From Roseobacter insulae (GTDB taxonomy: Bacteria; Pseudomonadota; Alphaproteobacteria; Rhodobacterales; Rhodobacteraceae), in assembly GCF_019375555.1 (NCBI RefSeq), contig NZ_JAHXDN010000002.1, positions 806,001 through 870,000 on the forward strand: a DNA stretch of 64,000 nucleotides, in the 5' to 3' direction. Both the position numbers and the translations under genes were made by a program. Under the pieces are notes generated by a model that saw only the letters and a list, made by a program, of their open reading frames with translations, was not told where the DNA came from and did not search any database. Positions 1-64,000 of the stretch are shown piece after piece; within the stretch, counting starts at the first letter, position 1; each line of letters opens with the position of its first letter.

Positions 1-57
1 TGCGTCATGGGCGTATTTGTTTTCAAATGCGTTTTCGCGCTCATCGAAGGTGGTCAC
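1..57 (-). CDS. DUF1476 protein, F1-ATPase inhibitor zeta type (5' end only)
   Basis: Only the first 19 codons are in the window, reading MTTFDERENAFENKYAHDA from a GTG start at 57, preceded by an AGGAG ribosome site about 8 bases upstream. This N-terminus is characteristic of the alphaproteobacterial DUF1476 family, whose characterised member (the zeta subunit of Paracoccus) binds and inhibits the F1-ATPase. The rest lies left of position 1. It is transcribed divergently from purC, with about 155 bases between the two starts. The family call rests on the N-terminal motif alone. Confidence 0.8.
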   Translation of the reverse strand, partial: MTTFDERENAFENKYAHDA

Positions 58-213
58 GGCTCGGTCTCCTGTTGGTCTGTAAGCAGTTACCTCAGATATG
101 CGGGCTAACGGTGCATTGCGCAAGTGGCGCTGGCTTGCAGCAGCACAGACCTTGCACTAAGAGGGGCGCAACATAGGCCGTGATCCTCGCGGCAAAAGTG
201 CGAAAGGACGCCC

Positions 214-975
214 ATGGCCCGGCGCAAGAAAATCTACGAAGGCAAAGCGAAAATTCTCTATGAAGGTCCTGAGCCGGGTACGATCGTCCAATATTTCAAA
301 GATGACGCCACCGCCTTCAACGCCGAGAAAAAAGCGGTGATCGAAGGCAAGGGCGTGCTGAACAATCGACTGAGCGAATTCTTCATGACAGGTTTGGCGC
401 AGATCGGTGTTCCGAACCATTTCATAAAACGCCTGAACATGCGTGAACAACTGGTCCGCAGTGTTGAGATCGTGCCGCTTGAAATCATCGTGCGCAATTA
501 TGCCGCCGGAACAATGTCCAAACGCCTGGGCATCGAAGAGGGCACGCAACTGCCAAGGCCGATCGTGGAATACTGCTACAAGGACGACGCGCTGGGTGAT
601 CCCCTCGTGACAGAGGAACATATCGCCGCCTTCGGTTGGGCCAGCCAGCAGGACATGGATGACATTCTGAGCCTTGCGCTCAGGGTCAATGATTTCCTGT
701 CCGGCGTGATGATGGCGGTCGGCATCCGGTTGGTGGATTTCAAAATCGAAGTGGGTCGGGTGTTCGACGGGGATTTTCACCGTCTCATCGTCGCTGACGA
801 GATCAGCCCGGACAGTTGCCGGTTGTGGGACATCGACACCGGCCAGAAGCTGGACAAGGATGTGTTCCGCCGCGATCTGGGCGATCTTAAGGATGCTTAT
901 ACCGAAGTGGCGCGGCGGCTGGGCGTGATGCCCAAGAACGCGCCGCCCGTGACCAAGCCGACTTTGATCAACTGA
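214..975 (+). CDS. purC: Phosphoribosylaminoimidazole-succinocarboxamide synthase
   Basis: This enzyme makes SAICAR from CAIR, aspartate and ATP in de novo purine synthesis. The 253-residue protein has the family's N-terminal [12 protein letters not shown] motif and the central [18 protein letters not shown] and LVDFKIEVG segments, and is of normal length for a bacterial PurC. The ATG at 214 follows a GAAAGGA ribosome site. purS and purQ follow closely, so the three genes are probably one purine operon. The product acts in the cytoplasm. Confidence 0.96.
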
Positions 976-1020
976 CGTGGGCGATTGATTGACGTGACCA
1001 GAAAGGGTGAAGGACAAAGC

Positions 1021-1251
1021 ATGAAAGCGCGTGTGCATGTGATGCTGAAGAACGGTGTATTAGACCCTCAGGGCGAGGCCGTGCGCCATGCGCTCGGGGC
1101 TTTGGGGTTCGAAGGGGTCAATGGCGTTCGGCAAGGCAAGGTGATCGAGCTCGATCTTGCCGAGGGTGCAACCGAGGCCGACGTCACCGCGATGTGCGAG
1201 AAACTGCTGGCCAACACGGTGATCGAATCCTACTCGGTGGAGATCGCCTGA
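1021..1251 (+). CDS. purS: FGAM synthase small subunit PurS
   Basis: PurS is the small structural subunit of the three-part formylglycinamidine ribonucleotide synthase (PurS-PurQ-PurL), thought to help pass ammonia from PurQ to PurL. The 76-residue protein begins [21 protein letters not shown], typical of the family. I start it at 1021 because a GAAGGA ribosome site sits just before this ATG and family members begin here; an upstream in-frame ATG at 985 would add 12 atypical residues. Its stop overlaps the purQ start by one base (TGATG), which implies translational coupling. purL is not in the window. Confidence 0.94.
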
Positions 1252-1919
1252 TGCATGCCGCAGTTGTCGTTTTCCCGGGGTCCAACTGCGACCGCGACCT
1301 TGCGGTTGCTTTTGAGGCAACCGGCGCGAAAGTAAGCATGGTCTGGCATAAGGACAGCGCGCTGCCTGATGGTGTCGATATCATCGGCATTCCGGGGGGC
1401 TTTTCCTTTGGCGACTATCTGCGCTGCGGCGCCATCGCGGCCAATTCGCCGATTTGCAGGTCCGTGGCGCAACATGCGGATCGGGGTGGTTACGTGCTGG
1501 GCATCTGCAACGGCTTTCAGGTCCTGACCGAAACAGGGTTACTGCCGGGCGCGCTGTTGCGCAATGCCGGGTTGAAGTACATCTGCCAAACCGTTGGTCT
1601 CAAAGTGGAAACATCTGCTTCCGACTATACCAAAGGCTACAATGCCGGGGATATCATCAACATCCCGATCGCACATCACGATGGCAATTACTATGCCGAT
1701 GACGACACGATTGCGCGTCTTCAGGGCGAGGACCGTATTGCCTTTACGTATACTGATAATCCAAACGGCGCGCGGGCGGACATTGCCGGTATTCTGTCTG
1801 AAAACCGCCGTGTTCTGGGGATGATGCCGCATCCGGAACGGGCGGCGGATGTCGGCCACGGCGGTACCGATGGTCAGGCGCTCTTCCGCGCATTGGCGGG
1901 GGCGCTCATCACAGCGTGA
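1251..1919 (+). CDS. purQ: FGAM synthase glutaminase subunit PurQ
   Basis: PurQ is the class I glutamine amidotransferase that releases ammonia for FGAM synthesis. In the 222 residues, the nucleophile is Cys86 in VLGICNGFQ, and the His/Glu pair is in the C-terminal MMPHPERA motif. The N-terminal [13 protein letters not shown] is diagnostic for PurQ. The ATG at 1251 overlaps the purS stop. The large subunit PurL must be encoded elsewhere. Confidence 0.96.
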
Positions 1920-1956
1920 CTTGAGCCTGCGGGGCGCTTTCGCGTAAGTTAAGCGG

Positions 1957-3717
1957 ATGGACAAAAGCGTCAATCCTGACAACCAAGAGCGAACAATCGG
2001 CTGGCGCGTTCGCATGGCGCTCGGCATATTATTGCTGCTTGCCATCGCGGTGGTGTCGGTGACGAACAGTTTGCTGACGGACAGGTTTACCGAAAGCACG
2101 CGGAACCGGGCGGAACTGCGATTGGCGCTCTACAGTGGTAACCTTTTGTCGGAGTTGCGCCAGAACGCGATTGTGCCGCAGTTGCTGGCGCGCGATGCGG
2201 AACTGATCGGCGCGCTGAACTCTGCCGATTACACGGCCTCGACCCGTCGACTGATTTCCTTTGTCGAAGAAATCGGCGCGGCCTCCCTGATGCTGCTCGA
2301 TATTGACGGGCGGACGGTGGCAGCGACCGATCGGAACAGGTTGGGATCATCGCATCGTGCCGAGCCCTACTTCGTGGATGCCATCCGGTCGAATGCCACC
2401 ATATTCACCGTCGCTGAGCGTGAAACGGGTGGATATGGTTTTTTCTATTCCCGCCGCGTCCAATCGGGGTCTGACGTTCTGGGTGTGATCGCGGTCGAGG
2501 TCGACCTGCAGAAATTCGGGCGCGCCTGGGCGGGTATCTCCGATGCGGTCATCGTGACGGACAGCACCGGCACGATTATCCTGACGACAGAGCCGCGATG
2601 GCGCGGACGGACGGAAGAAGAGGCCCTGGTGCGCCACACCCCGCAGAACGCCATTCAGCGCGCCATTCAGGCGACGGCCGACTGGACGGCGCTGCCACCT
2701 GATGCCTACCTGCAGGGCGAGGCCGTCATGCGGCTGGAGACGCGCATCCCGTTTCGCGGCTGGCGCATGGCCAGTTTCACCACCTATGCCTCGGTGCGCG
2801 AGCGTGTAAACGGCGTTTTGGCGCTTGAAATCATGGGTTTCGCGATTCTGCTCGCGCTCAGCTTTTACGCGCTGAGCCGCCGAACCGCCCTGCGCATGGC
2901 TCTGTTTCAGCGGGAATCAGCCGAACTGCGGGCCTTGAACGTGGCCTTGCAGCGGGAAATCGCCGAGCGGAAACGGGTTCAGGAAACCCTCGCCGTGGCG
3001 GAACAGACCCTCGAACAATCCAGCAAACTCGCGGCTCTGGGCGAGATGTCGGCGGCGGTCAGCCACGAGTTGAACCAACCGCTTGCGGCGATGAAGACTT
3101 ATCTCGCCGGGGCGCGCTTGCTGTTGCGGCGTAACCGGCAGGAAGAGGCGCTGTCGTCCTTTGGGCGCATCGACGATCTGATCGAACGCATGGGCGGTAT
3201 CACGCGACAGCTGAAATCATACGCGCGCAAGGGTCAGGAAGCGTTTTCCCCAGTGGACATGGGCGATGCGCTGGCCTCCGCCCTGTCGATGATGGAGCCG
3301 CAGCTGCGCCAGCGGCACGTGCAGATCACCCGGCTGGTGCCCGAAACCCCCGTGCGGGTGATGGGCGACCGGTTGCGCATCGAACAGGTGATGGTGAACC
3401 TCTTGCGCAACGCCATCGACGCCACCAAATCTGAAAGACTGCCCAAGGTGGATATCTTGTTGTCCGCCGGGGAAACAGCGACACTGACGGTGCGCGACAA
3501 CGGGCCGGGGATCGAAGACCTCGATCAGCTGTTCGAACCGTTTTACACGACAAAACAGGCAGGCGATGGCGTTGGGCTGGGTCTTGCCATCTCCTCCGGT
3601 ATTGTTAACGACTTGGGAGGAAGGCTCACCGCACGGAATGGACAGGCGGGGGGCGCAGTTTTCGAAATGCAGCTGCCGATTTTGGGCAGCGAACACGGCA
3701 CACAAGCGGCGGAGTAA
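1957..3717 (+). CDS. dctB: C4-dicarboxylate-type sensor histidine kinase (DctB)
   Basis: This is a membrane sensor kinase of 586 residues. A transmembrane helix at about residues 20-42 is followed by a long periplasmic part that resembles the tandem PAS-like (double Cache) sensor of DctB, then a second helix at about 289-305, a short coiled coil, and the kinase. The phosphorylated His is 370 in SHELNQPL, followed by an N box (NLLRNAID) and glycine boxes (DNGPGI, GVGLGLAIS). It lies 3 bases from the response-regulator gene. DctB sensors normally respond to succinate, malate or fumarate. No dctA or TRAP genes are adjacent, so the ligand is inferred from family only. Confidence 0.85.
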   Translation: MDKSVNPDNQERTIGWRVRMALGILLLLAIAVVSVTNSLLTDRFTESTRNRAELRLALYSGNLLSELRQNAIVPQLLARDAELIGALNSADYTASTRRLISFVEEIGAASLMLLDIDGRTVAATDRNRLGSSHRAEPYFVDAIRSNATIFTVAERETGGYGFFYSRRVQSGSDVLGVIAVEVDLQKFGRAWAGISDAVIVTDSTGTIILTTEPRWRGRTEEEALVRHTPQNAIQRAIQATADWTALPPDAYLQGEAVMRLETRIPFRGWRMASFTTYASVRERVNGVLALEIMGFAILLALSFYALSRRTALRMALFQRESAELRALNVALQREIAERKRVQETLAVAEQTLEQSSKLAALGEMSAAVSHELNQPLAAMKTYLAGARLLLRRNRQEEALSSFGRIDDLIERMGGITRQLKSYARKGQEAFSPVDMGDALASALSMMEPQLRQRHVQITRLVPETPVRVMGDRLRIEQVMVNLLRNAIDATKSERLPKVDILLSAGETATLTVRDNGPGIEDLDQLFEPFYTTKQAGDGVGLGLAISSGIVNDLGGRLTARNGQAGGAVFEMQLPILGSEHGTQAAE

Positions 3718-3720
3718 ACC

Positions 3721-5055
3721 ATGACACAAGCCATGAAAATCGCAATCGTGGACGACGAACAGGATATGCGGCAGTCAATCAGCCAGTGGCTGGCATTGTC
3801 CGGTTACGACACTGAAACATTTTCCAGCGCAGAAGACGCGTTGAAAACCCTCGGGCCGGATTACCCCGGCATCGTGATCTCGGACATCAAGATGCCCGGC
3901 ATGGATGGCATGCAGTTTCTGAAGAAACTGATGGGCAATGATTCCGCGCTGCCGGTGATCATGATCACCGGGCACGGTGATGTGCCAATGGCGGTTGAGG
4001 CAATGCGTGTCGGCGCGTTTGACTTCCTCGAAAAACCTTTCAACCCCGACCGGATGAATGAACTGGCCAAGAAAGCCACCGGGGCGCGACGTCTGGTGAT
4101 GGACAACCGCGCCCTGCGGCGGGAACTGTCGGACGGCGGCCAGCTGATGAAGAAACTCATTGGCCAGAGCCCGGTAATGGAGCGCCTGCGCGAAGACATC
4201 CTCGATCTGGGGCAGGCCGATGGCCACGTCCTGATCGACGGGGAAACCGGCACCGGTAAGACGTTGGTGGCACACGCTTTACATGCAGTGGGCAGCCGCG
4301 CGGGCAAGAAATTCGTGCTGGTCAGTTGCGGCGCCTATGAAGAAGAGGCCCTGAGCAAGCGTCTCTTTGGCCCGATGATGCCGGAAGACGCGCAATTGCC
4401 CGCGATCGAAGAGGCGCGCGGCGGCACCTTGGTGCTGGAAGACATCGAAGCGTTGTCAGAGACCATGCAGGCGCGACTTTTGAGCGTGATCAACGAACAG
4501 GGCGCCCCGGCAGAGACCCGGATCGTCGCCATTTCGAACCTGCAGGAGGCGGGACGCACCTCGGAGGACGCCCTGCGTGCCGATCTCTTCTACCGTCTGG
4601 CCGCCCTGAGGATCACGGTGCCGCCACTGCGTCAGCGTGGCGAGGATATCCTGACGCTCTTCACCCGTCTCAGCGAGCAATTCTCCGATGAATACGGCTG
4701 CGATGCGCCGCAGGTCTCAGCGCAGGAAGCCGCACAGTTGTTGCAGGCACCCTGGCCGGGCAACGTGCGCCAGCTGATAAATGTCGCTGAACGCGCGGTG
4801 CTGCAGTCGCGCCGGGGCTCGGGCACCATCGCCTCCCTGCTGATGAACGATCACGAAGACATGCAGCCGGTGATGACAACCGAGGGCAAGCCGCTGAAAG
4901 AATATGTCGAGGCCTTTGAGCGGATGTTGATCGATAACACCATGCGGCGGCATCGCGGGTCCATCGCCAGCGTGATGGAAGAATTATGCCTGCCGCGCCG
5001 CACGTTAAACGAGAAGATGGCGAAGTACGGCTTGCAGCGCTCCGACTACCTCTGA
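3721..5055 (+). CDS. dctD: DctD-like response regulator, AAA+ type without GAFTGA loop
   Basis: The 444-residue regulator has a receiver (Asp55 in VISDIKMPGMDG), an NtrC-family AAA+ domain with Walker A GETGTGKT at 174-181, an arginine-finger region (LRADLFYRL), and a C-terminal Fis-type helix-turn-helix (SIASVMEELCLPRRTLNEKM). The GAFTGA loop that normally contacts sigma-54 is missing: the LFG motif runs via MMPEDAQLPAIEEARGGTL straight to Walker B, and Walker B itself reads LVLEDIE rather than LFLDEI. It is probably activated by DctB. Whether it works with sigma-54 is doubtful; Rhodobacter capsulatus NtrC is a known GAFTGA-less member that works with sigma-70. Confidence 0.85.
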   Translation: MTQAMKIAIVDDEQDMRQSISQWLALSGYDTETFSSAEDALKTLGPDYPGIVISDIKMPGMDGMQFLKKLMGNDSALPVIMITGHGDVPMAVEAMRVGAFDFLEKPFNPDRMNELAKKATGARRLVMDNRALRRELSDGGQLMKKLIGQSPVMERLREDILDLGQADGHVLIDGETGTGKTLVAHALHAVGSRAGKKFVLVSCGAYEEEALSKRLFGPMMPEDAQLPAIEEARGGTLVLEDIEALSETMQARLLSVINEQGAPAETRIVAISNLQEAGRTSEDALRADLFYRLAALRITVPPLRQRGEDILTLFTRLSEQFSDEYGCDAPQVSAQEAAQLLQAPWPGNVRQLINVAERAVLQSRRGSGTIASLLMNDHEDMQPVMTTEGKPLKEYVEAFERMLIDNTMRRHRGSIASVMEELCLPRRTLNEKMAKYGLQRSDYL

Positions 5056-5104
5056 TCACCGGGGGCAGACGCAAATGGCTCGGAAAACGACATGATAACC
5101 GTGG

Positions 5105-5129
5105 GATAGATGCGCTTTGCGCGTCTATC
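5105..5129 (+). terminator. Hairpin after dctD
   Basis: An 11-bp stem (GATAGATGCGC with GCGCGTCTATC, one G-U pair) closes a TTT loop 50 bases after the dctD stop. The following tract is only TTGAGATT, so it is either a weak intrinsic terminator or an mRNA-end stabiliser. Confidence 0.55.
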
Positions 5130-5536
5130 TTGAGATTGCCCATTGTGTTTTATCATGCTCTGGCCTTATTTAGAGGAATGGAAGTGTGTCGCACGACGGC
5201 ACATCGCTTCCTGAGAGATTCGCTGCCTTGGGCACGGTGTGGGACGTATCACATCACCAATGCAGACCGATTAGGCCGGAAACGGCCGAGGAACCGCTGA
5301 CGTGACCGAAGGCCTAGCGCCCCGGGCCACGCAGTAAAATAAATGGATACGTGGCCGCCAAGAGCGTGCCCGTGTCGGAGAAGAAACGCGATGACGCGCG
5401 CCGATGCATTGAGCAGTAATTCCATGGCCCCACCGGGTCAGGTCCTGCACGCGTCCCAGATCGCCCTGACAAGACATATTCCGCACCGCCAGGCGCCCCC
5501 GGGCACTGGTCGGCTGCGGCTGTGCAATTTGGACAC
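5130..5536 (+). promoter_or_regulatory. Gene-free leader region of RNase E
   Basis: About 400 bases with no convincing reading frame lie between the dctD hairpin and rne. It contains a small perfect hairpin GGCCG-GAAA-CGGCC at 5274-5287 with a GNRA-type loop, and an AT-richer stretch near 5140-5175 that could hold a promoter. In other bacteria rne has a long 5' untranslated region through which RNase E controls its own mRNA, so this stretch is a candidate for the same role. That role is inference. Confidence 0.4.
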
Positions 5537-8257
5537 ATGGCTAAGAAAATGCTTATCGATGCCACCCACGCGGAAGAAACCCGCGTCGTGGTGGTGGACG
5601 GAAACAAGGTCGAGGAGTTTGACTTTGAATCCGAGAACAAACGCCAGCTTGCTGGCAACATCTATCTCGCAAAAGTAACCCGGGTCGAGCCGTCGCTTCA
5701 GGCGGCGTTCGTGGACTATGGCGGCAACCGCCATGGGTTCCTTGCGTTTTCGGAAATCCACCCCGATTACTACCAGATCCCGGTCGCCGATCGTCAGGCG
5801 TTGATGGAAGAAGAACGCGCCTATGCAGAGGCGCAAAAGGCCAAGGAAGACGAGGAAGAGAAGCCCAAACGCCGGTCGCGCAGCCGCAGCCGGTCGAAAT
5901 CCAAGGCGGCCGAGACGACAAGCGATGACGCGATCATCTCGCGCGACGCGGACGCCGATACCGATCAGATCGGCGGCATGGAGACGATCGACCTCGATGA
6001 TGAGGAAGGCTCGTCTCCGATGGAGCGGGTGGCCGAAACGCCCGTCGAAGAGCCCATTGATCCGCCGGAAGCGGAGAACTTGGACGCGGCGGAGGCAGTG
6101 GCAGACGGGGCATCGGCATCCGATGAGGCCGCTGCCGCCAGCGATGACACGGGCGAAGATGGCGACGAGGATGACGACGATGTCCCGGTGCGCAAGGCGG
6201 ATGCCTCGGCAAAGGATGACAGCATCGAATCCGTGGCCGATGACGACGACCAGGAAGATATCCGTCCCGCGCGCAAACCACGGCCTCGGCGCTATAAGAT
6301 TCAGGAAGTGATCAAGGTGCGCCAGATCCTGCTGGTTCAGGTTGTCAAGGAAGAACGCGGCAATAAGGGTGCTGCGCTGACCACTTACCTGTCGCTTGCA
6401 GGTCGCTATTGTGTGCTGATGCCAAATACCGCGCGCGGCGGCGGGATTTCCCGAAAGATCACCAATGCCGCAGACCGCAAGAAGCTCAAGGAAATCGCCA
6501 ATGAGATCGAGGTGCCGGAAGGCGCGGGCCTTATCGTGCGCACCGCCGGAGCGAAACGCACCAAGGCGGAGATCAAGCGCGACTACGAATATCTGCAGCG
6601 GCTTTGGGAACAGATCCGCGAGCTGACGCTGAAATCCATAGCACCCGCGAAGATCTACGAAGAGGGCGACCTGATCAAACGCTCGATCCGGGACCTCTAC
6701 AATCGTGACATCGACGAGGTGTTTGTCGAGGGCGAGCGCGGCTACCGCATCGCCAAGGATTTCATGAAGATGATCATGCCCAGCCACGCGAAAAACGTGA
6801 AGCTCTATACCGAAAGCTTGCCGCTTTTCGCGCGCTATCAGGTGGAAAGCTATCTGGCGGCCATGTTCAACCCGACGGTGCAGCTGCCTTCTGGCGGTTA
6901 CATCGTGATCGGCGTGACAGAAGCGCTGGTGGCCATCGACGTGAACTCCGGCCGGGCCACCAAGGAAGGCTCCATCGAGCAGACGGCGACCAAGACCAAT
7001 CTGGAGGCCGCCGACGAGGTGGCGCGCCAGCTGCGTCTGCGCGACCTTGCGGGGCTGATCGTCATCGACTTCATCGACATGGACGAGCGCAAGAACAACG
7101 CTGCCGTCGAAAAGCGCATGAAGGAGAAGCTGAAAACCGACCGCGCCCGCATTCAGGTGGGGCGCATCTCGGGCTTTGGCCTGATGGAAATGTCACGCCA
7201 GCGTCTGCGCCCCGGCATGATCGAGGCGACAACCCAGCCGTGTCAGGCCTGCCATGGCACCGGGTTGATCCGGTCAGATGACAACCTCGCGCTGTCCATC
7301 CTGCGGCAGATCGAGGAAGAGGGCACCCGCAAGCGTTCCCGCGAGGTTCTTGTGCGCGCGCCCGTTGGCATCGCGAACTTCCTGATGAACCAGAAGCGCG
7401 AGCACATCGCGCAGATCGAAGGGCGCTATGGTCTGTCGGTTCGGATCGAAGGGGATCCGACACTGGTCAGCCCGGACTTCAGCCTTGAAAAATTCAAAAC
7501 GGCGACCCGTGTTGTAACGGCTGTAGCCTCCCATGTCGTGTCGGTTGACACCTCGCTCATGGATCAGGTCGATGCAGACGAAACCGATGTGGTCGACAGC
7601 GAAGAAGCGCCGGCGGCCCAGGGGGCGGAACCGTCCCCCGGTGCGACTGCGCCCGAAGACGGGGAAGGCAAGCCAAAACGCCGCCGCCGTCGCCGTCGTC
7701 GCAGTCGTAGCAAGTCGCAAGCCGCTGACGGGCCGCAAAACGCCGAGGGCAATGCATCTGCCGAGGGGCAGACGGAGGAGCCTCCGGCGGAACAGGAGCC
7801 CGCGCGCGCGCAAGCGGCCGATGCGGCACCCGAGGCGACCGTGGAGGCGGCGGAAGCGCCGGACGCTCCGGCGGAGACTGCGGAGGAGAAGCCCACGAAA
7901 CCCAAGACAAGGAGCCGTTCGCGACCGTCAAAATCGAAGGAAAGCCCTGCCAAAAAGGCGGAGGTTGAAGAGACACCTGCCGCCGCAGACCCGGCAGTGG
8001 AAGTGGAGGCGCAAGAAGAACAGGCGCCGAAACCCAAACGGAAACGTGCGAGCCGCGCCAAGACCCCCAAGGTGGATCCGGTTGTGGAAGATGCGCCCGC
8101 AGAAGAGCCACCCGCCGTGGCGACGCAACAGCCGGAGGCGGCGCCAGCTGCCCCGGCCGAACCCGCACCGGAACCTGTTGCCGCGTCACCGGAACCGGCA
8201 CCCGAGCCCGCATCGGCCAAGCCGAAGCGCAAGGGCTGGTGGTCGCTGGGCGGCTAA
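5537..8257 (+). CDS. rne: Ribonuclease E
   Basis: This is the endoribonuclease for mRNA decay and rRNA/tRNA processing. The 906 residues begin with the family's MAKKMLIDATHAEETRVVV. An S1 domain (from about residue 38) is interrupted by a roughly 130-residue acidic insertion, as is usual in alphaproteobacteria. The catalytic metal ligands are Asp468 (AIDVNSGR) and Asp511 (VIDFIDM), 43 residues apart as in E. coli, and the zinc link is C569-QA-C572. After about residue 650 the tail is low-complexity, rich in Pro, Ala and Glu with an Arg block (KRRRRRRRRSRSKS), as expected for the RNA- and degradosome-binding scaffold. It ends in a basic KPKRKGWWSLGG. The start at 5537 is chosen from family alignment; an in-frame ATG at 5522 adds five residues. 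Confidence 0.96.
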   Translation: MAKKMLIDATHAEETRVVVVDGNKVEEFDFESENKRQLAGNIYLAKVTRVEPSLQAAFVDYGGNRHGFLAFSEIHPDYYQIPVADRQALMEEERAYAEAQKAKEDEEEKPKRRSRSRSRSKSKAAETTSDDAIISRDADADTDQIGGMETIDLDDEEGSSPMERVAETPVEEPIDPPEAENLDAAEAVADGASASDEAAAASDDTGEDGDEDDDDVPVRKADASAKDDSIESVADDDDQEDIRPARKPRPRRYKIQEVIKVRQILLVQVVKEERGNKGAALTTYLSLAGRYCVLMPNTARGGGISRKITNAADRKKLKEIANEIEVPEGAGLIVRTAGAKRTKAEIKRDYEYLQRLWEQIRELTLKSIAPAKIYEEGDLIKRSIRDLYNRDIDEVFVEGERGYRIAKDFMKMIMPSHAKNVKLYTESLPLFARYQVESYLAAMFNPTVQLPSGGYIVIGVTEALVAIDVNSGRATKEGSIEQTATKTNLEAADEVARQLRLRDLAGLIVIDFIDMDERKNNAAVEKRMKEKLKTDRARIQVGRISGFGLMEMSRQRLRPGMIEATTQPCQACHGTGLIRSDDNLALSILRQIEEEGTRKRSREVLVRAPVGIANFLMNQKREHIAQIEGRYGLSVRIEGDPTLVSPDFSLEKFKTATRVVTAVASHVVSVDTSLMDQVDADETDVVDSEEAPAAQGAEPSPGATAPEDGEGKPKRRRRRRRRSRSKSQAADGPQNAEGNASAEGQTEEPPAEQEPARAQAADAAPEATVEAAEAPDAPAETAEEKPTKPKTRSRSRPSKSKESPAKKAEVEETPAAADPAVEVEAQEEQAPKPKRKRASRAKTPKVDPVVEDAPAEEPPAVATQQPEAAPAAPAEPAPEPVAASPEPAPEPASAKPKRKGWWSLGG

Positions 8258-8281
8258 AGCTGTTGGAAAGCTTGACAGAAA

Positions 8282-8307
8282 GGCGCGCTGCAGAGCGCGC
8301 CTTTTTT
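8282..8307 (+). terminator. Intrinsic terminator of rne
   Basis: A perfect 8-bp GC-rich stem (GGCGCGCT with AGCGCGCC) with a GCAG loop is followed by six T residues, 24 bases after the rne stop. This is a classic rho-independent terminator. Confidence 0.9.
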
Positions 8308-8315
8308 CATCTGCC

Positions 8316-8546
8316 TTATGCTTTTCGGATCACATAGGTTTGCACCGGGCCGTCATCGTTCAAGGAAACGAGGACATGGCCGGCTTCGGCGCAGAAATGC
8401 GGGACATCGATGACCGCAGCGGGATCGTCCGCCGTGACAGTCAATGTCTCACCACTCGCCAGTGCCTGCAGGCGTTTTCGCGCTTTCAGAACGGGCAGGG
8501 GGCACAGCAGCCCGGTGGCATCCAAATGAGATTTATCCTCTGTCAT
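8316..8546 (-). CDS. TusA/SirA-family sulfur-carrier-like protein
   Basis: The 76-residue protein carries the family's CPxP motif (Cys15 in TGLLCPLPVLKARKRL). TusA-type proteins carry persulfide sulfur on this cysteine for tRNA thiolation, molybdenum cofactor or other sulfur transfer. I start it at the ATG at 8546 (MTEDKSHLDA), because the longer frame to 8600 adds residues not seen in the family. It is divergent from ccdA, whose product supplies reductant to thiols across the membrane, so a link to thiol or sulfur metabolism is plausible but not shown. Confidence 0.85.
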   Translation of the reverse strand: MTEDKSHLDATGLLCPLPVLKARKRLQALASGETLTVTADDPAAVIDVPHFCAEAGHVLVSLNDDGPVQTYVIRKA

Positions 8547-8638
8547 GATGCCCAGATAAGGGCGATGTTTCAGTCTGTCCACAAGGTTGTGACTGCACAC
8601 CGCGTGACCTCTTGCCGCTTATCCGCTAGGGGAGAGGT

Positions 8639-9391
8639 ATGTTTGGATTTGAAATCATCGACGCGGGGCTTCTTCCCGCCATGATCATAGCGCTTGTGGC
8701 GGGAATCATCAGCTTTCTCAGCCCCTGTGTGCTGCCGATCGTGCCCCCCTACCTGGCCTATATGAGCGGTGTCTCCCTGGGCGAGATGACAGGCGAGGCC
8801 GCGGCACGTCGCCGGGCGGTGATTGCTGCGCTTTTCTTCGTTCTGGGGCTGAGTACGGTATTTCTGATCCTAGGCTTTACCGCGTCGGCCTTCGGGGCGT
8901 TTTTCTTGCAGAATCAGGTCCTGTTTTCGCAAGCCGCCGGTCTGGTGGTTATCGTCTTCGGGCTTCACTTCCTCGGCCTTATCCGTATTCCCTTTCTGGA
9001 TCAGGAGGCCCGTCTGGATGCAGGCGACAAGGGTGGTTCAAGCTTTGGCGCCTACGTGCTGGGTCTTGCCTTCGCCTTTGGCTGGACACCCTGCATCGGC
9101 CCGCAACTGGGCGCGATCCTGTCGCTGGCCGCCTCCGAAGCCTCCGTCAGCCGGGGAACCCTGCTTCTGGGGATCTATGCGGCAGGCCTGGGCATCCCGT
9201 TTCTGGTGGCAGCCATGTTCATCACCCGCGCGGTGGGCGTGATGAACCGGCTCAAACGTCACATGAAGATGATTGAACGGGTGATGGGCGGTCTGCTGGT
9301 GGCGGTTGGTCTGGCACTGGTGACAGGGGCCTTCACGACATTCTCGTGGTGGCTGCTGGAACGTTTCCCGGCCTTGGCAACGCTGGGCTGA
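8639..9391 (+). CDS. ccdA: Cytochrome c biogenesis protein CcdA
   Basis: CcdA is an inner-membrane protein that passes electrons from cytoplasmic thioredoxin to periplasmic thioredoxin-like proteins used in cytochrome c maturation. The 250 residues contain six hydrophobic segments and the two redox cysteines: Cys30 in SFLSPCVLP and Cys152 in FGWTPCIGP. The ATG follows a GGGGAGAGG ribosome site. Length and motifs are normal for the short CcdA/DsbD-beta family. Confidence 0.93.
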   Translation: MFGFEIIDAGLLPAMIIALVAGIISFLSPCVLPIVPPYLAYMSGVSLGEMTGEAAARRRAVIAALFFVLGLSTVFLILGFTASAFGAFFLQNQVLFSQAAGLVVIVFGLHFLGLIRIPFLDQEARLDAGDKGGSSFGAYVLGLAFAFGWTPCIGPQLGAILSLAASEASVSRGTLLLGIYAAGLGIPFLVAAMFITRAVGVMNRLKRHMKMIERVMGGLLVAVGLALVTGAFTTFSWWLLERFPALATLG

Positions 9392-9448
9392 TCGCCTTAG
9401 ACTAAGACCAACCCCTGCGATGCTGCCGGGCTCGAAAAAGGTCTGGTC

Positions 9449-10711
9449 ATGGGCAGCCCATCCGACACCGCGGTGAAACGTCGAAAAGTCTTCTACATTC
9501 CGGGGTATGATCCCTTCCCGCCGCGGCGCTACAGGGAGCTTTATCGCAAGCAGGGTGCCGCGCAGGCAGCGATTTCCGGATACGCCCTGTCGATGAACGG
9601 CGGTCTGGAGGGCGACGCTTTCGGCTGGCGGGTGGAAACCATGATCGACGGGCACAGGACCGATGCCGAGATCGAAGTGCTTGTCTGGTCGGACATCGTC
9701 CAGGACAGCCGCGTTCGCTCCATCAGCCTGACGTATGGGTACCTGCTGCGCACCGCCTGGATCTACATGTCGACCGGGGCGCTCTGGCGGCTGATGAAAC
9801 TGCGCAAGGGGCCGGTGATCGCCGCGCTATATCCTGTGGCCATGTTGCTGGGGCAACTGGTGGTGGCCCTGCTGGCTGGCTGGGGTGTCTGGCAGGTCGT
9901 GGTCAGGGTGCCCCCGGCGCTGTTTCACGGGGCGGAGACGACCGCCGCCATCGATACCCTGACCACCTGGGGTGCCATTGTGATCGGGGCGGTGCTGAGC
10001 CTCCGGGTTCTGCACTGGTTTCGCGATCATGATGGCCGGTTCTTTGCCTACTATCTGATGCATGATTTTGCCCATAGTGCAGCCCTCTACGGCGCGTATC
10101 CGGGCGACATTGCCTCCCGGCTGGATGATTTCGGTGACACCATTGCCAAGGCGCTGACCACCGAGGTCGATGAAGTCCTTGTCGTTGGTCATTCGTCGGG
10201 GGCGCATATGGCGGTATCCATCCTGTCAGATCTCATCCGCGCGGGACAGGCCACAGATAAAACGCCGGCGCTTAGCCTCTTGTCACTGGGGCAGGTGGTG
10301 CCGATGGTCTCCTTCCTGCCGTCCGCGTACAAACTGCGTGCCGACCTGCGCTACCTGTCGGCGTCTGATGAGCTGACATGGGTTGATGTCACCGCGCCGG
10401 GCGACGGGTGCTCTTTTGCGCTGTGTGACCCGGTCGCCGTGTCCGGGCAGACAACCCCGCAGAAACGCTGGCCGCTGGTGTTTTCCGCCGCTTTTACGCA
10501 AAGCCTGTCGCCGGAACGCTGGCGCGCGCTGCGGTGGCGCTTCTTTCGTCTGCATTTCCAATACCTGTGTGCGTTCGATCAACCGAAAGACTACGATTAC
10601 TTCCAGATCACGGCAGGACCGCAAACCCTGGCCGCGCGCTACGACGGGCGGCCCGCGTCACGGTCGCGCATTGATCACACCGTCAGCAAATACACGTCGC
10701 TTCGCCCATGA
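9449..10711 (+). CDS. Membrane-anchored alpha/beta-hydrolase-like protein, unknown substrate
   Basis: The 420-residue protein has an N-terminal FYIPGYDPFPPRRYRELY segment, two hydrophobic stretches at about residues 124-150 and 174-192, and a GHSSGAH motif with candidate nucleophile Ser249, as in serine hydrolases. No specific family is recognisable. Its last four bases overlap the start of the cytochrome P450 gene (ATGA), so the two are translated together and may act on one lipophilic compound. The catalytic acid and His cannot be assigned with confidence. Confidence 0.7.
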   Translation: MGSPSDTAVKRRKVFYIPGYDPFPPRRYRELYRKQGAAQAAISGYALSMNGGLEGDAFGWRVETMIDGHRTDAEIEVLVWSDIVQDSRVRSISLTYGYLLRTAWIYMSTGALWRLMKLRKGPVIAALYPVAMLLGQLVVALLAGWGVWQVVVRVPPALFHGAETTAAIDTLTTWGAIVIGAVLSLRVLHWFRDHDGRFFAYYLMHDFAHSAALYGAYPGDIASRLDDFGDTIAKALTTEVDEVLVVGHSSGAHMAVSILSDLIRAGQATDKTPALSLLSLGQVVPMVSFLPSAYKLRADLRYLSASDELTWVDVTAPGDGCSFALCDPVAVSGQTTPQKRWPLVFSAAFTQSLSPERWRALRWRFFRLHFQYLCAFDQPKDYDYFQITAGPQTLAARYDGRPASRSRIDHTVSKYTSLRP

Positions 10712-12060
10712 CACGCCCACCGAAACCCGAAAGCCGCAGCAGGAAGGTGCCGCTTTGGCGTTATGCACGGCTGTTTCGGCGCGACATCATTTCCGCCCAG
10801 CCGGAACATCTTTACGGGGCGTGGATGGCCGAGTTTCGCACTCCGTTCTTTCACAGCTTCATGGCGAACGATCCGACCTTGATCAAGCTGCTGCTGAAGG
10901 ACCGCCCCGATGATTTTCCCAAGTCCGACCGGGTGGGCGAGGGGCTGCGTCCGCTGCTGGGCAATTCGGTGTTTCTGACCAATGGCGAGACATGGAAACG
11001 ACAACGGCGCATCATCGATCCCGCGTTCGAAGGCGGCCGTCTGCGCGAAACCTTCCCGGCCATGTGGGACGCCGCCCAGGCGATGGCCGAGCGCATCGCG
11101 GCTCTGGAAGGTCAGGAGATCGACGTGGAGCCGGAGGCCAGCCACGCGGCCGCGGACGTGATCTTTCGCACCCTGTTCTCCATTCCGATCGAACATCGCA
11201 TCGCCCGGGAGGTGTATGACGCATTTCAGACGTATCAGCGCAGCCAGCCCATTCTCAACCTCGCGGCCTTCCTGCCGCTGCCGCGCTGGATGCCGCGCGG
11301 GTTTCGCCGGTCGACGAAACGAAGTGCCGCCCGTATTCGCGGTCTGATCCTGCACCTAACCCGGGAAAGACAGGCGCAAATCGATGCCGGAAACGCGCCG
11401 CAGGATCTGGCGACGAAGATCATGACCACGCCCGACCCGATCACCGGGGATATCTTTGGTGTTGATGAAATGGTGGATCAGGTCGCCATCTTCTTTCTTG
11501 CCGGACATGAAACCAGCGCGTCATCGCTGGCCTGGGCGCTCTATCTTCTCGCGCTCTATCCTGATTGGCAGGATCGGGTCGCGGCCGAGGCGCAGACGGT
11601 CGATAAATGCGATTTCGGCGTTTTGTCCAATTTACGGGTGACGCGGGATGTCTTTCGCGAAACACTGCGGCTTTATCCGCCGGTGCCGATGATGGTGCGT
11701 GAGACGGTGAAACCTGAAACGCTGCGCAAACGCACCGCCCGACGTGGCGCGCAGCTGGTGCTCAGCCAGTGGCATCTGCATCGTCATAATCGTCTCTGGC
11801 ACAGGCCGGATGACTTTGATCCGGCGCGATGGCAGACAGAGAGCGGACAGGCCAGTGCCAAGGCCGCCTATGTACCGTTCAGTGCGGGCCCGCGGGTCTG
11901 TCCGGGGGCTGGATTTGCGATGATCGAGGGGGTCCTGATGCTGGCGCATATCCTGCGGGATTTCCGCGTCGTGCTCACGGATTATCCGCCCCCGGTTCCG
12001 GTGGCACATCTGACGGTCAGATCCCGGGACGGCATCTGGCTGCGCATTGTCCGGCGCTAA
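10708..12060 (+). CDS. Cytochrome P450
   Basis: The haem-thiolate monooxygenase of 450 residues has all the P450 signatures: the oxygen-binding I helix AGHETSASS, the K-helix ETLRLYPP, and the haem loop PFSAGPRVCPGAG with axial ligand Cys398. There is no N-terminal membrane anchor, so it is probably soluble. Redox partners are not adjacent. It overlaps the upstream hydrolase gene by four bases. The substrate is unknown; the general form resembles bacterial CYPs acting on fatty acids, terpenes or similar hydrophobic compounds. Confidence 0.92.
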   Translation: MTRPPKPESRSRKVPLWRYARLFRRDIISAQPEHLYGAWMAEFRTPFFHSFMANDPTLIKLLLKDRPDDFPKSDRVGEGLRPLLGNSVFLTNGETWKRQRRIIDPAFEGGRLRETFPAMWDAAQAMAERIAALEGQEIDVEPEASHAAADVIFRTLFSIPIEHRIAREVYDAFQTYQRSQPILNLAAFLPLPRWMPRGFRRSTKRSAARIRGLILHLTRERQAQIDAGNAPQDLATKIMTTPDPITGDIFGVDEMVDQVAIFFLAGHETSASSLAWALYLLALYPDWQDRVAAEAQTVDKCDFGVLSNLRVTRDVFRETLRLYPPVPMMVRETVKPETLRKRTARRGAQLVLSQWHLHRHNRLWHRPDDFDPARWQTESGQASAKAAYVPFSAGPRVCPGAGFAMIEGVLMLAHILRDFRVVLTDYPPPVPVAHLTVRSRDGIWLRIVRR

Positions 12061-12126
12061 CATGTACCATCCAGCGCCGGACTGTTCTATTGAAGGCCAA
12101 GGGGCGGAATCAGAAGGAAAATAACG

Positions 12127-13020
12127 ATGTCAGACCAAGGTGCGATGAGCGAACAGATGAAATCAGGCGCGGGATTTATTGCCGCGCTGGATCAGTCGGG
12201 CGGCTCAACCCCGAAAGCGTTGAGCCTTTACGGTGTCGAGCCATCTGATTATTCCGGAGACGAGGAGATGTTCCGCGCCATGCATGATATGCGCGCGCGC
12301 ATCATTCTCGCCGATGACTTCACAAGGGACAAAGTGATCGGTGCGATCCTGTTTGAACGCACCATGCATGACACGATCAATGGCACCCCGGTGGCGGAGC
12401 TGTTATGGCGGACGCGGGGCGTTGTTCCCTTTCTGAAAATCGACAAGGGGCTGGAAGAGCAGGCCGATGGCGTTCAACTGATGAAACCGATGCCGGGGCT
12501 GAAAGACGTTCTGGCGACGGCGAAATCAAAGGGCATTTTCGGCACCAAGGAAAGATCGGTGATTCACGAGGCAAATGCCAAGGGCATCGCTGAGATTGTA
12601 GCACAACAGTTCGAGGTGGGCCGCAGGGTTGCGGACGCGGGCCTCGTGCCGATCCTCGAACCGGAGGTCAACATCCATTCCGACACCAAGGCAGAGGCCG
12701 AAGCGATGCTGGAAGCCGAGATCGCGGGGCATCTGGATAGGCTGGAGGAAGGCGTCGATATCATGTTGAAACTGACGCTGCCGGACCAGCCCGGGCTTTA
12801 CGACCGTCTTGCGGCGCATCCGCGCGTGTTGCGCGTCGTTGCGCTGTCGGGCGGGTATTCAACGGACGAGGCCTCTGCCAAGCTTGCGGAACACAAGCAT
12901 ATGATCGCCAGTTTCAGCCGCGCCTTGACAGAAGGGTTGAACGTGAAGATGACGGATGCCGAATTTGGCGCAGCCCTCGGCAGCAACATCGACAAAATCT
13001 ATCGCGCGTCCGTGTCCTGA
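12127..13020 (+). CDS. Fructose-bisphosphate aldolase class I
   Basis: This 297-residue class I (Schiff-base) aldolase cleaves fructose-1,6-bisphosphate in glycolysis and forms it in gluconeogenesis. Family motifs include AALDQSGGSTPKAL near the N-terminus, TRGVVPFLKIDKGLE, PILEPEVNIHSDTK and VDIMLKLTLPD. The ATG follows AGAAGGAAA. Its final 22 bases overlap the 3' end of the convergent ribbon-helix-helix gene. It stands alone as a transcription unit after the P450 gene, with a 66-base gap. Confidence 0.93.
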   Translation: MSDQGAMSEQMKSGAGFIAALDQSGGSTPKALSLYGVEPSDYSGDEEMFRAMHDMRARIILADDFTRDKVIGAILFERTMHDTINGTPVAELLWRTRGVVPFLKIDKGLEEQADGVQLMKPMPGLKDVLATAKSKGIFGTKERSVIHEANAKGIAEIVAQQFEVGRRVADAGLVPILEPEVNIHSDTKAEAEAMLEAEIAGHLDRLEEGVDIMLKLTLPDQPGLYDRLAAHPRVLRVVALSGGYSTDEASAKLAEHKHMIASFSRALTEGLNVKMTDAEFGAALGSNIDKIYRASVS

Positions 13021-13244
13021 CCCGCGAGGCGAGCTTGCAGATCACGCAGAACGTAGAGCCGAATGGCCGAAGCCAGGCCCATCCGATCGCCACGATCCAC
13101 ATCAATTTCGGCGATCAATGTGTTGATTGGTTTGGATTTTTCTGATGCCAGGCCGCGCAGTGCGCGCCAGAATTCATCTTCAAGAGATATCGATGTTCGG
13201 TGACCCTTCAGGGTCACCGAGTGTTTGACCGGACGCCCGCTCAT
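12999..13244 (-). CDS. Ribbon-helix-helix domain protein
   Basis: The 81-residue protein has a short ribbon-helix-helix fold signature (KHSVTLKGHRTSISLEDEFWRALRGLASEK), close to the RHH_4 type common in alphaproteobacteria. It may bind DNA as a dimer; targets are unknown. Its ATG overlaps the stop of the DUF4169 gene (ATGA), so fumC, the DUF4169 gene and this gene form one leftward operon. The 3' end overlaps the end of the aldolase gene. Confidence 0.8.
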   Translation of the reverse strand: MSGRPVKHSVTLKGHRTSISLEDEFWRALRGLASEKSKPINTLIAEIDVDRGDRMGLASAIRLYVLRDLQARLAGQDTDAR

Positions 13245-13417
13245 GTCGCGCGCTTATGCGCATCCAGATTACGTGTGATCTTGTCGGCCTTGGCCTTGAG
13301 CAGCGCCTTCTGCGCTTTCGTCTGACCGAAGCTCACCGCGTTTTCATCAGCGCGCGCCTTGCGCGACGCCCGGTTGCGCTCCTTGCGCGCCTTGTTGAGA
13401 TTGATGGGTGTGCTCAC
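13241..13417 (-). CDS. DUF4169 family small basic protein
   Basis: This 58-residue frame starts at a GTG at 13417, preceded by TAAGGAG. It reads STPINLNKARKERNRASRKA after the start and continues with FGQTKAQKALLKAKADK, the pattern of the small, Lys/Arg/Ala-rich DUF4169 family found between fumC and an RHH gene in Rhodobacterales. It lies 9 bases after fumC, and its stop overlaps the next start. The function is unknown; it is helical and strongly basic, so nucleic-acid binding is possible. Confidence 0.85.
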   Translation of the reverse strand: MSTPINLNKARKERNRASRKARADENAVSFGQTKAQKALLKAKADKITRNLDAHKRAT

Positions 13418-13426
13418 TGAAACTCC

Positions 13427-14818
13427 TTACTTGGGGCCGATCATGTTTTCCGGGCGCACCACGCGCTCGAACGTCTCGGCGTCAACGAACCCGAGGGCAA
13501 TCGCTTCCTCCTTGAGGGTTGTGCCGTTTTTATGCGCAGTCTTGGCAACCTTGGTGGCGTTGTCATAGCCGATTTCCGGTGCCAGTGCGGTGACCAGCAT
13601 GAGAGATTCGCGCATCAGCCGTTCAATGCGGTCCGCGTCCGCCTTCAGGCCGACCACCAGATTATCCGTAAATGCCGACGCCGCGTCTCCTAAAAGCTGC
13701 ATGGATTGCAATACGTTATAGGCCATCATGGGCTTGTAGACATTAAGTTCGAAATGCCCTTGGGAGCCTGCAAACCCGACAGCGGCGTCATTGCCAAAAA
13801 CATGCGCACAGACCTGCGTCAGCGCCTCGCATTGCGTCGGGTTCACCTTGCCCGGCATGATCGAGGAGCCGGGCTCGTTCTCGGGCAACACCAGTTCTCC
13901 CAGACCGCAGCGCGGGCCTGATCCCAGCAGGCGAATGTCATTGGCAATCTTGAACAGCGACGCAGCGACCGTTTTCAACGCGCCGGAGATTTCCACTATC
14001 GCGTCATGTGCCGCAAGCGCTTCGAACTTGTTGGGGGCCGTGACAAACGGCAGGCCGGTGATTTCAGCCATGTTTGCCGCGACGGTTGTGTCCCAACCCT
14101 TGGTCGTATTCAGGCCGGTGCCCACCGCGGTGCCGCCCTGTGCCAGTTCATAGATGCGGCCCAGGGCATCCTTGATGCGCTGAATGCCCATGGCAACCTG
14201 ATGGGTATAGCCGGAAAATTCCTGAGACAGGGTGAGCGGGGTCGCATCCTGCGTGTGGGTCCGGCCGATCTTGATGATGCCGTCGAATTCTTCCACCTTG
14301 GCCTGCAAGGCGCTGTGCAGCTTCTCCAGCCCCGGCAGCAACACGTTATGGGCCATCATTGCCGTTGAAATATGCATCGCCGTGGGGAAGGTGTCGTTCG
14401 ATGACTGGCCCATGTTGCAATGGTCGTTCGGGTGCACCGGTGTCTTGGAGCCGATTTCCCCCCCCAGAAGTTCGATGGCACGGTTGGCGATGACCTCGTT
14501 GGCATTCATGTTCGATTGCGTGCCTGAGCCTGTCTGCCACACGACGAGGGGGAAATTGTCATCGAACTTACCATCGATCACTTCTCCCGCTGCCTGCACG
14601 ATGGCATTGCCGCGATCCGTGTCGAGCTTTCCAAGGGCGATATTCGCCTGTGCACAGGCTTTCTTGATCACGCCGAGCGCGCGCACCAGGGCGACGGGCT
14701 GTTTTTCCCAGCCGATGGGGAAATTCATGATCGACCGCTGCGTCTGGGCGCCCCAGTATTTGTCCGCGGGCACTTCCAAAGGGCCAAAGCTATCGGTTTC
14801 GGTGCGGGTCGCTGACAT
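13427..14818 (-). CDS. fumC: Fumarate hydratase class II
   Basis: This iron-independent fumarase interconverts fumarate and malate in the citric acid cycle. The 463 residues carry the superfamily signature [12 protein letters not shown] and the FumC motifs [12 protein letters not shown] and [13 protein letters not shown]. It is the first gene of a leftward operon with the DUF4169 and ribbon-helix-helix genes. About 170 bases separate its start from the divergent secreted-protein gene. Confidence 0.97.
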
Positions 14819-15037
14819 GATGTACTCCGTTTATTGAGATACCTGCGGTGTACCGTTGCAGCGAAGTCGGTGCAACTGAGCATTGCCCGAATGCGGGTCT
14901 TTGCATCGACGGGCGGAATTCTCGTGTCGACGATCTGTCATCGTACGTTGAATAGAAGTGGTGTAGTGTTATCTAAGAAAGGGTGAGGGATGGGCCGAGA
15001 TCATCCACTTGCTGACGTCGACAAAAGGGCCGCCGAC

Positions 15038-15592
15038 ATGAAAACACTGCCACAATCGCATTGGTTCAGGGTAATGCGTGGCGTCCTGATCGCCGCTTTG
15101 ATGCTGTCAGCCGCGGCGGCGCAGGCGGATATTTCGCGGTTCGTGGGCACCTATTACGGATCGGCGGACGTGACGTCTGCGGATGGGACGAAACAACCCC
15201 GTGACATGGACGTGGAAATCTCCGAGACAAAAGAAGGGTTCAGGGTCAGCTGGACCTCCACCACCTACCGGCCGGACGGAACCGCGAAGGAAAAATCCTA
15301 TTCGATCGAATTCGTTCCCTCAGACCGTGGCGAGGTCTATGCCTCTGCCATGAAGCGGAACGTTTTTGGTCATGACGTACAACTGGACCCGATGAAGGGC
15401 GAACCCTATGTCTGGAGCCGCATCAACGGCGATACCCTCAGTGTCTATTCGCTTTTTGTGGCCGAAGACGGCGGTTATGAAATCCAGCAATTCAACAGGA
15501 CCCTGGCGGAAGGCGGCCTGAAACTGGATTATCAGAGCGTGCGGAATGGCGTGATCCAACGCACCGTGTCGACGTTCCTTACGAAAAACTGA
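15038..15592 (+). CDS. Secreted protein of unknown function
   Basis: The mature part (about 160 residues) follows a clear signal peptide (basic MKTLPQSHWFRVMRG, hydrophobic VLIAALMLSAAA, likely cut after AQA). The body ISRFVGTYYGSADV... looks beta-rich, and no known family is recognised. Two starts are possible: 15038, with AAAAGGG 8 bases upstream, gives the normal signal peptide; 14990, with AAAGGG 6 bases upstream, adds 16 polar residues. It ends 3 bases before the convergent sspB gene. Confidence 0.7.
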   Translation: MKTLPQSHWFRVMRGVLIAALMLSAAAAQADISRFVGTYYGSADVTSADGTKQPRDMDVEISETKEGFRVSWTSTTYRPDGTAKEKSYSIEFVPSDRGEVYASAMKRNVFGHDVQLDPMKGEPYVWSRINGDTLSVYSLFVAEDGGYEIQQFNRTLAEGGLKLDYQSVRNGVIQRTVSTFLTKN

Positions 15593-15595
15593 CGG

Positions 15596-16111
15596 CTATT
15601 TCCGAAAACTGTCGAGAGAGACAATCTCGGCGTCCTGCGCGTGATCCTCGTCGACGCTCTGCACATCTTCCTGCTTTGATGCGGCTGCCGGTGTGGCGGC
15701 CGGCACCTTTGATGTGGGCAGCGGCGCAAGCTCTGTCGCGGCGTTGTCATCTTCGTCTTCCTGTGTCTCAAAGCGCAGACCAAACTCCACCGACGGATCA
15801 ACGAACGTCTTGATGGCATCATAGGGAATGAACAGTGGTTCCGGCGCATCGCCGAAATTCAGCGTGATCGAGAACCCGTCATCGCCCACGTCCAGATTGT
15901 CGTACCAATGCTGCATCACCACGGTCATCTCGCCGGGATACCGGTCGGACAGCCAATCGGCCAGTTCGGCATCGGGGTGGCTGGTATCAAAGGTGATGAA
16001 GAAGTGATGCGCCCCGGGCAGCCCGTTTTCAGCAACGTCCTGCAGCACCTTTTGAATCAGGCCACGCATGGCCTCATGCATCAGGTTGCCATAATCAATG
16101 GTGCGGCTCAT
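15596..16111 (-). CDS. sspB: SspB-family ClpXP adaptor
   Basis: The 171-residue protein matches the alphaproteobacterial SspB family: an N-terminal folded domain (IDYGNLMHEAMRGLIQKVL, HHFFITFDTSHP, FGLRFE) and a disordered acidic/Ala-Pro tail ending in a short motif (AEIVSLDSFRK) of the type used to dock on ClpX. SspB delivers ssrA-tagged proteins to ClpXP. The ssrA gene that adds those tags is also in this window, about 2.5 kb away. Confidence 0.9.
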   Translation of the reverse strand: MSRTIDYGNLMHEAMRGLIQKVLQDVAENGLPGAHHFFITFDTSHPDAELADWLSDRYPGEMTVVMQHWYDNLDVGDDGFSITLNFGDAPEPLFIPYDAIKTFVDPSVEFGLRFETQEDEDDNAATELAPLPTSKVPAATPAAASKQEDVQSVDEDHAQDAEIVSLDSFRK

Positions 16112-16202
16112 CGTGATCCTCAGAGCTATGGGGGTTCATTGATCAAAGCATAACCGATTCCCTCGCAGAAGAAAGAGGTCGCATGCGGAAAGGGGCGCTC
16201 AT

Positions 16203-17450
16203 TCAGAAGGCGGCCAGTGCCAACCCGGCAGCCGCCATGATCGCGAGGGTTTCAACCATCCCGCGTTTCAGCCACAGCAAGAGGCAGGCCGCCGCCAGCG
16301 TGAGCGCCAGCGCGGATGCATCAAGCGAAGTAAGCTCCGGCACGGGGGCCGCGAGCACCGCATGTTCGCCGATTTGATCAAAGAGAACATGGATGGCAAA
16401 CCAGATCGCAAGATTGAGTATGACCCCGACCACGGCGGCCGTAATGGCATTCATCGCGGCCGACAGGCGCGGGCGGGCCGCGATTTTATCAAGGTAAGGA
16501 CCGGCCAGAAATATCCATAGGAAACAGGGTGTAAACGTGACCCAGAGCGCAACCGCACCCGCCGCGACGGCCATCCCGATCCCCCCCTTGGCAAAGCCTG
16601 CCAGAAGCGCCACGAATTCCGTGACAAGGATCAGCGGCCCAGGTGTCGTTTCCGCGAGCCCCAGCGCGTCGATCATTTCGTCTGTCGTGATCCACCCGAA
16701 ATCCTGCACGACGGTCTGGGTCATGTAGGCGAGAACCGCATATGCGCCCCCGAAGGTGACAACCGCGAGCTTGGAGAAAAACAAGGCGATCTGCGTAAGG
16801 AATACCTGGTCTGTTGCCCACAGGGCGAAAACCGGCGCGCTCCACAACCCGGTCCAGATGACCAGCGTACGCAGCGTGTCAGGCGCGCGCGCCTGTAAAA
16901 CCGCAGCCCCCGGGCTTGGCGCGTTCCGAAAGAAAAGGCCAAAGAGCGCGGCGGCGATGATGATCAGAGGAAACGGCAATCCGACAAAGAACAGCGCGAT
17001 AAAGGCAAGCCCCGCCAGAACCAGCGCGCTGGACTGTGTCAGGGCTTTGCGTGACACTTTCAGAAGCGCTTGCAGAACGATGACGATGACGGTGGCCTTG
17101 ATGCCTTCGAAAGCGGCCTGAACCAGGGGCACCTGTCCGTAAAGCGCATAGCCCAGGGCAAGACACAGGATCACCAGCGCGCCGGGTATGACAAAGAGCA
17201 GCCCGGCGATCAGGCCCCCCTGCACGCCCCGCAGACGCCAGCCGGCATAGGTGGCCAGTTGCATCGCTTCGGGGCCGGGCAAGAGCATGCACAGCGACAG
17301 CGCGCGCAGGTAGCCCTCTTCCGTCAGCCAGTCGCGGGTCTCCACCAGTTCGCGGTGCATCAGCGCGATCTGGGCGGCAGGGCCGCCAAAAGACAATATG
17401 CCGATCCGCCCGAAGACCTTGATCAACTCTCGCGTTGTCGGGGCGGTCAT
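16203..17450 (-). CDS. chrA: Chromate transporter ChrA
   Basis: The 415-residue, two-repeat membrane protein of the CHR family begins with FGRIGILSFGGPAAQIALMH and has the second-half repeat KLAVVTFGGAYAVLAYM. Each half carries about five to six helices. Chromate transporters export chromate (or move sulfate). Its ATG overlaps the stop of the rhodanese-ChrB gene by four bases, so both are translated together. It is the last gene of the pair. Confidence 0.93.
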   Translation of the reverse strand: MTAPTTRELIKVFGRIGILSFGGPAAQIALMHRELVETRDWLTEEGYLRALSLCMLLPGPEAMQLATYAGWRLRGVQGGLIAGLLFVIPGALVILCLALGYALYGQVPLVQAAFEGIKATVIVIVLQALLKVSRKALTQSSALVLAGLAFIALFFVGLPFPLIIIAAALFGLFFRNAPSPGAAVLQARAPDTLRTLVIWTGLWSAPVFALWATDQVFLTQIALFFSKLAVVTFGGAYAVLAYMTQTVVQDFGWITTDEMIDALGLAETTPGPLILVTEFVALLAGFAKGGIGMAVAAGAVALWVTFTPCFLWIFLAGPYLDKIAARPRLSAAMNAITAAVVGVILNLAIWFAIHVLFDQIGEHAVLAAPVPELTSLDASALALTLAAACLLLWLKRGMVETLAIMAAAGLALAAF

Positions 17451-18253
17451 CCTTCGTCTTCCTGCCAGTCGTGCGTTTCGTTCTGACCGTCTCGTGCCCA
17501 GCGATAGAGCGCGTCGTATAGAACCATGCCTGCGTCAAGCTGTGCCAGATCATCGCGACAGCCCCGTGACAGCCCGACCGACAGCGCCAGAAGTCCGGCG
17601 CATTCCGGTGCAAGGTCGTGACGATTGGTGTCCGCGCCGCGGATGATCTCGGCCATTTTCTGCAAAGCCGGGGTGTCCAGCCCGAAGCCTGCGAGCATCA
17701 TGTCGAAGGTGCAGCGCGGCCCGTCATGTGTCCAGCGGGCACCGGGTACATCAAAGGACATCGCCTCGAATTTTTCCGACACCGCCGCCACTTCGGCAGG
17801 GGGCACAAAGAGGAACTGCGCCTTGGGATCAAGAAATCGGCGGATCAGCCACGGGCAGGCGATCCGGTCGATCTTGGGCCGCCATTTGGTCACCCAGCGC
17901 GAGGGTTGGCCGGACCCGGGCAGATGCCCGGCAGGGATACGGGGCAGACCTGCGGCCCGCCACGCGTGATTGCCACCTTCAAGGACTTCGGCTGCAATAC
18001 CATGCGCGCGCAGAACGGCGGCGCTGCCATGACTGAGCTTGAGGCCCTTTTGACATATCACGACAACCGGGCGGCCGATCACATCGGGCACCAGATTGTC
18101 AATTGCAGCGTGAGGACAGCGGATTGCCGTCGGCACCAGAAATGGATCCGCGTTGAAATCCTCGTCGATGCACACGTCGATGGCCGCCGGAGCATCCGGC
18201 GTGCCGATCAGGCGCATAAGCGATTTGGGGGAAATAGAGGCGAATTGTGCCAT
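17447..18253 (-). CDS. Rhodanese domain fused to ChrB-type chromate resistance domain
   Basis: The 268-residue protein has an N-terminal rhodanese-like domain (DVCIDEDFNADPF; candidate active-site loop ICQKGLKLSHG with a Cys) followed by a chromate-resistance (ChrB C-terminal) domain: WVTKWRPKIDRIACPWLIRRF, then GARWTHDGPRCTFD. The start at 18253 is supported by an AAGGA site; an in-frame ATG at 18367 would add 38 residues with no family match. ChrB proteins regulate or assist ChrA-mediated chromate resistance. It forms an operon with chrA. Confidence 0.85.
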   Translation of the reverse strand: MAQFASISPKSLMRLIGTPDAPAAIDVCIDEDFNADPFLVPTAIRCPHAAIDNLVPDVIGRPVVVICQKGLKLSHGSAAVLRAHGIAAEVLEGGNHAWRAAGLPRIPAGHLPGSGQPSRWVTKWRPKIDRIACPWLIRRFLDPKAQFLFVPPAEVAAVSEKFEAMSFDVPGARWTHDGPRCTFDMMLAGFGLDTPALQKMAEIIRGADTNRHDLAPECAGLLALSVGLSRGCRDDLAQLDAGMVLYDALYRWARDGQNETHDWQEDEG

Positions 18254-18379
18254 AGCCGAGCATCCTTGTGTCATATCAACAGGATGCGATACTTGGGCCT
18301 GAGCCTCACGGGGCGATCGCAGCATCCCCATGTCCGTCAGATCACACCAATTCGCGGGTGAGGTCAATGCACGTCGTCA

Positions 18380-18705
18380 CCGCCATAGGCCGGGAAAGTG
18401 CAGGCTTCTGTTGCCAGGTGCCTGCGAACCCCGCCTTACGTCGCTAAACGCAAGGAGTTAGGTTTCAGTATCTCAGGTCGCTTACGCGGCCATTGCTACT
18501 GGAGCACGATTGTCATTTGCAATTGTACATGTTTCGCCGATAACGGTGGCAGACAGCCGAGACAAAGCAAACCCCTTTAGACGTTCGTCGATCCTGTTTC
18601 GGCCCCATGATCCCCAAATGAAGGATGTTGGTGGAGCCGCCGGGTACCGCCCCCGGGTCCGATCCGCTTATTACGAGCGCGTTTATGTCCATAGTCCCGA
18701 AGGAC
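18380..18705 (-). ncRNA. ssrA: Two-piece (permuted) tmRNA
   Basis: On the minus strand, an acceptor piece (about 18705 down to 18629) ends in GGCTCCACCA, with an encoded CCA. About 22 bases later the coding piece begins at 18606 with GGGGCCGAAACAGGATCGAC and runs to about 18380. The two ends pair over 7 bp (GGGGCCG with CGGCTCC), including the G3-U70 pair that alanyl-tRNA synthetase needs. The tag frame at 18520-18482 reads ANDNRAPVAMAA then stop. This permuted order is the alphaproteobacterial form. The outer ends are approximate. Confidence 0.93.
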
Positions 18706-18921
18706 ATCTCAGACATAGGTGAGTGGTGCGGAAATCTCAAGAGGCAAGCCATGAAGCGATGATCCAGCTCAAATAGCGCTCGATCCATAAAATATGTTTT
18801 AGAGTCAATTACTAATGGTCTTTATTTAATCCATCTGTCACCTGGTTCGGCGCGGCAGATTTATCTGACTTGTGGCCTTTCCCCGGTGCTGATGGGGCCC
18901 GGGCGGATCTGCACGCCCCTC

Positions 18922-19275
18922 CTAGAGGGGGTTTGCGATGATGAATGCGGCAGCCAGTATGGCCTCAATAGTGCCGAAGATCAGAACTTTGCCCAGCGGA
19001 GGCTGATCGAGAACAAGCGACAGGACCCGTCCTAGCGCCGCGCCGGTAAAGGCAAACCCCAGCATCAGGTAGGCCACCGGATCATTGAGCCAGAGTGCGG
19101 CGGCCCCGGCAATGACGAAGAGCCCGCCAACGGAGGCGCGCATCTCGCTAAGCCCCATTGTCGAGGCCGTGGGGGCCAGATCAAGCGCGGATGCAGTGTA
19201 ACGCGGCGCCAGGAACCCGAAGAGACCAAAGCCAATTGTAAGCAGCGTTGCCGCGATGTTCAAAATGTCGGTCAT
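18922..19275 (-). CDS. DUF4345-like small membrane protein
   Basis: The 117-residue protein has four hydrophobic helices (about residues 5-25, 48-63, 69-85 and 95-113), the glycine-rich SVGGLFVIAGAA and the acidic EMRAS motif typical of DUF4345-type proteins. The function of the family is unknown. It is a single gene with no obvious partner; tmRNA lies downstream on the same strand and a gene-poor stretch upstream. Confidence 0.75.
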   Translation of the reverse strand: MTDILNIAATLLTIGFGLFGFLAPRYTASALDLAPTASTMGLSEMRASVGGLFVIAGAAALWLNDPVAYLMLGFAFTGAALGRVLSLVLDQPPLGKVLIFGTIEAILAAAFIIANPL

Positions 19276-19811
19276 AACGTCTCCGGGTGTGATCTGTGAA
19301 CACTGCTACGGCTCAACGCAGATGATGGATCAATTCGGCAGGCGACATCCCCGTGCGCGCAGGGGCCTTGGCGCGATTTAACCGCATGAGTCCGGTGTTT
19401 GGCTCCTGGATCACGGCCATCCGGCGCGCTTTCGGGCAGTACGTTGCCGGAGGCGCTGAGGCTGGGCCAAGCTTTGCATTCTGCTGCCAGATCGTCGAGT
19501 TGCAGATAAGAGTTGCCGCAACGTCGGGCCAGAGCAGACGCGCCGCGCGACCGAATGACCCTTCCTGCGGCACTTCAGGTATGATAGCAAAACGTGGGAT
19601 GATTTAAGACAGTGCCTCCCTAATTATGAGGCAACAGATATGTATTGCGCATGGTTACGCGCATGTGCGGAGGGATTTCCGCACTGGGGAAGCGATACCA
19701 GGAAGAACATTGCGCCCCTGGGCGCGATGTGGGTGTGACGAATAGAATACCTTGTCACTTGACCTGATGTAGTACCGCGCGTGGCGCGGGTGACTACGCT
19801 GTGGGTGAGCT
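19276..19811. other. Gene-poor stretch with three successive hairpins
   Basis: No reading frame here has a recognisable family. Three stem-loops lie in a row just before the GAF gene: 19665-19684 (GTGCGGA with TCCGCAC, perfect 7 bp), 19707-19730 (10-bp stem, loop CCTG, one wobble) and 19769-19797 (GTAGT..ACC..GCGC with GCGCGGGT..ACTAC, bulged). The last ends 14 bases before the ATG at 19812. This could be a structured leader or a small RNA; no known RNA family was recognised. Confidence 0.45.
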
Positions 19812-20267
19812 ATGGAAAAGGATAATGGGATATACTCGCTCGACGCATTGGCCGAATGGCTGAACGGCGAGATCGGCGATTGCAGTGTTCTCATCACCCA
19901 GACGCAGGCGGACAGACAGTTGAACCTTGCAAGCAGCGGTGTTCCCCTTCCCAAGGCTCTTCGGCTGGAGATGCCTATCAGGTACTCGATTTGCCAGCAT
20001 GTCAAAGCGATGGATTTCCCGCTTGTCGTCGACAATGCACTGACCCATCCGCTGCTGCGGGACAATGACGCGGTCACCGAACTCGGCATTGCAGCATATG
20101 CAGGCGCGCCGACCCACTACGGCAACCTGCAACCGTTCGGGGCGGTTTGTGTTCTCAAGAGAAGCATCCATCGCTGGCAGGCGTCGGAGATTTCGCTGAT
20201 CCTGCGGGCCGCCAGTTTTGCAGACAGGGTTTTTGCGTCAACCGGAAATCACTCCCCGCGATCTTGA
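19812..20267 (+). CDS. Single GAF-domain protein
   Basis: This 151-residue protein is essentially one GAF domain: SICQHVKAMDFPLVVDNALTH, NDAVTELGIAAYAGAP and FGAVCVLKR follow the usual pattern of GAF domains found in phosphorelay or light sensors (the Cys in SICQHV is at the usual start of the domain core). There is no kinase or output domain. It may be a free-standing sensor or partner of another protein. Its leader is strongly structured, and the ribosome site (GGGTGAG) is weak. Confidence 0.75.
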   Translation: MEKDNGIYSLDALAEWLNGEIGDCSVLITQTQADRQLNLASSGVPLPKALRLEMPIRYSICQHVKAMDFPLVVDNALTHPLLRDNDAVTELGIAAYAGAPTHYGNLQPFGAVCVLKRSIHRWQASEISLILRAASFADRVFASTGNHSPRS

Positions 20268-20393
20268 CAGCGAAAGGCTCTACCTAGACTATCATCCCAG
20301 GCAAAATCTCCACTATAGGTCGTGCTCTCAGGGTGTAATTCGCACGCTTGTGAGTGGGCAATCGTGAGGAAAAGGAACGGGTCTGTTACGCGC

Positions 20394-20714
20394 ATGGATC
20401 ACTCAAACCAGTCACCTTTGTTTACGGAAAAAGACGAACTGGAGGAAGCTGAAAAGGCACAGATCGTGCGGGCTTTCTTCGATCTGGCCGATGCCGTGAT
20501 GAAGGAAGTGCGTACTGACATCTCCCAGGATCCGCCAGTTTCCCTCACGCAGCACAAGATCGGTCAGTTGATCGACAAACACAGCGACGAAAAATCGGCA
20601 AAGCATATCAAGAGCATCTGGAGAGCTCTGCAGTATCTGGTCGATGCGTCGCTGGATGCCAAGGCGCAGCAACAGGCGTCACGCACGGAAACCTCCAAGG
20701 CGGGCGGATCCTAG
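20394..20714 (+). CDS. Hypothetical helical protein
   Basis: About 106 residues starting MDHSNQSPLFTEKDELEEAEKAQI; it is charged, predicted helical and lacks a signal peptide or membrane helix. I do not recognise a family. The start is uncertain: the ATG at 20394 has AGGAAAAGGAA about 19 bases upstream, a GTG at about 20364 is closer to that site but gives an unusual N-terminus, and 20322 is a third option. It ends 8 bases before the convergent FadR-type gene. Confidence 0.55.
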   Translation: MDHSNQSPLFTEKDELEEAEKAQIVRAFFDLADAVMKEVRTDISQDPPVSLTQHKIGQLIDKHSDEKSAKHIKSIWRALQYLVDASLDAKAQQQASRTETSKAGGS

Positions 20715-20722
20715 ACCGGGTT

Positions 20723-21457
20723 TCAGCCGGGTTTCTTGGCGCGCTCTGCAAAAACGCTTTGGGCGAGAGATTGCGTTTCCGTCTCCAGCGCGGTCAGGGC
20801 GCTTTGGGTTGCTGCCGCGTTTTGCCGTTCCAGTGCATCGGTGATGCTGGTGTGCAGTTCGATGATTTTCCCACGTGAGCGGGCGGTAAAGGTGATCATG
20901 TTCATCAGCGGCTGCATGGCCTCGACAGCACCTGCGAGCTGATAAGACAGCACGGGATTGCCGGCACCATCGACAAGCGCGCGGTGGAAGGCCACATCCG
21001 AGGCGCAGAATGCCTCGTCCGTCAGCCCGGGGTGACCCTGCCGGTGGATTTCGGCGCGCATTGTCGCCAGATGGTCGGCGGTACGGCGTTCAGCGGACAG
21101 CGGCGCACAGGCTCTTTCCAGCGCATACCGCGCCTCGCAGGCGGTCTCGAAGCTCACGGCATTCATGCTGAGCAGAAGCGTGGAGGTGGTGATCTGCTGG
21201 GGCTGAGCGGCTTCAAAGCTGAGCCGGTTCACGAAGGCGCCGCCGGTCGCCCCACGCTGGGTCCGGATCAGGGATTGCGCCGCCAGACGCTTCAGAGCTT
21301 CGCGCACTGTCGGGCGGGAGACCGCGAACTGTTCCGCCAGTTCCGCCTCCGACGGCAACCGCTCGTCAACGATGAGGGTTCCGTCGACAATCGCATCGCG
21401 GATGGCCGCCGCGATCTGCGCCGACAGATCGGCGGGGTTCTCTGGATCAATTTTCAT
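20723..21457 (-). CDS. FadR-subfamily GntR transcription regulator
   Basis: The 244 residues start at the ATG at 21457. An N-terminal winged helix-turn-helix (AIRDAIVDGTL, LPSEAELAEQFAVSRPTVREALKRLAAQSLI) is followed by a helical FCD ligand domain with the metal-binding pattern D-x3-H (CASDVAFHRALV) and a later His (ELHTSITDAL). FadR-type regulators respond to organic acids. It is divergent from the DUF2182-DUF1326-DinB-dmdA-acuI run, so it is a good candidate regulator of that run, which is inference. Confidence 0.9.
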   Translation of the reverse strand: MKIDPENPADLSAQIAAAIRDAIVDGTLIVDERLPSEAELAEQFAVSRPTVREALKRLAAQSLIRTQRGATGGAFVNRLSFEAAQPQQITTSTLLLSMNAVSFETACEARYALERACAPLSAERRTADHLATMRAEIHRQGHPGLTDEAFCASDVAFHRALVDGAGNPVLSYQLAGAVEAMQPLMNMITFTARSRGKIIELHTSITDALERQNAAATQSALTALETETQSLAQSVFAERAKKPG

Positions 21458-21458
21458 A

Positions 21459-21503
21459 TGTCTTACATTTAATGTTTGCTCGATTTCTAATTGTCTGGCA
21501 TTT
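21459..21503. promoter_or_regulatory. Direct repeat in divergent promoter, candidate GntR operator
   Basis: Two near-identical 12-mers, TGTCTTACATTT at 21459-21470 and TGTCTGGCATTT at 21492-21503, lie 33 bases apart (about three helical turns) between the GntR gene and the rightward operon. They could be regulator sites. The assignment is based on position and repetition only. Confidence 0.4.
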
Positions 21504-21534
21504 GATTGGCAAGAAATGAATAAGGACTCACCCC

Positions 21535-22323
21535 TTGCACGGCATGTTGCGATCCACTCTATGGTTGGGCTTTTTTGCTGCCATCCTGGCGGCGTGGTCG
21601 GTGATGTATGGCATGAGCATGGACATGGATCTGGACCTGCTGGGCCGCCCCGGCGCAGCAGGTGCGCGCATGGCGGCGATGGATCCGCGCATGCCGATGT
21701 ACATGCCGATGGCCACCTTCGGGCCACTGTTCGCGATGTGGGCAATCATGATGGCGGCAATGATGTTGCCGACGCTGGTCCCGACTTTGCGCGCCTACGA
21801 AGACCTGATGACCAGCGCCAACGGCACACGTGCCGGATGGCTTGGTGTGCTGCTGGGCTATTTCCTCGTGTGGGTCGGTTTTGCCGCGGTGATCGCCGGC
21901 GCGCAGCTGACGTTACTGTTCGGTGGCGTCATCGACATGCTGGGGATCGCGCGATCTCCCTGGGTTGCAGGCGGGCTGCTTGTCGCTGTCGGGCTCTTTC
22001 AGTTCACGCGCATCAAGGAGGTTTGCCACGGTGTCTGCCACGCACCGGGGATGTATTTCCTGGGCCACTGGCGCATCGGTTTCGCGGGCGGGCTGCGCAT
22101 GGGACTGGGGCTTGGCGCGTTCTGCGTGGGATGCTGCTGGGGCTTTATGTCGCTGGGATTCGTCGGCGGGGTGATGAACCTTGCATGGATGGGGCTGGCG
22201 ACGCTCTTCATGGTGATCGAGAAACTGCCGCAGATCGGGCAGTATGTAACAAGACCAATGGGCTTCGCCTTATGCGCCGCGGGCATCGCGGTAATGGGTT
22301 GGCCGATTTTGACGGGAGGATAA
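21535..22323 (+). CDS. DUF2182 integral membrane protein, putative metal-binding
   Basis: The 262-residue membrane protein has about seven helices and many Met and Cys/His residues (MYGMSMDMDLD, PRMPMYMPMATFG, KEVCHGVCHAPGMYF, GCCWGFM), matching the DUF2182 family described as predicted metal-binding. The start is TTG at 21535 with AAGGA 10 bases upstream; an ATG at 21544 lies too far from that site. It is followed 4 bases later by the DUF1326 gene, its usual partner. The function is unknown; Met/Cys density suggests copper or a similar soft metal. Confidence 0.85.
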   Translation: MHGMLRSTLWLGFFAAILAAWSVMYGMSMDMDLDLLGRPGAAGARMAAMDPRMPMYMPMATFGPLFAMWAIMMAAMMLPTLVPTLRAYEDLMTSANGTRAGWLGVLLGYFLVWVGFAAVIAGAQLTLLFGGVIDMLGIARSPWVAGGLLVAVGLFQFTRIKEVCHGVCHAPGMYFLGHWRIGFAGGLRMGLGLGAFCVGCCWGFMSLGFVGGVMNLAWMGLATLFMVIEKLPQIGQYVTRPMGFALCAAGIAVMGWPILTGG

Positions 22324-22327
22324 CATC

Positions 22328-23035
22328 ATGGCAAAAAACAGACGGGCCGACGCTGACAAACTGCCAATCAGCCAGCGTATTGACCAGCGCATGCCCAACC
22401 CCAAGCGGCGCCAGTCCAGCCCGACCGAATGGGCAATCAAGGGCGAATTGTTCCTGAATTGCTCCTGCACGGTGTTCTGCCCCTGTGTGGTCAGCCTCGG
22501 GGCCCATCCGCCCACGGAAGGCCATTGCCACGCCTGGATGGCCATTGCCATTGACGAGGGCCATTTTGAAGGTGAAGACCTTGGCGGTCTGAACATCGGG
22601 CTGCTGGTCGATATTCCCGGACGGATGGGCGAGGGCAACTGGAAAGTCGCCGCCTATGTCGATGAGCGTGCGACCGGCAAGGCCTATAACGGAATCCTTC
22701 AGATTTTCAGCGGCGCAGCTGGCGGGACCACGGGGCTCTTTACCATGCTGGTCAGCGAAATCATCGGGGCAGAGCGCGCGCCGGTCGAGATCGTGCGGGA
22801 CGGCAACCGCCGGTCGATCATGATCGGTCGAAAAATACAAGGTGAGATCGAGATGCTGGCGGGCAAGGACCCCGAGCATCCGGTGATGGTCAGCAATTCC
22901 AAATACTGGATGGGGCCCGACATCATCGCGGCGGCCGGGCTGAAAAGCCGGGTGCGCGATTACGGCCGCGTCTGGGACTTCGGTGGAAAATCCGCAGAGA
23001 TCTGCCCGATCGATTGGAAAGGCCCCAAACCGTGA
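22328..23035 (+). CDS. DUF1326 protein
   Basis: This 235-residue soluble protein has an N-terminal cysteine cluster (C45, C47, C51 and C53 in NCSCTVFCPCVVSLG) plus C67-H68, the hallmark of DUF1326. The role is unknown. The ATG has a strong GGGAGGA site. It follows the DUF2182 gene, with which it is usually paired, and its stop overlaps the GTG start of the DinB-like gene, so all three are co-translated. The pairing suggests that one protein binds and the other transports or inserts a metal or small ligand. Confidence 0.85.
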   Translation: MAKNRRADADKLPISQRIDQRMPNPKRRQSSPTEWAIKGELFLNCSCTVFCPCVVSLGAHPPTEGHCHAWMAIAIDEGHFEGEDLGGLNIGLLVDIPGRMGEGNWKVAAYVDERATGKAYNGILQIFSGAAGGTTGLFTMLVSEIIGAERAPVEIVRDGNRRSIMIGRKIQGEIEMLAGKDPEHPVMVSNSKYWMGPDIIAAAGLKSRVRDYGRVWDFGGKSAEICPIDWKGPKP

Positions 23036-23541
23036 TCGACCCCGCCTATGTGGTGACCATGGCCCGCTACAATGCGTGGCAGAACGATCAGCTGAAACCG
23101 GTACTGGAAGCCATGTCGCCCGGGGATCTGGCGAAGGACCGGGGGGCATTTTTTGGCGGTCTTCTGGCAACGGCCAACCACCTTTTGTGGGCAGATACCA
23201 TCTGGCTGAGCCGGTTTGATCCGTCAATGCCCGCACCCGAGGGCGGCATACCGGAGAGTGTCGATCTGCATCCCACGATCAGCTCGTGGGCGGCGGACAG
23301 GTTCCGCGTGGACGGCAAGATCCGGTTCTGGGCGGAAGGGCTGCGCGCGCTTGATCTCAAAGGTGAACTGACATGGTTTTCCGGCGCATTGGGCAGGGAA
23401 GTGACGGCCCCCATGGCGTCCACGGTCATGCATTTTTTCAATCACCAGACCCACCATCGGGGCCAGTTGCACGCGATGCTCACCGCGGCGGGTCAAAAGG
23501 CACCCGTCAGCGATCTATTCATCATGCCGAAGGAAGCCTGA
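23032..23541 (+). CDS. DinB-family metal-dependent four-helix protein
   Basis: The 169-residue DinB/YfiT-like protein carries the three-His metal site: H50 (ATANHLLWAD) with H138 and H142 (NHQTHHRGQLHAML). It starts at a GTG at 23032 that overlaps the DUF1326 stop. Members include thiol-dependent S-transferases and hydrolases acting with bacillithiol, mycothiol or glutathione; the reaction here is unknown. It lies one base before dmdA, so transcription with DMSP demethylase is likely. Confidence 0.85.
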   Translation: MIDPAYVVTMARYNAWQNDQLKPVLEAMSPGDLAKDRGAFFGGLLATANHLLWADTIWLSRFDPSMPAPEGGIPESVDLHPTISSWAADRFRVDGKIRFWAEGLRALDLKGELTWFSGALGREVTAPMASTVMHFFNHQTHHRGQLHAMLTAAGQKAPVSDLFIMPKEA

Positions 23542-23542
23542 A

Positions 23543-24646
23543 ATGGCCTTTATCTCCCCGTCCCGCAGGCTGCGCCGTACGCCCTTTTCACAGGGTGTCG
23601 AAGCAGCTGGCGTTAAGGCATACACGGTCTATAACCACATGCTGCTGCCTACTGTCTTTGAAAGCATCGAGGCCGATTATCACCATCTGAAAAACCATGT
23701 GCAGGTCTGGGATGTCTCGGTGGAAAGACAGGTTGAACTGCGCGGGCCGGATGCCGCCAAGCTGATGCAGATGCTGACACCGCGTGATCTGCGCGGCATG
23801 CTGCCGGGGCGCTGTTTCTATGTGCCCATCGTGGATGAGACGGGCGGCATGCTGAACGATCCTGTCGCGGTGAAGCTGGCGGAGGATCGCTGGTGGATTT
23901 CAATTGCGGACAGTGACCTGCTGCTCTGGGTCAAGGGGATCGCCAACGGCTACCGGCTCGATGTTCTGGTCGATGAACCGGATGTTTCGCCGCTGGCGGT
24001 GCAGGGTCCGAAAGCGGATGATCTGGTCGCCCGCGTGTTCGGCGATGCGGTGCGTGAAATCCGGTTTTTCCGGTTTGGCATCTTTGAATTCGAGGGCCGC
24101 GATCTGGCGATCGCGCGCTCAGGCTATTCCAAACAGGGCGGTTACGAGATCTACGTGTCCGGCAGCGATATCGCCATGCCGCTGTGGGACACGCTGTTTG
24201 CTGCCGGCGCGGATTTGAACGTGCGGGCAGGGTGCCCCAATGCGATCGAACGGATCGAAGGCGGGCTGCTCAGCTACGGCAATGACATGACGGATGACAA
24301 CACGCCGCATGAATGCGGGCTGGGCCGGTTCTGCGATACGCAGACGGCCATCGGTTGTATCGGGCGGGATGCCTTGTTGCGGGTGGCCAAGGAAGGGCCG
24401 GTCCAGCAGATCCGCGCGATTGCCATTGATGGTGACGCGGTGCCGACCTGTGACCGGGCGTGGCCTCTCTTTGCCGATGGCCGCCGTGTTGGTCAGGTGA
24501 CCTCCGCCATGTGGAGCCCGGATTACGCCACCAACGTGGCCATCGGTATGGTGCGCATGACCCACTGGGACAGTGGTACCGCGCTGGAAGTCGAAACACC
24601 CGACGGCATGCGCGGTGCGGTCGTGCAGCCCGGGTTTTGGTTGTAG
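23543..24646 (+). CDS. dmdA: Dimethylsulfoniopropionate demethylase DmdA
   Basis: DmdA moves a methyl group from DMSP to tetrahydrofolate, giving methylmercaptopropionate. The 367 residues match the family closely from the start: SRRLRRTPF, YTVYNHMLLP, WDVSVERQVEL, GRCFYVPIVDETGGMLNDPV, WWISIADSD, QGPK and ARSGYSKQGGYE. These motifs separate it from GcvT and other aminomethyltransferase relatives. The start has AAGGA 9 bases upstream. acuI follows, as in Ruegeria pomeroyi, and a BCCT transporter faces the pair. The other demethylation-pathway genes (dmdB, dmdC, dmdD) are not here. Confidence 0.93.
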   Translation: MAFISPSRRLRRTPFSQGVEAAGVKAYTVYNHMLLPTVFESIEADYHHLKNHVQVWDVSVERQVELRGPDAAKLMQMLTPRDLRGMLPGRCFYVPIVDETGGMLNDPVAVKLAEDRWWISIADSDLLLWVKGIANGYRLDVLVDEPDVSPLAVQGPKADDLVARVFGDAVREIRFFRFGIFEFEGRDLAIARSGYSKQGGYEIYVSGSDIAMPLWDTLFAAGADLNVRAGCPNAIERIEGGLLSYGNDMTDDNTPHECGLGRFCDTQTAIGCIGRDALLRVAKEGPVQQIRAIAIDGDAVPTCDRAWPLFADGRRVGQVTSAMWSPDYATNVAIGMVRMTHWDSGTALEVETPDGMRGAVVQPGFWL

Positions 24647-24729
24647 CTCGATCCGGCTCGCGACATCGCCGCAGGGCATGAAAACTGATCGAAAGACGTA
24701 ACGGGGCTTCGGCCCGAAAGGAGACAGGG

Positions 24730-25722
24730 ATGTTTAAGGCGCTTGTAGTGAACAAGGATGAGGACAGCGGCAAGACGTCCGCGGCGGTGGAACAGATTTC
24801 GGCTGATCAGCTGCCTGCCGGTGATGTGACCGTCGCGGTCGAATACTCAACCGTGAATTACAAGGACGGGCTCTGCATCGGGCCGGGTGGCGGTCTGGTG
24901 CGGCAATACCCGCATGTGCCCGGCATCGATTTCGCCGGTACGGTCGACAGCTCGGATGACGACCGCTACAAGCCCGGCGACAAGGTGGTGCTGACCGGCT
25001 GGCGCGTGGGCGAGGTGCATTGGGGCGGATATGCTCAGAAAGCGCGGGTCAAGGCTGACTGGCTGGTGCCCTTGCCGGATGGGCTGGACACGCGCGCGGC
25101 GATGGCGGTGGGCACCGCCGGATTTACCGCGATGCTGGCCGTAATGGCGCTGGAAGATCACGGCCTGACACCGGGCACCGGCCCGGTTCTCGTGACCGGG
25201 GCGGCGGGCGGCGTGGGATCGGTTGCGGTGGCCTTGCTGGCGGCGCTGGGGCACGAGGTTGCCGGCGTGACCGGACGGCCCGAGACGGCGGCCTACTTGG
25301 AAGGGCTTGGCGCCAGCCAGATCGTTGCGCGCGAGGAGATCAACGAGACCGTCAAACGCCCGCTTGAAGCGGAAAAATGGGCCGGATGCGTGGATGCCGT
25401 GGGCGGCGCGATGCTGGCACGGGTGCTGGGCCAGATGAAATACGGTGCCTCGGTGGCCGCTGTGGGGCTGGCGGGAGGCGCGGGCCTGCCCGCGACGGTC
25501 ATTCCATTTCTGCTGCGCGGCGTGAACCTTCTGGGGATCGATTCCGTCATGCAGCCCTATGACAACCGGGTGCGCGCCTGGCAGCGTATCGCGGCCGACT
25601 TGCCGATGGACAAGCTTGAGGCGATGGTCGTGCCCGCAACGTTGGATGATCTGCCGAAACTGGGCGGTGACATCCTGAAAGGGCAGGTCAAGGGCCGCGT
25701 GGTTGTCGATGTGAACGCCTGA
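24730..25722 (+). CDS. acuI: Acrylyl-CoA reductase (NADPH)
   Basis: AcuI reduces acryloyl-CoA to propionyl-CoA, removing the toxic product of DMSP cleavage. The 330-residue medium-chain reductase has YKDGLCIGP, the family's GWRVGEVHWGGYAQKARV, and a nucleotide-binding GAAGGVGSVAVALL. The ATG follows AAAGGAGA. It is 83 bases after dmdA with no terminator seen between them. The placement beside dmdA is conserved in roseobacters and links cleavage and demethylation routes. Confidence 0.93.
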   Translation: MFKALVVNKDEDSGKTSAAVEQISADQLPAGDVTVAVEYSTVNYKDGLCIGPGGGLVRQYPHVPGIDFAGTVDSSDDDRYKPGDKVVLTGWRVGEVHWGGYAQKARVKADWLVPLPDGLDTRAAMAVGTAGFTAMLAVMALEDHGLTPGTGPVLVTGAAGGVGSVAVALLAALGHEVAGVTGRPETAAYLEGLGASQIVAREEINETVKRPLEAEKWAGCVDAVGGAMLARVLGQMKYGASVAAVGLAGGAGLPATVIPFLLRGVNLLGIDSVMQPYDNRVRAWQRIAADLPMDKLEAMVVPATLDDLPKLGGDILKGQVKGRVVVDVNA

Positions 25723-25940
25723 CCGGCGGGGCGGGTGCCGACGTCCGGACCTGACGGCATGAAACGGTATTTGCGCCAGGCGCATTGACATGATTTAGCC
25801 GCAGGGTGGCTTGGGTGCCATGCGGTGAATATCGCGCCGCCGTCATAACTGCGGGCCAGCAATGGGCGTTGTAGGGCACCGTGCTCGGTCCGGTGCACCC
25901 GGCTCTGGCTGGCGTCAGCGCAAAAGGACCGCCGGAATGC

Positions 25941-25972
25941 AAAAAGGGGCGCCCGCATGCGCGAACGCCCCT
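25941..25972 (-). terminator. Intrinsic terminator of the BCCT gene
   Basis: On the minus strand AGGGGCG pairs with CGCCCCT (7 bp, 14-base loop), and the stem is followed by TTTT, about 24 bases after the transporter stop. On the plus strand there is no T tract, so it serves the transporter gene rather than acuI. Confidence 0.75.
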
Positions 25973-25995
25973 GAATTACCCCTGGAAGTGGCCTG

Positions 25996-27840
25996 TTACT
26001 CCGCCGGTTGGCCTTCGGGGCTGTCCACCGCCACGCCGGCCTTTTCACGACGGCCGTCATTAAAGAGCGCCTTGATCAGGGACAGTACCATTGCCACCAT
26101 CACCATGGTGAAGGGCAGGGCGCCGATGATCATGGCGTTTTGGAGCGCACTCAGACCGCCGCCTCCCGCCAGCAGCAGCGTGCCGATCACAAGTGTCAGG
26201 ATGACACCCCAGATGATCCGGTGCTTGACGCCGGTTTCTTCCGCGCCGCCGGACATGATCGTGTTCATCACCAGAATACCGGAGTCCGCAGAGGTCACGA
26301 GGAAGGTCATGATCAGCACAACGCACATGATGATGATGCCTTGCAGGAAGCCACCGCTCAGCATGTTCTCCAGCGTGACGAAGAGCTTGGCGGAGTTCGA
26401 CGCCCCGATGATCACCCCGTCTGCTGCGCCGTTGATCTCAAGATCAATGGCTGTGCCGCCCAGAATGGTCATCCAGGCAAAACACACAAGCGCCGGCGCG
26501 ATCACCGCACCCAGAACGAATTCACGCACGGTGCGCCCCTTGGAGATGCGGGCAAGGAACAACCCCACGAAGGGGGAGAAGGCGATCCACCACGCCCAGT
26601 AGAAGGTTGTCCAACCAGCCTGCCAGCCAAAGAGACGACCCTGATCACCGGTGTCATAGGCGGCTTCCAGATCAGCCGCTGGCAGGGCCGCCGCAGCGCC
26701 TTCCAACCCGCCGGTGAAGCCGGACAGGCTGCCCCACGGGTTCGTGGCGCCCGCGTAGACCGTGCTCAGCGCATCTGCCGGCAGTGCTTGCACAGATGCA
26801 GGCGCGGCAGCGGCGAATGCTTCCTGGCTGAGCGGCGAATAGGCGTTGAAACTGAGGCTCACAAAGCTGATCAGATAGTCGATCAATGCGGTGGCGTATG
26901 TGGTCATGGCGAACAGGAATGAGCCAAAGATCACAAAGGTGAGCAGCAGGATCACCGACAGCACGAGATTGAGATTTGACAGGTATTTCACCCCGCGGCC
27001 GACCCCGGACACAGCGGACACGATCGACATACCCATGATCACGACAAGCGCGGCGATAAGCCCGGTTTTCGTAGCGACAGGGGTCTCGCCCGTGGTGTCC
27101 ATCATCCAGGCCGCGCCGGTGATCGAGTAGACGCCGTCAACCAGCTGGCTCACGCCGAAACCGATTGTCACCGACACACCGAGGATCGTGGCGACAACGC
27201 CCAGAACGTCAATGATGTGGCCGAAGAAGCCATTGGCAAACCGCCCGATCAGCGGCGTGAGCGCCGAGCGGATCGTCAGCGGCATTCCGCGGGTATAGGC
27301 GTAATAGGCAAGGCTGAGCCCGGTGACGACGTAGATGGCCCAGGCGTGGAAGCCATAGTGCAGGAAGGTATAGCGGAACGCCGATTTCAGGGCTTCGGGG
27401 GTGTTGCCCGCCACATCGCCTTCCACGACTACAGGGTTGGACCCCCATAGGCCCAGCGGCTCAGCCGTGGCAAATGTCATCAGGCCAACGCCAAGACCGG
27501 CGCCGAACATCATCGAGAACCAGGAGAAATTGGTGAATTCCGGTTTTTGACCGGGCGTGCCGAGCACGCGGCTTCCCGTCGAGGGGATCAGCGCGATGAT
27601 GATGAGAAAGAACGCGAAAAGGCCGACAGACAGGATATAGAACGTGTTGAAGGACAAAAGCAAAGTGCTGTTGACGGACGACAGCATCGCCCCCGCACCG
27701 GCAGGAAAAACAAGAGCCCAAAGGACCAGTAGGACCATGCTGACCTTGGAGATCAGCGCGATCGGAAGGCTGTAGCCCTCATAAAATCCGGCATCCTGAG
27801 TATTGATCTCAAGATCCGTAAACGGCGGTTTCACAGACAT
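25996..27840 (-). CDS. BCCT-family transporter (betaine/DMSP type)
   Basis: The 614-residue transporter of the betaine-carnitine-choline family has about 12 helices, the substrate-box tryptophans in WTTFYWAWWIAFSPFVGLFLARISKGRTVREF, and glycine-rich MMFGAGLGVGLM. The start at 27840 has AGAGGGAA upstream; a longer frame to 27906 lacks support. It faces dmdA-acuI and ends 270 bases from acuI. Some BCCT proteins (DddT) bring in DMSP and related betaines, so a role in DMSP uptake is likely from context but not provable from sequence. Confidence 0.88.
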   Translation of the reverse strand: MSVKPPFTDLEINTQDAGFYEGYSLPIALISKVSMVLLVLWALVFPAGAGAMLSSVNSTLLLSFNTFYILSVGLFAFFLIIIALIPSTGSRVLGTPGQKPEFTNFSWFSMMFGAGLGVGLMTFATAEPLGLWGSNPVVVEGDVAGNTPEALKSAFRYTFLHYGFHAWAIYVVTGLSLAYYAYTRGMPLTIRSALTPLIGRFANGFFGHIIDVLGVVATILGVSVTIGFGVSQLVDGVYSITGAAWMMDTTGETPVATKTGLIAALVVIMGMSIVSAVSGVGRGVKYLSNLNLVLSVILLLTFVIFGSFLFAMTTYATALIDYLISFVSLSFNAYSPLSQEAFAAAAPASVQALPADALSTVYAGATNPWGSLSGFTGGLEGAAAALPAADLEAAYDTGDQGRLFGWQAGWTTFYWAWWIAFSPFVGLFLARISKGRTVREFVLGAVIAPALVCFAWMTILGGTAIDLEINGAADGVIIGASNSAKLFVTLENMLSGGFLQGIIIMCVVLIMTFLVTSADSGILVMNTIMSGGAEETGVKHRIIWGVILTLVIGTLLLAGGGGLSALQNAMIIGALPFTMVMVAMVLSLIKALFNDGRREKAGVAVDSPEGQPAE

Positions 27841-28124
27841 TAGCGGTTCCCTCTGTTGCGATCCGACCGTCTTCGCGGGTCGTGACCTGTTATTGACCGG
27901 GAGCACGTGATGGCTCCGGATGCGCCGGGTTTTTTTACGATTGGCGCCGGTCTTTCTGTAACGGGCTCAGTCTACCCGTTGCGCGATTGTTACAAAACTA
28001 AATTCGGGCGGGTGGCATGAGGGCGACACATAAGGCGCAGAAACGACCCTTGACCCCGGTGGGGTGACGTTGCGTTCCCGATTGGGTTCTTGACGTGCTG
28101 GGCGATGCGAGTGACGTTGCAGCC

Positions 28125-29348
28125 ATGACACTCGACATTGATTTCGTTCGCGCACAGTTCCCGGCTTTCGGGGTTGCCGCTCTCAGGGGCCAGGCCTTTT
28201 TCGAGAATGCGGGCGGGTCCTATGCCTGCAGCCCGGTCATTGACCGGCTCACCCGGTTTTACACCGAACGCAAAGTCCAGCCCTATGCGCCCTATCCCGC
28301 AAGCCGTCTGGGCGGTGCCGAGATGGATGAAGCACGGATGCGGCTGGCCGCATTGCTGGGCGTGGAAACCGATGAGCTGAGCTTCGGACCCTCCACGACG
28401 CAGAACACCTATGTGCTGGCGCAGGCTTTTGCAGAAATGATGGCGCCGGGAGAGGCCATTGTCGTTACAAACCAGGATCACGAGGCCAATTCCGGACCAT
28501 GGCGCAGGCTGGCCGCGCGCGGGATCGAAATCCGCGAATGGAAGGTCGATCCGGACACCGGCCATCTGAATCCAGAGCACCTCGAAGCTCTGCTCGACGA
28601 GAGCGTCAGGCTGGTCTGCTTCCCGCATTGCTCAAATGTCGTGGGAGAGATCAACCCGGTCACGGAAATCACCGCGCTGGCGCATGCGGCCGGGGCCTTT
28701 ACCTGCGTGGACGGTGTGTCCTACGCGCCGCATGGATTTCCCGATATCGGCGCGCTGGGGCCGGATATCTATCTATTTTCAGCATATAAAACCTATGGCC
28801 CGCATCAGGGCATCATGGTCCTCCGGCGTACTCTTGGAGAACTGCTGCCCAACCAGGGGCACTATTTCAACGCCGACAGCCTCTACAAGCGGTTCACACC
28901 AGCGGGTCCGGATCATGCACAGATCGCTGCCAGCGCGGGAATGGTTGATTATATTGACGCGCTGTACGCGCATCACTTTCAGGATGACGCAACTCCGACG
29001 GACCGGGGCCGCGCCGTTCACGACCTGATGCGCGACCACGAGGTGCGTCTTTTGCAACCCCTGCTGGATGCCGTGCAGGCGCGCAATTCCGTGCGCCTGA
29101 TCGGCCCCTCGGACGCCGCGCTCAGGGCTCCGACCGTCGCGCTGGCGTTGACGCGGCCGGGCGAGGACGTGGCCGCGGAACTGGCGGCGCATGGCATCAT
29201 GGCCGGGGGCGGGGATTTTTATGCCGGGCGTGCCCTGGACGCGATGGGCGTCGATCCGCATCTGGGGGTTCTGCGCCTCAGTTTCACGCATTACACGAGC
29301 TACGCGGAAGTCCAACAACTGCTGGATGCCCTCGATGTGGTCTTGTGA
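28125..29348 (+). CDS. Cysteine desulfurase-like PLP enzyme
   Basis: The 407-residue class V aminotransferase-fold protein matches the cysteine desulfurase-like family. The PLP lysine is Lys222 in LFSAYKTYGPHQG; other fold motifs are FFENAGGSYACSPV, GPSTTQNTYVLA and TCVDGVSYAPHGFPD. A true desulfurase needs a mobile catalytic Cys near the C-terminus; I see none there, so a lyase or other activity is possible. The start is set at 28125, where family-like MTLDIDFVRAQFPAF begins. It is divergent from the BCCT gene by about 285 bases. Confidence 0.82.
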   Translation: MTLDIDFVRAQFPAFGVAALRGQAFFENAGGSYACSPVIDRLTRFYTERKVQPYAPYPASRLGGAEMDEARMRLAALLGVETDELSFGPSTTQNTYVLAQAFAEMMAPGEAIVVTNQDHEANSGPWRRLAARGIEIREWKVDPDTGHLNPEHLEALLDESVRLVCFPHCSNVVGEINPVTEITALAHAAGAFTCVDGVSYAPHGFPDIGALGPDIYLFSAYKTYGPHQGIMVLRRTLGELLPNQGHYFNADSLYKRFTPAGPDHAQIAASAGMVDYIDALYAHHFQDDATPTDRGRAVHDLMRDHEVRLLQPLLDAVQARNSVRLIGPSDAALRAPTVALALTRPGEDVAAELAAHGIMAGGGDFYAGRALDAMGVDPHLGVLRLSFTHYTSYAEVQQLLDALDVVL

Positions 29349-29358
29349 AGATTTGCCG

Positions 29359-29388
29359 TGATCCAAAAGGCGCTGTCCTACGTAGCAT
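29359..29388 (+). promoter_or_regulatory. Possible RpoE (ECF sigma) promoter before phr
   Basis: TGATCC at 29359-29364 is followed after 18 bases by TA at 29383, the spacing I associate with the singlet-oxygen sigma-E promoters of Rhodobacter sphaeroides (TGATCC, 18 bases, TAAGA). The -10 side is only partly like the consensus. The function of the next two genes fits. Confidence 0.4.
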
Positions 29389-29416
29389 TTTATATGAAAC
29401 GTGAAGACCTTGCTGC

Positions 29417-30835
29417 GTGACCAACCCACCCGTTCTGATCTGGCTTCGCAGGGATTTCCGCCTGAGCGATCACCCGGCCCTACATGCGGCCTGCGCCACC
29501 GGCTCGCCGGTCATTCCCGTATTTATTCATGATGATCCGGTTGATGCGCTTGGGGCTGCGCCGAAATGGCGTTTGGGTCTGGCTCTTGAGAATTTCCAAC
29601 ACCGTCTTGAAGGACTGGGCAGCCGGTTGATCCTGCGACGCGGGGCCGCGTTGGATCAGCTCAGGGAGCTTGTGGCCGAAACCGGGGCTACGTCTGTCTA
29701 TTGGTCGCGCCTTTATGATCCGGCCAGCGTGGCGCGCGATACCGAGGTCAAGGCCGCGCTCAAAGCTCAGGGTGTCATGGCCAAGTCGTTTGGCGGTCAC
29801 CTGATGTTCGAACCGTGGACGGTCGAGACCAAAACCGGAAGTTTCTACAAGGTCTACACGCCCTTCTGGAATGCGGTGAAAAACCGCGCGGTGGATGCGC
29901 CGCTGACCGCGCCTTCGAAGCTGCCCGCGCCGGACAGCTGGCCGGCAAGCGAAGACCTCGCCGCATGGCATATGGATGTGGCGATGAACCGCGGCGCTGC
30001 CGTGGTGCGCCCGCATGTCCGTCTGGGCGAGGCGGCGGCACAGGCGCGGCTTGCCCGGTTCATCGACGAAAGTGTCGCCACCTATGACTGTACCCGCGAT
30101 GTGCCCGCCGTGGACGGGACCTCGGGCCTGTCCGAGAACCTGAGCCTTGGCGAGATCAGCGCGCACCAGTGCTGGCATGCCGGAGTGCGCGCGCGCGAGG
30201 AGGGCAAGCGGGGGGCCGAGACCTTCCTGAAAGAACTTGTCTGGCGCGAATTCGCATATCACCTCATGCATCATACCCCGCGCATCCTCACGGATAACTG
30301 GAAACCCGATTGGGACGGCTTCCCGTGGAACACCGACGACACTGCCGCCGCCGTCGTCGCGTGGAAGCAGGGTCGCACGGGCATCGCGTTTGTCGATGCC
30401 GCGATGCGGGAACTTTACGTGACCGGGCGAATGCACAACCGTGGGCGCATGATCGTTGCGAGCTACCTGACCAAACACCTCTTGACCCACTGGAAAATCG
30501 GGCAGGCATGGTTCGAGCAGTGCCTGATTGACTGGGATCCGGCCAGCAACGCGATGGGCTGGCAGTGGTCCGCAGGCTCCGGCCCGGATGCGACACCGTA
30601 TTTCCGCGTTTTCAACCCGGTCACGCAGCTCGACAAGTTCGATGGGAATCGCGCCTATGCCAACCGCTGGATCGCCGAGGGGAAGACCGACCCGTCACCG
30701 GATGCGCTGTCATATTTCGACGCCATTCCGCGCAGCTGGAAACTGTCTGCGGATGACAAATATCCCGCCCCGGTTGTAGCTGCGGACGAGGGCCGAAAAG
30801 TCGCACTCGATGCCTATGAAAACAAAGGTTTCTGA
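29417..30835 (+). CDS. phrB: Deoxyribodipyrimidine photolyase
   Basis: The 472-residue CPD class I photolyase uses light and FAD to split pyrimidine dimers. The N-terminal antenna domain begins PVLIWLRRDFRLSDHPAL. The C-terminal FAD domain has ELVWREFAYH, GRTGIAFVDAAMRELYVTG, MHNRGRMIVASYLTKHLL and DPASNAMGWQW, including the conserved Trp residues for substrate and electron transfer. It starts at a GTG with a weak ribosome site. In Rhodobacter the homologous phrA is next to cfaA and is induced by singlet oxygen; the same order is seen here. Confidence 0.95.
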   Translation: MTNPPVLIWLRRDFRLSDHPALHAACATGSPVIPVFIHDDPVDALGAAPKWRLGLALENFQHRLEGLGSRLILRRGAALDQLRELVAETGATSVYWSRLYDPASVARDTEVKAALKAQGVMAKSFGGHLMFEPWTVETKTGSFYKVYTPFWNAVKNRAVDAPLTAPSKLPAPDSWPASEDLAAWHMDVAMNRGAAVVRPHVRLGEAAAQARLARFIDESVATYDCTRDVPAVDGTSGLSENLSLGEISAHQCWHAGVRAREEGKRGAETFLKELVWREFAYHLMHHTPRILTDNWKPDWDGFPWNTDDTAAAVVAWKQGRTGIAFVDAAMRELYVTGRMHNRGRMIVASYLTKHLLTHWKIGQAWFEQCLIDWDPASNAMGWQWSAGSGPDATPYFRVFNPVTQLDKFDGNRAYANRWIAEGKTDPSPDALSYFDAIPRSWKLSADDKYPAPVVAADEGRKVALDAYENKGF

Positions 30836-30840
30836 AACTC

Positions 30841-30870
30841 TTGATCGCGCCTTTGCGTCTATCTTATCAT
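30841..30870 (+). promoter_or_regulatory. Possible promoter before cfa
   Basis: TTGATC at 30841-30846 and TATCAT at 30865-30870 are 18 bases apart in the 73-base gap between phr and cfa. The upstream bases also read CTTGATC, compatible with heat-shock sigma (RpoH) or ECF sigma recognition. Evidence is pattern only. Confidence 0.35.
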
Positions 30871-30908
30871 TGGGTTAGCGCCCGACTTTCATAACGAGCG
30901 AAACATAC

Positions 30909-32117
30909 ATGATCCTGACGACCACCGACCGCCAAGACAACCTGCCGCGTTACTTCACTCACGTCTTCGCGATGGCGCAAAAGATGAACAATGGCCGCGT
31001 TGAATTCGTGATGCCCGATGCCCGCCGATTTCGTGCAGAAGGCAAAAATCCGGGGCCGGTGGCGGAACTGCACATCCACAACAACGACCTGTTTGCGCGC
31101 CTGATCCGCGAAGGGGATCTGGGGTTCTGTGACGCCTATCTGGACGAGTGGTGGTCGACACCCGACCTGCAGGCGTTCATGGATCTGGTGCATGCCGACA
31201 ACGAGGATATTTACGACGGTTTTCCGGGCATGTTCTTTTTGCGCAATTTCGAAAAATTCCGCTTTTGGCTGCAGCGCAATCACAAGAACCAGGCGCGTAA
31301 AAATATCAGCCATCACTATGATCTGGGCAATGCGTTCTACGGTCTGTGGCTCGACGATACCATGACCTATTCCTCGGCCCTGTTCGAAACCGGTCAGGAA
31401 AGCATGGAGAATGCACAGATTGCGAAATACAAATCCATGGTCGATGAAATGGGTGCGCAACCCGGGGACCACATCCTCGAAATAGGCTGCGGCTGGGGAG
31501 GGTTCGCGGAATACGCGGCCAAGGAGCGCGGCCTGCGCGTCACAGGGCTGACCATTTCCGAAGAACAGTTCAAGTATGCGCAGGAACGCATTGAAAAAGC
31601 AGGTCTTTCCGAACAGGTTGATTTCAAGTTACAGGACTACCGCGATGAAACGGGTCTCTATGACGGGATTGCCAGTATCGAGATGTTCGAAGCGGTCGGA
31701 GAGAAGTACTGGCCAATTTACTTTGACGTCGTGCGCGAGCGCCTCAAACCGGGCAAGACGGCGACTCTGCAGATCATCACCGTCGCGGACAGGCGGTGGA
31801 AGGTCTACCGTCGCGGGGTTGATTTCATTCAGAAATACGTCTTTCCGGGAGGCATGTTGCCCAGCCCCACCGTCTTGCGCACCCAGATTGCGCGGGCGGG
31901 ACTGGCAGTGGAAAGATCGATCGAATTTGGCCACAGTTATGCCGTAACTCTGCGCCGATGGCACGATAGCTTTAACGAAAAATGGGATCAGGTTAACGCG
32001 ATGGGCTTTGACGCGCGGTTTCGCAGGATGTGGAATTTCTACCTGACCTCTTGTGCAGCGACGTTTGAAAGTGCCAACTGTGATGTAACACAGATAACTG
32101 TGAGGCGGCCGGGATAG
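30909..32117 (+). CDS. cfa: Cyclopropane-fatty-acyl-phospholipid synthase
   Basis: This enzyme adds a methylene bridge from S-adenosylmethionine to unsaturated acyl chains of membrane lipids. The 402 residues show the family core: ISHHYDLGNAFYGLWLDDTMTYSSA, the SAM loop EIGCGWGGFAEYAA, YDGIASIEMFEAVG and FPGGMLPS. It follows phr and precedes trgA, with 73-base and 32-base gaps. Members of this family in Rhodobacter are induced by singlet oxygen. Confidence 0.94.
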   Translation: MILTTTDRQDNLPRYFTHVFAMAQKMNNGRVEFVMPDARRFRAEGKNPGPVAELHIHNNDLFARLIREGDLGFCDAYLDEWWSTPDLQAFMDLVHADNEDIYDGFPGMFFLRNFEKFRFWLQRNHKNQARKNISHHYDLGNAFYGLWLDDTMTYSSALFETGQESMENAQIAKYKSMVDEMGAQPGDHILEIGCGWGGFAEYAAKERGLRVTGLTISEEQFKYAQERIEKAGLSEQVDFKLQDYRDETGLYDGIASIEMFEAVGEKYWPIYFDVVRERLKPGKTATLQIITVADRRWKVYRRGVDFIQKYVFPGGMLPSPTVLRTQIARAGLAVERSIEFGHSYAVTLRRWHDSFNEKWDQVNAMGFDARFRRMWNFYLTSCAATFESANCDVTQITVRRPG

Positions 32118-32149
32118 ACAGGGCCGCAGGACGAACAAGGAACGACCAC

Positions 32150-32590
32150 ATGCCCGACGCCGCCAGACTATTTGCCGCATTATGCATCGGCATCGTGGGT
32201 TTTATCGTGTCCTTCCAGATCATTCCCCTGATGCCGGAAAGCACCGATTTCGGCAGTTTCGCCTATGTCAATGCGATCATCGGGGTCGTGGTCGGCTGGC
32301 GCGTGATGGGCAAACGCGCCGGGCGCGGCGTGACAGCGGCGATCAACAACGGATTGGGCGGGGTGCTGGTGCTGGTGCTGTGGGGCCTCTTTGTGCACTC
32401 CAGCTACCAGATGTTCGACCGGGCGATGTCCAACTGGTACAACGGCGCGTTTCAGGCGCTCCTGGCGATCATCAAGTTCATGGCTGAATATGCGCTGATC
32501 ATGATTAACCCACTGGTGATATTCACGTTGATTGCCGGTGGCGTTCTGTCTGGCCTCGCGACCGAATATGCCTGGCGAACTTGGCGGTAG
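32150..32590 (+). CDS. trgA: TrgA-family membrane protein (tellurite resistance)
   Basis: The 146-residue membrane protein has four hydrophobic helices (about residues 5-27, 36-50, 66-85 and 115-138). The trgA, trgB, cysK order here is the one described for tellurite resistance in Rhodobacter sphaeroides. The biochemical role of TrgA is unknown. It lies 32 bases after cfa and 7 bases before trgB. Confidence 0.85.
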   Translation: MPDAARLFAALCIGIVGFIVSFQIIPLMPESTDFGSFAYVNAIIGVVVGWRVMGKRAGRGVTAAINNGLGGVLVLVLWGLFVHSSYQMFDRAMSNWYNGAFQALLAIIKFMAEYALIMINPLVIFTLIAGGVLSGLATEYAWRTWR

Positions 32591-32597
32591 TTAAGCA

Positions 32598-33710
32598 TTG
32601 ACCGCCAAATTATTGTTTTTATTCGGAACCCTTCGGTATCCTGCATTGCTCGAAGCGGTGATTGGCGATGCCTCTCACGTCACATCTGAACCTGCGTCGG
32701 CGCGTGATTTCGCGGTCAGGTCCGTTGCGGAGGGGCCCTTTCCGGCCATTGTCCGGGAAAGCGGTGCCTTGGCACAGGGCGTGCTGGTGCAGGGGTTGAC
32801 GGACAAGGATATCGGGCATCTGGACTATTACGAGAGCGCCTTTGGCTACACCCGCCAACCCGTCGAGCTGACCGATGGCACCCACACGCTTGCGTATATT
32901 CCGGAGCCCGGCCTGTGGACCACGTCCGGTCCCTGGTCATTGGAGGCCTGGGTGCGCGACTGGGGCCCGTTGAGCGTTCTGGCGGCCCGGGAAGTGATGG
33001 GGTATCAGGGCGATAGGCCCCCGCAGGAGATCGCCGCGATCTTTCCGATGATCCGGGCACGCGCCTGGTCGCGCCTGAATGCCGCCAGAAGCCGCCACGG
33101 GGCCTCCACCCTGCATGGCGCTGTCGACGTGCAGAGATGGCACCGGGCCTACGCACAGTATTTTGCCCTGGATGAATACGAACTGCGTCACGAACGGTTC
33201 GATGGCAGCATGACCGAGACGGTCAGGCGTGCGGTTTTCCTGTCGCCGGATGCGGCCCTGGTGTTGCCCTATGACCCGCGGCGTGACCGGGTCATGGTGG
33301 TGGAACAGATGCGCATGGGTCCCTTGGCGCGGGGCGATGACACCATGTGGCAGCTGGAACCCATCGCCGGACGCCTGGACCCCGGCGAGGCGCCGGAGGC
33401 GGCCGCGCGGCGCGAGGCGCTGGAAGAGACCGGGTTGATGCTGGGCGCGTTGCATCCGGTGGCGGAAACCTATTGCTCGCCCGGAAACTCTTCGGAATTT
33501 TTCTACTGTTACGTTGGTATTGCCGAGTTGCCCGATGGGGTGGCCGGTGTCGGCGGTGTTGCGTCGGAGCATGAAGACATCCGGGCCCATCTGTTGAGCT
33601 TTGATGCACTCATGACCCTTTGCGACGACCGCCGCGCGGCCAATGCCCCCCTGGTTCTCTCCGCCTATTGGCTGTCCCGCCACCGGGAGCGGTTGCGCGC
33701 CGCCTCTTGA
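32598..33710 (+). CDS. trgB: TrgB: gamma-glutamylcyclotransferase-like plus Nudix domain
   Basis: This 370-residue two-domain protein has an N-terminal GGCT/AIG2-like fold (FLFGTLRYPALLEAVIG, YYESAFGYTRQPVEL) up to about residue 125, and a C-terminal Nudix hydrolase domain with a perfect Nudix box (G at the start of GRLDPGE, then APEAAARREALEETGL). It resembles ADP-ribose pyrophosphatases. The start is TTG at 32598, 7 bases after trgA. The pair with trgA and cysK is the tellurite-resistance block of Rhodobacter; the real substrates are not known. Confidence 0.87.
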   Translation: MTAKLLFLFGTLRYPALLEAVIGDASHVTSEPASARDFAVRSVAEGPFPAIVRESGALAQGVLVQGLTDKDIGHLDYYESAFGYTRQPVELTDGTHTLAYIPEPGLWTTSGPWSLEAWVRDWGPLSVLAAREVMGYQGDRPPQEIAAIFPMIRARAWSRLNAARSRHGASTLHGAVDVQRWHRAYAQYFALDEYELRHERFDGSMTETVRRAVFLSPDAALVLPYDPRRDRVMVVEQMRMGPLARGDDTMWQLEPIAGRLDPGEAPEAAARREALEETGLMLGALHPVAETYCSPGNSSEFFYCYVGIAELPDGVAGVGGVASEHEDIRAHLLSFDALMTLCDDRRAANAPLVLSAYWLSRHRERLRAAS

Positions 33711-33764
33711 GGTCACGCCGGAGCGACGCTAGGTGTGGTGCAGGCACTTAGAAGGGGCATGTTG

Positions 33765-34802
33765 ATGCACGTCGCAAGCGATCTGGCCGCGGCCATAGGA
33801 AACACACCACTGATCCGTTTGAAGCAGGCAAGCGATGCCACGGGCTGTGAAATCCTCGGCAAGGCGGAGTTCATGAACCCCGGTCAATCCGTCAAGGACC
33901 GCGCTGCGCTGTTCATCATTCGGGACGCGGTTGAGAAGGGGCTTCTGAAGCCGGGTGGGACGATTGTCGAGGGCACGGCTGGCAACACCGGTATCGGCCT
34001 CGCTCTGGTTGGCGCTTCGATGGGATTCAAGACGGTCATTGTCATTCCCGAAACCCAAAGTCAGGAAAAGAAGGACATGCTGCGCCTCGCCGGCGCGGAA
34101 CTGGTGCAGGTGCCCGCCGCGCCGTACCGCAACCCCAACAATTTCGTGCGCTATTCCGAACGCTTGGCGAAAGAGTTGGGCCGCACCACCAATGAAGGGG
34201 TGATCTGGGCCAACCAGTTTGACAATACGGCCAACCGGCGGGCGCACGTGGAGACGACAGGGCCGGAAATCTGGACGCAGACCGATGGCAAGGTAGATGG
34301 TTTCATCTGTGCTGTGGGTTCCGGCGGCACGCTGGCGGGTGTGGCGGATGTGTTGCAACCCAAGGGCGTCAAGATCGGCCTTGCCGACCCGGATGGGGCC
34401 TCGCTCCATAATTATTACACCAAAGGTGAATTGGTGATGTCCGAGGGCTCTTCGATCAACGAAGGTATCGGTCAGATCCGCATTACCAGAAATCTGGAAG
34501 GGTTTACGCCTGATTTCAGCTACAACATCCACGATGCGGAGGCTTTGCCCATCGTTTTCGACCTGCTTGAGCACGAAGGCCTCTGCTTGGGCGGCTCAAG
34601 CGGCGTGAACATAGCCGGGGCCATGCGGATGGCGCGGGATCTGGGGCCGGGCCACACCATCGTGACGGTCCTGTGCGACTACGGAACACGCTATCAGTCC
34701 AAGCTCTTCAACCCGGAGTTCCTGCGCGAAAAGGGCCTGCCCACCCCCGGATGGCTGGAGCAGGCACCCGCGAGCATACCCGGCGTCTTCGAGGACGTAT
34801 GA
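33765..34802 (+). CDS. cysK: Cysteine synthase A
   Basis: O-acetylserine sulfhydrylase makes cysteine from O-acetylserine and sulfide with PLP. The 345 residues have the PLP lysine at Lys44 (NPGQSVKDRAALF), the phosphate loop EGTAGNTGIGLA and a C-terminal GGSSGVNIAGA. The ATG at 33765 is chosen because GAAGGGG lies 7 bases before it; an in-frame ATG at 33759 is too close. Its stop overlaps the channel gene start. It follows trgA-trgB, as in the known tellurite-resistance locus. Confidence 0.94.
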   Translation: MHVASDLAAAIGNTPLIRLKQASDATGCEILGKAEFMNPGQSVKDRAALFIIRDAVEKGLLKPGGTIVEGTAGNTGIGLALVGASMGFKTVIVIPETQSQEKKDMLRLAGAELVQVPAAPYRNPNNFVRYSERLAKELGRTTNEGVIWANQFDNTANRRAHVETTGPEIWTQTDGKVDGFICAVGSGGTLAGVADVLQPKGVKIGLADPDGASLHNYYTKGELVMSEGSSINEGIGQIRITRNLEGFTPDFSYNIHDAEALPIVFDLLEHEGLCLGGSSGVNIAGAMRMARDLGPGHTIVTVLCDYGTRYQSKLFNPEFLREKGLPTPGWLEQAPASIPGVFEDV

Positions 34803-37126
34803 CCCGCGTCGTTGCAGCGCTGGCGTCGTGGCTTCTGGCCCTTGGTCTGCTTGTCTCCTCACCCGTTGCGGCGCAGGAGGCAAACACTACCGACATTCAG
34901 ACAACGCTGAAGTCCTGGGAAAATGTGGCGGCGCTGGCGGAAGCGGCCATTGACCGGGATGTGGCAAGCAATGAACGGTTTGAGCGCCTGCGCGCGGAAA
35001 TTGCGGAATACCGGTCGGACTTTACCGCCGCCAGCCAGGTAAACGCCGACCGTATCGCGACATTGCGCAACCAGATCGAAGCCCTCGGGCCGGTGCCGGA
35101 AAGCGGCGAGGAATCGATCGAGATCAAGGCCCGCCGGACCGAACTGAATGAACGCCTTGAGATGCTGCTGGAACCCGTGCGTGTGGCCGAGGAGGCCTTT
35201 CGGCGCGCGGATGGTCTAATCCGGGAAATTGATACGATCATCCGGGACCGGCAGGCGCGCAGGCTGCTGTCGCTGGGCCCGTCGCCGCTCAACCCGGCGC
35301 ATTGGCCCGACGCGATCGAGGACCTGTTCGAAATCCTGCGCCCGAACGCCGAAGAGACGGCGATGTTCCAAGATCCGATCCGGCAACAGGCCTTGAAAGA
35401 AAAGCTCCCTCTCATCCTGTTCCTCGTCGCGCTGGCACTGGCATTGATCATACGCGGGCGGGCCTGGGCCGGCGTTGGCCTCAACTACCTGCGCAAATGG
35501 GGCGGGCGCGGTACCGGCGTGTGGGCATTTCTCGTGTCGCTCCTGCGGGTTTTCATACCGCTCACCGGTCTGCTGATCCTGACCCATGCGATCAGGATCA
35601 CTGGGATGATCAGCGACCCCATGGATCAGTTCCTCAAGGCGCTGCCGCTGTTCGGCTTCGTCCTGCTGTGGTTCCGGTGGCTGGCGGAGCGGCTATTCTC
35701 CCGGTTTGATGACATCGCACTGATCCCTCTGCCCGAGGACAAACGCGCGGCGCAGCGGTTTTACATGCTGTTGCTGTCGATCTTTTTCGTCTCGCGCGGG
35801 CTCATTGATCTGTTGTTGAACTTCGACGTGGTGGACCCGGCGACCGAAGCCGTGCTGTCCTTCCCGATTGTCGTGCTGATCTCCCTGAACCTCGCCGCGA
35901 TGGGGCGTATCCTGCGTGGCTACGTGGTGGAGGCAGAGGAGGCCAGTGACGAAAGACCGCGCGGCAGCGGTCTTGCGCGGGTGTTGCGCGGCCTTGGCAC
36001 CGCGATGATCGTCGTGTCGCTGGTGTCCCCGATCATGGCGGCTGTGGGCTACGGAGAGGCGGGCAACGCGCTGCTCTATCCCACCGTCGTCAGCCTTTTG
36101 ATCCTTGGCTTCATGCTGACGCTGCAACGGTTCTTCGCGGACGTCTATTGCCTTGTGACCAAACAGGGCCCCGAGGCCCGTGAAGCGCTGGTGCCTGTCA
36201 TCGCGGGCTTTGTGCTGGTGCTGTTGTCCGTGCCTCTGCTTGCCCTGGCCTGGGGTGCACGTGTTGCCGAGCTTACCGAGATCTGGGCCAGTTTCAGCCG
36301 GGGTTTCCAGATCGGTGACACCCGCATCTCTCCCGGCGATTTCGTGACTTTCGCGGTGATCTTCGTCGTGGGCTATTCGATCACCCGTCTGGTGCAGAGC
36401 ACGATACGGATCAACGTGCTGCCCAAGACGAAAATCGACATTGGTGGCCAGAATGCCATCGTCTCCGGGCTTGGCTATGTCGGGATCTTTCTGGCCGCCA
36501 TTCTGGCGGTGACCGGTGCCGGGCTTGATCTGTCCTCGCTTGCCATTGTCGCCGGTGCCCTGTCTGTGGGCATCGGTTTCGGTCTGCAGACAATCGTGTC
36601 GAACTTCGTATCCGGGATCATTCTTCTGATCGAGCGTCCGATCTCTGAAGGTGACTGGATCGAGGTTGGCGGACAGATGGGATATGTGCGCGACATCTCG
36701 GTCCGCGCCACGCGTATCGAAACCTTTGACCGGACGGATGTGATCGTGCCGAACGCTGATCTGGTTTCAGGCACGGTGACCAACTATACGCGCGGCAACA
36801 AGGTCGGACGGCTGATTGTCTCGGTTGGCGTGGCTTATGGTACCGACACGCGGCGCGTCGAGGCCATCCTGCGGGAAATCGCTAAGGACCAGCCGATGGT
36901 TCTGTCCAATCCGGAGCCGATGATCCTATTCAACAACTTCGGCGCAGATTCACTGGAATTCGAAATGCGTATGATCCTGCGCGATGTGAACTGGATCATG
37001 AGCGTCAAGAACGACATCAATCACGCCATCGCGGAACGCTTCGCCAAGGAGGGTATCGAGGTGCCCTTCGCGCAGCGTGACATCTGGTTGCGAAACCCCG
37101 AAACCCTCAAGGATCTGAAATCGTGA
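34799..37126 (+). CDS. MscS-family mechanosensitive channel with N-terminal DUF3772-type region
   Basis: The 775-residue protein has a signal peptide (cut near VAAQEA), a periplasmic coiled-coil region (about residues 30-190) of the DUF3772 type, several extra membrane helices, and a C-terminal MscS core. The core has the pore helix SLAIVAGALSVGIGFGLQT, then NFVSGIILLIERPISEGDWIEVGG and RATRIETFDRTDVIVPNADL. Such channels release solutes on osmotic downshock. The start at 34799 overlaps the cysK stop. The C-terminus overlaps the AlaX start by four bases. Confidence 0.9.
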   Translation: MTRVVAALASWLLALGLLVSSPVAAQEANTTDIQTTLKSWENVAALAEAAIDRDVASNERFERLRAEIAEYRSDFTAASQVNADRIATLRNQIEALGPVPESGEESIEIKARRTELNERLEMLLEPVRVAEEAFRRADGLIREIDTIIRDRQARRLLSLGPSPLNPAHWPDAIEDLFEILRPNAEETAMFQDPIRQQALKEKLPLILFLVALALALIIRGRAWAGVGLNYLRKWGGRGTGVWAFLVSLLRVFIPLTGLLILTHAIRITGMISDPMDQFLKALPLFGFVLLWFRWLAERLFSRFDDIALIPLPEDKRAAQRFYMLLLSIFFVSRGLIDLLLNFDVVDPATEAVLSFPIVVLISLNLAAMGRILRGYVVEAEEASDERPRGSGLARVLRGLGTAMIVVSLVSPIMAAVGYGEAGNALLYPTVVSLLILGFMLTLQRFFADVYCLVTKQGPEAREALVPVIAGFVLVLLSVPLLALAWGARVAELTEIWASFSRGFQIGDTRISPGDFVTFAVIFVVGYSITRLVQSTIRINVLPKTKIDIGGQNAIVSGLGYVGIFLAAILAVTGAGLDLSSLAIVAGALSVGIGFGLQTIVSNFVSGIILLIERPISEGDWIEVGGQMGYVRDISVRATRIETFDRTDVIVPNADLVSGTVTNYTRGNKVGRLIVSVGVAYGTDTRRVEAILREIAKDQPMVLSNPEPMILFNNFGADSLEFEMRMILRDVNWIMSVKNDINHAIAERFAKEGIEVPFAQRDIWLRNPETLKDLKS

Positions 37127-37845
37127 GTGCAGAGATGCTGTTTCGTGCCGACCCCTATCTGCGTGAGGCGGCCGCCACCGTGATGGCGCATACGGACGAG
37201 GGGGGCGTGGTACTGGACCGGACGGTGTTTTATCCCACGGGAGGCGGGCAGCCCGGCGACAGCGGGCTGGTGCGGTGGCAGGATGCGAGCATGCCGGTTG
37301 CAACGACGCTCAAGGGCCCCGACGATACAATCGTTCTGGTGCCGGCGCGCGCGCAGGCCTTGCCGGAGGTTGGGCAGCAGGTGCATCAGGAGTTGGATTG
37401 GGACAGGCGCCACCGTCACATGCGCGTGCACACGGCTTTGCACCTGCTGTCGGTGGCGGTGCCCTTCGGCGTGACAGGCGGCTCTATCAGCGCGCAGCAT
37501 GGCCGTCTGGATTTCGACATGGCGGAACCGCCGGAAGACAAGTCGGCAATCGACGCGCTGTTGCAGGAGATGGTGGCGACAGACGCGGTTGTCAGCGAGA
37601 CGTGGATCAGCGACGCCGAACTGGATGCACAGCCCGAGCTGGTCAAGACGATGTCCGTAAAGCCGCCGTGTGGCGCCGGGCGCATCCGGCTTATCCGCAT
37701 CGGTGATGCCGCGGACCCGCTGGATCTGCAACCCTGCGGCGGTACGCATGTGGCCCGGCTGGGGGAAATCGGAGCATTACGCATTGGCAAGACAGAGAAA
37801 AAAGGCAGGATGAACCGCCGGATTTACCTGCATCTGGACAGTTAG
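37123..37845 (+). CDS. AlaX-type alanyl-tRNA trans-editing protein
   Basis: The 240-residue free-standing homologue of the AlaRS editing domain removes Ser or Gly wrongly attached to tRNA-Ala. The metal site is HTALHLL (HxxxH) and the C-terminal [15 protein letters not shown] (CxxxH). The N-terminal [11 protein letters not shown] motif is typical. It starts at a GTG overlapping the end of the channel gene, so the cysK-channel-AlaX run is one unit. tRNA-Ser follows 70 bases later. Confidence 0.92.
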
Positions 37846-37915
37846 GCCCGCCGCCGCCTGAAACGCCATTTTCACTCTTGCAAAGCGGATACCCGCCGCG
37901 TTACACCGCCCCGAC

Positions 37916-38005
37916 GGAGCGGTGGCCGAGTGGTCGAAGGCGCACGCCTGGAAAGTGTGTAGGCGGGAGACCGTCTCCAGGGTTCGAATCCCTGTCGCTC
38001 CGCCA
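37916..38005 (+). tRNA. tRNA-Ser (anticodon GGA)
   Basis: This 90-base gene folds as a class II tRNA. The acceptor arm is GGAGCGG with TCGCTCC, discriminator G and encoded CCA at 38003-38005. The D arm starts GTGGCCGAGTGG. The anticodon loop is CTGGAAA with anticodon GGA, the variable arm is long (around GGCGGGAGACCGTCTC), and the T loop is GGTTCGAATCC. It reads UCC and UCU serine codons. Confidence 0.97.
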
Positions 38006-38297
38006 CAGGGCTTTCGCAAGAAAGACCGGCAAACTCAGGACCACAGCAGGGCGCTGCCCTCGTTTCGCAGACACGATGAGAGCGTCCAGGGTTTGCACTT
38101 GTCCCCACCACCCGGATTTGCCGGTTCTATCGTCGCCCTGGGCGTCCTCTTACGCGTGCTGATGAACTGCACGCCCTTATCGCTTCACCCCGGGTCTGGT
38201 TCGGCATCGCCCGCGCTTGTGCGCTCAGGGTCTGACCACGTGCTGGCGTCAGAGTGGTCCATCTAGCACGGCAGGGAGTGACGTCTTCTTGGACCGC

Positions 38298-38627
38298 TCA
38301 GTGCGAGATCATCCAAGGTCGTTTCGCGGGGAAGGATTTTGCGCCGTTTGCATGATGCAGAGTCTTAGAGGGGCGCGCGCTGGACGCGCTGCAACACGAG
38401 CAGCCCGGTCCGTGGCTGGAGCGTTTGGGGCTATCTGCGCTGCGTTCGTTTGTTTCATGTGCACGGCGCGTACCACCGGACATGACTGCAAGCCGTGGCG
38501 CGTGCCGCAAAACGCGTGGCGCGCTGGCCGCGCATTCCGGACATTCGCAGGGCGCGTTGAAGTGGTCGAGAGAGGCGAAAGCGGTGAAGGGACCGCAACC
38601 CTCGCACTGATAGTCATAAAGAGGCAT
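38298..38627 (-). CDS. fmdB: FmdB-type zinc ribbon protein
   Basis: The 109-residue protein starts MPLYDYQCEGCG at 38627 and has a CxxC pair (CEGCG) with a second (CECPECA), the zinc ribbon of the FmdB family. The C-terminal half is poorly ordered with a Cys-rich patch (CSCCS). FmdB is linked to formamidase expression in Methylophilus, and here it lies directly downstream of formamidase, as expected. The start is chosen to match the family; the open frame extends further upstream. Confidence 0.88.
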   Translation of the reverse strand: MPLYDYQCEGCGPFTAFASLDHFNAPCECPECAASAPRVLRHAPRLAVMSGGTRRAHETNERSADSPKRSSHGPGCSCCSASSARPSKTLHHANGAKSFPAKRPWMISH

Positions 38628-38685
38628 GGCGTGCTCCGTGTTGGTCAGGGGCGGGCGGCAGCAGAGCGTGCCGCCCGATACGCTG

Positions 38686-39915
38686 TCAAAGGTCAGGCGC
38701 GATCGGCATATCCACAGAGCCGTCGAGATAGGTCGCCGGACCGTCCGCATTGGGCATCATGTCCCACTCGAAAATGTCGTTGGGCAGCCAGAGCGTGGCG
38801 CAGGCGTTGGGAATGTCCACCACCCCCGAGATATGTCCCTGCACCGGCGCCGTTCCGAGAATGGAATAGGCCTGCGCGCCCGTATAGCCGAACTTCTTGA
38901 GGTACTCGATGGCGTTGAGACAGGCCTGCCGGTAGGCGATGTGAACGTCGAGGTAGTGCTGCTCGCCGCTCTCGTCCACGGAGATACCTTCGAAGATCAG
39001 GAAGTCGTCGTACTGGGGTTTGATGGGCGAGGGTTTGAAGATCGGGTTCTTTACCCCGTATTTTTCCATGCCGCCCTTGATGACATCGACTTTCAGATGC
39101 AGCCATCCCGCCATTTCGATGGCACCGCAGAAGGTGATCTCCCCATCGCCCTGGCTGAAGTGCAGATCGCCCATCGACAGGCCAGCGCCATCCACATAGA
39201 CGGGGAAATAGATCTTGCAGCCGCGGCTCAGATCCTTGATGTCGCAGTTGCCACCATGTTCACGCGGCGGCACCGTGCGGGCGGCTTCTGTCGCGGCCTT
39301 GTCGCGCGCCTCACCCTGCATTGCACCCATATGCGCGCTTTGCGTGTTGGGCAGGGCAGCCAGCGGCGGCACACGCTCCGGGTCGGTATTGAAAAGCTTG
39401 GTCTCGCGGCTGTTCCACATGTCCAGCATCTTGGCGTCAGGCAGGCAGCCGATCAGCCCGGGATGGATGAGACCTGCGTACTTCACGCCCGGCACGTGGC
39501 GGGATTTGGTGAACATACCGTCGAAATCCCAGATCGACTTTTGCGCCGACGGGAAATGATCCGTCAGAAATCCGCCGCCGTTGTTCTTGGAGAAAAACCC
39601 GTTGAAGCCCCAGTTCATCTCTTCCTTGGCGCCAATGTCCAGAATGTCGACAACCAGCAGGTCGCCCGGTTCGGCCCCCTTCACACCGATGGGTCCGGAA
39701 AGATAGTGCACTTGCTCCAGTTCCACGTCGCGTACGTCAGAGGCGTCATCGTCGTTCTTGATCTGCCCACCCGTCCAGTCGTAGGTCTCGATCTTGAAAT
39801 CGTCACCCGGGGCGACCCAGATGTTGATCGGGATGTCGGGATGCCAGCGATTATGGATATTCTCGTTGGTATGCGGGCTTTCGCTGAGATCCACCGAAAT
39901 CAATGTATCTGCCAT
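38686..39915 (-). CDS. fmdA: Formamidase
   Basis: The 409-residue acetamidase/formamidase hydrolyses formamide (and some short amides) to ammonia and the acid. Family motifs include HNRWHPDIP, GVKGAEPGDLLVVDILDIG, HPGLIGCLPD, PREHGGNCDIKDL and HFSQGDGEITFCGAIE. It is the sixth gene of a leftward unit behind a five-gene ABC transporter, and fmdB follows. The arrangement suggests that the transporter brings in formamide or acetamide, which this enzyme converts to ammonium for growth. Confidence 0.94.
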   Translation of the reverse strand: MADTLISVDLSESPHTNENIHNRWHPDIPINIWVAPGDDFKIETYDWTGGQIKNDDDASDVRDVELEQVHYLSGPIGVKGAEPGDLLVVDILDIGAKEEMNWGFNGFFSKNNGGGFLTDHFPSAQKSIWDFDGMFTKSRHVPGVKYAGLIHPGLIGCLPDAKMLDMWNSRETKLFNTDPERVPPLAALPNTQSAHMGAMQGEARDKAATEAARTVPPREHGGNCDIKDLSRGCKIYFPVYVDGAGLSMGDLHFSQGDGEITFCGAIEMAGWLHLKVDVIKGGMEKYGVKNPIFKPSPIKPQYDDFLIFEGISVDESGEQHYLDVHIAYRQACLNAIEYLKKFGYTGAQAYSILGTAPVQGHISGVVDIPNACATLWLPNDIFEWDMMPNADGPATYLDGSVDMPIAPDL

Positions 39916-39948
39916 GGGGTAGGTCCTCTCTCTCTTACTGTCTTGAAG

Positions 39949-40638
39949 TCAAACGGATAGAAATTTCGACACGCGGGCTTCGTCGATGCCATCACGCGGG
40001 CTGTCGTGTACAAAGGTGCCATTCTCGATCACGATCACCCGGTCCGCGACATCGAGCGCGAAGCTCAACACCTGTTCGGAGACCACGATCGTGAGGCGCT
40101 TCTCATCGCGAATGCGGCGCAGCGTGCGGGCCATTTCACGGATGATCGAGGGTTGGATACCTTCGGTAGGTTCATCGAGCAGCAGCACCTTCGGTTCGCT
40201 CGCCAGCGCCCGCGCTATGGCGAGTTGCTGTTGCTGTCCGCCGGAGAGGTTGCCGCCGCGCCGTGATTTCATCTCCAACAGAACAGGGAACAACTCGTAG
40301 ATGTCCTCAGGCACGGTCTTGGTGCCGGTTGTGGTGAGACCCGTTTCGATGTTTTCGCGCACGGTCATCGCGGAAAAGATCATGCGGCCCTGCGGCACGT
40401 AGGCGATACCGGAGGCCACGCGCTGGTGCGGTTTCATGCCCAGCACCGAGGTGTCACCGATCCAGGCATCGCCGCCCTTTTCCGGCACGATGCCCATGAG
40501 GGTTTTCATCAGCGTGGTTTTTCCCATGCCGTTGCGGCCCATGATCGCCACGATCTCGGCGGGTTTTACATCGAGGCTGATCCCATGCAGGACTTCAGAC
40601 TCGCCGTAGGCCGCGCGGAGGTTCTGGACAGACAGCAT
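39949..40638 (-). CDS. ABC transporter ATPase, UrtE-like (amide transporter)
   Basis: This 229-residue ATPase of the branched-chain amino acid/urea class has Walker A GRNGMGKTTLMKTL, signature LSGGQQQQLAIARAL and Walker B VLLLDEPTEGIQ. It acts with the UrtD-like ATPase next to it to drive the two permeases. It lies 11 bases from the UrtD-like gene on one side and about 33 bases from formamidase on the other. Confidence 0.88.
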   Translation of the reverse strand: MLSVQNLRAAYGESEVLHGISLDVKPAEIVAIMGRNGMGKTTLMKTLMGIVPEKGGDAWIGDTSVLGMKPHQRVASGIAYVPQGRMIFSAMTVRENIETGLTTTGTKTVPEDIYELFPVLLEMKSRRGGNLSGGQQQQLAIARALASEPKVLLLDEPTEGIQPSIIREMARTLRRIRDEKRLTIVVSEQVLSFALDVADRVIVIENGTFVHDSPRDGIDEARVSKFLSV

Positions 40639-40649
40639 AGCAGTTCCTT

Positions 40650-41399
40650 TCAGTGGCCAAGATAGACTTCGATGACTTTCGGATCGCTCTGCACCCGCTC
40701 CATCGAGCCTTCGGACAGGGTCTTGCCCTGGTGCAGGACGGTCACGCGCGTGGCGATATCGGCGACAAAGCCCATGTCATGTTCGATCACGATGACCGAG
40801 CGGTCGGTGATGATCTTGTTGAGCAGTTCGGCGGTTTTCCTGCGCTCTGCCACCGACATTCCCGCAACAGGTTCGTCGAGCATCAAAAGCTCCGGATCCT
40901 GGATAAGCAGCATCCCGATTTCCAGCCATTGCTTTTGCCCGTGGCTCAGGTACGCGGCCTTCTCCTCGAGCAGAGTATCGAGGAAGATCGTCTCGGCGAT
41001 CTCCTGGATGCGCAGTTTGACCGTGTCGTTGCGACGGAATGTCAGCGCGCCGAAGACGCTGTAGCCGTGCGGGTACGACAGTTCGAGGTTTTCGAACACG
41101 GTGAGGTCTTCGTAAACCGAGGGGGTCTGGAACTTGCGGCCCACGCCGGCGTGTACGATCTGGTCCTCGCGCATGGTCAGCAACTCGTTGCCCTTGAAAT
41201 TGACGGAGCCGCTCGTGGCCCTGGTGCGTCCGCAGATGAGATCAAGAACCGTGGTCTTGCCTGCGCCATTGGGGCCTATGATCACGCGGCATTCGTTGGG
41301 CTCGACATAGAAGCTGAGGTCATCGACCGCCTTGAACCCGTCGAAGGAGACGGTCAGCCCTTCAACGGAGAGGACGAAATTGGGATTGTGGTCCAGCAT
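40650..41399 (-). CDS. ABC transporter ATPase, UrtD-like (amide transporter)
   Basis: The 249-residue ATPase has Walker A GPNGAGKTTVLDL, an LSHGQKQWLEIGMLL signature in place of LSGGQ (typical of UrtD), and Walker B LLMLDEPVAGM. It pairs with the UrtE-like ATPase. It is the fourth gene of the leftward operon. Confidence 0.88.
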   Translation of the reverse strand: MLDHNPNFVLSVEGLTVSFDGFKAVDDLSFYVEPNECRVIIGPNGAGKTTVLDLICGRTRATSGSVNFKGNELLTMREDQIVHAGVGRKFQTPSVYEDLTVFENLELSYPHGYSVFGALTFRRNDTVKLRIQEIAETIFLDTLLEEKAAYLSHGQKQWLEIGMLLIQDPELLMLDEPVAGMSVAERRKTAELLNKIITDRSVIVIEHDMGFVADIATRVTVLHQGKTLSEGSMERVQSDPKVIEVYLGH

Positions 41400-41410
41400 C
41401 TGTCTGCCTC

Positions 41411-42550
41411 CTATTCCGCTGCCGCGCGGGCGGTGTCGTCGGCAGGACCGACATCAGCTGATTTTCGCGATAAAAGCCTGTCGATGCGCGGCGCCACGTG
41501 ATCGGCATAAAGCCCGGCCAGCCCGTTGGGAAAGAGCATCACGACAGCGATGAAAAGGCCGCCGAGGCCGAACAGCCACAGCTCCGGGAAGCTTTCGGAC
41601 AGGGACGTCTTGGCCCAGTTCACCAGAAGCGCACCGTAGACCGCGCCGATGATGGACAGGCGGCCCCCGACGGCGCAGAAGATCACCATCTCAATCGACG
41701 GCACGATCCCGACGAGCGTGGGAGACATGAAGCCAACCTGCAGGGTGAACATCGCGCCACCGATCCCCGCGAAGGCCGCCCCGAGGCAGAAGATGAAGAT
41801 CTTGAAGCTCGCCACATCGTAGCCCGAGAAGCGCACCCGATCCTCCTGATCCCGCATCGCGATGAGCAAACGGCCCAGTTTCGATTTCCGCACGAATTGC
41901 GCAATCAACAGGCAGGAAAACAGGAGCACGCCGTTGACATAATAGAGCGTTTCCTTCGCCGCATCGGTGCGAATGTCCCACCCTTGCAGCGTGCGCAGGT
42001 CGGTGATGCCATTCACGCCGCCGGTGAAACCCTGCTGGCCGATGATGAGGATCGTCAGGATCGCGGCGAAGGCCTGCGTGATAATTGCGAAGTAGACCCC
42101 ACCCACGCGCCGCCGGAACATGGCCACACCGATGATGAAGGCAAACATAACCGGGACCGCGACCACGGCTAATAGTGCGAAGGTCAGCGTGTTGAACGGC
42201 TCCCACCACCAGGGCAGGGCGGTGAGCTGATTCCAGTCCATGAAGTCGGGAATGCCCGGCGTGGACTGGATAGCGGTATTCTCGGGTGTCGAGGCTTCCA
42301 GCTTGAGAAACATCGCCATGCAGTAGCCACCCAATCCGAAGAACACGCCCTGACCGAGGCTGAGGATGCCACCCGCACCCCAGCAGAGCACGAGGCCCAC
42401 GGCCACGAAGGCATATGTCAGGTACTTGCCGAACAGGTTCAGCCGGAAGCTGTCCAGCGTCAGCGGCAGTACGATGAAGACCACCGCGGCAAGGACAGCG
42501 AAGCCGATGATATCCTGCCGGGTGAAAAGGCGGTTGGACGCGATGCTCAT
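41411..42550 (-). CDS. ABC transporter permease, UrtC-like (amide transporter)
   Basis: The 379-residue membrane protein has about ten helices and the LivM/UrtC motifs WGAGGILSLGQGVFFGLGGYCMAMFL and FSGYDVASFKIFIFCLGAAFAGIGGAMF. It forms the pore with the UrtB-like permease. It lies 11 bases before the UrtD-like gene in the same operon. Confidence 0.88.
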   Translation of the reverse strand: MSIASNRLFTRQDIIGFAVLAAVVFIVLPLTLDSFRLNLFGKYLTYAFVAVGLVLCWGAGGILSLGQGVFFGLGGYCMAMFLKLEASTPENTAIQSTPGIPDFMDWNQLTALPWWWEPFNTLTFALLAVVAVPVMFAFIIGVAMFRRRVGGVYFAIITQAFAAILTILIIGQQGFTGGVNGITDLRTLQGWDIRTDAAKETLYYVNGVLLFSCLLIAQFVRKSKLGRLLIAMRDQEDRVRFSGYDVASFKIFIFCLGAAFAGIGGAMFTLQVGFMSPTLVGIVPSIEMVIFCAVGGRLSIIGAVYGALLVNWAKTSLSESFPELWLFGLGGLFIAVVMLFPNGLAGLYADHVAPRIDRLLSRKSADVGPADDTARAAAE

Positions 42551-42562
42551 CAGTCAGGTTCC

Positions 42563-43489
42563 TTACTTGCGCAGTTTGAGAGAGAAGAGACCCTGCGGAC
42601 GGATCATCAGGATGCCGACCACCACCAGCAGCGTCAGCACCTTGGCCATCGAGCCCGAGAGGAAAAACTCCATGATCGACTGGGCCTGACTGATCGAGAA
42701 GGCGCTGGCGATGGTGCCCAGCAAGCTGCCCGCGCCGCCAAAAACCACGACAAGGAACGTGTCGACGATGTACAGTTGCCCTGCGGTAGGCCCGGTGGAT
42801 CCGATCATCGTAAAGGCAGACCCGGCAACGCCCGCGACCCCGCAACCGATGCCAAAGGTCAGCCGGTCGGTCCAGGCGGTGTTGATGCCGACCGCATCGG
42901 CCATCACGCGGTTCTGACTGATCGCGCGGACCTGCAGACCCCATGACGAGCGGAACATGAGATAGTAGACAGCCAGCGAGATCGCGACCGCGAGCACCAT
43001 GACAAAAATACCGTTGATCGGTATCTCGACCAGATCGGTCAGGGGCAGGGAGCCCATCATCCAGTCGGGAATGCTCACGCCGACTTCCCGCGCGCCGAAA
43101 ACGCTGCGGTAGACCTGCTGAAGGATAAGGCTCAGGCCCCACGTCGCAAGCAGGGTGTCCAGCGGGCGTTTGTACAAATGCCTGATCATGGACCATTCTA
43201 CAAAAAGGCCCAGAAGCCCCGAGGCGAAAAAGGCGACAATCATGGCGATGAAAAAGTAGATACTGAACAAGCCGGGAAGGTAGGCTTCGAACAGCGTGGA
43301 GGTCAGATAGGTCATATAGGCGCCGAGGATCATGAATTCCCCGTGCGCCATGTTGATCACGCCCATTTGCCCAAAGATGATCGCGAGGCCCAGAGCCATG
43401 AGCACGAAGACGGAAAACAGGATCAGGCCTGCAAAACCCTGCATGGCGAAAATAGCGCCGAGTTCGCTCATTGAATAATCGGCAAACAT
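42563..43489 (-). CDS. ABC transporter permease, UrtB-like, short form (amide transporter)
   Basis: The 308-residue LivH-type permease has GQMGVINMAHGEFMILGAYMTYL and GVAGSAFTMIGSTGP. It lacks the roughly 340-residue periplasmic N-terminal part seen in the second UrtB at 52129-54090. The two transporters therefore differ in architecture as well as sequence. It is separated from the binding-protein gene by 75 bases holding a strong hairpin. Confidence 0.88.
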   Translation of the reverse strand: MFADYSMSELGAIFAMQGFAGLILFSVFVLMALGLAIIFGQMGVINMAHGEFMILGAYMTYLTSTLFEAYLPGLFSIYFFIAMIVAFFASGLLGLFVEWSMIRHLYKRPLDTLLATWGLSLILQQVYRSVFGAREVGVSIPDWMMGSLPLTDLVEIPINGIFVMVLAVAISLAVYYLMFRSSWGLQVRAISQNRVMADAVGINTAWTDRLTFGIGCGVAGVAGSAFTMIGSTGPTAGQLYIVDTFLVVVFGGAGSLLGTIASAFSISQAQSIMEFFLSGSMAKVLTLLVVVGILMIRPQGLFSLKLRK

Positions 43490-43528
43490 AGGTTGTCTCC
43501 GTGTGGTGTCGGGTTTGAAGAAGGGAGG

Positions 43529-43552
43529 AAGGCGCGCGTCGCAGCGCGCCTT
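43529..43552 (-). other. Intercistronic hairpin after the binding-protein gene
   Basis: A perfect 9-bp stem (AAGGCGCGC with GCGCGCCTT, 6-base loop) lies between the binding-protein stop and the permease start. No T tract follows on the minus strand. Such hairpins often protect the upstream message so that the binding protein is made in excess. Confidence 0.6.
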
Positions 43553-43564
43553 GCCCGGGGCGCT

Positions 43565-44836
43565 TTACTGGTAACCTTCCGGGAATGGATCAGGCTCCAC
43601 CAACTCTGCGGTCTCAAACACGACCTCGTACTGGCCATCGGCCTGTGCGCGGCCCACGCGGGTTTTCGACCACAGGTGATGGTTTTCGTGCACCTTCACG
43701 TAGCCTTCGGGGGCGGAGTCCAGTTCGACACCGATCTGCGCCTCGCGCACTTTGTTGATGTCGAAAGATCCTGCTTTTTCGACCGCTGCCTTCCACAGCC
43801 AGGGGCCGAGATACGCGGCCTGCGTGACGTCGCCGATGACGATGTCCTCGCCCCACATCTCTTTGAAAGCCTTGACGAATTCGAGATTGTTATCGTTTTG
43901 AAGGCTTTGGAAGTATTTCATGCATGCATAAGTGCCTTCGATGTTCTCGCCACCTATGCCGCGGATTTCGTCCTCGGTCACGGAAATGGTCAGCACCAAG
44001 GGGCTTTCGCCAGTCGGGTCGATACCGGCAGCCTTCAGTTGCTTGTAGAAGGCCACGTTGGAGCCCCCGACAACGATCGCGTAGATCACATCGGGCTTGC
44101 GCAGGCGGATCTTGTTGATGACGGAGTTGAACTGCGTGTGACCCAGCGGATAATATTCCTCGCCCACGACCTTGGAGCCTTCGAGGAAGTTCTCAATATG
44201 CTTGCGCGCGATCTTGTTCGAGGTGCGGGGCCAGATGTAGTCGGACCCGAGCAGATAGAAGGTCTTGGCGCCCTTGGTCTCGGAGACCCAGTCGAGGCCG
44301 GCTATGATCTGCTGTGTGGCTTCCTGACCGGTGTAGATGACGTTGGGCGACTGTTCGAGCCCTTCGTAGAACGTCGGGTAGTAGAGGAAACCGTTATGCT
44401 GTTCAAAGACAGGCAGCACGGCCTTTCGGCTTGCCGAGGTCCAGCAGCCCATGACGGAGGCCACCTTGTCGTTGACCAGAAGCTTACGGGCTTTTTCAGC
44501 AAAAGTTGGCCAATCGGATGCGCCGTCTTCCTGAATGTATTCGATCTTGCGGCCGAGGATACCGCCCTGCGCATTGATCTGGTCAATCGCCAGTTTCTCG
44601 GCCTGGACCGATCCGGTCTCGGAGATTGCCATGGTCCCGGTCACCGAATGCAGGATGCCGATCGTGACGGTATCATCGGTCACGGCCAGGCCGGTGGTAT
44701 TCACTTCGGCGGTCGGAAAGTCTGCGGCGCGCAAGCCCTTTGGCAGAAACAGCGATGCGGTCATGGCGGCTGTACCCGCCATGAATGCACGACGGCTCGG
44801 GCCTGCCATCTTTGCGGGTATCTTTTTGTCAGACAT
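43565..44836 (-). CDS. UrtA-like substrate-binding protein with Tat signal (amide transporter)
   Basis: The 423-residue periplasmic binding protein has a twin-arginine motif (SRRAFMAG at about residues 14-21) followed by a hydrophobic stretch. The mature part begins like UrtA/FmdD: TIGILHSVTGTMAISET, DWPTFAEKARKLL and TSASRKAVLPVFEQHNGFLYYP. It shares many positions with the second binding protein at 50779, so the two are paralogues, but the export signal differs (Tat versus Sec). It heads the operon that ends in formamidase, so it probably binds a short amide. Confidence 0.9.
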   Translation of the reverse strand: MSDKKIPAKMAGPSRRAFMAGTAAMTASLFLPKGLRAADFPTAEVNTTGLAVTDDTVTIGILHSVTGTMAISETGSVQAEKLAIDQINAQGGILGRKIEYIQEDGASDWPTFAEKARKLLVNDKVASVMGCWTSASRKAVLPVFEQHNGFLYYPTFYEGLEQSPNVIYTGQEATQQIIAGLDWVSETKGAKTFYLLGSDYIWPRTSNKIARKHIENFLEGSKVVGEEYYPLGHTQFNSVINKIRLRKPDVIYAIVVGGSNVAFYKQLKAAGIDPTGESPLVLTISVTEDEIRGIGGENIEGTYACMKYFQSLQNDNNLEFVKAFKEMWGEDIVIGDVTQAAYLGPWLWKAAVEKAGSFDINKVREAQIGVELDSAPEGYVKVHENHHLWSKTRVGRAQADGQYEVVFETAELVEPDPFPEGYQ

Positions 44837-44920
44837 GGAAAATCCTTTCGGTTGATTACGGTGATTGGTCAGAATCCGTGCAGATTTCGTTCACCATCCG
44901 TTAATCAATGCCCGTCGCGA

Positions 44921-44938
44921 ATACGTCGATTGACGTAT
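44921..44938. promoter_or_regulatory. Perfect inverted repeat in the divergent promoter, candidate operator
   Basis: ATACGTCGATTGACGTAT is a 7-bp perfect inverted repeat with a 4-base spacer. It lies 85 bases before the binding-protein start (leftward) and 130 before the sensor start (rightward). This is a plausible site for the LuxR-type regulator at 48399-49310. No copy was found before urtA at 50779. Confidence 0.5.
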
Positions 44939-45067
44939 GCCGCTGCGCGTAACTACCCTGTATCAATGTCCCAACAATGGATGTGACGGGGAAGGGAGGC
45001 CCCGGGGCGCTGAAGTCTTCAGCCAACCATCCGATATGGGATAACGGCTACAAGACCGGGGATATTC

Positions 45068-48000
45068 ATGGCGACGACGTATCGCGCGACAAAGGAAAAA
45101 AGACAGTACAACCGCTGGGTTGCCAACGAGACTAAAGAAGACTTCGCACTACGGTTCACCGCGCACAGGGCGCGTCGCTGGTCGTTCGCGCGCGTGACCA
45201 ACACGGCCATCGGCTCGATCTCCTTTCTCGCGCTGGAAGCCATCGGTGGCGCGATAACGTTGTCTTACGGTTTCGATATCGCTGTGACTGCAATCATGCT
45301 GGTGGGTGCCTTTCTTTTCCTCACCGCCCTGCCCATCAGCTATTATGCTGCCCGCTATGGCGTTGACATCGACCTGCTGACGCGCGGCGCGGGCTTTGGC
45401 TATATCGGCTCGACCATCACGTCGCTGATCTACGCGACATTCACCTTCATCTTTTTTGCGCTCGAAGCCGCCATTCTTGCGCTGGCCCTGGATTACAGTC
45501 TGGGGATTCCTCTGGTTGTCGGCTATTTGATCAGCGCGATTGTCGTGATCCCGCTTGTCATTAACGGTTTCTCGAAGATTTCCGCGTTTCAGGCCTGGAC
45601 ACAGCCGCTCTGGGTTCTGTTGCACATCGCGCCATTTATCATTCTTGGCGTGGTGGGCTACGATGTCGCGGCCTGGTCCAGTTTCGAGGGCAATGCCGAT
45701 CCTGAAGGGGCGACCAGCAGCAAGCTGATCATGCTCGGCGCTGCCTCAGGCGTCATCTTTTCCCTGATTGCGCAGGTCGGCGAGCAAGTGGACTACCTGC
45801 GGTTTCTGCCTGTGCCGCGCACGCGGGTGGAGCGACGCCGCTGGTGGGCCTCGCTGCTGGTTGCCGGCCCGGGCTGGTCAATTCTGGGCATGCTCAAGAT
45901 GCTTGCCGGGTCCTACCTCGTGGTCATTGCCATCGCGAACGGGGTGCCCGAAGCACAGGCCACCGATCCGACACGCATGTACGAGACAGTGTTTGAGATG
46001 GCGCTTCAGTCGCCCTGGGCGGTCCTGTTGCTGACAAGCACCTTTGTCATTCTCAGCCAGCTCAAGATCAACGTGACCAATGCCTACGCGGGCTCGATCG
46101 CATGGTCGAACTTTTTTTCCCGTCTGACCCACGCCCATCCCGGCCGGGTTGTCTGGCTGGTGTTTAACGTGGGCATCGCGCTGATGCTGATGGAGCTTGG
46201 CGTCTTCGGGGCGCTCGAAGCGACACTTGCGCTTTATTCGCATGTCGCGCTGGCATGGATCGGCGCGCTGGTGGCTGATCTGATCGTCAACAAGCCACTG
46301 GGTCTCAGCCCGCCGGGCATCGAATTCCGGCGCGCGCACCTCTATGATTTCAACCCGGTTGGCATTGTCTCGACCGCCACGGCCTGCCTGTTGTCCCTGC
46401 TCGCCTTCGGCGGGGTGTTCGGCCCAATGATCGAAGCCCTGTCCAGCTTTGTCGCCCTCGGCAGCTCTTTCCTGCTTGCCCCGGTGATCGCCTGGGCCAC
46501 AGATGGGCGCTACTATATCGCCCGGCCGGCGCCGGTGGACGTGGCCCGCACCTGCATCGTCTGCGATTACAGTTTTGATCCGCCCGACATGACGCATTGC
46601 CCGTTTCACTCAGGTCCGATCTGTTCGCTGTGCTGCACGCTGGACAGCGCCTGCCGTGACAGTTGCAAACCGCACGCCCGCCTCGACAACGCCACGCGAA
46701 GCCTGCTGACCCGGCGGCTGCCCGCGCCGGTCGCGCAGGCGCTGATGTCGCGCATGTCACGCTTTGTCCTGAGCACCACCTTCATTGGTGCAGCCTTTGG
46801 CGGCCTTCTGCTGTTCGTGCGCGACCTGCGCTACGCGGAGAACTTCGACGCGATCCTCTGGGTTGTCTTCACAATGGTGCTTATCGTGAGCGGCATCACG
46901 GTCTGGATGTACCTGCTGATTTCAGAAAGCCAGCGACAGGCCCGCAACGAAGCCGAAAAACAGACCGAGCGGCTGCTGTTCGAAGTGCGGGCGCATGAGC
47001 GCACCGACAAGGAACTGCAGCAGGCCAAGGAAAAGGCGGAGGCGGCCAATCTGGCCAAGACGCGATACATGACCGGGCTCAGCCACGAACTGCGCACCCC
47101 GCTCAATTCCATTTACGGTTTCGCGCAGATCCTCGAACGGGACGAGGACATGCCCGCGCGCAGGCTCAATGCAATCACGACGATCCGGCGCAGCAGCGAA
47201 CACCTGGCGGGTCTGATCGAGGGCCTTCTCGACATCTCAAGGATTGAGGCGGGCAGACTCAAACTGAGCCGCGACCGCATCAACCTTCGGGTGTTCCTGC
47301 AGCAGGTCAGCTCGATTTTCGAAGAAGCGGCGCGCGAGAAGAACCTCAGTTTCGACATGGAAACCAGCAAGGTCCTGCCGGTCTGGGTCACATTCGATGA
47401 AAAACGCCTGCGACAGATCATCATCAACCTGCTGTCGAATGCCATTCGCTACACGGATACCGGTGAAGTCTCCATGCGGATCAAGTATCGCAACGAGGTG
47501 GCGGTGATTGAAGTCAGCGATACCGGGTGCGGCATTCCCGAAGCGGACCGCGCGCGGATCTGGGAGCCGTTCGAGCGTGGCAAGGGATCGCAGGTACAGG
47601 GATCCGGCCTCGGCCTGACAATCACCAAGCTGTTGGTGGAGATCCTGGGCGGTGAGATCGAGATGGAAAGCGTGGAAGGCAAGGGCAGCCTGTTCCGGGT
47701 GCGCGTGATGCTGCCCGCCGTGCCGATGGACACGGGGGACAGTCTTGCGGGTACGGCTGTTGAAACCGAACCGGTGGCGGTTTCAGGTTTCGTGGGATCC
47801 CGAAAGACATTGCTCATCGTGGACGACGACCTCAACCATCTGAGCCTTGTCGATAATTTCCTGTCGCCCATGGGATTTGGTGTGCTGACCGCCACCAGTG
47901 CCGAGCAGGCGATGGGCATGTTGGAAGATATCACGCCCGATCTGTTTGTACTGGACATCGACCTGCCCGGTCTGGATGGCTACTCGCTGGCCGAAAAACT

Positions 48001-48412
48001 GCGCCAGGGCGCGCATCGGTCCTCTCCGATCATCATGATCTCCGGGCACGCGATGGACGGTCATATTCCCACGCCCGAGGTACCGCTATGCGACGCCTTC
48101 ATCGCGAAACCGTATAATCTGGACGATCTTCTGCTGCGCATTGCGGAAATCCTGCGGCTGGACCTCACGTATAAGGAAGCGCCGGATTTGAAGGCGAAAC
48201 AAACCACCGAGTTGTCGGAGGCAGACCGCCGCGACCTGATCACTCTGGCACGCAATGGAATGGCCCGGGCCCTGACGGATCGCATTGCCGAAATGGCCGA
48301 ACGGGGGTGCCTGCGGGGTCCTATGCTGGTGCGGCTCAACAAGATGGTCTCGGTTTTCGACCTGCCGGGAATTGCCGATGTGCTCGAGGAGGTGACCGAT
48401 GCCGCCCGTTGA
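45068..48412 (+). CDS. NCS1 permease-like sensor, hybrid histidine kinase/response regulator
   Basis: The 1114-residue fusion begins with an NCS1 (cytosine/purine permease)-like membrane domain of about 12 helices (to about residue 480). A cysteine cluster at about 496-533 reads CIVCDYSF..CPFH..CSLCC..C..C, followed by two more helices (about 567-620), a coiled coil, and a histidine kinase with His673 (GLSHELRTPLNSIYGF). The ATP-binding domain has NLLSNAIRY, DTGCGI and GSGLGLTI; the receiver phosphosite is Asp963 (LFVLDIDLPGLDG). A helical tail of about 90 residues follows. The partner regulator gene overlaps by 14 bases. It probably senses urea, an amide or a nucleobase-like ligand. Confidence 0.88.
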   Translation: MATTYRATKEKRQYNRWVANETKEDFALRFTAHRARRWSFARVTNTAIGSISFLALEAIGGAITLSYGFDIAVTAIMLVGAFLFLTALPISYYAARYGVDIDLLTRGAGFGYIGSTITSLIYATFTFIFFALEAAILALALDYSLGIPLVVGYLISAIVVIPLVINGFSKISAFQAWTQPLWVLLHIAPFIILGVVGYDVAAWSSFEGNADPEGATSSKLIMLGAASGVIFSLIAQVGEQVDYLRFLPVPRTRVERRRWWASLLVAGPGWSILGMLKMLAGSYLVVIAIANGVPEAQATDPTRMYETVFEMALQSPWAVLLLTSTFVILSQLKINVTNAYAGSIAWSNFFSRLTHAHPGRVVWLVFNVGIALMLMELGVFGALEATLALYSHVALAWIGALVADLIVNKPLGLSPPGIEFRRAHLYDFNPVGIVSTATACLLSLLAFGGVFGPMIEALSSFVALGSSFLLAPVIAWATDGRYYIARPAPVDVARTCIVCDYSFDPPDMTHCPFHSGPICSLCCTLDSACRDSCKPHARLDNATRSLLTRRLPAPVAQALMSRMSRFVLSTTFIGAAFGGLLLFVRDLRYAENFDAILWVVFTMVLIVSGITVWMYLLISESQRQARNEAEKQTERLLFEVRAHERTDKELQQAKEKAEAANLAKTRYMTGLSHELRTPLNSIYGFAQILERDEDMPARRLNAITTIRRSSEHLAGLIEGLLDISRIEAGRLKLSRDRINLRVFLQQVSSIFEEAAREKNLSFDMETSKVLPVWVTFDEKRLRQIIINLLSNAIRYTDTGEVSMRIKYRNEVAVIEVSDTGCGIPEADRARIWEPFERGKGSQVQGSGLGLTITKLLVEILGGEIEMESVEGKGSLFRVRVMLPAVPMDTGDSLAGTAVETEPVAVSGFVGSRKTLLIVDDDLNHLSLVDNFLSPMGFGVLTATSAEQAMGMLEDITPDLFVLDIDLPGLDGYSLAEKLRQGAHRSSPIIMISGHAMDGHIPTPEVPLCDAFIAKPYNLDDLLLRIAEILRLDLTYKEAPDLKAKQTTELSEADRRDLITLARNGMARALTDRIAEMAERGCLRGPMLVRLNKMVSVFDLPGIADVLEEVTDAAR

Positions 48413-49310
48413 CAGCACAGAGCGCCACATCGCGTTGGTGGTCGATGACAGCCCGGACACGCTAAGTATGATCAGCACCGCGCTGGAGGAAAACGGCATC
48501 AGCGCTGTCGTGGCCACCAGCGGGCATGCGGCGCTCGATCTGGCCAGGCGCATTCTGCCGGATGTCATTCTGCTCGACGCGATGATGCCGGAAATCGACG
48601 GGTTTGAAACCTGCGCGATGCTGAAGGCGGACGAACGTCTGGCCTATGCTCCGGTGATCTTCATGACCGGGCTTACCGATTCCGAACATATTGTCCGCGG
48701 CCTTCAGGTTGGTGGCGTCGATTACGTGATGAAACCTGCGGTCATCGACGAATTGATCGCACGGATCACCACCCATATCATCAACGCTCAGGCGATCCAA
48801 AGCGCTCGCCAGGCGCTTGATGCATCAGGGCGCTCGGTCATCGCCGTGGCCCCGTCGGGCGCGCTGCTCTGGGGCAGCCCCAAGGCGCTTCGTTTGCTGG
48901 CCGAACCGGCAAAGGACGACGCGACGACGGCATTGGACACCCCGTTGTTCCTCAGCTGGCTTTCGTCGAACGCTCAACGCCCCGCCTCGAAAAGCAGCAG
49001 CTTTTGCCATGAAACCTTCGTGCTGGATTTCATCGGCTCATCGCCGTCCGGAGAGATGTTTTTGAAGATTCAGCAAAAGGGTCATCTGCGGCCCTACCAG
49101 CATCTGGGAGAAGTCTTTGGCCTGACACCGAGGGAGGCAGAGGTGCTGTACTGGCTGTCGCTGGGCAAGGCCAACCGCGATATTGCACAGATCCTGTCGC
49201 TCAGCAGCCGAACGATCAACAAGCATCTGGAACAGGTATTCCAGAAAATGGGCGTGGACAACCGGACATCGGCCGCAGTTTCAGCGGATCGGGCGATGAA
49301 CCAGTTGTAA
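48399..49310 (+). CDS. LuxR-family response regulator
   Basis: The 303-residue regulator has a receiver with Asp60 (VILLDAMMPEIDGF), a middle segment of about 90 residues that looks PAS-like (SGRSVIAVAPSGALLWGSPKALRLL), and a C-terminal LuxR helix-turn-helix (LTPREAEVLYWLSLGKANRDIAQIL, INKHLEQVFQKMGVDNRTSAA). It overlaps the sensor gene and has GAGGAGG upstream of its start, so it is made with the sensor. It is likely to control the two neighbouring transporters. Confidence 0.88.
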   Translation: MPPVDSTERHIALVVDDSPDTLSMISTALEENGISAVVATSGHAALDLARRILPDVILLDAMMPEIDGFETCAMLKADERLAYAPVIFMTGLTDSEHIVRGLQVGGVDYVMKPAVIDELIARITTHIINAQAIQSARQALDASGRSVIAVAPSGALLWGSPKALRLLAEPAKDDATTALDTPLFLSWLSSNAQRPASKSSSFCHETFVLDFIGSSPSGEMFLKIQQKGHLRPYQHLGEVFGLTPREAEVLYWLSLGKANRDIAQILSLSSRTINKHLEQVFQKMGVDNRTSAAVSADRAMNQL

Positions 49311-49416
49311 ATCGGGCCAGCAGCAAGCTGGGCGTCCAAATTGAAACAGATTGGTGTGCTGACAAGGTGACGGTTACGCTGATGGTCCCGACACCCGCTT
49401 TTCAAAGGGTTCTACA

Positions 49417-49750
49417 TTGCCCTATCCGGATATCATCGCGGCTTTTCCCGCCATTGAGGTACCCTTTCCGGACCACGTGGTGACAACCGCAGTTGAAAAA
49501 TCGGACGCCGGATTGGTTGCGTTCTTCACATTCCATGAAGAGATGGAACTTCCCCCATGCACATGGGGCGCAATGGGGTACCGTGGTTGAAGGCGGGATC
49601 GAATTCACCATTGGCGGAGAGGTCAGGGTTTACAGACAGGGTGACAGCTACTCAATTCACTCTGGGGTCGAGCACGGGGCGATGATCGAAGCTGGCACGC
49701 GGGTGATCGACGTTTTTGAGGAATTCGACCGATATGCCATCAAAGCATGA
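49417..49750 (+). pseudogene. Small cupin protein with a frameshift
   Basis: A TTG at 49417 with AAAGGG 7 bases upstream opens a frame PYPDIIAAFPAIEVPFPDHV.. that runs to EEMELPP. A one- or two-base change in the run of five C's at 49552-49556 shifts it, and the rest of a cupin (HAHGAQWGTVVEGGIEFTIGG, HSGVEHGAM, VIDVFEEFDRY) continues in the next frame to 49750. Together they make a normal cupin of about 110 residues. It is either a pseudogene or a sequencing error in the C run. Confidence 0.72.
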
Positions 49751-50087
49751 CAGGAGGCGCAGTGCCCGGAGCGACTGATCCGGACACCCGCGTCGGATCA
49801 CCGGTTTGCAAATCCCGGTCGCCCTCTCGGGTGTCTGCGCGAGGCCAAAGGTCGATATTGAACATGGTATACGGTCGATGATGCCATTGGTGGCCCGGCG
49901 GCAGAACGCCCCGCGCGAGCTGGATTGGAACAGCATAGCTGCATCAGGTGGCATTGGTTACTGACCGCACGGCAGCGTCATGCCGCGTGACTGATCACGC
50001 CAGCATCGGGGGAACCTGTTGGGCGGCCTGAGCCGCGGTTGGGTGTGACCGGCGAAGTCTGGTCGCCGACTTGACAGGCGATTTCTT
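49751..50087. other. Stretch with no recognisable gene
   Basis: About 340 bases between the broken cupin and the small secreted protein. Short frames exist on both strands, but none has a good start, a family match or a neighbour-like composition. No strong hairpin or promoter was seen. Confidence 0.5.
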
Positions 50088-50489
50088 GTGCGGAATGCTC
50101 ATTTCGTGAGCAGAATAAAAACAGTAGTCGCGGCAGGCGTCTTTTTCTCTTCGGTCGCGGGTTCGCTTCAGGCGCATTCGGATATGAGCCGCGCCTTTGC
50201 AGGCTGCGCCGGGCGCTTTTCTGCGGAGACTGAGCACGCATGGTTGACGGGCAGTGATCGCGCGGATCATTTGCAAAACCGGCGCGCCACCTTTGTCTCG
50301 CTTCTGGAGGCGACGATTGATGAAGGTGATCAGCGCAGGATGCTGAGCTACAGAATAGACGCGAAATTCGCGCATGCGGCTTTGTTGCAGACCGCCACAT
50401 TTGGCCAGGATGATGACCATGCGGCCGCGGCGCGTCAGTTGGCGGATCTGTATCTGCTGAACTGCAGCCGTCTTTTGCTGGACAGCTAA
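50088..50489 (+). CDS. Small secreted protein, unknown function
   Basis: The protein is about 133 residues from a GTG at 50088, or 127 from a second GTG at 50106 whose product (MSRIKTVVAAGVFFSSVAG) looks more like a signal peptide. The likely cut follows SLQA. The mature part has a pair of Cys (one in FAGCAGRF, one in LLNCSRLL) that could form a disulfide, and is mainly helical. No family is recognised. It lies just upstream of the urtA promoter region. Confidence 0.6.
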   Translation: MRNAHFVSRIKTVVAAGVFFSSVAGSLQAHSDMSRAFAGCAGRFSAETEHAWLTGSDRADHLQNRRATFVSLLEATIDEGDQRRMLSYRIDAKFAHAALLQTATFGQDDDHAAAARQLADLYLLNCSRLLLDS

Positions 50490-50652
50490 GGCCGGTTCGA
50501 GCGCAAACCGGACCAATTATTAGGCACTTCTGTGAGAATGGCCTCAAGTTTAGGCACCTGCGCGGAGTTTAGCCGCGCCGCGCCCCCTGGCGACTCCTGC
50601 ACCACCGAAAAACAACCTAACCAAAGCATGGGCTGAAAAGGCCATTGAGACA

Positions 50653-50696
50653 CGTGCGACGGTGCTGGCCTAGACAACCACAACCACCATCGCACG
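50653..50696. repeat. Inverted repeat upstream of urtA
   Basis: CGTGCGACGGTG and CACCATCGCACG form 12-bp arms with one mismatch and a 20-base loop, ending about 82 bases before the urtA start. It may be an operator or a leader hairpin. Its sequence is not related to the repeat at 44921. Confidence 0.45.
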
Positions 50697-50778
50697 CCGC
50701 AATAAATTGCGTAGGCGGCATATGGGGGAGTTTCACATGCTTCGCAAGACCGCCGCGCGTCGTAAGAGAGGATTTACG

Positions 50779-52053
50779 ATGTCACGAAAACTATTTTGCA
50801 CCACTGCCGCGGCAGTTCTTGTCGGCGCGGTGCCCGCGCTTGCGGATTGCCCGGTGAAGGTAGGGGTGCTGCATTCCTTGTCCGGTACGATGGCGATTTC
50901 AGAAACAACGCTGAAAGACACCATGGAGATGCTCATTGAACAGCAGAATACCAAGGGCGGCGTTTTGGGCTGTGAGCTGGAAGCAGTGGTTGTGGATCCG
51001 GCATCCGACTGGCCGCTGTTTGCGGAAAAGGCGCGTGAGCTGCTGACCGTGCACGAGGTTGACGTGATCTTCGGCAACTGGACATCGGTGTCCCGGAAAT
51101 CCGTGCTGCCCGTGATCGAAGAACTCAACGGGCTTCTCTTCTACCCTGTGCAGTACGAGGGCGAGGAAAGCTCCAAAAACGTCTTTTACACCGGTGCCGC
51201 GCCGAACCAACAGGCGATCCCGGCCACCGATTACTTCCTCGAAGAGCTGGAAGTGGAGAAATTCGCGCTGCTTGGCACCGACTATGTCTATCCGCGGACG
51301 ACAAACAACATTCTGGAAAGCTACCTGCAACAGAAAGGTATTCCCGCCGAGGATATCTTCGTGAACTACACGCCTTTTGGCCATTCGGACTGGTCGAAAA
51401 TCGTTGCAGATGTCGTGGCGCTTGGCGCTGACGGCAAGAAGGTGGGCGTGATTTCCACGATCAATGGCGATGCCAATGTCGGCTTTTACAAGGAACTCGC
51501 GGCCGCCGGTATCTCTGCCGATGATATCCCGGTTGTTGCCTTCTCCGTTGGAGAGGAAGAGCTGTCCGGTCTCGATACCGCCAACCTTGTTGGCCATCTG
51601 GCCGCGTGGAACTACTTCCAGTCCGCTGAGTCCGATGCAAATGTCGAGTGGGTCGACGCCTGGAAAGCCCGCATGGGTGATGAGCGTGTGACCAATGACC
51701 CGATGGAGGCGCATTACATCGGCTTCAACATGTGGGTGAATGCCGCAACAGCCGCCGGTACAACCGATGTCGATGCGGTCCGCGCGGCGATGTATGGACA
51801 GGAGTTTCCGAACCTGACAGGCGGCACGGCGGTCATGTTGCCGAACCATCACCTCGCGAAACCGGTGCTGATTGGCGAGATCCAGGAGGATGGGCAGTTT
51901 GACATCATCTCCCAGACCAAAGAGGTCGCCGGTGATGCATGGACGGACTTCCTGCCGGAATCGGCGGTCCTGAAATCCGATTGGAAAGAGCTCGGCTGCG
52001 GTATGTACAACACCGACACAGGCTCCTGCGTGCAGATCAAGTCGAATTACTGA
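50779..52053 (+). CDS. urtA: Urea-type ABC transporter substrate-binding protein UrtA
   Basis: The 424-residue binding protein has a Sec signal peptide (MSRKLFCTTAAAVLVGAVPALA) and UrtA motifs: VGVLHSLSGTMAISETTLKD, DPASDWPLFAEKAREL, TSVSRKSVLPVIEELNGLLFYPVQYEGEE. The start at 50779 has AGAGAGGA upstream; a longer in-frame start at 50707 is not supported. UrtA captures urea at low concentration. It heads a five-gene operon. Confidence 0.93.
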   Translation: MSRKLFCTTAAAVLVGAVPALADCPVKVGVLHSLSGTMAISETTLKDTMEMLIEQQNTKGGVLGCELEAVVVDPASDWPLFAEKARELLTVHEVDVIFGNWTSVSRKSVLPVIEELNGLLFYPVQYEGEESSKNVFYTGAAPNQQAIPATDYFLEELEVEKFALLGTDYVYPRTTNNILESYLQQKGIPAEDIFVNYTPFGHSDWSKIVADVVALGADGKKVGVISTINGDANVGFYKELAAAGISADDIPVVAFSVGEEELSGLDTANLVGHLAAWNYFQSAESDANVEWVDAWKARMGDERVTNDPMEAHYIGFNMWVNAATAAGTTDVDAVRAAMYGQEFPNLTGGTAVMLPNHHLAKPVLIGEIQEDGQFDIISQTKEVAGDAWTDFLPESAVLKSDWKELGCGMYNTDTGSCVQIKSNY

Positions 52054-52128
52054 TCCGGCTGCATGACACTGTCGGGGCGCGCGTCTGTCGCCGCGTCCCG
52101 ATGCAAACTCCCAAGGGATACCCCCCAC

Positions 52129-54090
52129 ATGCTCTTCGTCCTTCGACGGTTGCTCGCCGGCGTTCTGATGGTCGCGGCCTCAGGCCTTGCGGCGGTTGCG
52201 CAAGATACCGATGCGCCGATCCAGACGCTTTTGCAGACCCACGCAGAGGCGATTGCAAAATCGTCACGCAAGACCATTGGGCCTGCAATCGACGCGCTGG
52301 CTGCCAGCGGGTTGGATGATGCCCAAACCGTTTTGCAGCGCTGGCAGGACAAAGAGATGTGGTTTGACAAGGAAACCGGCCTTTTCGTCTTTGCCGAGAA
52401 AGCCGACAACAAGACCCTGACCTTGTTCGATGTGGCGGGGGGCGGCACTATCGGCACGGCGCCGAAGAAATCCTACAAGCAGTTGAAACCCAACTCAGGC
52501 ATTCGCAGCATGATCGGTGCGGCACTTGTCCAGTTCCAGCTCAACAGCCCGGACCCGCTCACGCGCGCCACCGCGCTGAATGCCATCGAGCGGGAGGCGG
52601 AAGCGTCTCACCTCACTGCGCTGCGCGGCGCCATCGACAGCGAGGAAAATCCTTTCCTCAAAACCCGTAAAATCCGTCTTGAGAGGCTGTTGACCATCCG
52701 TTTCGCCGAAGACGATGATACGCGCATTGCCGCCATTAAGAGTTTCGCGGGCGATCTTGGGGTCGATGTGCGCGCTGCATTGAACCCGCTGGTTGCCACC
52801 CGAATTGAAGCGGCGCGGGACGTCCCGGAGGGTGCCATGCCCTTGAAGGTCGGGTCGGATGCGCTGCCGCGCGATGCGGCCTATGCGATCCTCGTGGCGC
52901 AGGATGATGCGCCCGCGCGTGTCTCGCCCGGCGCGCTGCGCGACGCATTGGTTGCCAACATCAAGGATGACCAGATTGCGGGCATTCAGGTCGCAACGCT
53001 GGTTACGGACGAGGCGCGCGCCGATGTCTACGGGCTTCTGGCCGGGGAGGGTCGCGTCGCGCCACTCGTCACCGAGGCGGACGTGACGGCCTCGCTTGAG
53101 CGTTTCCGGTTCTTTGCAACCTACACATCCGCGCCCTTGGCCGTGGCGCTTGCCGCGCAGGCGACGCTTGACGACATCGAAGCCACCGTCGCGCTGAACC
53201 AGACCGCCGATCTGGTGCTGGATGCCCTCTCGCTGGCCTCAATCTATTTCCTCGCCGCGATTGGTCTGGCAATCACCTTCGGCGTCATGGGCGTCATCAA
53301 CATGGCGCATGGGGAGTTCATCATGATGGGCGCGTACACCGGCTATGTCGTCCAGCTGTTCGTGCCTGACTATACGCTGTCAATCCTGCTTGCGATCCCG
53401 CTGGCATTCGCGGTCACCTTCGCCGCGGGCGTTGCACTCGAACGTCTGGTGATCCGCTGGCTCTATCACCGCCCGCTGGAAACGCTGCTGGCGACCTTCG
53501 GCGTCTCCATCGCGCTGCAACAACTCGCCAAGAACATCTTCGGCACACAGGCCCGGCCGCTGACCGCGCCGGGGTGGCTGGATGGGTCGTGGGTTCTTAA
53601 TGACATCGTTTCGATCAGCTACATCCGGATCGCGATCTTCGCGCTGGCGCTTCTTTTCCTGGCGCTCTTTCTGTTCGTAATGAACCGCACGCGCCTGGGT
53701 CTTGAGGTGCGTGCGGTCACGCAAAACCCGCGTATGGCGGCCTCCATGGGCATCAACCCGGACCGTATCAACATGCTGACCTTTGGCTTTGGCTCCGGCA
53801 TCGCGGGCATCGCGGGCGTGGCCATCGGGCTTTACGCGAAAGTCACGTCCGAAATGGGCACAGACTATATCGTGCAAAGCTTCATGACGGTTGTGGTGGG
53901 CGGTGTCGGCAATATCTGGGGCACGCTTCTGGGGGCCACCATGGTTGGTTCGCTGCAAAAGGGTATCGAGTGGTTGAACCCGTCCAATACGCTGGCGGCG
54001 CAGACATATATGATCCTGTTCATCATCCTCTTCATCCAGTTCCGGCCACGCGGTATCATCGCGCTCAAAGGTCGGGCGGCGGAGGCATAG
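52129..54090 (+). CDS. urtB: Urea-type ABC transporter permease UrtB, long form
   Basis: The 653-residue protein has a signal-like start (LLAGVLMVAASGLAAVAQ), a helical periplasmic-type region up to about residue 360, and a LivH-type permease domain (GVMGVINMAHGEFIMMGAYTGYV, GSGIAGIAGVAIGLYAK). The long N-terminal part is typical of UrtB in urea systems. The ATG at 52129 follows AAGGGA. The gene is followed directly by urtC. Confidence 0.93.
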   Translation: MLFVLRRLLAGVLMVAASGLAAVAQDTDAPIQTLLQTHAEAIAKSSRKTIGPAIDALAASGLDDAQTVLQRWQDKEMWFDKETGLFVFAEKADNKTLTLFDVAGGGTIGTAPKKSYKQLKPNSGIRSMIGAALVQFQLNSPDPLTRATALNAIEREAEASHLTALRGAIDSEENPFLKTRKIRLERLLTIRFAEDDDTRIAAIKSFAGDLGVDVRAALNPLVATRIEAARDVPEGAMPLKVGSDALPRDAAYAILVAQDDAPARVSPGALRDALVANIKDDQIAGIQVATLVTDEARADVYGLLAGEGRVAPLVTEADVTASLERFRFFATYTSAPLAVALAAQATLDDIEATVALNQTADLVLDALSLASIYFLAAIGLAITFGVMGVINMAHGEFIMMGAYTGYVVQLFVPDYTLSILLAIPLAFAVTFAAGVALERLVIRWLYHRPLETLLATFGVSIALQQLAKNIFGTQARPLTAPGWLDGSWVLNDIVSISYIRIAIFALALLFLALFLFVMNRTRLGLEVRAVTQNPRMAASMGINPDRINMLTFGFGSGIAGIAGVAIGLYAKVTSEMGTDYIVQSFMTVVVGGVGNIWGTLLGATMVGSLQKGIEWLNPSNTLAAQTYMILFIILFIQFRPRGIIALKGRAAEA

Positions 54091-55347
54091 ATGGCTTACC
54101 TTGCTCTCACCCCGAGACGGCGGCCGCTGGTTGCGCGGTACCCGTCAATCGCCATTTTCCTCGGCATTCTGGCGCTCTTCACTGTCGGCGTGACGGTGCT
54201 GGCCGAAGGCTTCGGCATCGGCCTCATCTCAACAAGTTTCGTCAAGACGCTGGGCAAGACCTTATGCCTTTGTCTCGTTGCCCTGGCGATGGATCTGGTC
54301 TGGGGCTATTGTGGCATCCTTTCGCTGGGGCACATGGCGTTTTTCGGCATCGGCGGATACGCCATCGGCATGTGGCTGATGTATGCCCGCACAGAGCTTA
54401 TCGTGATCGAGAGCCTTGCAGCGGCGCCGCTGCCCCCGACACCGCAGGAAATCTCCGACGGGATCGCCACACAGATCTTCGGGGTGGTGGGGGCGTCGGA
54501 GTTTCCGCCAATATGGTCTGTCGCGCATTCATTGCCGCTGCAGCTCGCGGCAGTGGTGCTTGTGCCCGGGGTACTGGCGCTGGTCTTCGGGTGGCTCGCC
54601 TTCCGAAGCCGGGTCACCGGGGTTTACCTGTCCATCCTGACACAGGCCATGACACTGGCCCTGTCGCTCTACCTGTTCCAGAACGACAGCGGATTGCGTG
54701 GCAACAACGGCCTGTCGGGGTTGCAAAACCTGCCCGGCCTGGATGCGATCCCGCAATCGACCATCTCGATTGTCTTCTTCTGGGCCTCTGCCTTTGCGCT
54801 TGGCCTGGGCTACCTGGTCTGTGCCTGGGTTGTGTCCGGCAAGTTTGGCTCCGTGATCCGCGCCATTCGCGATGATGAGGCGCGGGCGCGCTTCCTGGGC
54901 TATTCGGTCGAGGCTTACAAGCTCTTCATTTTCACCTTCACCGCTGTGATCGCGGGTATCGCGGGCGCGCTTTATTACCCGCAGGCGGGCATCATAAACC
55001 CGGCGGAAATCGCACCCATCGCATCGATCTATCTTGCTGTCTGGGTGGCCATCGGGGGGCGTGGCAAGCTGTACGGGGCGGTGATCGGTGCTGCATTTGT
55101 CTCGCTGCTGTCTTCATGGTTCACCGGAGGGCAGGCACCGGATATCAACCTTGGGGTCTACACCATCCAATGGGTGGACTGGTGGACCATCCTGCTTGGA
55201 CTTTCCTTTGTCGCGGTCACCCTTTTTGCGCCACGCGGCATCGGCGGTCTGTTTGATCTGATCGCCGAACGCCGCAGCCCCGACCGCCATGGCGCGGCGC
55301 TTGGCCCGGACGCCGGGGCATTGCGCGAAAAGGAGGCGGATGCATGA
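54091..55347 (+). CDS. urtC: Urea-type ABC transporter permease UrtC
   Basis: The 418-residue LivM-type permease has MDLVWGYCGILSLGHMAFFGIGGYAIGMW and RFLGYSVEAYKLFIFTFTAVIAGIAGALYYP, with about ten helices. It begins immediately after the urtB stop, and its stop overlaps the start of urtD by four bases, so the run is translationally coupled. Confidence 0.93.
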   Translation: MAYLALTPRRRPLVARYPSIAIFLGILALFTVGVTVLAEGFGIGLISTSFVKTLGKTLCLCLVALAMDLVWGYCGILSLGHMAFFGIGGYAIGMWLMYARTELIVIESLAAAPLPPTPQEISDGIATQIFGVVGASEFPPIWSVAHSLPLQLAAVVLVPGVLALVFGWLAFRSRVTGVYLSILTQAMTLALSLYLFQNDSGLRGNNGLSGLQNLPGLDAIPQSTISIVFFWASAFALGLGYLVCAWVVSGKFGSVIRAIRDDEARARFLGYSVEAYKLFIFTFTAVIAGIAGALYYPQAGIINPAEIAPIASIYLAVWVAIGGRGKLYGAVIGAAFVSLLSSWFTGGQAPDINLGVYTIQWVDWWTILLGLSFVAVTLFAPRGIGGLFDLIAERRSPDRHGAALGPDAGALREKEADA

Positions 55348-56084
55348 GCGCGCTTCTCGAAGTTTCCGGTGTCTCGGTGTCGTTTGACGGGTTCAAGGCG
55401 ATCAACAATCTGACCTTCCAGATCGGCGCGGCCGAGATGCGCGCCGTGATCGGGCCCAACGGGGCCGGCAAGACCACCTTCATGGACATCATCACCGGCA
55501 AGACCAAACCCGATGAAGGTCACGTGCTCTGGGGGGAAAAGTCGATCTCGCTTCTGTCCATGTCCGAAAGCCGCATCGCACAGGAGGGTATCGGCCGCAA
55601 GTTCCAGCGCCCGACGATTTTCGAGGACCAAACAGTCGCCGACAACCTGATGCTTGCGCTCAAGAAAAATCGCTCACCGCTAGCGGTGCTTCGGTTTCGG
55701 CCCCGCGAGGAGGATCACGCCAAGGTCGCGGACCTTGCCGAGCAGATCGGCCTGACAGCGGCGCTGCATCGCAAGTCCGGCGAGTTGTCTCACGGTCAGA
55801 AGCAATGGCTCGAACTCGGCATGCTTCTGGCGCAGGACCCCAGGCTTTTGCTGGTGGATGAGCCCGCCGCAGGCATGACGCCCGCCGAGCGCGAACATAC
55901 CACCGAGATCCTCGTCGAAGCGGCTAAAACCCGCGCCGTTGTGGTCGTGGAACACGACATGGAGTTCGTGCGTCGCCTGAACTGCAAAGTCACGGTCCTG
56001 CATGAAGGCTCGGTGCTGGCCGAGGGCTCGCTTGATCATGTTACCGCAAATGAAAAAGTGATCGAGGTCTACCTTGGCCGATAG
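55344..56084 (+). CDS. urtD: Urea-type ABC transporter ATPase UrtD
   Basis: The 246-residue ATPase has Walker A GPNGAGKTTFMDII, signature LSHGQKQWLELGMLL, Walker B LLLVDEPAAGM and the switch His in VVEHDMEFV. It starts inside the end of urtC. It overlaps the start of urtE by 11 bases. Confidence 0.93.
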   Translation: MSALLEVSGVSVSFDGFKAINNLTFQIGAAEMRAVIGPNGAGKTTFMDIITGKTKPDEGHVLWGEKSISLLSMSESRIAQEGIGRKFQRPTIFEDQTVADNLMLALKKNRSPLAVLRFRPREEDHAKVADLAEQIGLTAALHRKSGELSHGQKQWLELGMLLAQDPRLLLVDEPAAGMTPAEREHTTEILVEAAKTRAVVVVEHDMEFVRRLNCKVTVLHEGSVLAEGSLDHVTANEKVIEVYLGR

Positions 56085-56781
56085 CACTCTCACCCTTGAA
56101 AACCTCACGCTGCACTACAGCGGCAGTCAAATCCTCAACGGCATCTCGATGTCGGCGGACGCGGGCAAGGTCACCTGCGTGATGGGCACCAACGGTGTCG
56201 GGAAAACCAGCCTGTTGAAGGCGATTTCCGGCACACATCCGCGCAGTGGCGGTGACTACGAACTGGCAGGTGAGCGCATTGGCACTGCAAGCGCCCACGC
56301 GCTTGCACAAAAAGGCGTGGCCTATGTGCCTCAGGGCCGGGAGATTTTCCCTTTCCTGACGGTGCGCGACAATCTGGAGACGGGGTTTGCCTGTCTTCCC
56401 CGCAGCGACCGTGTGATCCCGGATGAGGTGTTCGATCTCTTTCCGATCCTGAAAGACTTCCTGAACCGTCGCGGCGGCGATCTTTCCGGCGGACAACAGC
56501 AGCAACTCGCCATCGCACGCGCGCTAATCACGCGGCCAAAACTGCTGTTGCTCGATGAGCCGACCGAGGGAATTCAGCCCAATATCATCAAGCAAATCGG
56601 GGAAGTCATCCGGCTGCTGCGCGACCGCGGTGACATGGCTATCATCCTCGTCGAGCAGTTTTTCGATTTTGCCTATGGGCTTGGCGACACATTTGTCGTG
56701 CTCGACCGTGGGCGGGTCAAAATGCAAGGTACCAAGCAGGAGATTGAATGCCACGATCTTCGCGCGGCTGTGTCAGTCTGA
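56074..56781 (+). CDS. urtE: Urea-type ABC transporter ATPase UrtE
   Basis: The 235-residue ATPase has Walker A GTNGVGKTSLLKAI, signature LSGGQQQQLAIARAL and Walker B LLLLDEPTEGIQP. It starts at a TTG at 56074 that overlaps urtD. This is the last transporter gene; the usual urease genes do not follow. An unrelated leftward cyclase gene ends about 260 bases later. Confidence 0.92.
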   Translation: MADSTLTLENLTLHYSGSQILNGISMSADAGKVTCVMGTNGVGKTSLLKAISGTHPRSGGDYELAGERIGTASAHALAQKGVAYVPQGREIFPFLTVRDNLETGFACLPRSDRVIPDEVFDLFPILKDFLNRRGGDLSGGQQQQLAIARALITRPKLLLLDEPTEGIQPNIIKQIGEVIRLLRDRGDMAIILVEQFFDFAYGLGDTFVVLDRGRVKMQGTKQEIECHDLRAAVSV

Positions 56782-57039
56782 GCGTTTCCCCGTCAACGCG
56801 CAACGAGGCAAAGCGCCCCACCGCGCAAAGGGGCATGCGGTGTGTAGGAGCAGCATTGCGAATTTCATCGCATTTGCAGGCTCGACACCGGGGGCTGAGG
56901 CCCGTGCCCGCGCTGGCTGTCATGCCGATGTGCGTTTGCTTCATGCGCCGCTTGACAATGATACGTGACGCGCGATGTTTTAATATCTGGCGGTCCACGC
57001 GCCCCTTTTCGACCGGGTCAGGCCGCACCGATTTCCGGG

Positions 57040-57840
57040 CTAGTTCAAAGCAAGGAGCGAGGTGGGCTCCTTGATCCCCTTCATTTCCGGCTGCTGGAAC
57101 TGAGCCTCCTCGTAAGGGTGATTTGCCGCGTCGCAGGTTGCCTTGCTGACAAAGGCCTGTCCCGCGGAGGCAGCCGCCGAGATGCGGGCAACCAAATTGA
57201 CGTCGTGGCCAAAAGCGCTGATGTCCTGAATATCGTTGCTGGCGGCAGCGATGGTGCCCAGGAAGGCCTCTCCGGTATGCACACCGATCCCGATGGGAAG
57301 ATCAATCCCCTGTGGGCCGAGCTTTTTGACGTCATTCAGCAAGCGCCGGGCGGCGGCGATACCCTTTTTGGCATGGTCAGGTCCTGCGATCCCGGGAGGC
57401 CAGACGGCAATGACGCCGTCGCCGATGAATTCCAGAACCGAACCATCGGTCTTTGCCATGGCATCCAGCGCAAGGTTCCGAAGCTGCGAAACCAGCTGCA
57501 TGAAATCCCTGGACGGCATCTGTGAGGACAGGCCGGTCGAGTTTCGGATGTCCACAAACATCATCGTCATGGGGGTTTCGATCCCACCGGGGTAGGCTTT
57601 GAGAAACTCGTCACAGGCATTGCAGAAACGCGGGTTCCGCTTCGACTGACGAATGCCCTTGAACGTCTTCAGAAACCAGCCGCCAGCGCCGTTGAACGGC
57701 GCGGTGCAGAGTTTGCAGCGCGGGTCACTTGGCAGAAAACCAAACTTCTTTTTCTTCGAGAGCAAAAGCGGGTGTCCTTCAATCAGGACAAGTTTCCATA
57801 CCTCTTCGTTCCCGTCTTGCTTTTCATAATCATGCTGCAT
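57040..57840 (-). CDS. Class III nucleotide cyclase with Cys pairs, possibly guanylate
   Basis: The 266-residue protein has an N-terminal region with two CxxC pairs (C42/C45 and C73/C76), then a class III cyclase domain. Metal ligands are Asp97 (MMFVDIRNSTG) and Asp141 (FIGDGVIAV), and the transition-state pair is Asn215 and Arg219 (DVNLVARI). The purine-selecting positions are Glu137 and Ser208 rather than the Lys and Asp/Thr of adenylate cyclases, which is the guanylate-like pattern. There is no membrane helix. It is a separate leftward gene between urtE and the histidine-rich protein gene. Confidence 0.85.
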   Translation of the reverse strand: MQHDYEKQDGNEEVWKLVLIEGHPLLLSKKKKFGFLPSDPRCKLCTAPFNGAGGWFLKTFKGIRQSKRNPRFCNACDEFLKAYPGGIETPMTMMFVDIRNSTGLSSQMPSRDFMQLVSQLRNLALDAMAKTDGSVLEFIGDGVIAVWPPGIAGPDHAKKGIAAARRLLNDVKKLGPQGIDLPIGIGVHTGEAFLGTIAAASNDIQDISAFGHDVNLVARISAAASAGQAFVSKATCDAANHPYEEAQFQQPEMKGIKEPTSLLALN

Positions 57841-57853
57841 GGTGGCCCTTGCT

Positions 57854-58780
57854 CTATTGACTTGAGATGAGGAAACGGTCGGGAGTGGGTGAGATATTCA
57901 TCGACGCCTCTTCGGAGCAGGGCATCACGGCTTCGCTGTTTGAGACCCCTGTCGCACAGAGCACGCTGTGGCCTACCGTCACCTGCCGGGCCGGTCCCAT
58001 GCCACGATACATGACCTCGATTGTCTGGCCATTGGCGAAAGGGCTGGCGCAGGGAATTGTCGGCGTTCCCGCATCATCCCGCAGCCGCACCGATGGCACG
58101 GTCACCACCACCCCGGCTTTCAGAAGTGTCGGGCTAAGCCAATCGGGTGCCGATTTGAGCGTAAGCTGATGATCGTAATCGGGACCGAAGGCATCCGGCT
58201 CAAAGGGCCCGCTGGCAAGGCTCGCGGTTTGGAGATTGGTCATATGCGCCTCGCCGTCTTCGCCAAACAGCAGATAGGTCGCGACCTTGGGTTGCTGGTA
58301 ATGATGCGCGAAGGGGCGGAACAGGACCATGCGCCCCACGGTTGCGGTGAAATCCCCCGCGATCGGCAGAACCACCTTTTGCGGATCCCATGGAAAGAAA
58401 TGCGGATCATCGAGGTATTCGGGCGGAAAGGATGGCATGCCCTGAAAGATGTTGGCCCGGAAGGTCGGTTTTTCTCCGGCCGGGATCGCCGGGATGATAA
58501 ACGGGTCTTCGGCGTGATTGCACATCACGATGAAGTCGCCGGGATTGTTCCGCCTGACCTGGCGGTATTCCTGCAAGACGGCTTCCGGCAGGTCTACCCG
58601 GTAGGCGATCTGATACTTGTGCACTTCGTGGTGATATTGCGTCATATGCACGGCAAAGACGTGCTCATATCCCATCAGGGAAAAGGCATGCAGGTGGGGC
58701 GGGTTGTCGACCACATTCGCATGCTGTGGCTCAACGGCAGCCGATGCGGCGGGGGCTTCGTGATGCATGTGGTGCGGCAC
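57854..58780 (-). CDS. Histidine-rich protein of unknown function
   Basis: The 308-residue protein has a His-rich start (MPHHMHHEAP) and His clusters (HMTQYHHEVHKYQ, FAHHYQ) that could bind metal, plus NHAEDPFIIPAIPAG and PPEYLDDPHFFPWDPQ. No known family, signal peptide or membrane helix is recognised. The start could be at codon 5 (the second Met). It lies 6 bases after the PLP decarboxylase stop, so the two genes form an operon and the protein may work with that enzyme. Confidence 0.7.
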   Translation of the reverse strand: MPHHMHHEAPAASAAVEPQHANVVDNPPHLHAFSLMGYEHVFAVHMTQYHHEVHKYQIAYRVDLPEAVLQEYRQVRRNNPGDFIVMCNHAEDPFIIPAIPAGEKPTFRANIFQGMPSFPPEYLDDPHFFPWDPQKVVLPIAGDFTATVGRMVLFRPFAHHYQQPKVATYLLFGEDGEAHMTNLQTASLASGPFEPDAFGPDYDHQLTLKSAPDWLSPTLLKAGVVVTVPSVRLRDDAGTPTIPCASPFANGQTIEVMYRGMGPARQVTVGHSVLCATGVSNSEAVMPCSEEASMNISPTPDRFLISSQ

Positions 58781-58786
58781 GGGACC

Positions 58787-61252
58787 TCAATCTCCGGTAT
58801 TCTTCGCGGCGATGGCCTGCGGATTGGTTGGCGGCTGCGCCGGGGAGGGCAGGTCGGGCCCCTGATAGGGCGATGACGCCCCGCGATAATACTCCCGCCC
58901 GTGGTCGTATTTATGCTGCTCCAGAACGTAGGCGGCGGCGTCACGCGCGATATTGCCGAGCGTTTCGATCACCTTGGGGGTGAAGTCCCCATCCTTGGTC
59001 TGGGTCAGCCAGGGGTTCTGTTGGGTCGAAATCAGAAACTTGATGCCAACGCCCGGTTCCGGGTTGACGCCGATCCTGCGGGCATAGTGATCGACGAACT
59101 CCTGCCCGTAAACCTCCGGATCGAAGCTGGATGAAGTGACCAGCAGATCAACCTCCGGCACCCCGTCGTCGCTGAACTTCTGCATGCTCATCGCTTCGAA
59201 CATGCGCTCGTTCATTTCATTGAGCCGGGAAATCTTGCGGTTCTGCGCGTAGCCGTCGAGATAATTGAACGTATAGGCCACGATGCATTGATCAGACCCC
59301 ATTTCGGAAAACAGTTCGCGCAATTCGAAATCCTTTGCCAATGCCGCCATCAGGTGGTCGTCATCGGGTGCCGCGAAGATCTTGTCGCGGATCATGGCGA
59401 TCTGTTTGCGGACGTCGGTGCGCGAGGCGCCCACCTTCTCTGCGGGAAGGCGCTGAAACGTCGTGACGTAGAAGGGGTCATCCGAGCCCGCCATGCTGAC
59501 CAGCCCCGCGTAGAAGCGTTTGCTTGCGAACATGCACTTGCCGAGGAGCGCGCCGTAGCCGGTTCTGTCCGCCGGTATCAGGCTGTGAGACAGGTAGACG
59601 GCGGTGGCCGCGGCGCCTGGTTTGGAACCTTCCACACCGTAAAACCCGACCGACTGCGCGATGTCGCCATGCTGAACGACCGGCGAAGCGAAGGCGATCA
59701 GATGCCGCAGGCCACCGTTACGGTAGCACAAGGCGCCAGCCGGATAGACGACAAAGCCCCCCTTGTGCGGATCAACCGTTATCGTGTCGCAATGTTTCAG
59801 GGCACGGTATTGTCGGCGTACATATTCATTCAGATGCAGGCCGGGCGCGAACATCGCGTTACGGCGATCAAAGATCGCATGCGCGGCCCAGTCTTTCAGC
59901 TTCTGCGGCTCGGGGATGCCGTCCGGGTCGTCGACGCCGAATACCCGCACCATCTGGCGTTCTATCTCGGCCCGCTCCTCGTCGGAGCGTGCGGCATCGT
60001 GTTGCCGATCCAGATTGGATTCGCGCAGCATGGAGGCAAAATACCCGCCCCAGGCCGCGTCGGCGTGGAGCGAGAACTCCAGCCCGCGCTCGCGGAACTC
60101 GTTGCGGATCTTGACGATTTCATGCAGCGGGTCGACCGCACTTTCTTCGGTGGTGCCAATGACGGCAACGACCTGCACGACCGGGCGCCCCTCCTTCAGG
60201 CAGTCTTCGAGCATCCGCCGCAGGTGCACCGGGTCGGTGCGGGCATCCAGATCAACCCGGATGCCATGTACGGCCGCGCGACCCAGACCTAGAAGAGACC
60301 CCGCCTTGATCCACGAGTAATGCGCGGTGGCCGGTGTCATCACAACCGGTGCGGGCGTATCGGGCAGGAACCTGCGGTGAAACTCCAACAGCCCGAGATC
60401 CTGAATCGAATACCCGGCCAGCGCCGCCTTCAGCACGTCTTCGCTGATTCCCGCGGTCCTGGAGATGCGCATGGGCAGCTTGATCACCTGATCTATCGGC
60501 AGGTTCAGGAGGGTCCAGTTGTCGAGATCGAGCAGGCGATGGCGCTTGCCCTTCAGGGTGGTGACAGTCACGTCGCGCGCCGGTGCCATATCGGGATCGT
60601 GCCGGATCGCGGCGGCCAGCCCCACGGCCAGGTATTTGATGTTGCGCGCGGCCCACATGCTTTCGATGTTGGCGACGCTGCCGTCGCAGGTGATGTGACC
60701 CCAGGGCCGGATCGCCCCGTGCCTGACCTCCTCGCGGTCGGGGATGGTGTATCCCAGCATCCGGCACAGATCGTCGCCCACTTCCATTTCGAGCGCGGTG
60801 GTGATCGGCGAGGCTTCGGGCGTGCAATTGTTCTGGTTATAAAGCATCGTCGCGAAGTAGCCGACGACGCTGGGCAGCGTGGTGTCCCAGTACATATGGC
60901 TCTGGTTGCGGTAGCTGGCCATCGGCACGGACCCACGCAGAAAGCCAAGAACCTCCTGAAAGCGGCTTTTGAAGAGGTCCCGCCCGGTGTTGAAACCCGC
61001 GGCTTCCAGCTCCTCGACAGAGAATGTTTCCGGGTCGTCCGGCTTGAAGTCGTGGCGGGCCTTCACGGCTTCGTCGATCGCCAGCGTGATCATCTCGCGC
61101 AGGAAATCCTCGTTCTCGGCCTTTGGCCCCAGAAACCAGGCTGCCGGCAAACTGCCCCCGGGGCGATCCAAACTTAACTTGTCCTGAAAGGCGTCGCGTC
61201 GAAACTCTTCGATATCCCGCACCAGCTTGGTGCGTTGCCGACTGATAACCAT
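58787..61252 (-). CDS. Large PLP-dependent decarboxylase, unknown substrate
   Basis: The 821-residue group II-type decarboxylase has PLP lysine Lys497 in TITVDPHKGGFVVYPAGALCY, HADAAWGGYFASM for the cofactor Asp, and a long C-terminal part (from about residue 570) with NYLDGYAQN and FDPEVYGQEFVDHYARRIG. It is much longer than glutamate or aspartate decarboxylases (about 450-550). The substrate may be an amino acid but cannot be named from sequence. It is followed by the histidine-rich gene. The start MVISRQRTKLV at 61252 has only a weak ribosome site. Confidence 0.85.
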   Translation of the reverse strand: MVISRQRTKLVRDIEEFRRDAFQDKLSLDRPGGSLPAAWFLGPKAENEDFLREMITLAIDEAVKARHDFKPDDPETFSVEELEAAGFNTGRDLFKSRFQEVLGFLRGSVPMASYRNQSHMYWDTTLPSVVGYFATMLYNQNNCTPEASPITTALEMEVGDDLCRMLGYTIPDREEVRHGAIRPWGHITCDGSVANIESMWAARNIKYLAVGLAAAIRHDPDMAPARDVTVTTLKGKRHRLLDLDNWTLLNLPIDQVIKLPMRISRTAGISEDVLKAALAGYSIQDLGLLEFHRRFLPDTPAPVVMTPATAHYSWIKAGSLLGLGRAAVHGIRVDLDARTDPVHLRRMLEDCLKEGRPVVQVVAVIGTTEESAVDPLHEIVKIRNEFRERGLEFSLHADAAWGGYFASMLRESNLDRQHDAARSDEERAEIERQMVRVFGVDDPDGIPEPQKLKDWAAHAIFDRRNAMFAPGLHLNEYVRRQYRALKHCDTITVDPHKGGFVVYPAGALCYRNGGLRHLIAFASPVVQHGDIAQSVGFYGVEGSKPGAAATAVYLSHSLIPADRTGYGALLGKCMFASKRFYAGLVSMAGSDDPFYVTTFQRLPAEKVGASRTDVRKQIAMIRDKIFAAPDDDHLMAALAKDFELRELFSEMGSDQCIVAYTFNYLDGYAQNRKISRLNEMNERMFEAMSMQKFSDDGVPEVDLLVTSSSFDPEVYGQEFVDHYARRIGVNPEPGVGIKFLISTQQNPWLTQTKDGDFTPKVIETLGNIARDAAAYVLEQHKYDHGREYYRGASSPYQGPDLPSPAQPPTNPQAIAAKNTGD

Positions 61253-61468
61253 AGATGTCCCCCGCGACCGGAAAGCGCATTGTTTGTCGTATCACGCCAT
61301 CCTTCCGCTAACGGTAACAATATATTAACTATTTCTCCAACGAAAAAATCTTTCCTGGAGCAGTGCAAACGGATGTTCACAGCTGTGGTTGCGATTTTTC
61401 AGCCATGCAACCGACGGGATGCAGCGCCCTCACCGCCCATTGGGTGGCCTTCGCGTTGCCGCCGCCTT

Positions 61469-62866
61469 TTATCCATGAACCTGCAGGATACGGCTGTGCT
61501 TTTGCGCTTCGCATCGGATGTCGCGGAAGCTGCGCAGGCCCCGCGCTTCCAGTATCGGCAGCATCGCCACAAAGGCCCGGGCCGTTGCCATCGCGTCGCC
61601 AAGCGCCGTGTGTCGCAGGTCCGAGGGAATTTCCACCTCGAGCCGGTCGCAGATGGCGTCCAGCGTATGCTCCGCCGATCCGCCGAAAACGATCGCCGAC
61701 AAATGCACGGTATCCAGCACCGGGTGGTCGAAGCGGACGCCGCAGTCGTCGGAATAGCGATGCAGAAAGGCCATATCGAAGGGCGCGTTATGGGCCATGA
61801 TAACGGCGCCCTGCGCAAAGCCGTGAAACTCCGCGCAGGCCTTGTGGCAGGGGGGAGCCCCGGCCACCATCCCGTCGGTAATGCGGTGAACCCGGGTGGC
61901 CCCGGGGGGGATCGGCCTGCCGGGGTTGACCAGCGTATCAAAGGTTTCGGCGGGGATGACCTTGCCGTTGACCACGCGGACCGCGCCCAGTTGCACCACC
62001 TCGTCCCTGTCGGGGTCGAGCCCGGTTGTCTCGCTGTCGAACACCACGTAGGTCAGATCCCGCAGATTCGTGGCGTCGAGCTCGCCGGGCTGGTCTTTTT
62101 CCAGCAGGTCAAAGTCGTATACCAGCGGTCGGGCGGCATCGGGATCGAGCGGTTCGAGCATCAGCGTGTAGCCACCACCCGCATCGAACCGCCGCAGGTG
62201 GCCTGAATACATCGCACCGGACCGCCCCTTGATCGCCACGGCGCGCCGCTCGGCCCCGTCGCTGTGCATCTTGGCCAGAACGTCGCGCAGGGCGGCCTCG
62301 TCGAGGTAGTCGAAGACGGAGCCGTTGAGACGCAGAGGCGCTTCCCGCGCCATCAGGTCCGCTGCCTGTCCATCGTAGAGGACGATCTGGTGATCCGGCG
62401 ATGCGACAATCACCGCGACGGGAATATCAGACAGAATGCGCAATAACTGGGCGCGCTGGTGCTCCAGCCGCGCGGTTTTCTGGGCAACGGTCTCTGCTGT
62501 GACCTGGGCGGCTTCGCCGAGCTTTTCCTGAATGGCGCAGGCCGCGGGCGCAAGATCGCCGAGATACTTCGCGGCCTCGGGATCAAACGCGCTCTCGACC
62601 TGCGCGTGGGCGCGCACGCGGAACTGCGCCGCCAGATGTTCAATGGGTTTGCTAAGGTTCTCGTCAAACAAGCGCCACACGAAGGTGGCGAGGGCCAGCA
62701 GCCCAAAGGTCGAGATGATCGCCACGGTCGAAAAGGCGGACAAAGCATCAGGATCGCCAAGCCGGCGATACCCGAACCAAAGCGCGCCCAGCACGATCGC
62801 AACGCCGGCAATCGCAATCAGGCCGAAGAACAAAAATACCCGGAGCCGAAGACTGAGCGCCTTCAT
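61469..62866 (-). CDS. Membrane-anchored PAS-DnaQ 3'-5' exonuclease
   Basis: The 465-residue protein has two membrane helices (about residues 8-30 and 42-65), a HAMP-like stretch, a coiled coil, a PAS-like domain (about 140-240; IPVAVIVASPDHQIVLYDG) and a C-terminal DEDDh exonuclease domain. The exonuclease carboxylates are Asp277 and Glu279 (FDSETTGLDP), a third Asp in HNAPFDMAFL, and His/Asp in HTALGDAMATA. It resembles the DnaQ-like proteins found beside DUF294 and sodium-solute symporter genes. It is 1 base from the small upstream gene. Confidence 0.86.
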   Translation of the reverse strand: MKALSLRLRVFLFFGLIAIAGVAIVLGALWFGYRRLGDPDALSAFSTVAIISTFGLLALATFVWRLFDENLSKPIEHLAAQFRVRAHAQVESAFDPEAAKYLGDLAPAACAIQEKLGEAAQVTAETVAQKTARLEHQRAQLLRILSDIPVAVIVASPDHQIVLYDGQAADLMAREAPLRLNGSVFDYLDEAALRDVLAKMHSDGAERRAVAIKGRSGAMYSGHLRRFDAGGGYTLMLEPLDPDAARPLVYDFDLLEKDQPGELDATNLRDLTYVVFDSETTGLDPDRDEVVQLGAVRVVNGKVIPAETFDTLVNPGRPIPPGATRVHRITDGMVAGAPPCHKACAEFHGFAQGAVIMAHNAPFDMAFLHRYSDDCGVRFDHPVLDTVHLSAIVFGGSAEHTLDAICDRLEVEIPSDLRHTALGDAMATARAFVAMLPILEARGLRSFRDIRCEAQKHSRILQVHG

Positions 62867-62867
62867 G

Positions 62868-63389
62868 TCAGGCTCCTTCGCAGGCGGCTTTCAGCACGGG
62901 ATCATTGTGCTGCAGGGACCGCCACTCCGCATTCAGCACTTCGCCGTCCGTCCCGAAGTCAATACCGTCCACCACATCGGCCCGCCGTGCGCCCGCGCAA
63001 TCGAACAGCATCGGCACCTTGGCCGTCCGCGTCCAGCGGCCATAAAAAACCAGATCGACGATCCGTTGGTCGGGTCGGGCCGGGTGGGTCCGCTGGCTGG
63101 CCCGGTCAACGGCGACAAAGCGGGACACGAAGGGCCGCGCGTAGGTCCAGGGCCGGTAGAAGGCCTGCTCTTCCATGGCTTGCGCGACAACCATCCCGTT
63201 CGGCATGTTGGCTGTCGTCCGCCCGTACCAGCCATATTCGCTGGAGATGGTGGCAAGCAGCATCGCCGCCCCGGCAGCCGCCGGTATCAGCCACTTGGGC
63301 AGGCGGCCCTTGAGCGTCCTGTTCAGAGCCCAGACGATGAGCGCCGCCGCAGCCCCTGCAACGATGGTGCCGATCAGTTCAAAGAACAT
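62868..63389 (-). CDS. Small membrane-anchored protein, unknown function
   Basis: The 173-residue protein has hydrophobic helices at about residues 5-24 and 33-50, then a soluble domain (YARPFVSRFVAVDRASQRTHP, QRIVDLVFYGRWTRTAKVPML) with two Cys (DCAGARR, KAACEG). I do not recognise the family. It lies between the exonuclease and DUF294-type genes, 21 bases from the latter, in one leftward operon. Confidence 0.65.
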   Translation of the reverse strand: MFFELIGTIVAGAAAALIVWALNRTLKGRLPKWLIPAAAGAAMLLATISSEYGWYGRTTANMPNGMVVAQAMEEQAFYRPWTYARPFVSRFVAVDRASQRTHPARPDQRIVDLVFYGRWTRTAKVPMLFDCAGARRADVVDGIDFGTDGEVLNAEWRSLQHNDPVLKAACEGA

Positions 63390-63410
63390 GTGCCTCCCCT
63401 TCCTCTCATT

Positions 63411-64000
63411 CTAGCCCAGAACACCGCGACCCTGCATCAGGGCGGATTGCATCGTCTTGATTACCACGAAGGCATCCCGCAGATGGCTGCGCTCAAAGTC
63501 CGAAAGCGTGGCCGGTGGCAGGAAGTTGTTCGGCGGCTTGCCCTGTTTGATCCGCCTTGCCTGATGGTCCAGCCGGGTCTGGGCAACCAGATCATAGGCG
63601 TCGAGCAGGTCACGTCCACCGCTTTGGCTGAGCACATCGCTGGCCATCGCCGCTTCCAGCCGGGCGCGGGTGTTGACCACATCGAGCTTTCCCTGCAACG
63701 CATACATGCGCCCCAGATCGACAACCGGAACAACTCCGTTGAGTTTCAGATCGATAGTGTGACGATGCTCGCCCGACCGGATGGTCGCAAGACCTTTCAG
63801 AAGCCCAAGCGGCGTTGCATGGGTCAGTGCGTTGCTGGCCATGTGCGCGGTAAAGATCGAATTGGCCGCCGCCGCCTCCAGCGTTTCCATCTGCAACCCG
63901 TCAAAGAGCGTGGCATCGCCGCCGATGGGGCGCAGATCGAACATAACCGACGCCAGCATCTGGGCTTCCTTGCTGGGGCTTTTGATCCACGACTGGAAAT
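63411..64000 (-). CDS. DUF294-type nucleotidyltransferase-like protein (C-terminal part)
   Basis: The gene is cut by the right edge: the frame stays open to 64000 (reading FQSWIKSPSKEAQ before the first Met in view). The visible part (about 196 residues) carries the DUF294 C-terminal pattern: FDLRPIGGDATLFDGL, then the helical substrate-binding-like domain with DLKLNGVVPVVDLGRMYAL. Full proteins usually have cNMP and CBS domains before a nucleotidyltransferase domain. It heads the gene order to the PAS-DnaQ exonuclease. Confidence 0.8.
   Translation of the reverse strand, partial: FQSWIKSPSKEAQMLASVMFDLRPIGGDATLFDGLQMETLEAAAANSIFTAHMASNALTHATPLGLLKGLATIRSGEHRHTIDLKLNGVVPVVDLGRMYALQGKLDVVNTRARLEAAMASDVLSQSGGRDLLDAYDLVAQTRLDHQARRIKQGKPPNNFLPPATLSDFERSHLRDAFVVIKTMQSALMQGRGVLG

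Follow-up and report, generated by a model that had tools for sequence, protein, structure and literature searches.

A family of hybrid histidine kinases with an NCS1-type membrane domain, probable receptors for short-chain amides or urea

Genes and features at the locus

The window, i.e. the whole 64,000-nucleotide stretch of Roseobacter insulae DNA analyzed here, holds a gene for a hybrid sensor histidine kinase lying between two transporter operons (Table 1). The first is divergent, UrtABCDE-like and has FmdA as its last gene (38686-44836, minus strand); it starts 231 bases from the kinase gene, and the formamidase points to an amide role for its binding protein. The second is found downstream (50707-56781, plus strand) and comprises UrtA, UrtB, UrtC, UrtD and a further ABC ATPase. 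Amide and urea transporters had been named as neighbors of the kinase in a first-pass annotation of the same sequence, which agrees with these two Urt-type ABC operons. The response-regulator gene overlaps the kinase gene by 14 bases. From there to the second urt operon (49311-50706, about 1.4 kb) only short overlapping ORFs of up to 189 aa occur. Further along, a 308-aa ORF without Pfam match (57854-58780, minus strand) is flanked by a cyclase-domain gene (57040-57840) and a PLP decarboxylase-domain gene (58787-61252).

Table 1. Features of the sensor locus, with positions in the window
Feature	Position	Strand	Evidence
Hybrid sensor histidine kinase, NCS1-type membrane domain, 1114 aa	45068..48412	+	open frame; Pfam kinase and receiver
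NCS1-type 12-helix domain, residues 22-480, probable amide/urea receptor	45131..46507	+	
Eight invariant Cys, residues 496-533, probable zinc-binding coupling domain, cytoplasmic side	46553..46666	+	
Transmembrane hairpin 13-14 into kinase, residues 562-617	46751..46918	+	model, hydropathy, charge distribution
HisKA dimerisation domain with His673	47057..47254	+	PF00512
HATPase_c catalytic domain	47396..47713	+	PF02518
Receiver domain with Asp963	47813..48142	+	PF00072
Response regulator, receiver and LuxR-type HTH, probable partner	48399..49310	+	PF00072, PF00196
Palindrome TACGTCGATTGACGTA, predicted regulator binding site between divergent genes	44922..44937		recurrence upstream of homologues
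Substrate-binding protein, divergent ABC transporter, UrtA-like	43565..44836	-	PF13433, TIGR03407
ABC permease, UrtB-like	42563..43489	-	TIGR03409
ABC permease, UrtC-like	41411..42550	-	TIGR03408
ABC ATPase, UrtD-like	40650..41399	-	TIGR03411
ABC ATPase, UrtE-like	39949..40638	-	TIGR03410
Formamidase FmdA, probable target gene	38686..39915	-	NF045496 equivalog, E 4.8e-229

Pfam places HisKA at residues 664-729, HATPase_c at 777-882 and Response_reg at 916-1025 of the sensor, and with the catalytic residues kept in the alignment the protein is a hybrid histidine kinase. His673 is unchanged in all 136 aligned fused homologues and Asp963 in all 134 of these that bear a receiver, as expected from the fused kinase and receiver described in the first-pass annotation. 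A single ORF spans permease to kinase in 78 of 80 homologous loci (the best 80 of at least 567 relatives in a scan of named genomes; counts over them are not independent, since they are the closest relatives, many of one genus), the exceptions L082 and L090 having a broken ORF. A chance ORF is thereby excluded.

Membrane domain, pocket and cysteine segment

The structure model of the sensor shows the helices of a 12-helix LeuT-type fold, followed by the Cys segment and by helices 562-587 and 593-634, i.e. the two extra helices expected after that segment. CodB and Mhp1 are the nearest folds to the modelled membrane domain. In profile comparison NCS1 was matched at an hhalign probability of 98.4% (E 5.1e-15, controls below 1%), with a profile of 10 to 12 sequences, while single-sequence CodB reached only 5.8%. 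The NCBIfam cytosine permease family was matched at E 4.6e-6, far below its cut-off. The suspicion that residues 1-480 might belong to no transporter family held for Pfam alone, where no match was obtained even at E 10, PF02133 included, but not for profile and structure comparison, which agree on NCS1 and thereby support the first-pass assignment to this type rather than to SLC5. A Pfam NCS1 match was likewise absent in five relatives tested, the PF02133 search of the source genome was empty, and a PDB sequence search with the sensor protein and with A3 found nothing. SLC5, APC and BCCT were also considered as origins of the membrane domain and rejected, each scoring below 1% in the profile comparison.

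Two standalone NCS1-like proteins, L017:1456-2886 (476 aa) and L194:8949-10442 (497 aa), are 23-26% identical to the membrane part of the sensor. Both have Arg at the position of its Lys333, and the former has no Pfam match. Judged by sequence, proteins of this kind possibly form an uncharacterised transporter group.

The residues of the CodB site, as given in the cited part of PMC9379551, were transferred by an alignment without net gap from Asn280/Asn335 (CodB/sensor) to Tyr285/Tyr340 and from Phe204/Leu233 to Arg216/Arg245. By this alignment the Thr/Ser of the NCS1 Na2 site on TM8 is not present, the sodium ligands Thr278 and Thr279 of CodB corresponding to Lys333 and Ile334. Nor is the two-aromatic substrate sandwich of NCS1 kept: Trp108 becomes Phe129 and Phe204 becomes Leu233. 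Furthermore, Gln105 aligns with Thr126, Ala207 with Gln236 and the Mhp1 Gln121 position with Glu133, while the CodB pair Arg216-Tyr285 has its counterpart in Arg245-Tyr340. Thr126, Glu133, Gln236, Arg245, Lys333, Asn335, Asn338 and Tyr340 are invariant in the 136 fused homologues, and Leu233 is Leu in 134 of them; at position 129, 129 homologues have Phe and the other 7 have Leu. From sequence and model, the ligand would be small and polar, and bound without sodium coupling.

The sensor could also be a true transporter that takes up an amide or urea and generates its signal in the course of transport. The complete modelled fold, so close to that of CodB, and the kept Arg-Tyr pair speak for this, as does a paper which, in the part cited, deals with both transport and kinase activities of CbrA (PMC7096432). 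However, the invariant Lys333, with Ile334, in place of the sodium-site Thr argues against sodium-driven uptake, while protons might still drive it, and a dedicated ABC importer adjoins the gene; we regard import by the sensor as unlikely. The pocket also bears on whether a nucleobase, hydantoin or other ring compound is sensed, with the amide operon as downstream target. Characterised NCS1 members mostly carry nitrogen heterocycles, according to the cited parts of PMC13390362 and PMC9379551, but the aromatic pair of CodB and Mhp1 is here reduced to Phe129, itself replaced in a few homologues, and Leu233, and the former source also has an NCS1 member, MetT, that can take a non-ring substrate (PMC13390362). 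A ring compound is therefore given little weight as the signal.

Between the membrane domain and the kinase, residues 481-644 gave no Pfam match over its cut-off and were modelled as a Cys domain plus a helix hairpin. The Cys-rich segment noticed earlier at 496-533 was confirmed, with Cys at 496, 499, 511, 519, 522, 523, 529 and 533, and since none of the eight varies in any of the 136 fused homologues the cluster is not due to chance. Its model gave weak zinc-finger-like and treble-clef-like matches (the VIA result for this model covers Foldseek's top 307 chains), and together with the invariant residues these let the metal-binding-like cluster of the first-pass annotation stand as one that looks metal-binding. 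In 398 genomes of one phylum (Pseudomonadota, judged from named relatives), 57 strong matches to the Cys domain were found, every one inside the sensor family. A further three matches were weak (E above 0.003) and appear fortuitous. The domain was also considered as a mobile module, which was rejected for these 398 genomes.

Such invariance, and confinement to the sensor family in these genomes, would fit a domain that itself reads the signal, i.e. a metal or a redox state, with the NCS1 part as scaffold or modulator. Against this, structural zinc would explain the Cys residues, the genomic context is one of amide and urea use, and conservation of the NCS1 domain equals that of the kinase: 71 of its 436 positions never vary, vs 6 of 66 for HisKA and 15 of 106 for HATPase_c. 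A signal read by the Cys domain thus appears improbable.

Genomic context and a recurring palindrome

Among the 398 genomes, 55 had a match to the sensor, 52 of these to the fused protein; the matches in G331, G373 and G425 are partial or standalone. FmdA was above its curated cut-off in 40 of 396 genomes (75 had some match at E 0.001 or better), and the fused kinase is present in 39 of these 40 (Fisher p 1.7e-41, kinship ignored). Thirteen genomes have the kinase and no above-cut-off FmdA; 12 of them show a urea or urease context, and in G361 the contig is cut.

Context labels were assigned from best BLAST matches to the query protein set, with representatives tested against families, and gene-by-gene annotation of neighbor clusters covers the amide and urea clusters; nucleobase genes may occur in the others. 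Out of 58 fused whole-genome loci, 35 were amide-linked and 6 had urease, while 11 had a urea-type or amide-type ABC transporter and/or urease. L240 counts as urea-linked, although its ABC genes, beside urease, are of the amide type; the standalone L194, amide-linked by rule, was left out of the fused counts. Another two loci encode forms of 885-894 aa that lack the receiver and have formamidase. Four showed no amide or urea marker, namely L217 and L247, which are cut by contig ends, and the uncut L249 and L250.

Among the best 80 of at least 567 named relatives, FmdA was found in 68 loci. Upstream sequence of at least 9.7 kb is available for 67 of the 80, and 65 of these have FmdA; the other two, L048 and L051, have an aliphatic amidase (NF009802 for L048). 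A regulator homologue is present in 78 of the 80 (71 by a stricter spacing rule), the remaining L037 and L067 ending shortly after the kinase. ABC genes occur in all 67 loci except L048, with the divergent binding-protein gene in 54 by a strict rule.

The gene for the binding protein comes first in the divergent operon, in the window as well as in most of the 80 loci (62 by strict spacing), as would suit a sensor that responds to the loaded ABC binding protein instead of the free ligand. Yet L048 has its amidase beside the kinase and no amide ABC homologue in the locus, and the six loci with urease have no ABC-gene homologue in the stretch fetched. We consider sensing of the loaded protein very improbable.

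In a quick tree built from 79 of the 137 rows of the alignment, the urease-linked copies fell into one group and the receiver-less copies into another, while four changes within the amide-linked copies are required to account for those with a urea transporter. Residues switching in parallel from amide-linked to urea-linked groups were sought. Residue 324 differs in each of the four urea groups, and residues 83, 169 and 399 differ in three of them; no pocket residue of the mapping is among these. Residues 235 and 337, which map to the pocket or adjoin it, switch in two urea groups each; they also vary in urea-linked copies, as does 129, which is Leu in six of 11.

Several further arrangements were seen. 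The short forms in L203 and L204 both have a formamidase-family gene close by, and in L203 the next gene encodes receiver and kinase domains, with an OmpR-type regulator adjoining; as this clade lacks the receiver, that domain is not essential to the family. L064, L192, L196 and others have amide operons that also include, in a recurring order, an aliphatic amidase (NF009802) and a protein of about 350 aa resembling the last part of ClpA/ClpB ATPases. On a Thioclava plasmid the divergent ABC operon is found again, and there the regulator gene is followed by one for a formamidase that belongs to a different family (NF009803); a Rhizobium plasmid copy has the urea-transporter arrangement. Orphan kinase-regulator pairs, for which the fetched stretch contains no marker of amide or urea use, were found in L249, L250 and the Tistrella plasmid NC_017957.2, and their ligand may differ or act at a distance. 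Among the matches listed, annotated plasmid copies bear general labels only, e.g. 'ATP-binding protein' and 'hybrid sensor histidine kinase'.

The search for operators covered a 360-base segment at the kinase start, of which 330 bases lie upstream. Of 134 such segments from homologous loci, 78 contain TACG-N8-CGTA (in shuffles 0.64 on average and at most 3) and 64 the longer ATACG-N8-CGTAT (at most 4 in shuffles for any such dyad), and the copy in Table 1 is the only exact TACG-N8-CGTA in the window. One-mismatch forms show no excess in the window (11 vs 8.3 in shuffles). Of 37 amide-linked loci without the exact site, 21 have a one-mismatch form (2-7 in shuffles) and 13 share CGTCA-N2-TGACG (shuffle maximum 2). 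Urea-linked copies seldom have the exact palindrome (1 of 11 and 0 of 6), and a shared site sought in their upstream regions was not found, dyads there being barely above shuffles. The source genome has four TACGY-N6-RCGTA sites, vs 31 for a reversed control pattern. The 16-base TAC-N10-GTA layout presumably resembles NarL sites and would suit a LuxR/NarL-type regulator. A sigma-70 consensus promoter was sought between the divergent genes and not found.

Proposed mechanism and relation to known systems

In our reading, which we hold to be probable, the sensor is a receptor kinase built from an NCS1-type fold, which senses an amide or urea and signals through its regulator and the palindrome to the operon. 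A short-chain amide or urea would be bound by the NCS1-type domain, with formamide as first candidate for the subtype in the window. The resulting change of shape would pass to the cytoplasmic eight-Cys domain and on via helices 13-14 to the kinase, which would phosphorylate the LuxR-type regulator encoded alongside. The regulator is predicted to bind at 44922-44937 and to turn on the divergent uptake and formamidase operon. What the analysis shows is the order of the domains, the NCS1-type fold as modelled, the invariance of the eight Cys, the linkage to and co-occurrence with genes of amide and urea use, and the recurrence of the palindrome; the ligand, the metal, the direction of control, the route of the phosphate and a role in sensing instead of transport are inferred. 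The sensing of a nitrogen compound, as put forward in the first-pass annotation, fits the context. Formamide, other short-chain amides and urea are likelier ligands than cytosine or purines, because genes for formamidase, amidase, a urea transporter or urease accompany most members, and because Leu233 replaces one aromatic wall of the nucleobase pocket.

A wider version is more tentative, and we see it as falling just short of evenly balanced: a Pseudomonadota-wide class of receptor kinases in which a sodium-independent NCS1 fold detects the H2N-C=O moiety common to urea and short amides and signals via a family-specific two-zinc FYVE/RING-like domain, a single type of receptor serving both amide and urea regulons. 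The last point, if true, would follow from a pocket core shared by the amide-linked and urea-linked copies.

Among the papers listed in searches of an open-access library, none dealt with an NCS1-type transporter-kinase or with a urea or formamide receptor of this kind. Transporter kinases based on SLC5 and Amt are already known, according to the cited parts of PMC7096432, PMC9100948, PMC5764959 and PMC13022988, and the sensor adds another transporter family in which the change from transporter fold to receptor can be studied. CodB and Mhp1 have the folds nearest to that of its membrane domain by structure; it shares with them a conserved Arg-Tyr pair and the TM8 asparagine, but differs in being fused to a kinase, in the replaced sodium-site Thr and aromatic wall, and in lacking a Pfam match. 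The ammonium sensor kinase of Kuenenia is named Ks-Amt5. In this kinase a transporter fold has become a sensor of nitrogen, as described in the cited part of PMC5764959, with an Amt fold and ammonium where the present sensor has an NCS1 fold and probably amides or urea. CbrA, CrbS and RpuS are SLC5/STAC histidine kinases in the cited parts of PMC5715377, PMC9100948 and PMC13022988. Like them, the sensor combines a transporter-type membrane domain, a coupling domain and a histidine kinase in one chain and is linked to nutrient use; unlike them, it has NCS1 for SLC5, the eight-Cys domain and helix pair at the place of STAC, and amide or urea genes adjoining. Lastly, the fmdCABDEF genes of Methylophilus methylotrophus, induced by formamide and urea and repressed by ammonia, likewise bring formamidase together with amide/urea uptake genes; the cited part of PMC10781810 only names a putative positive regulator and mentions no sensor kinase. 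For this induction, reported there without a named sensor, the present family is a concrete candidate, and one that predicts its regulator and binding site.
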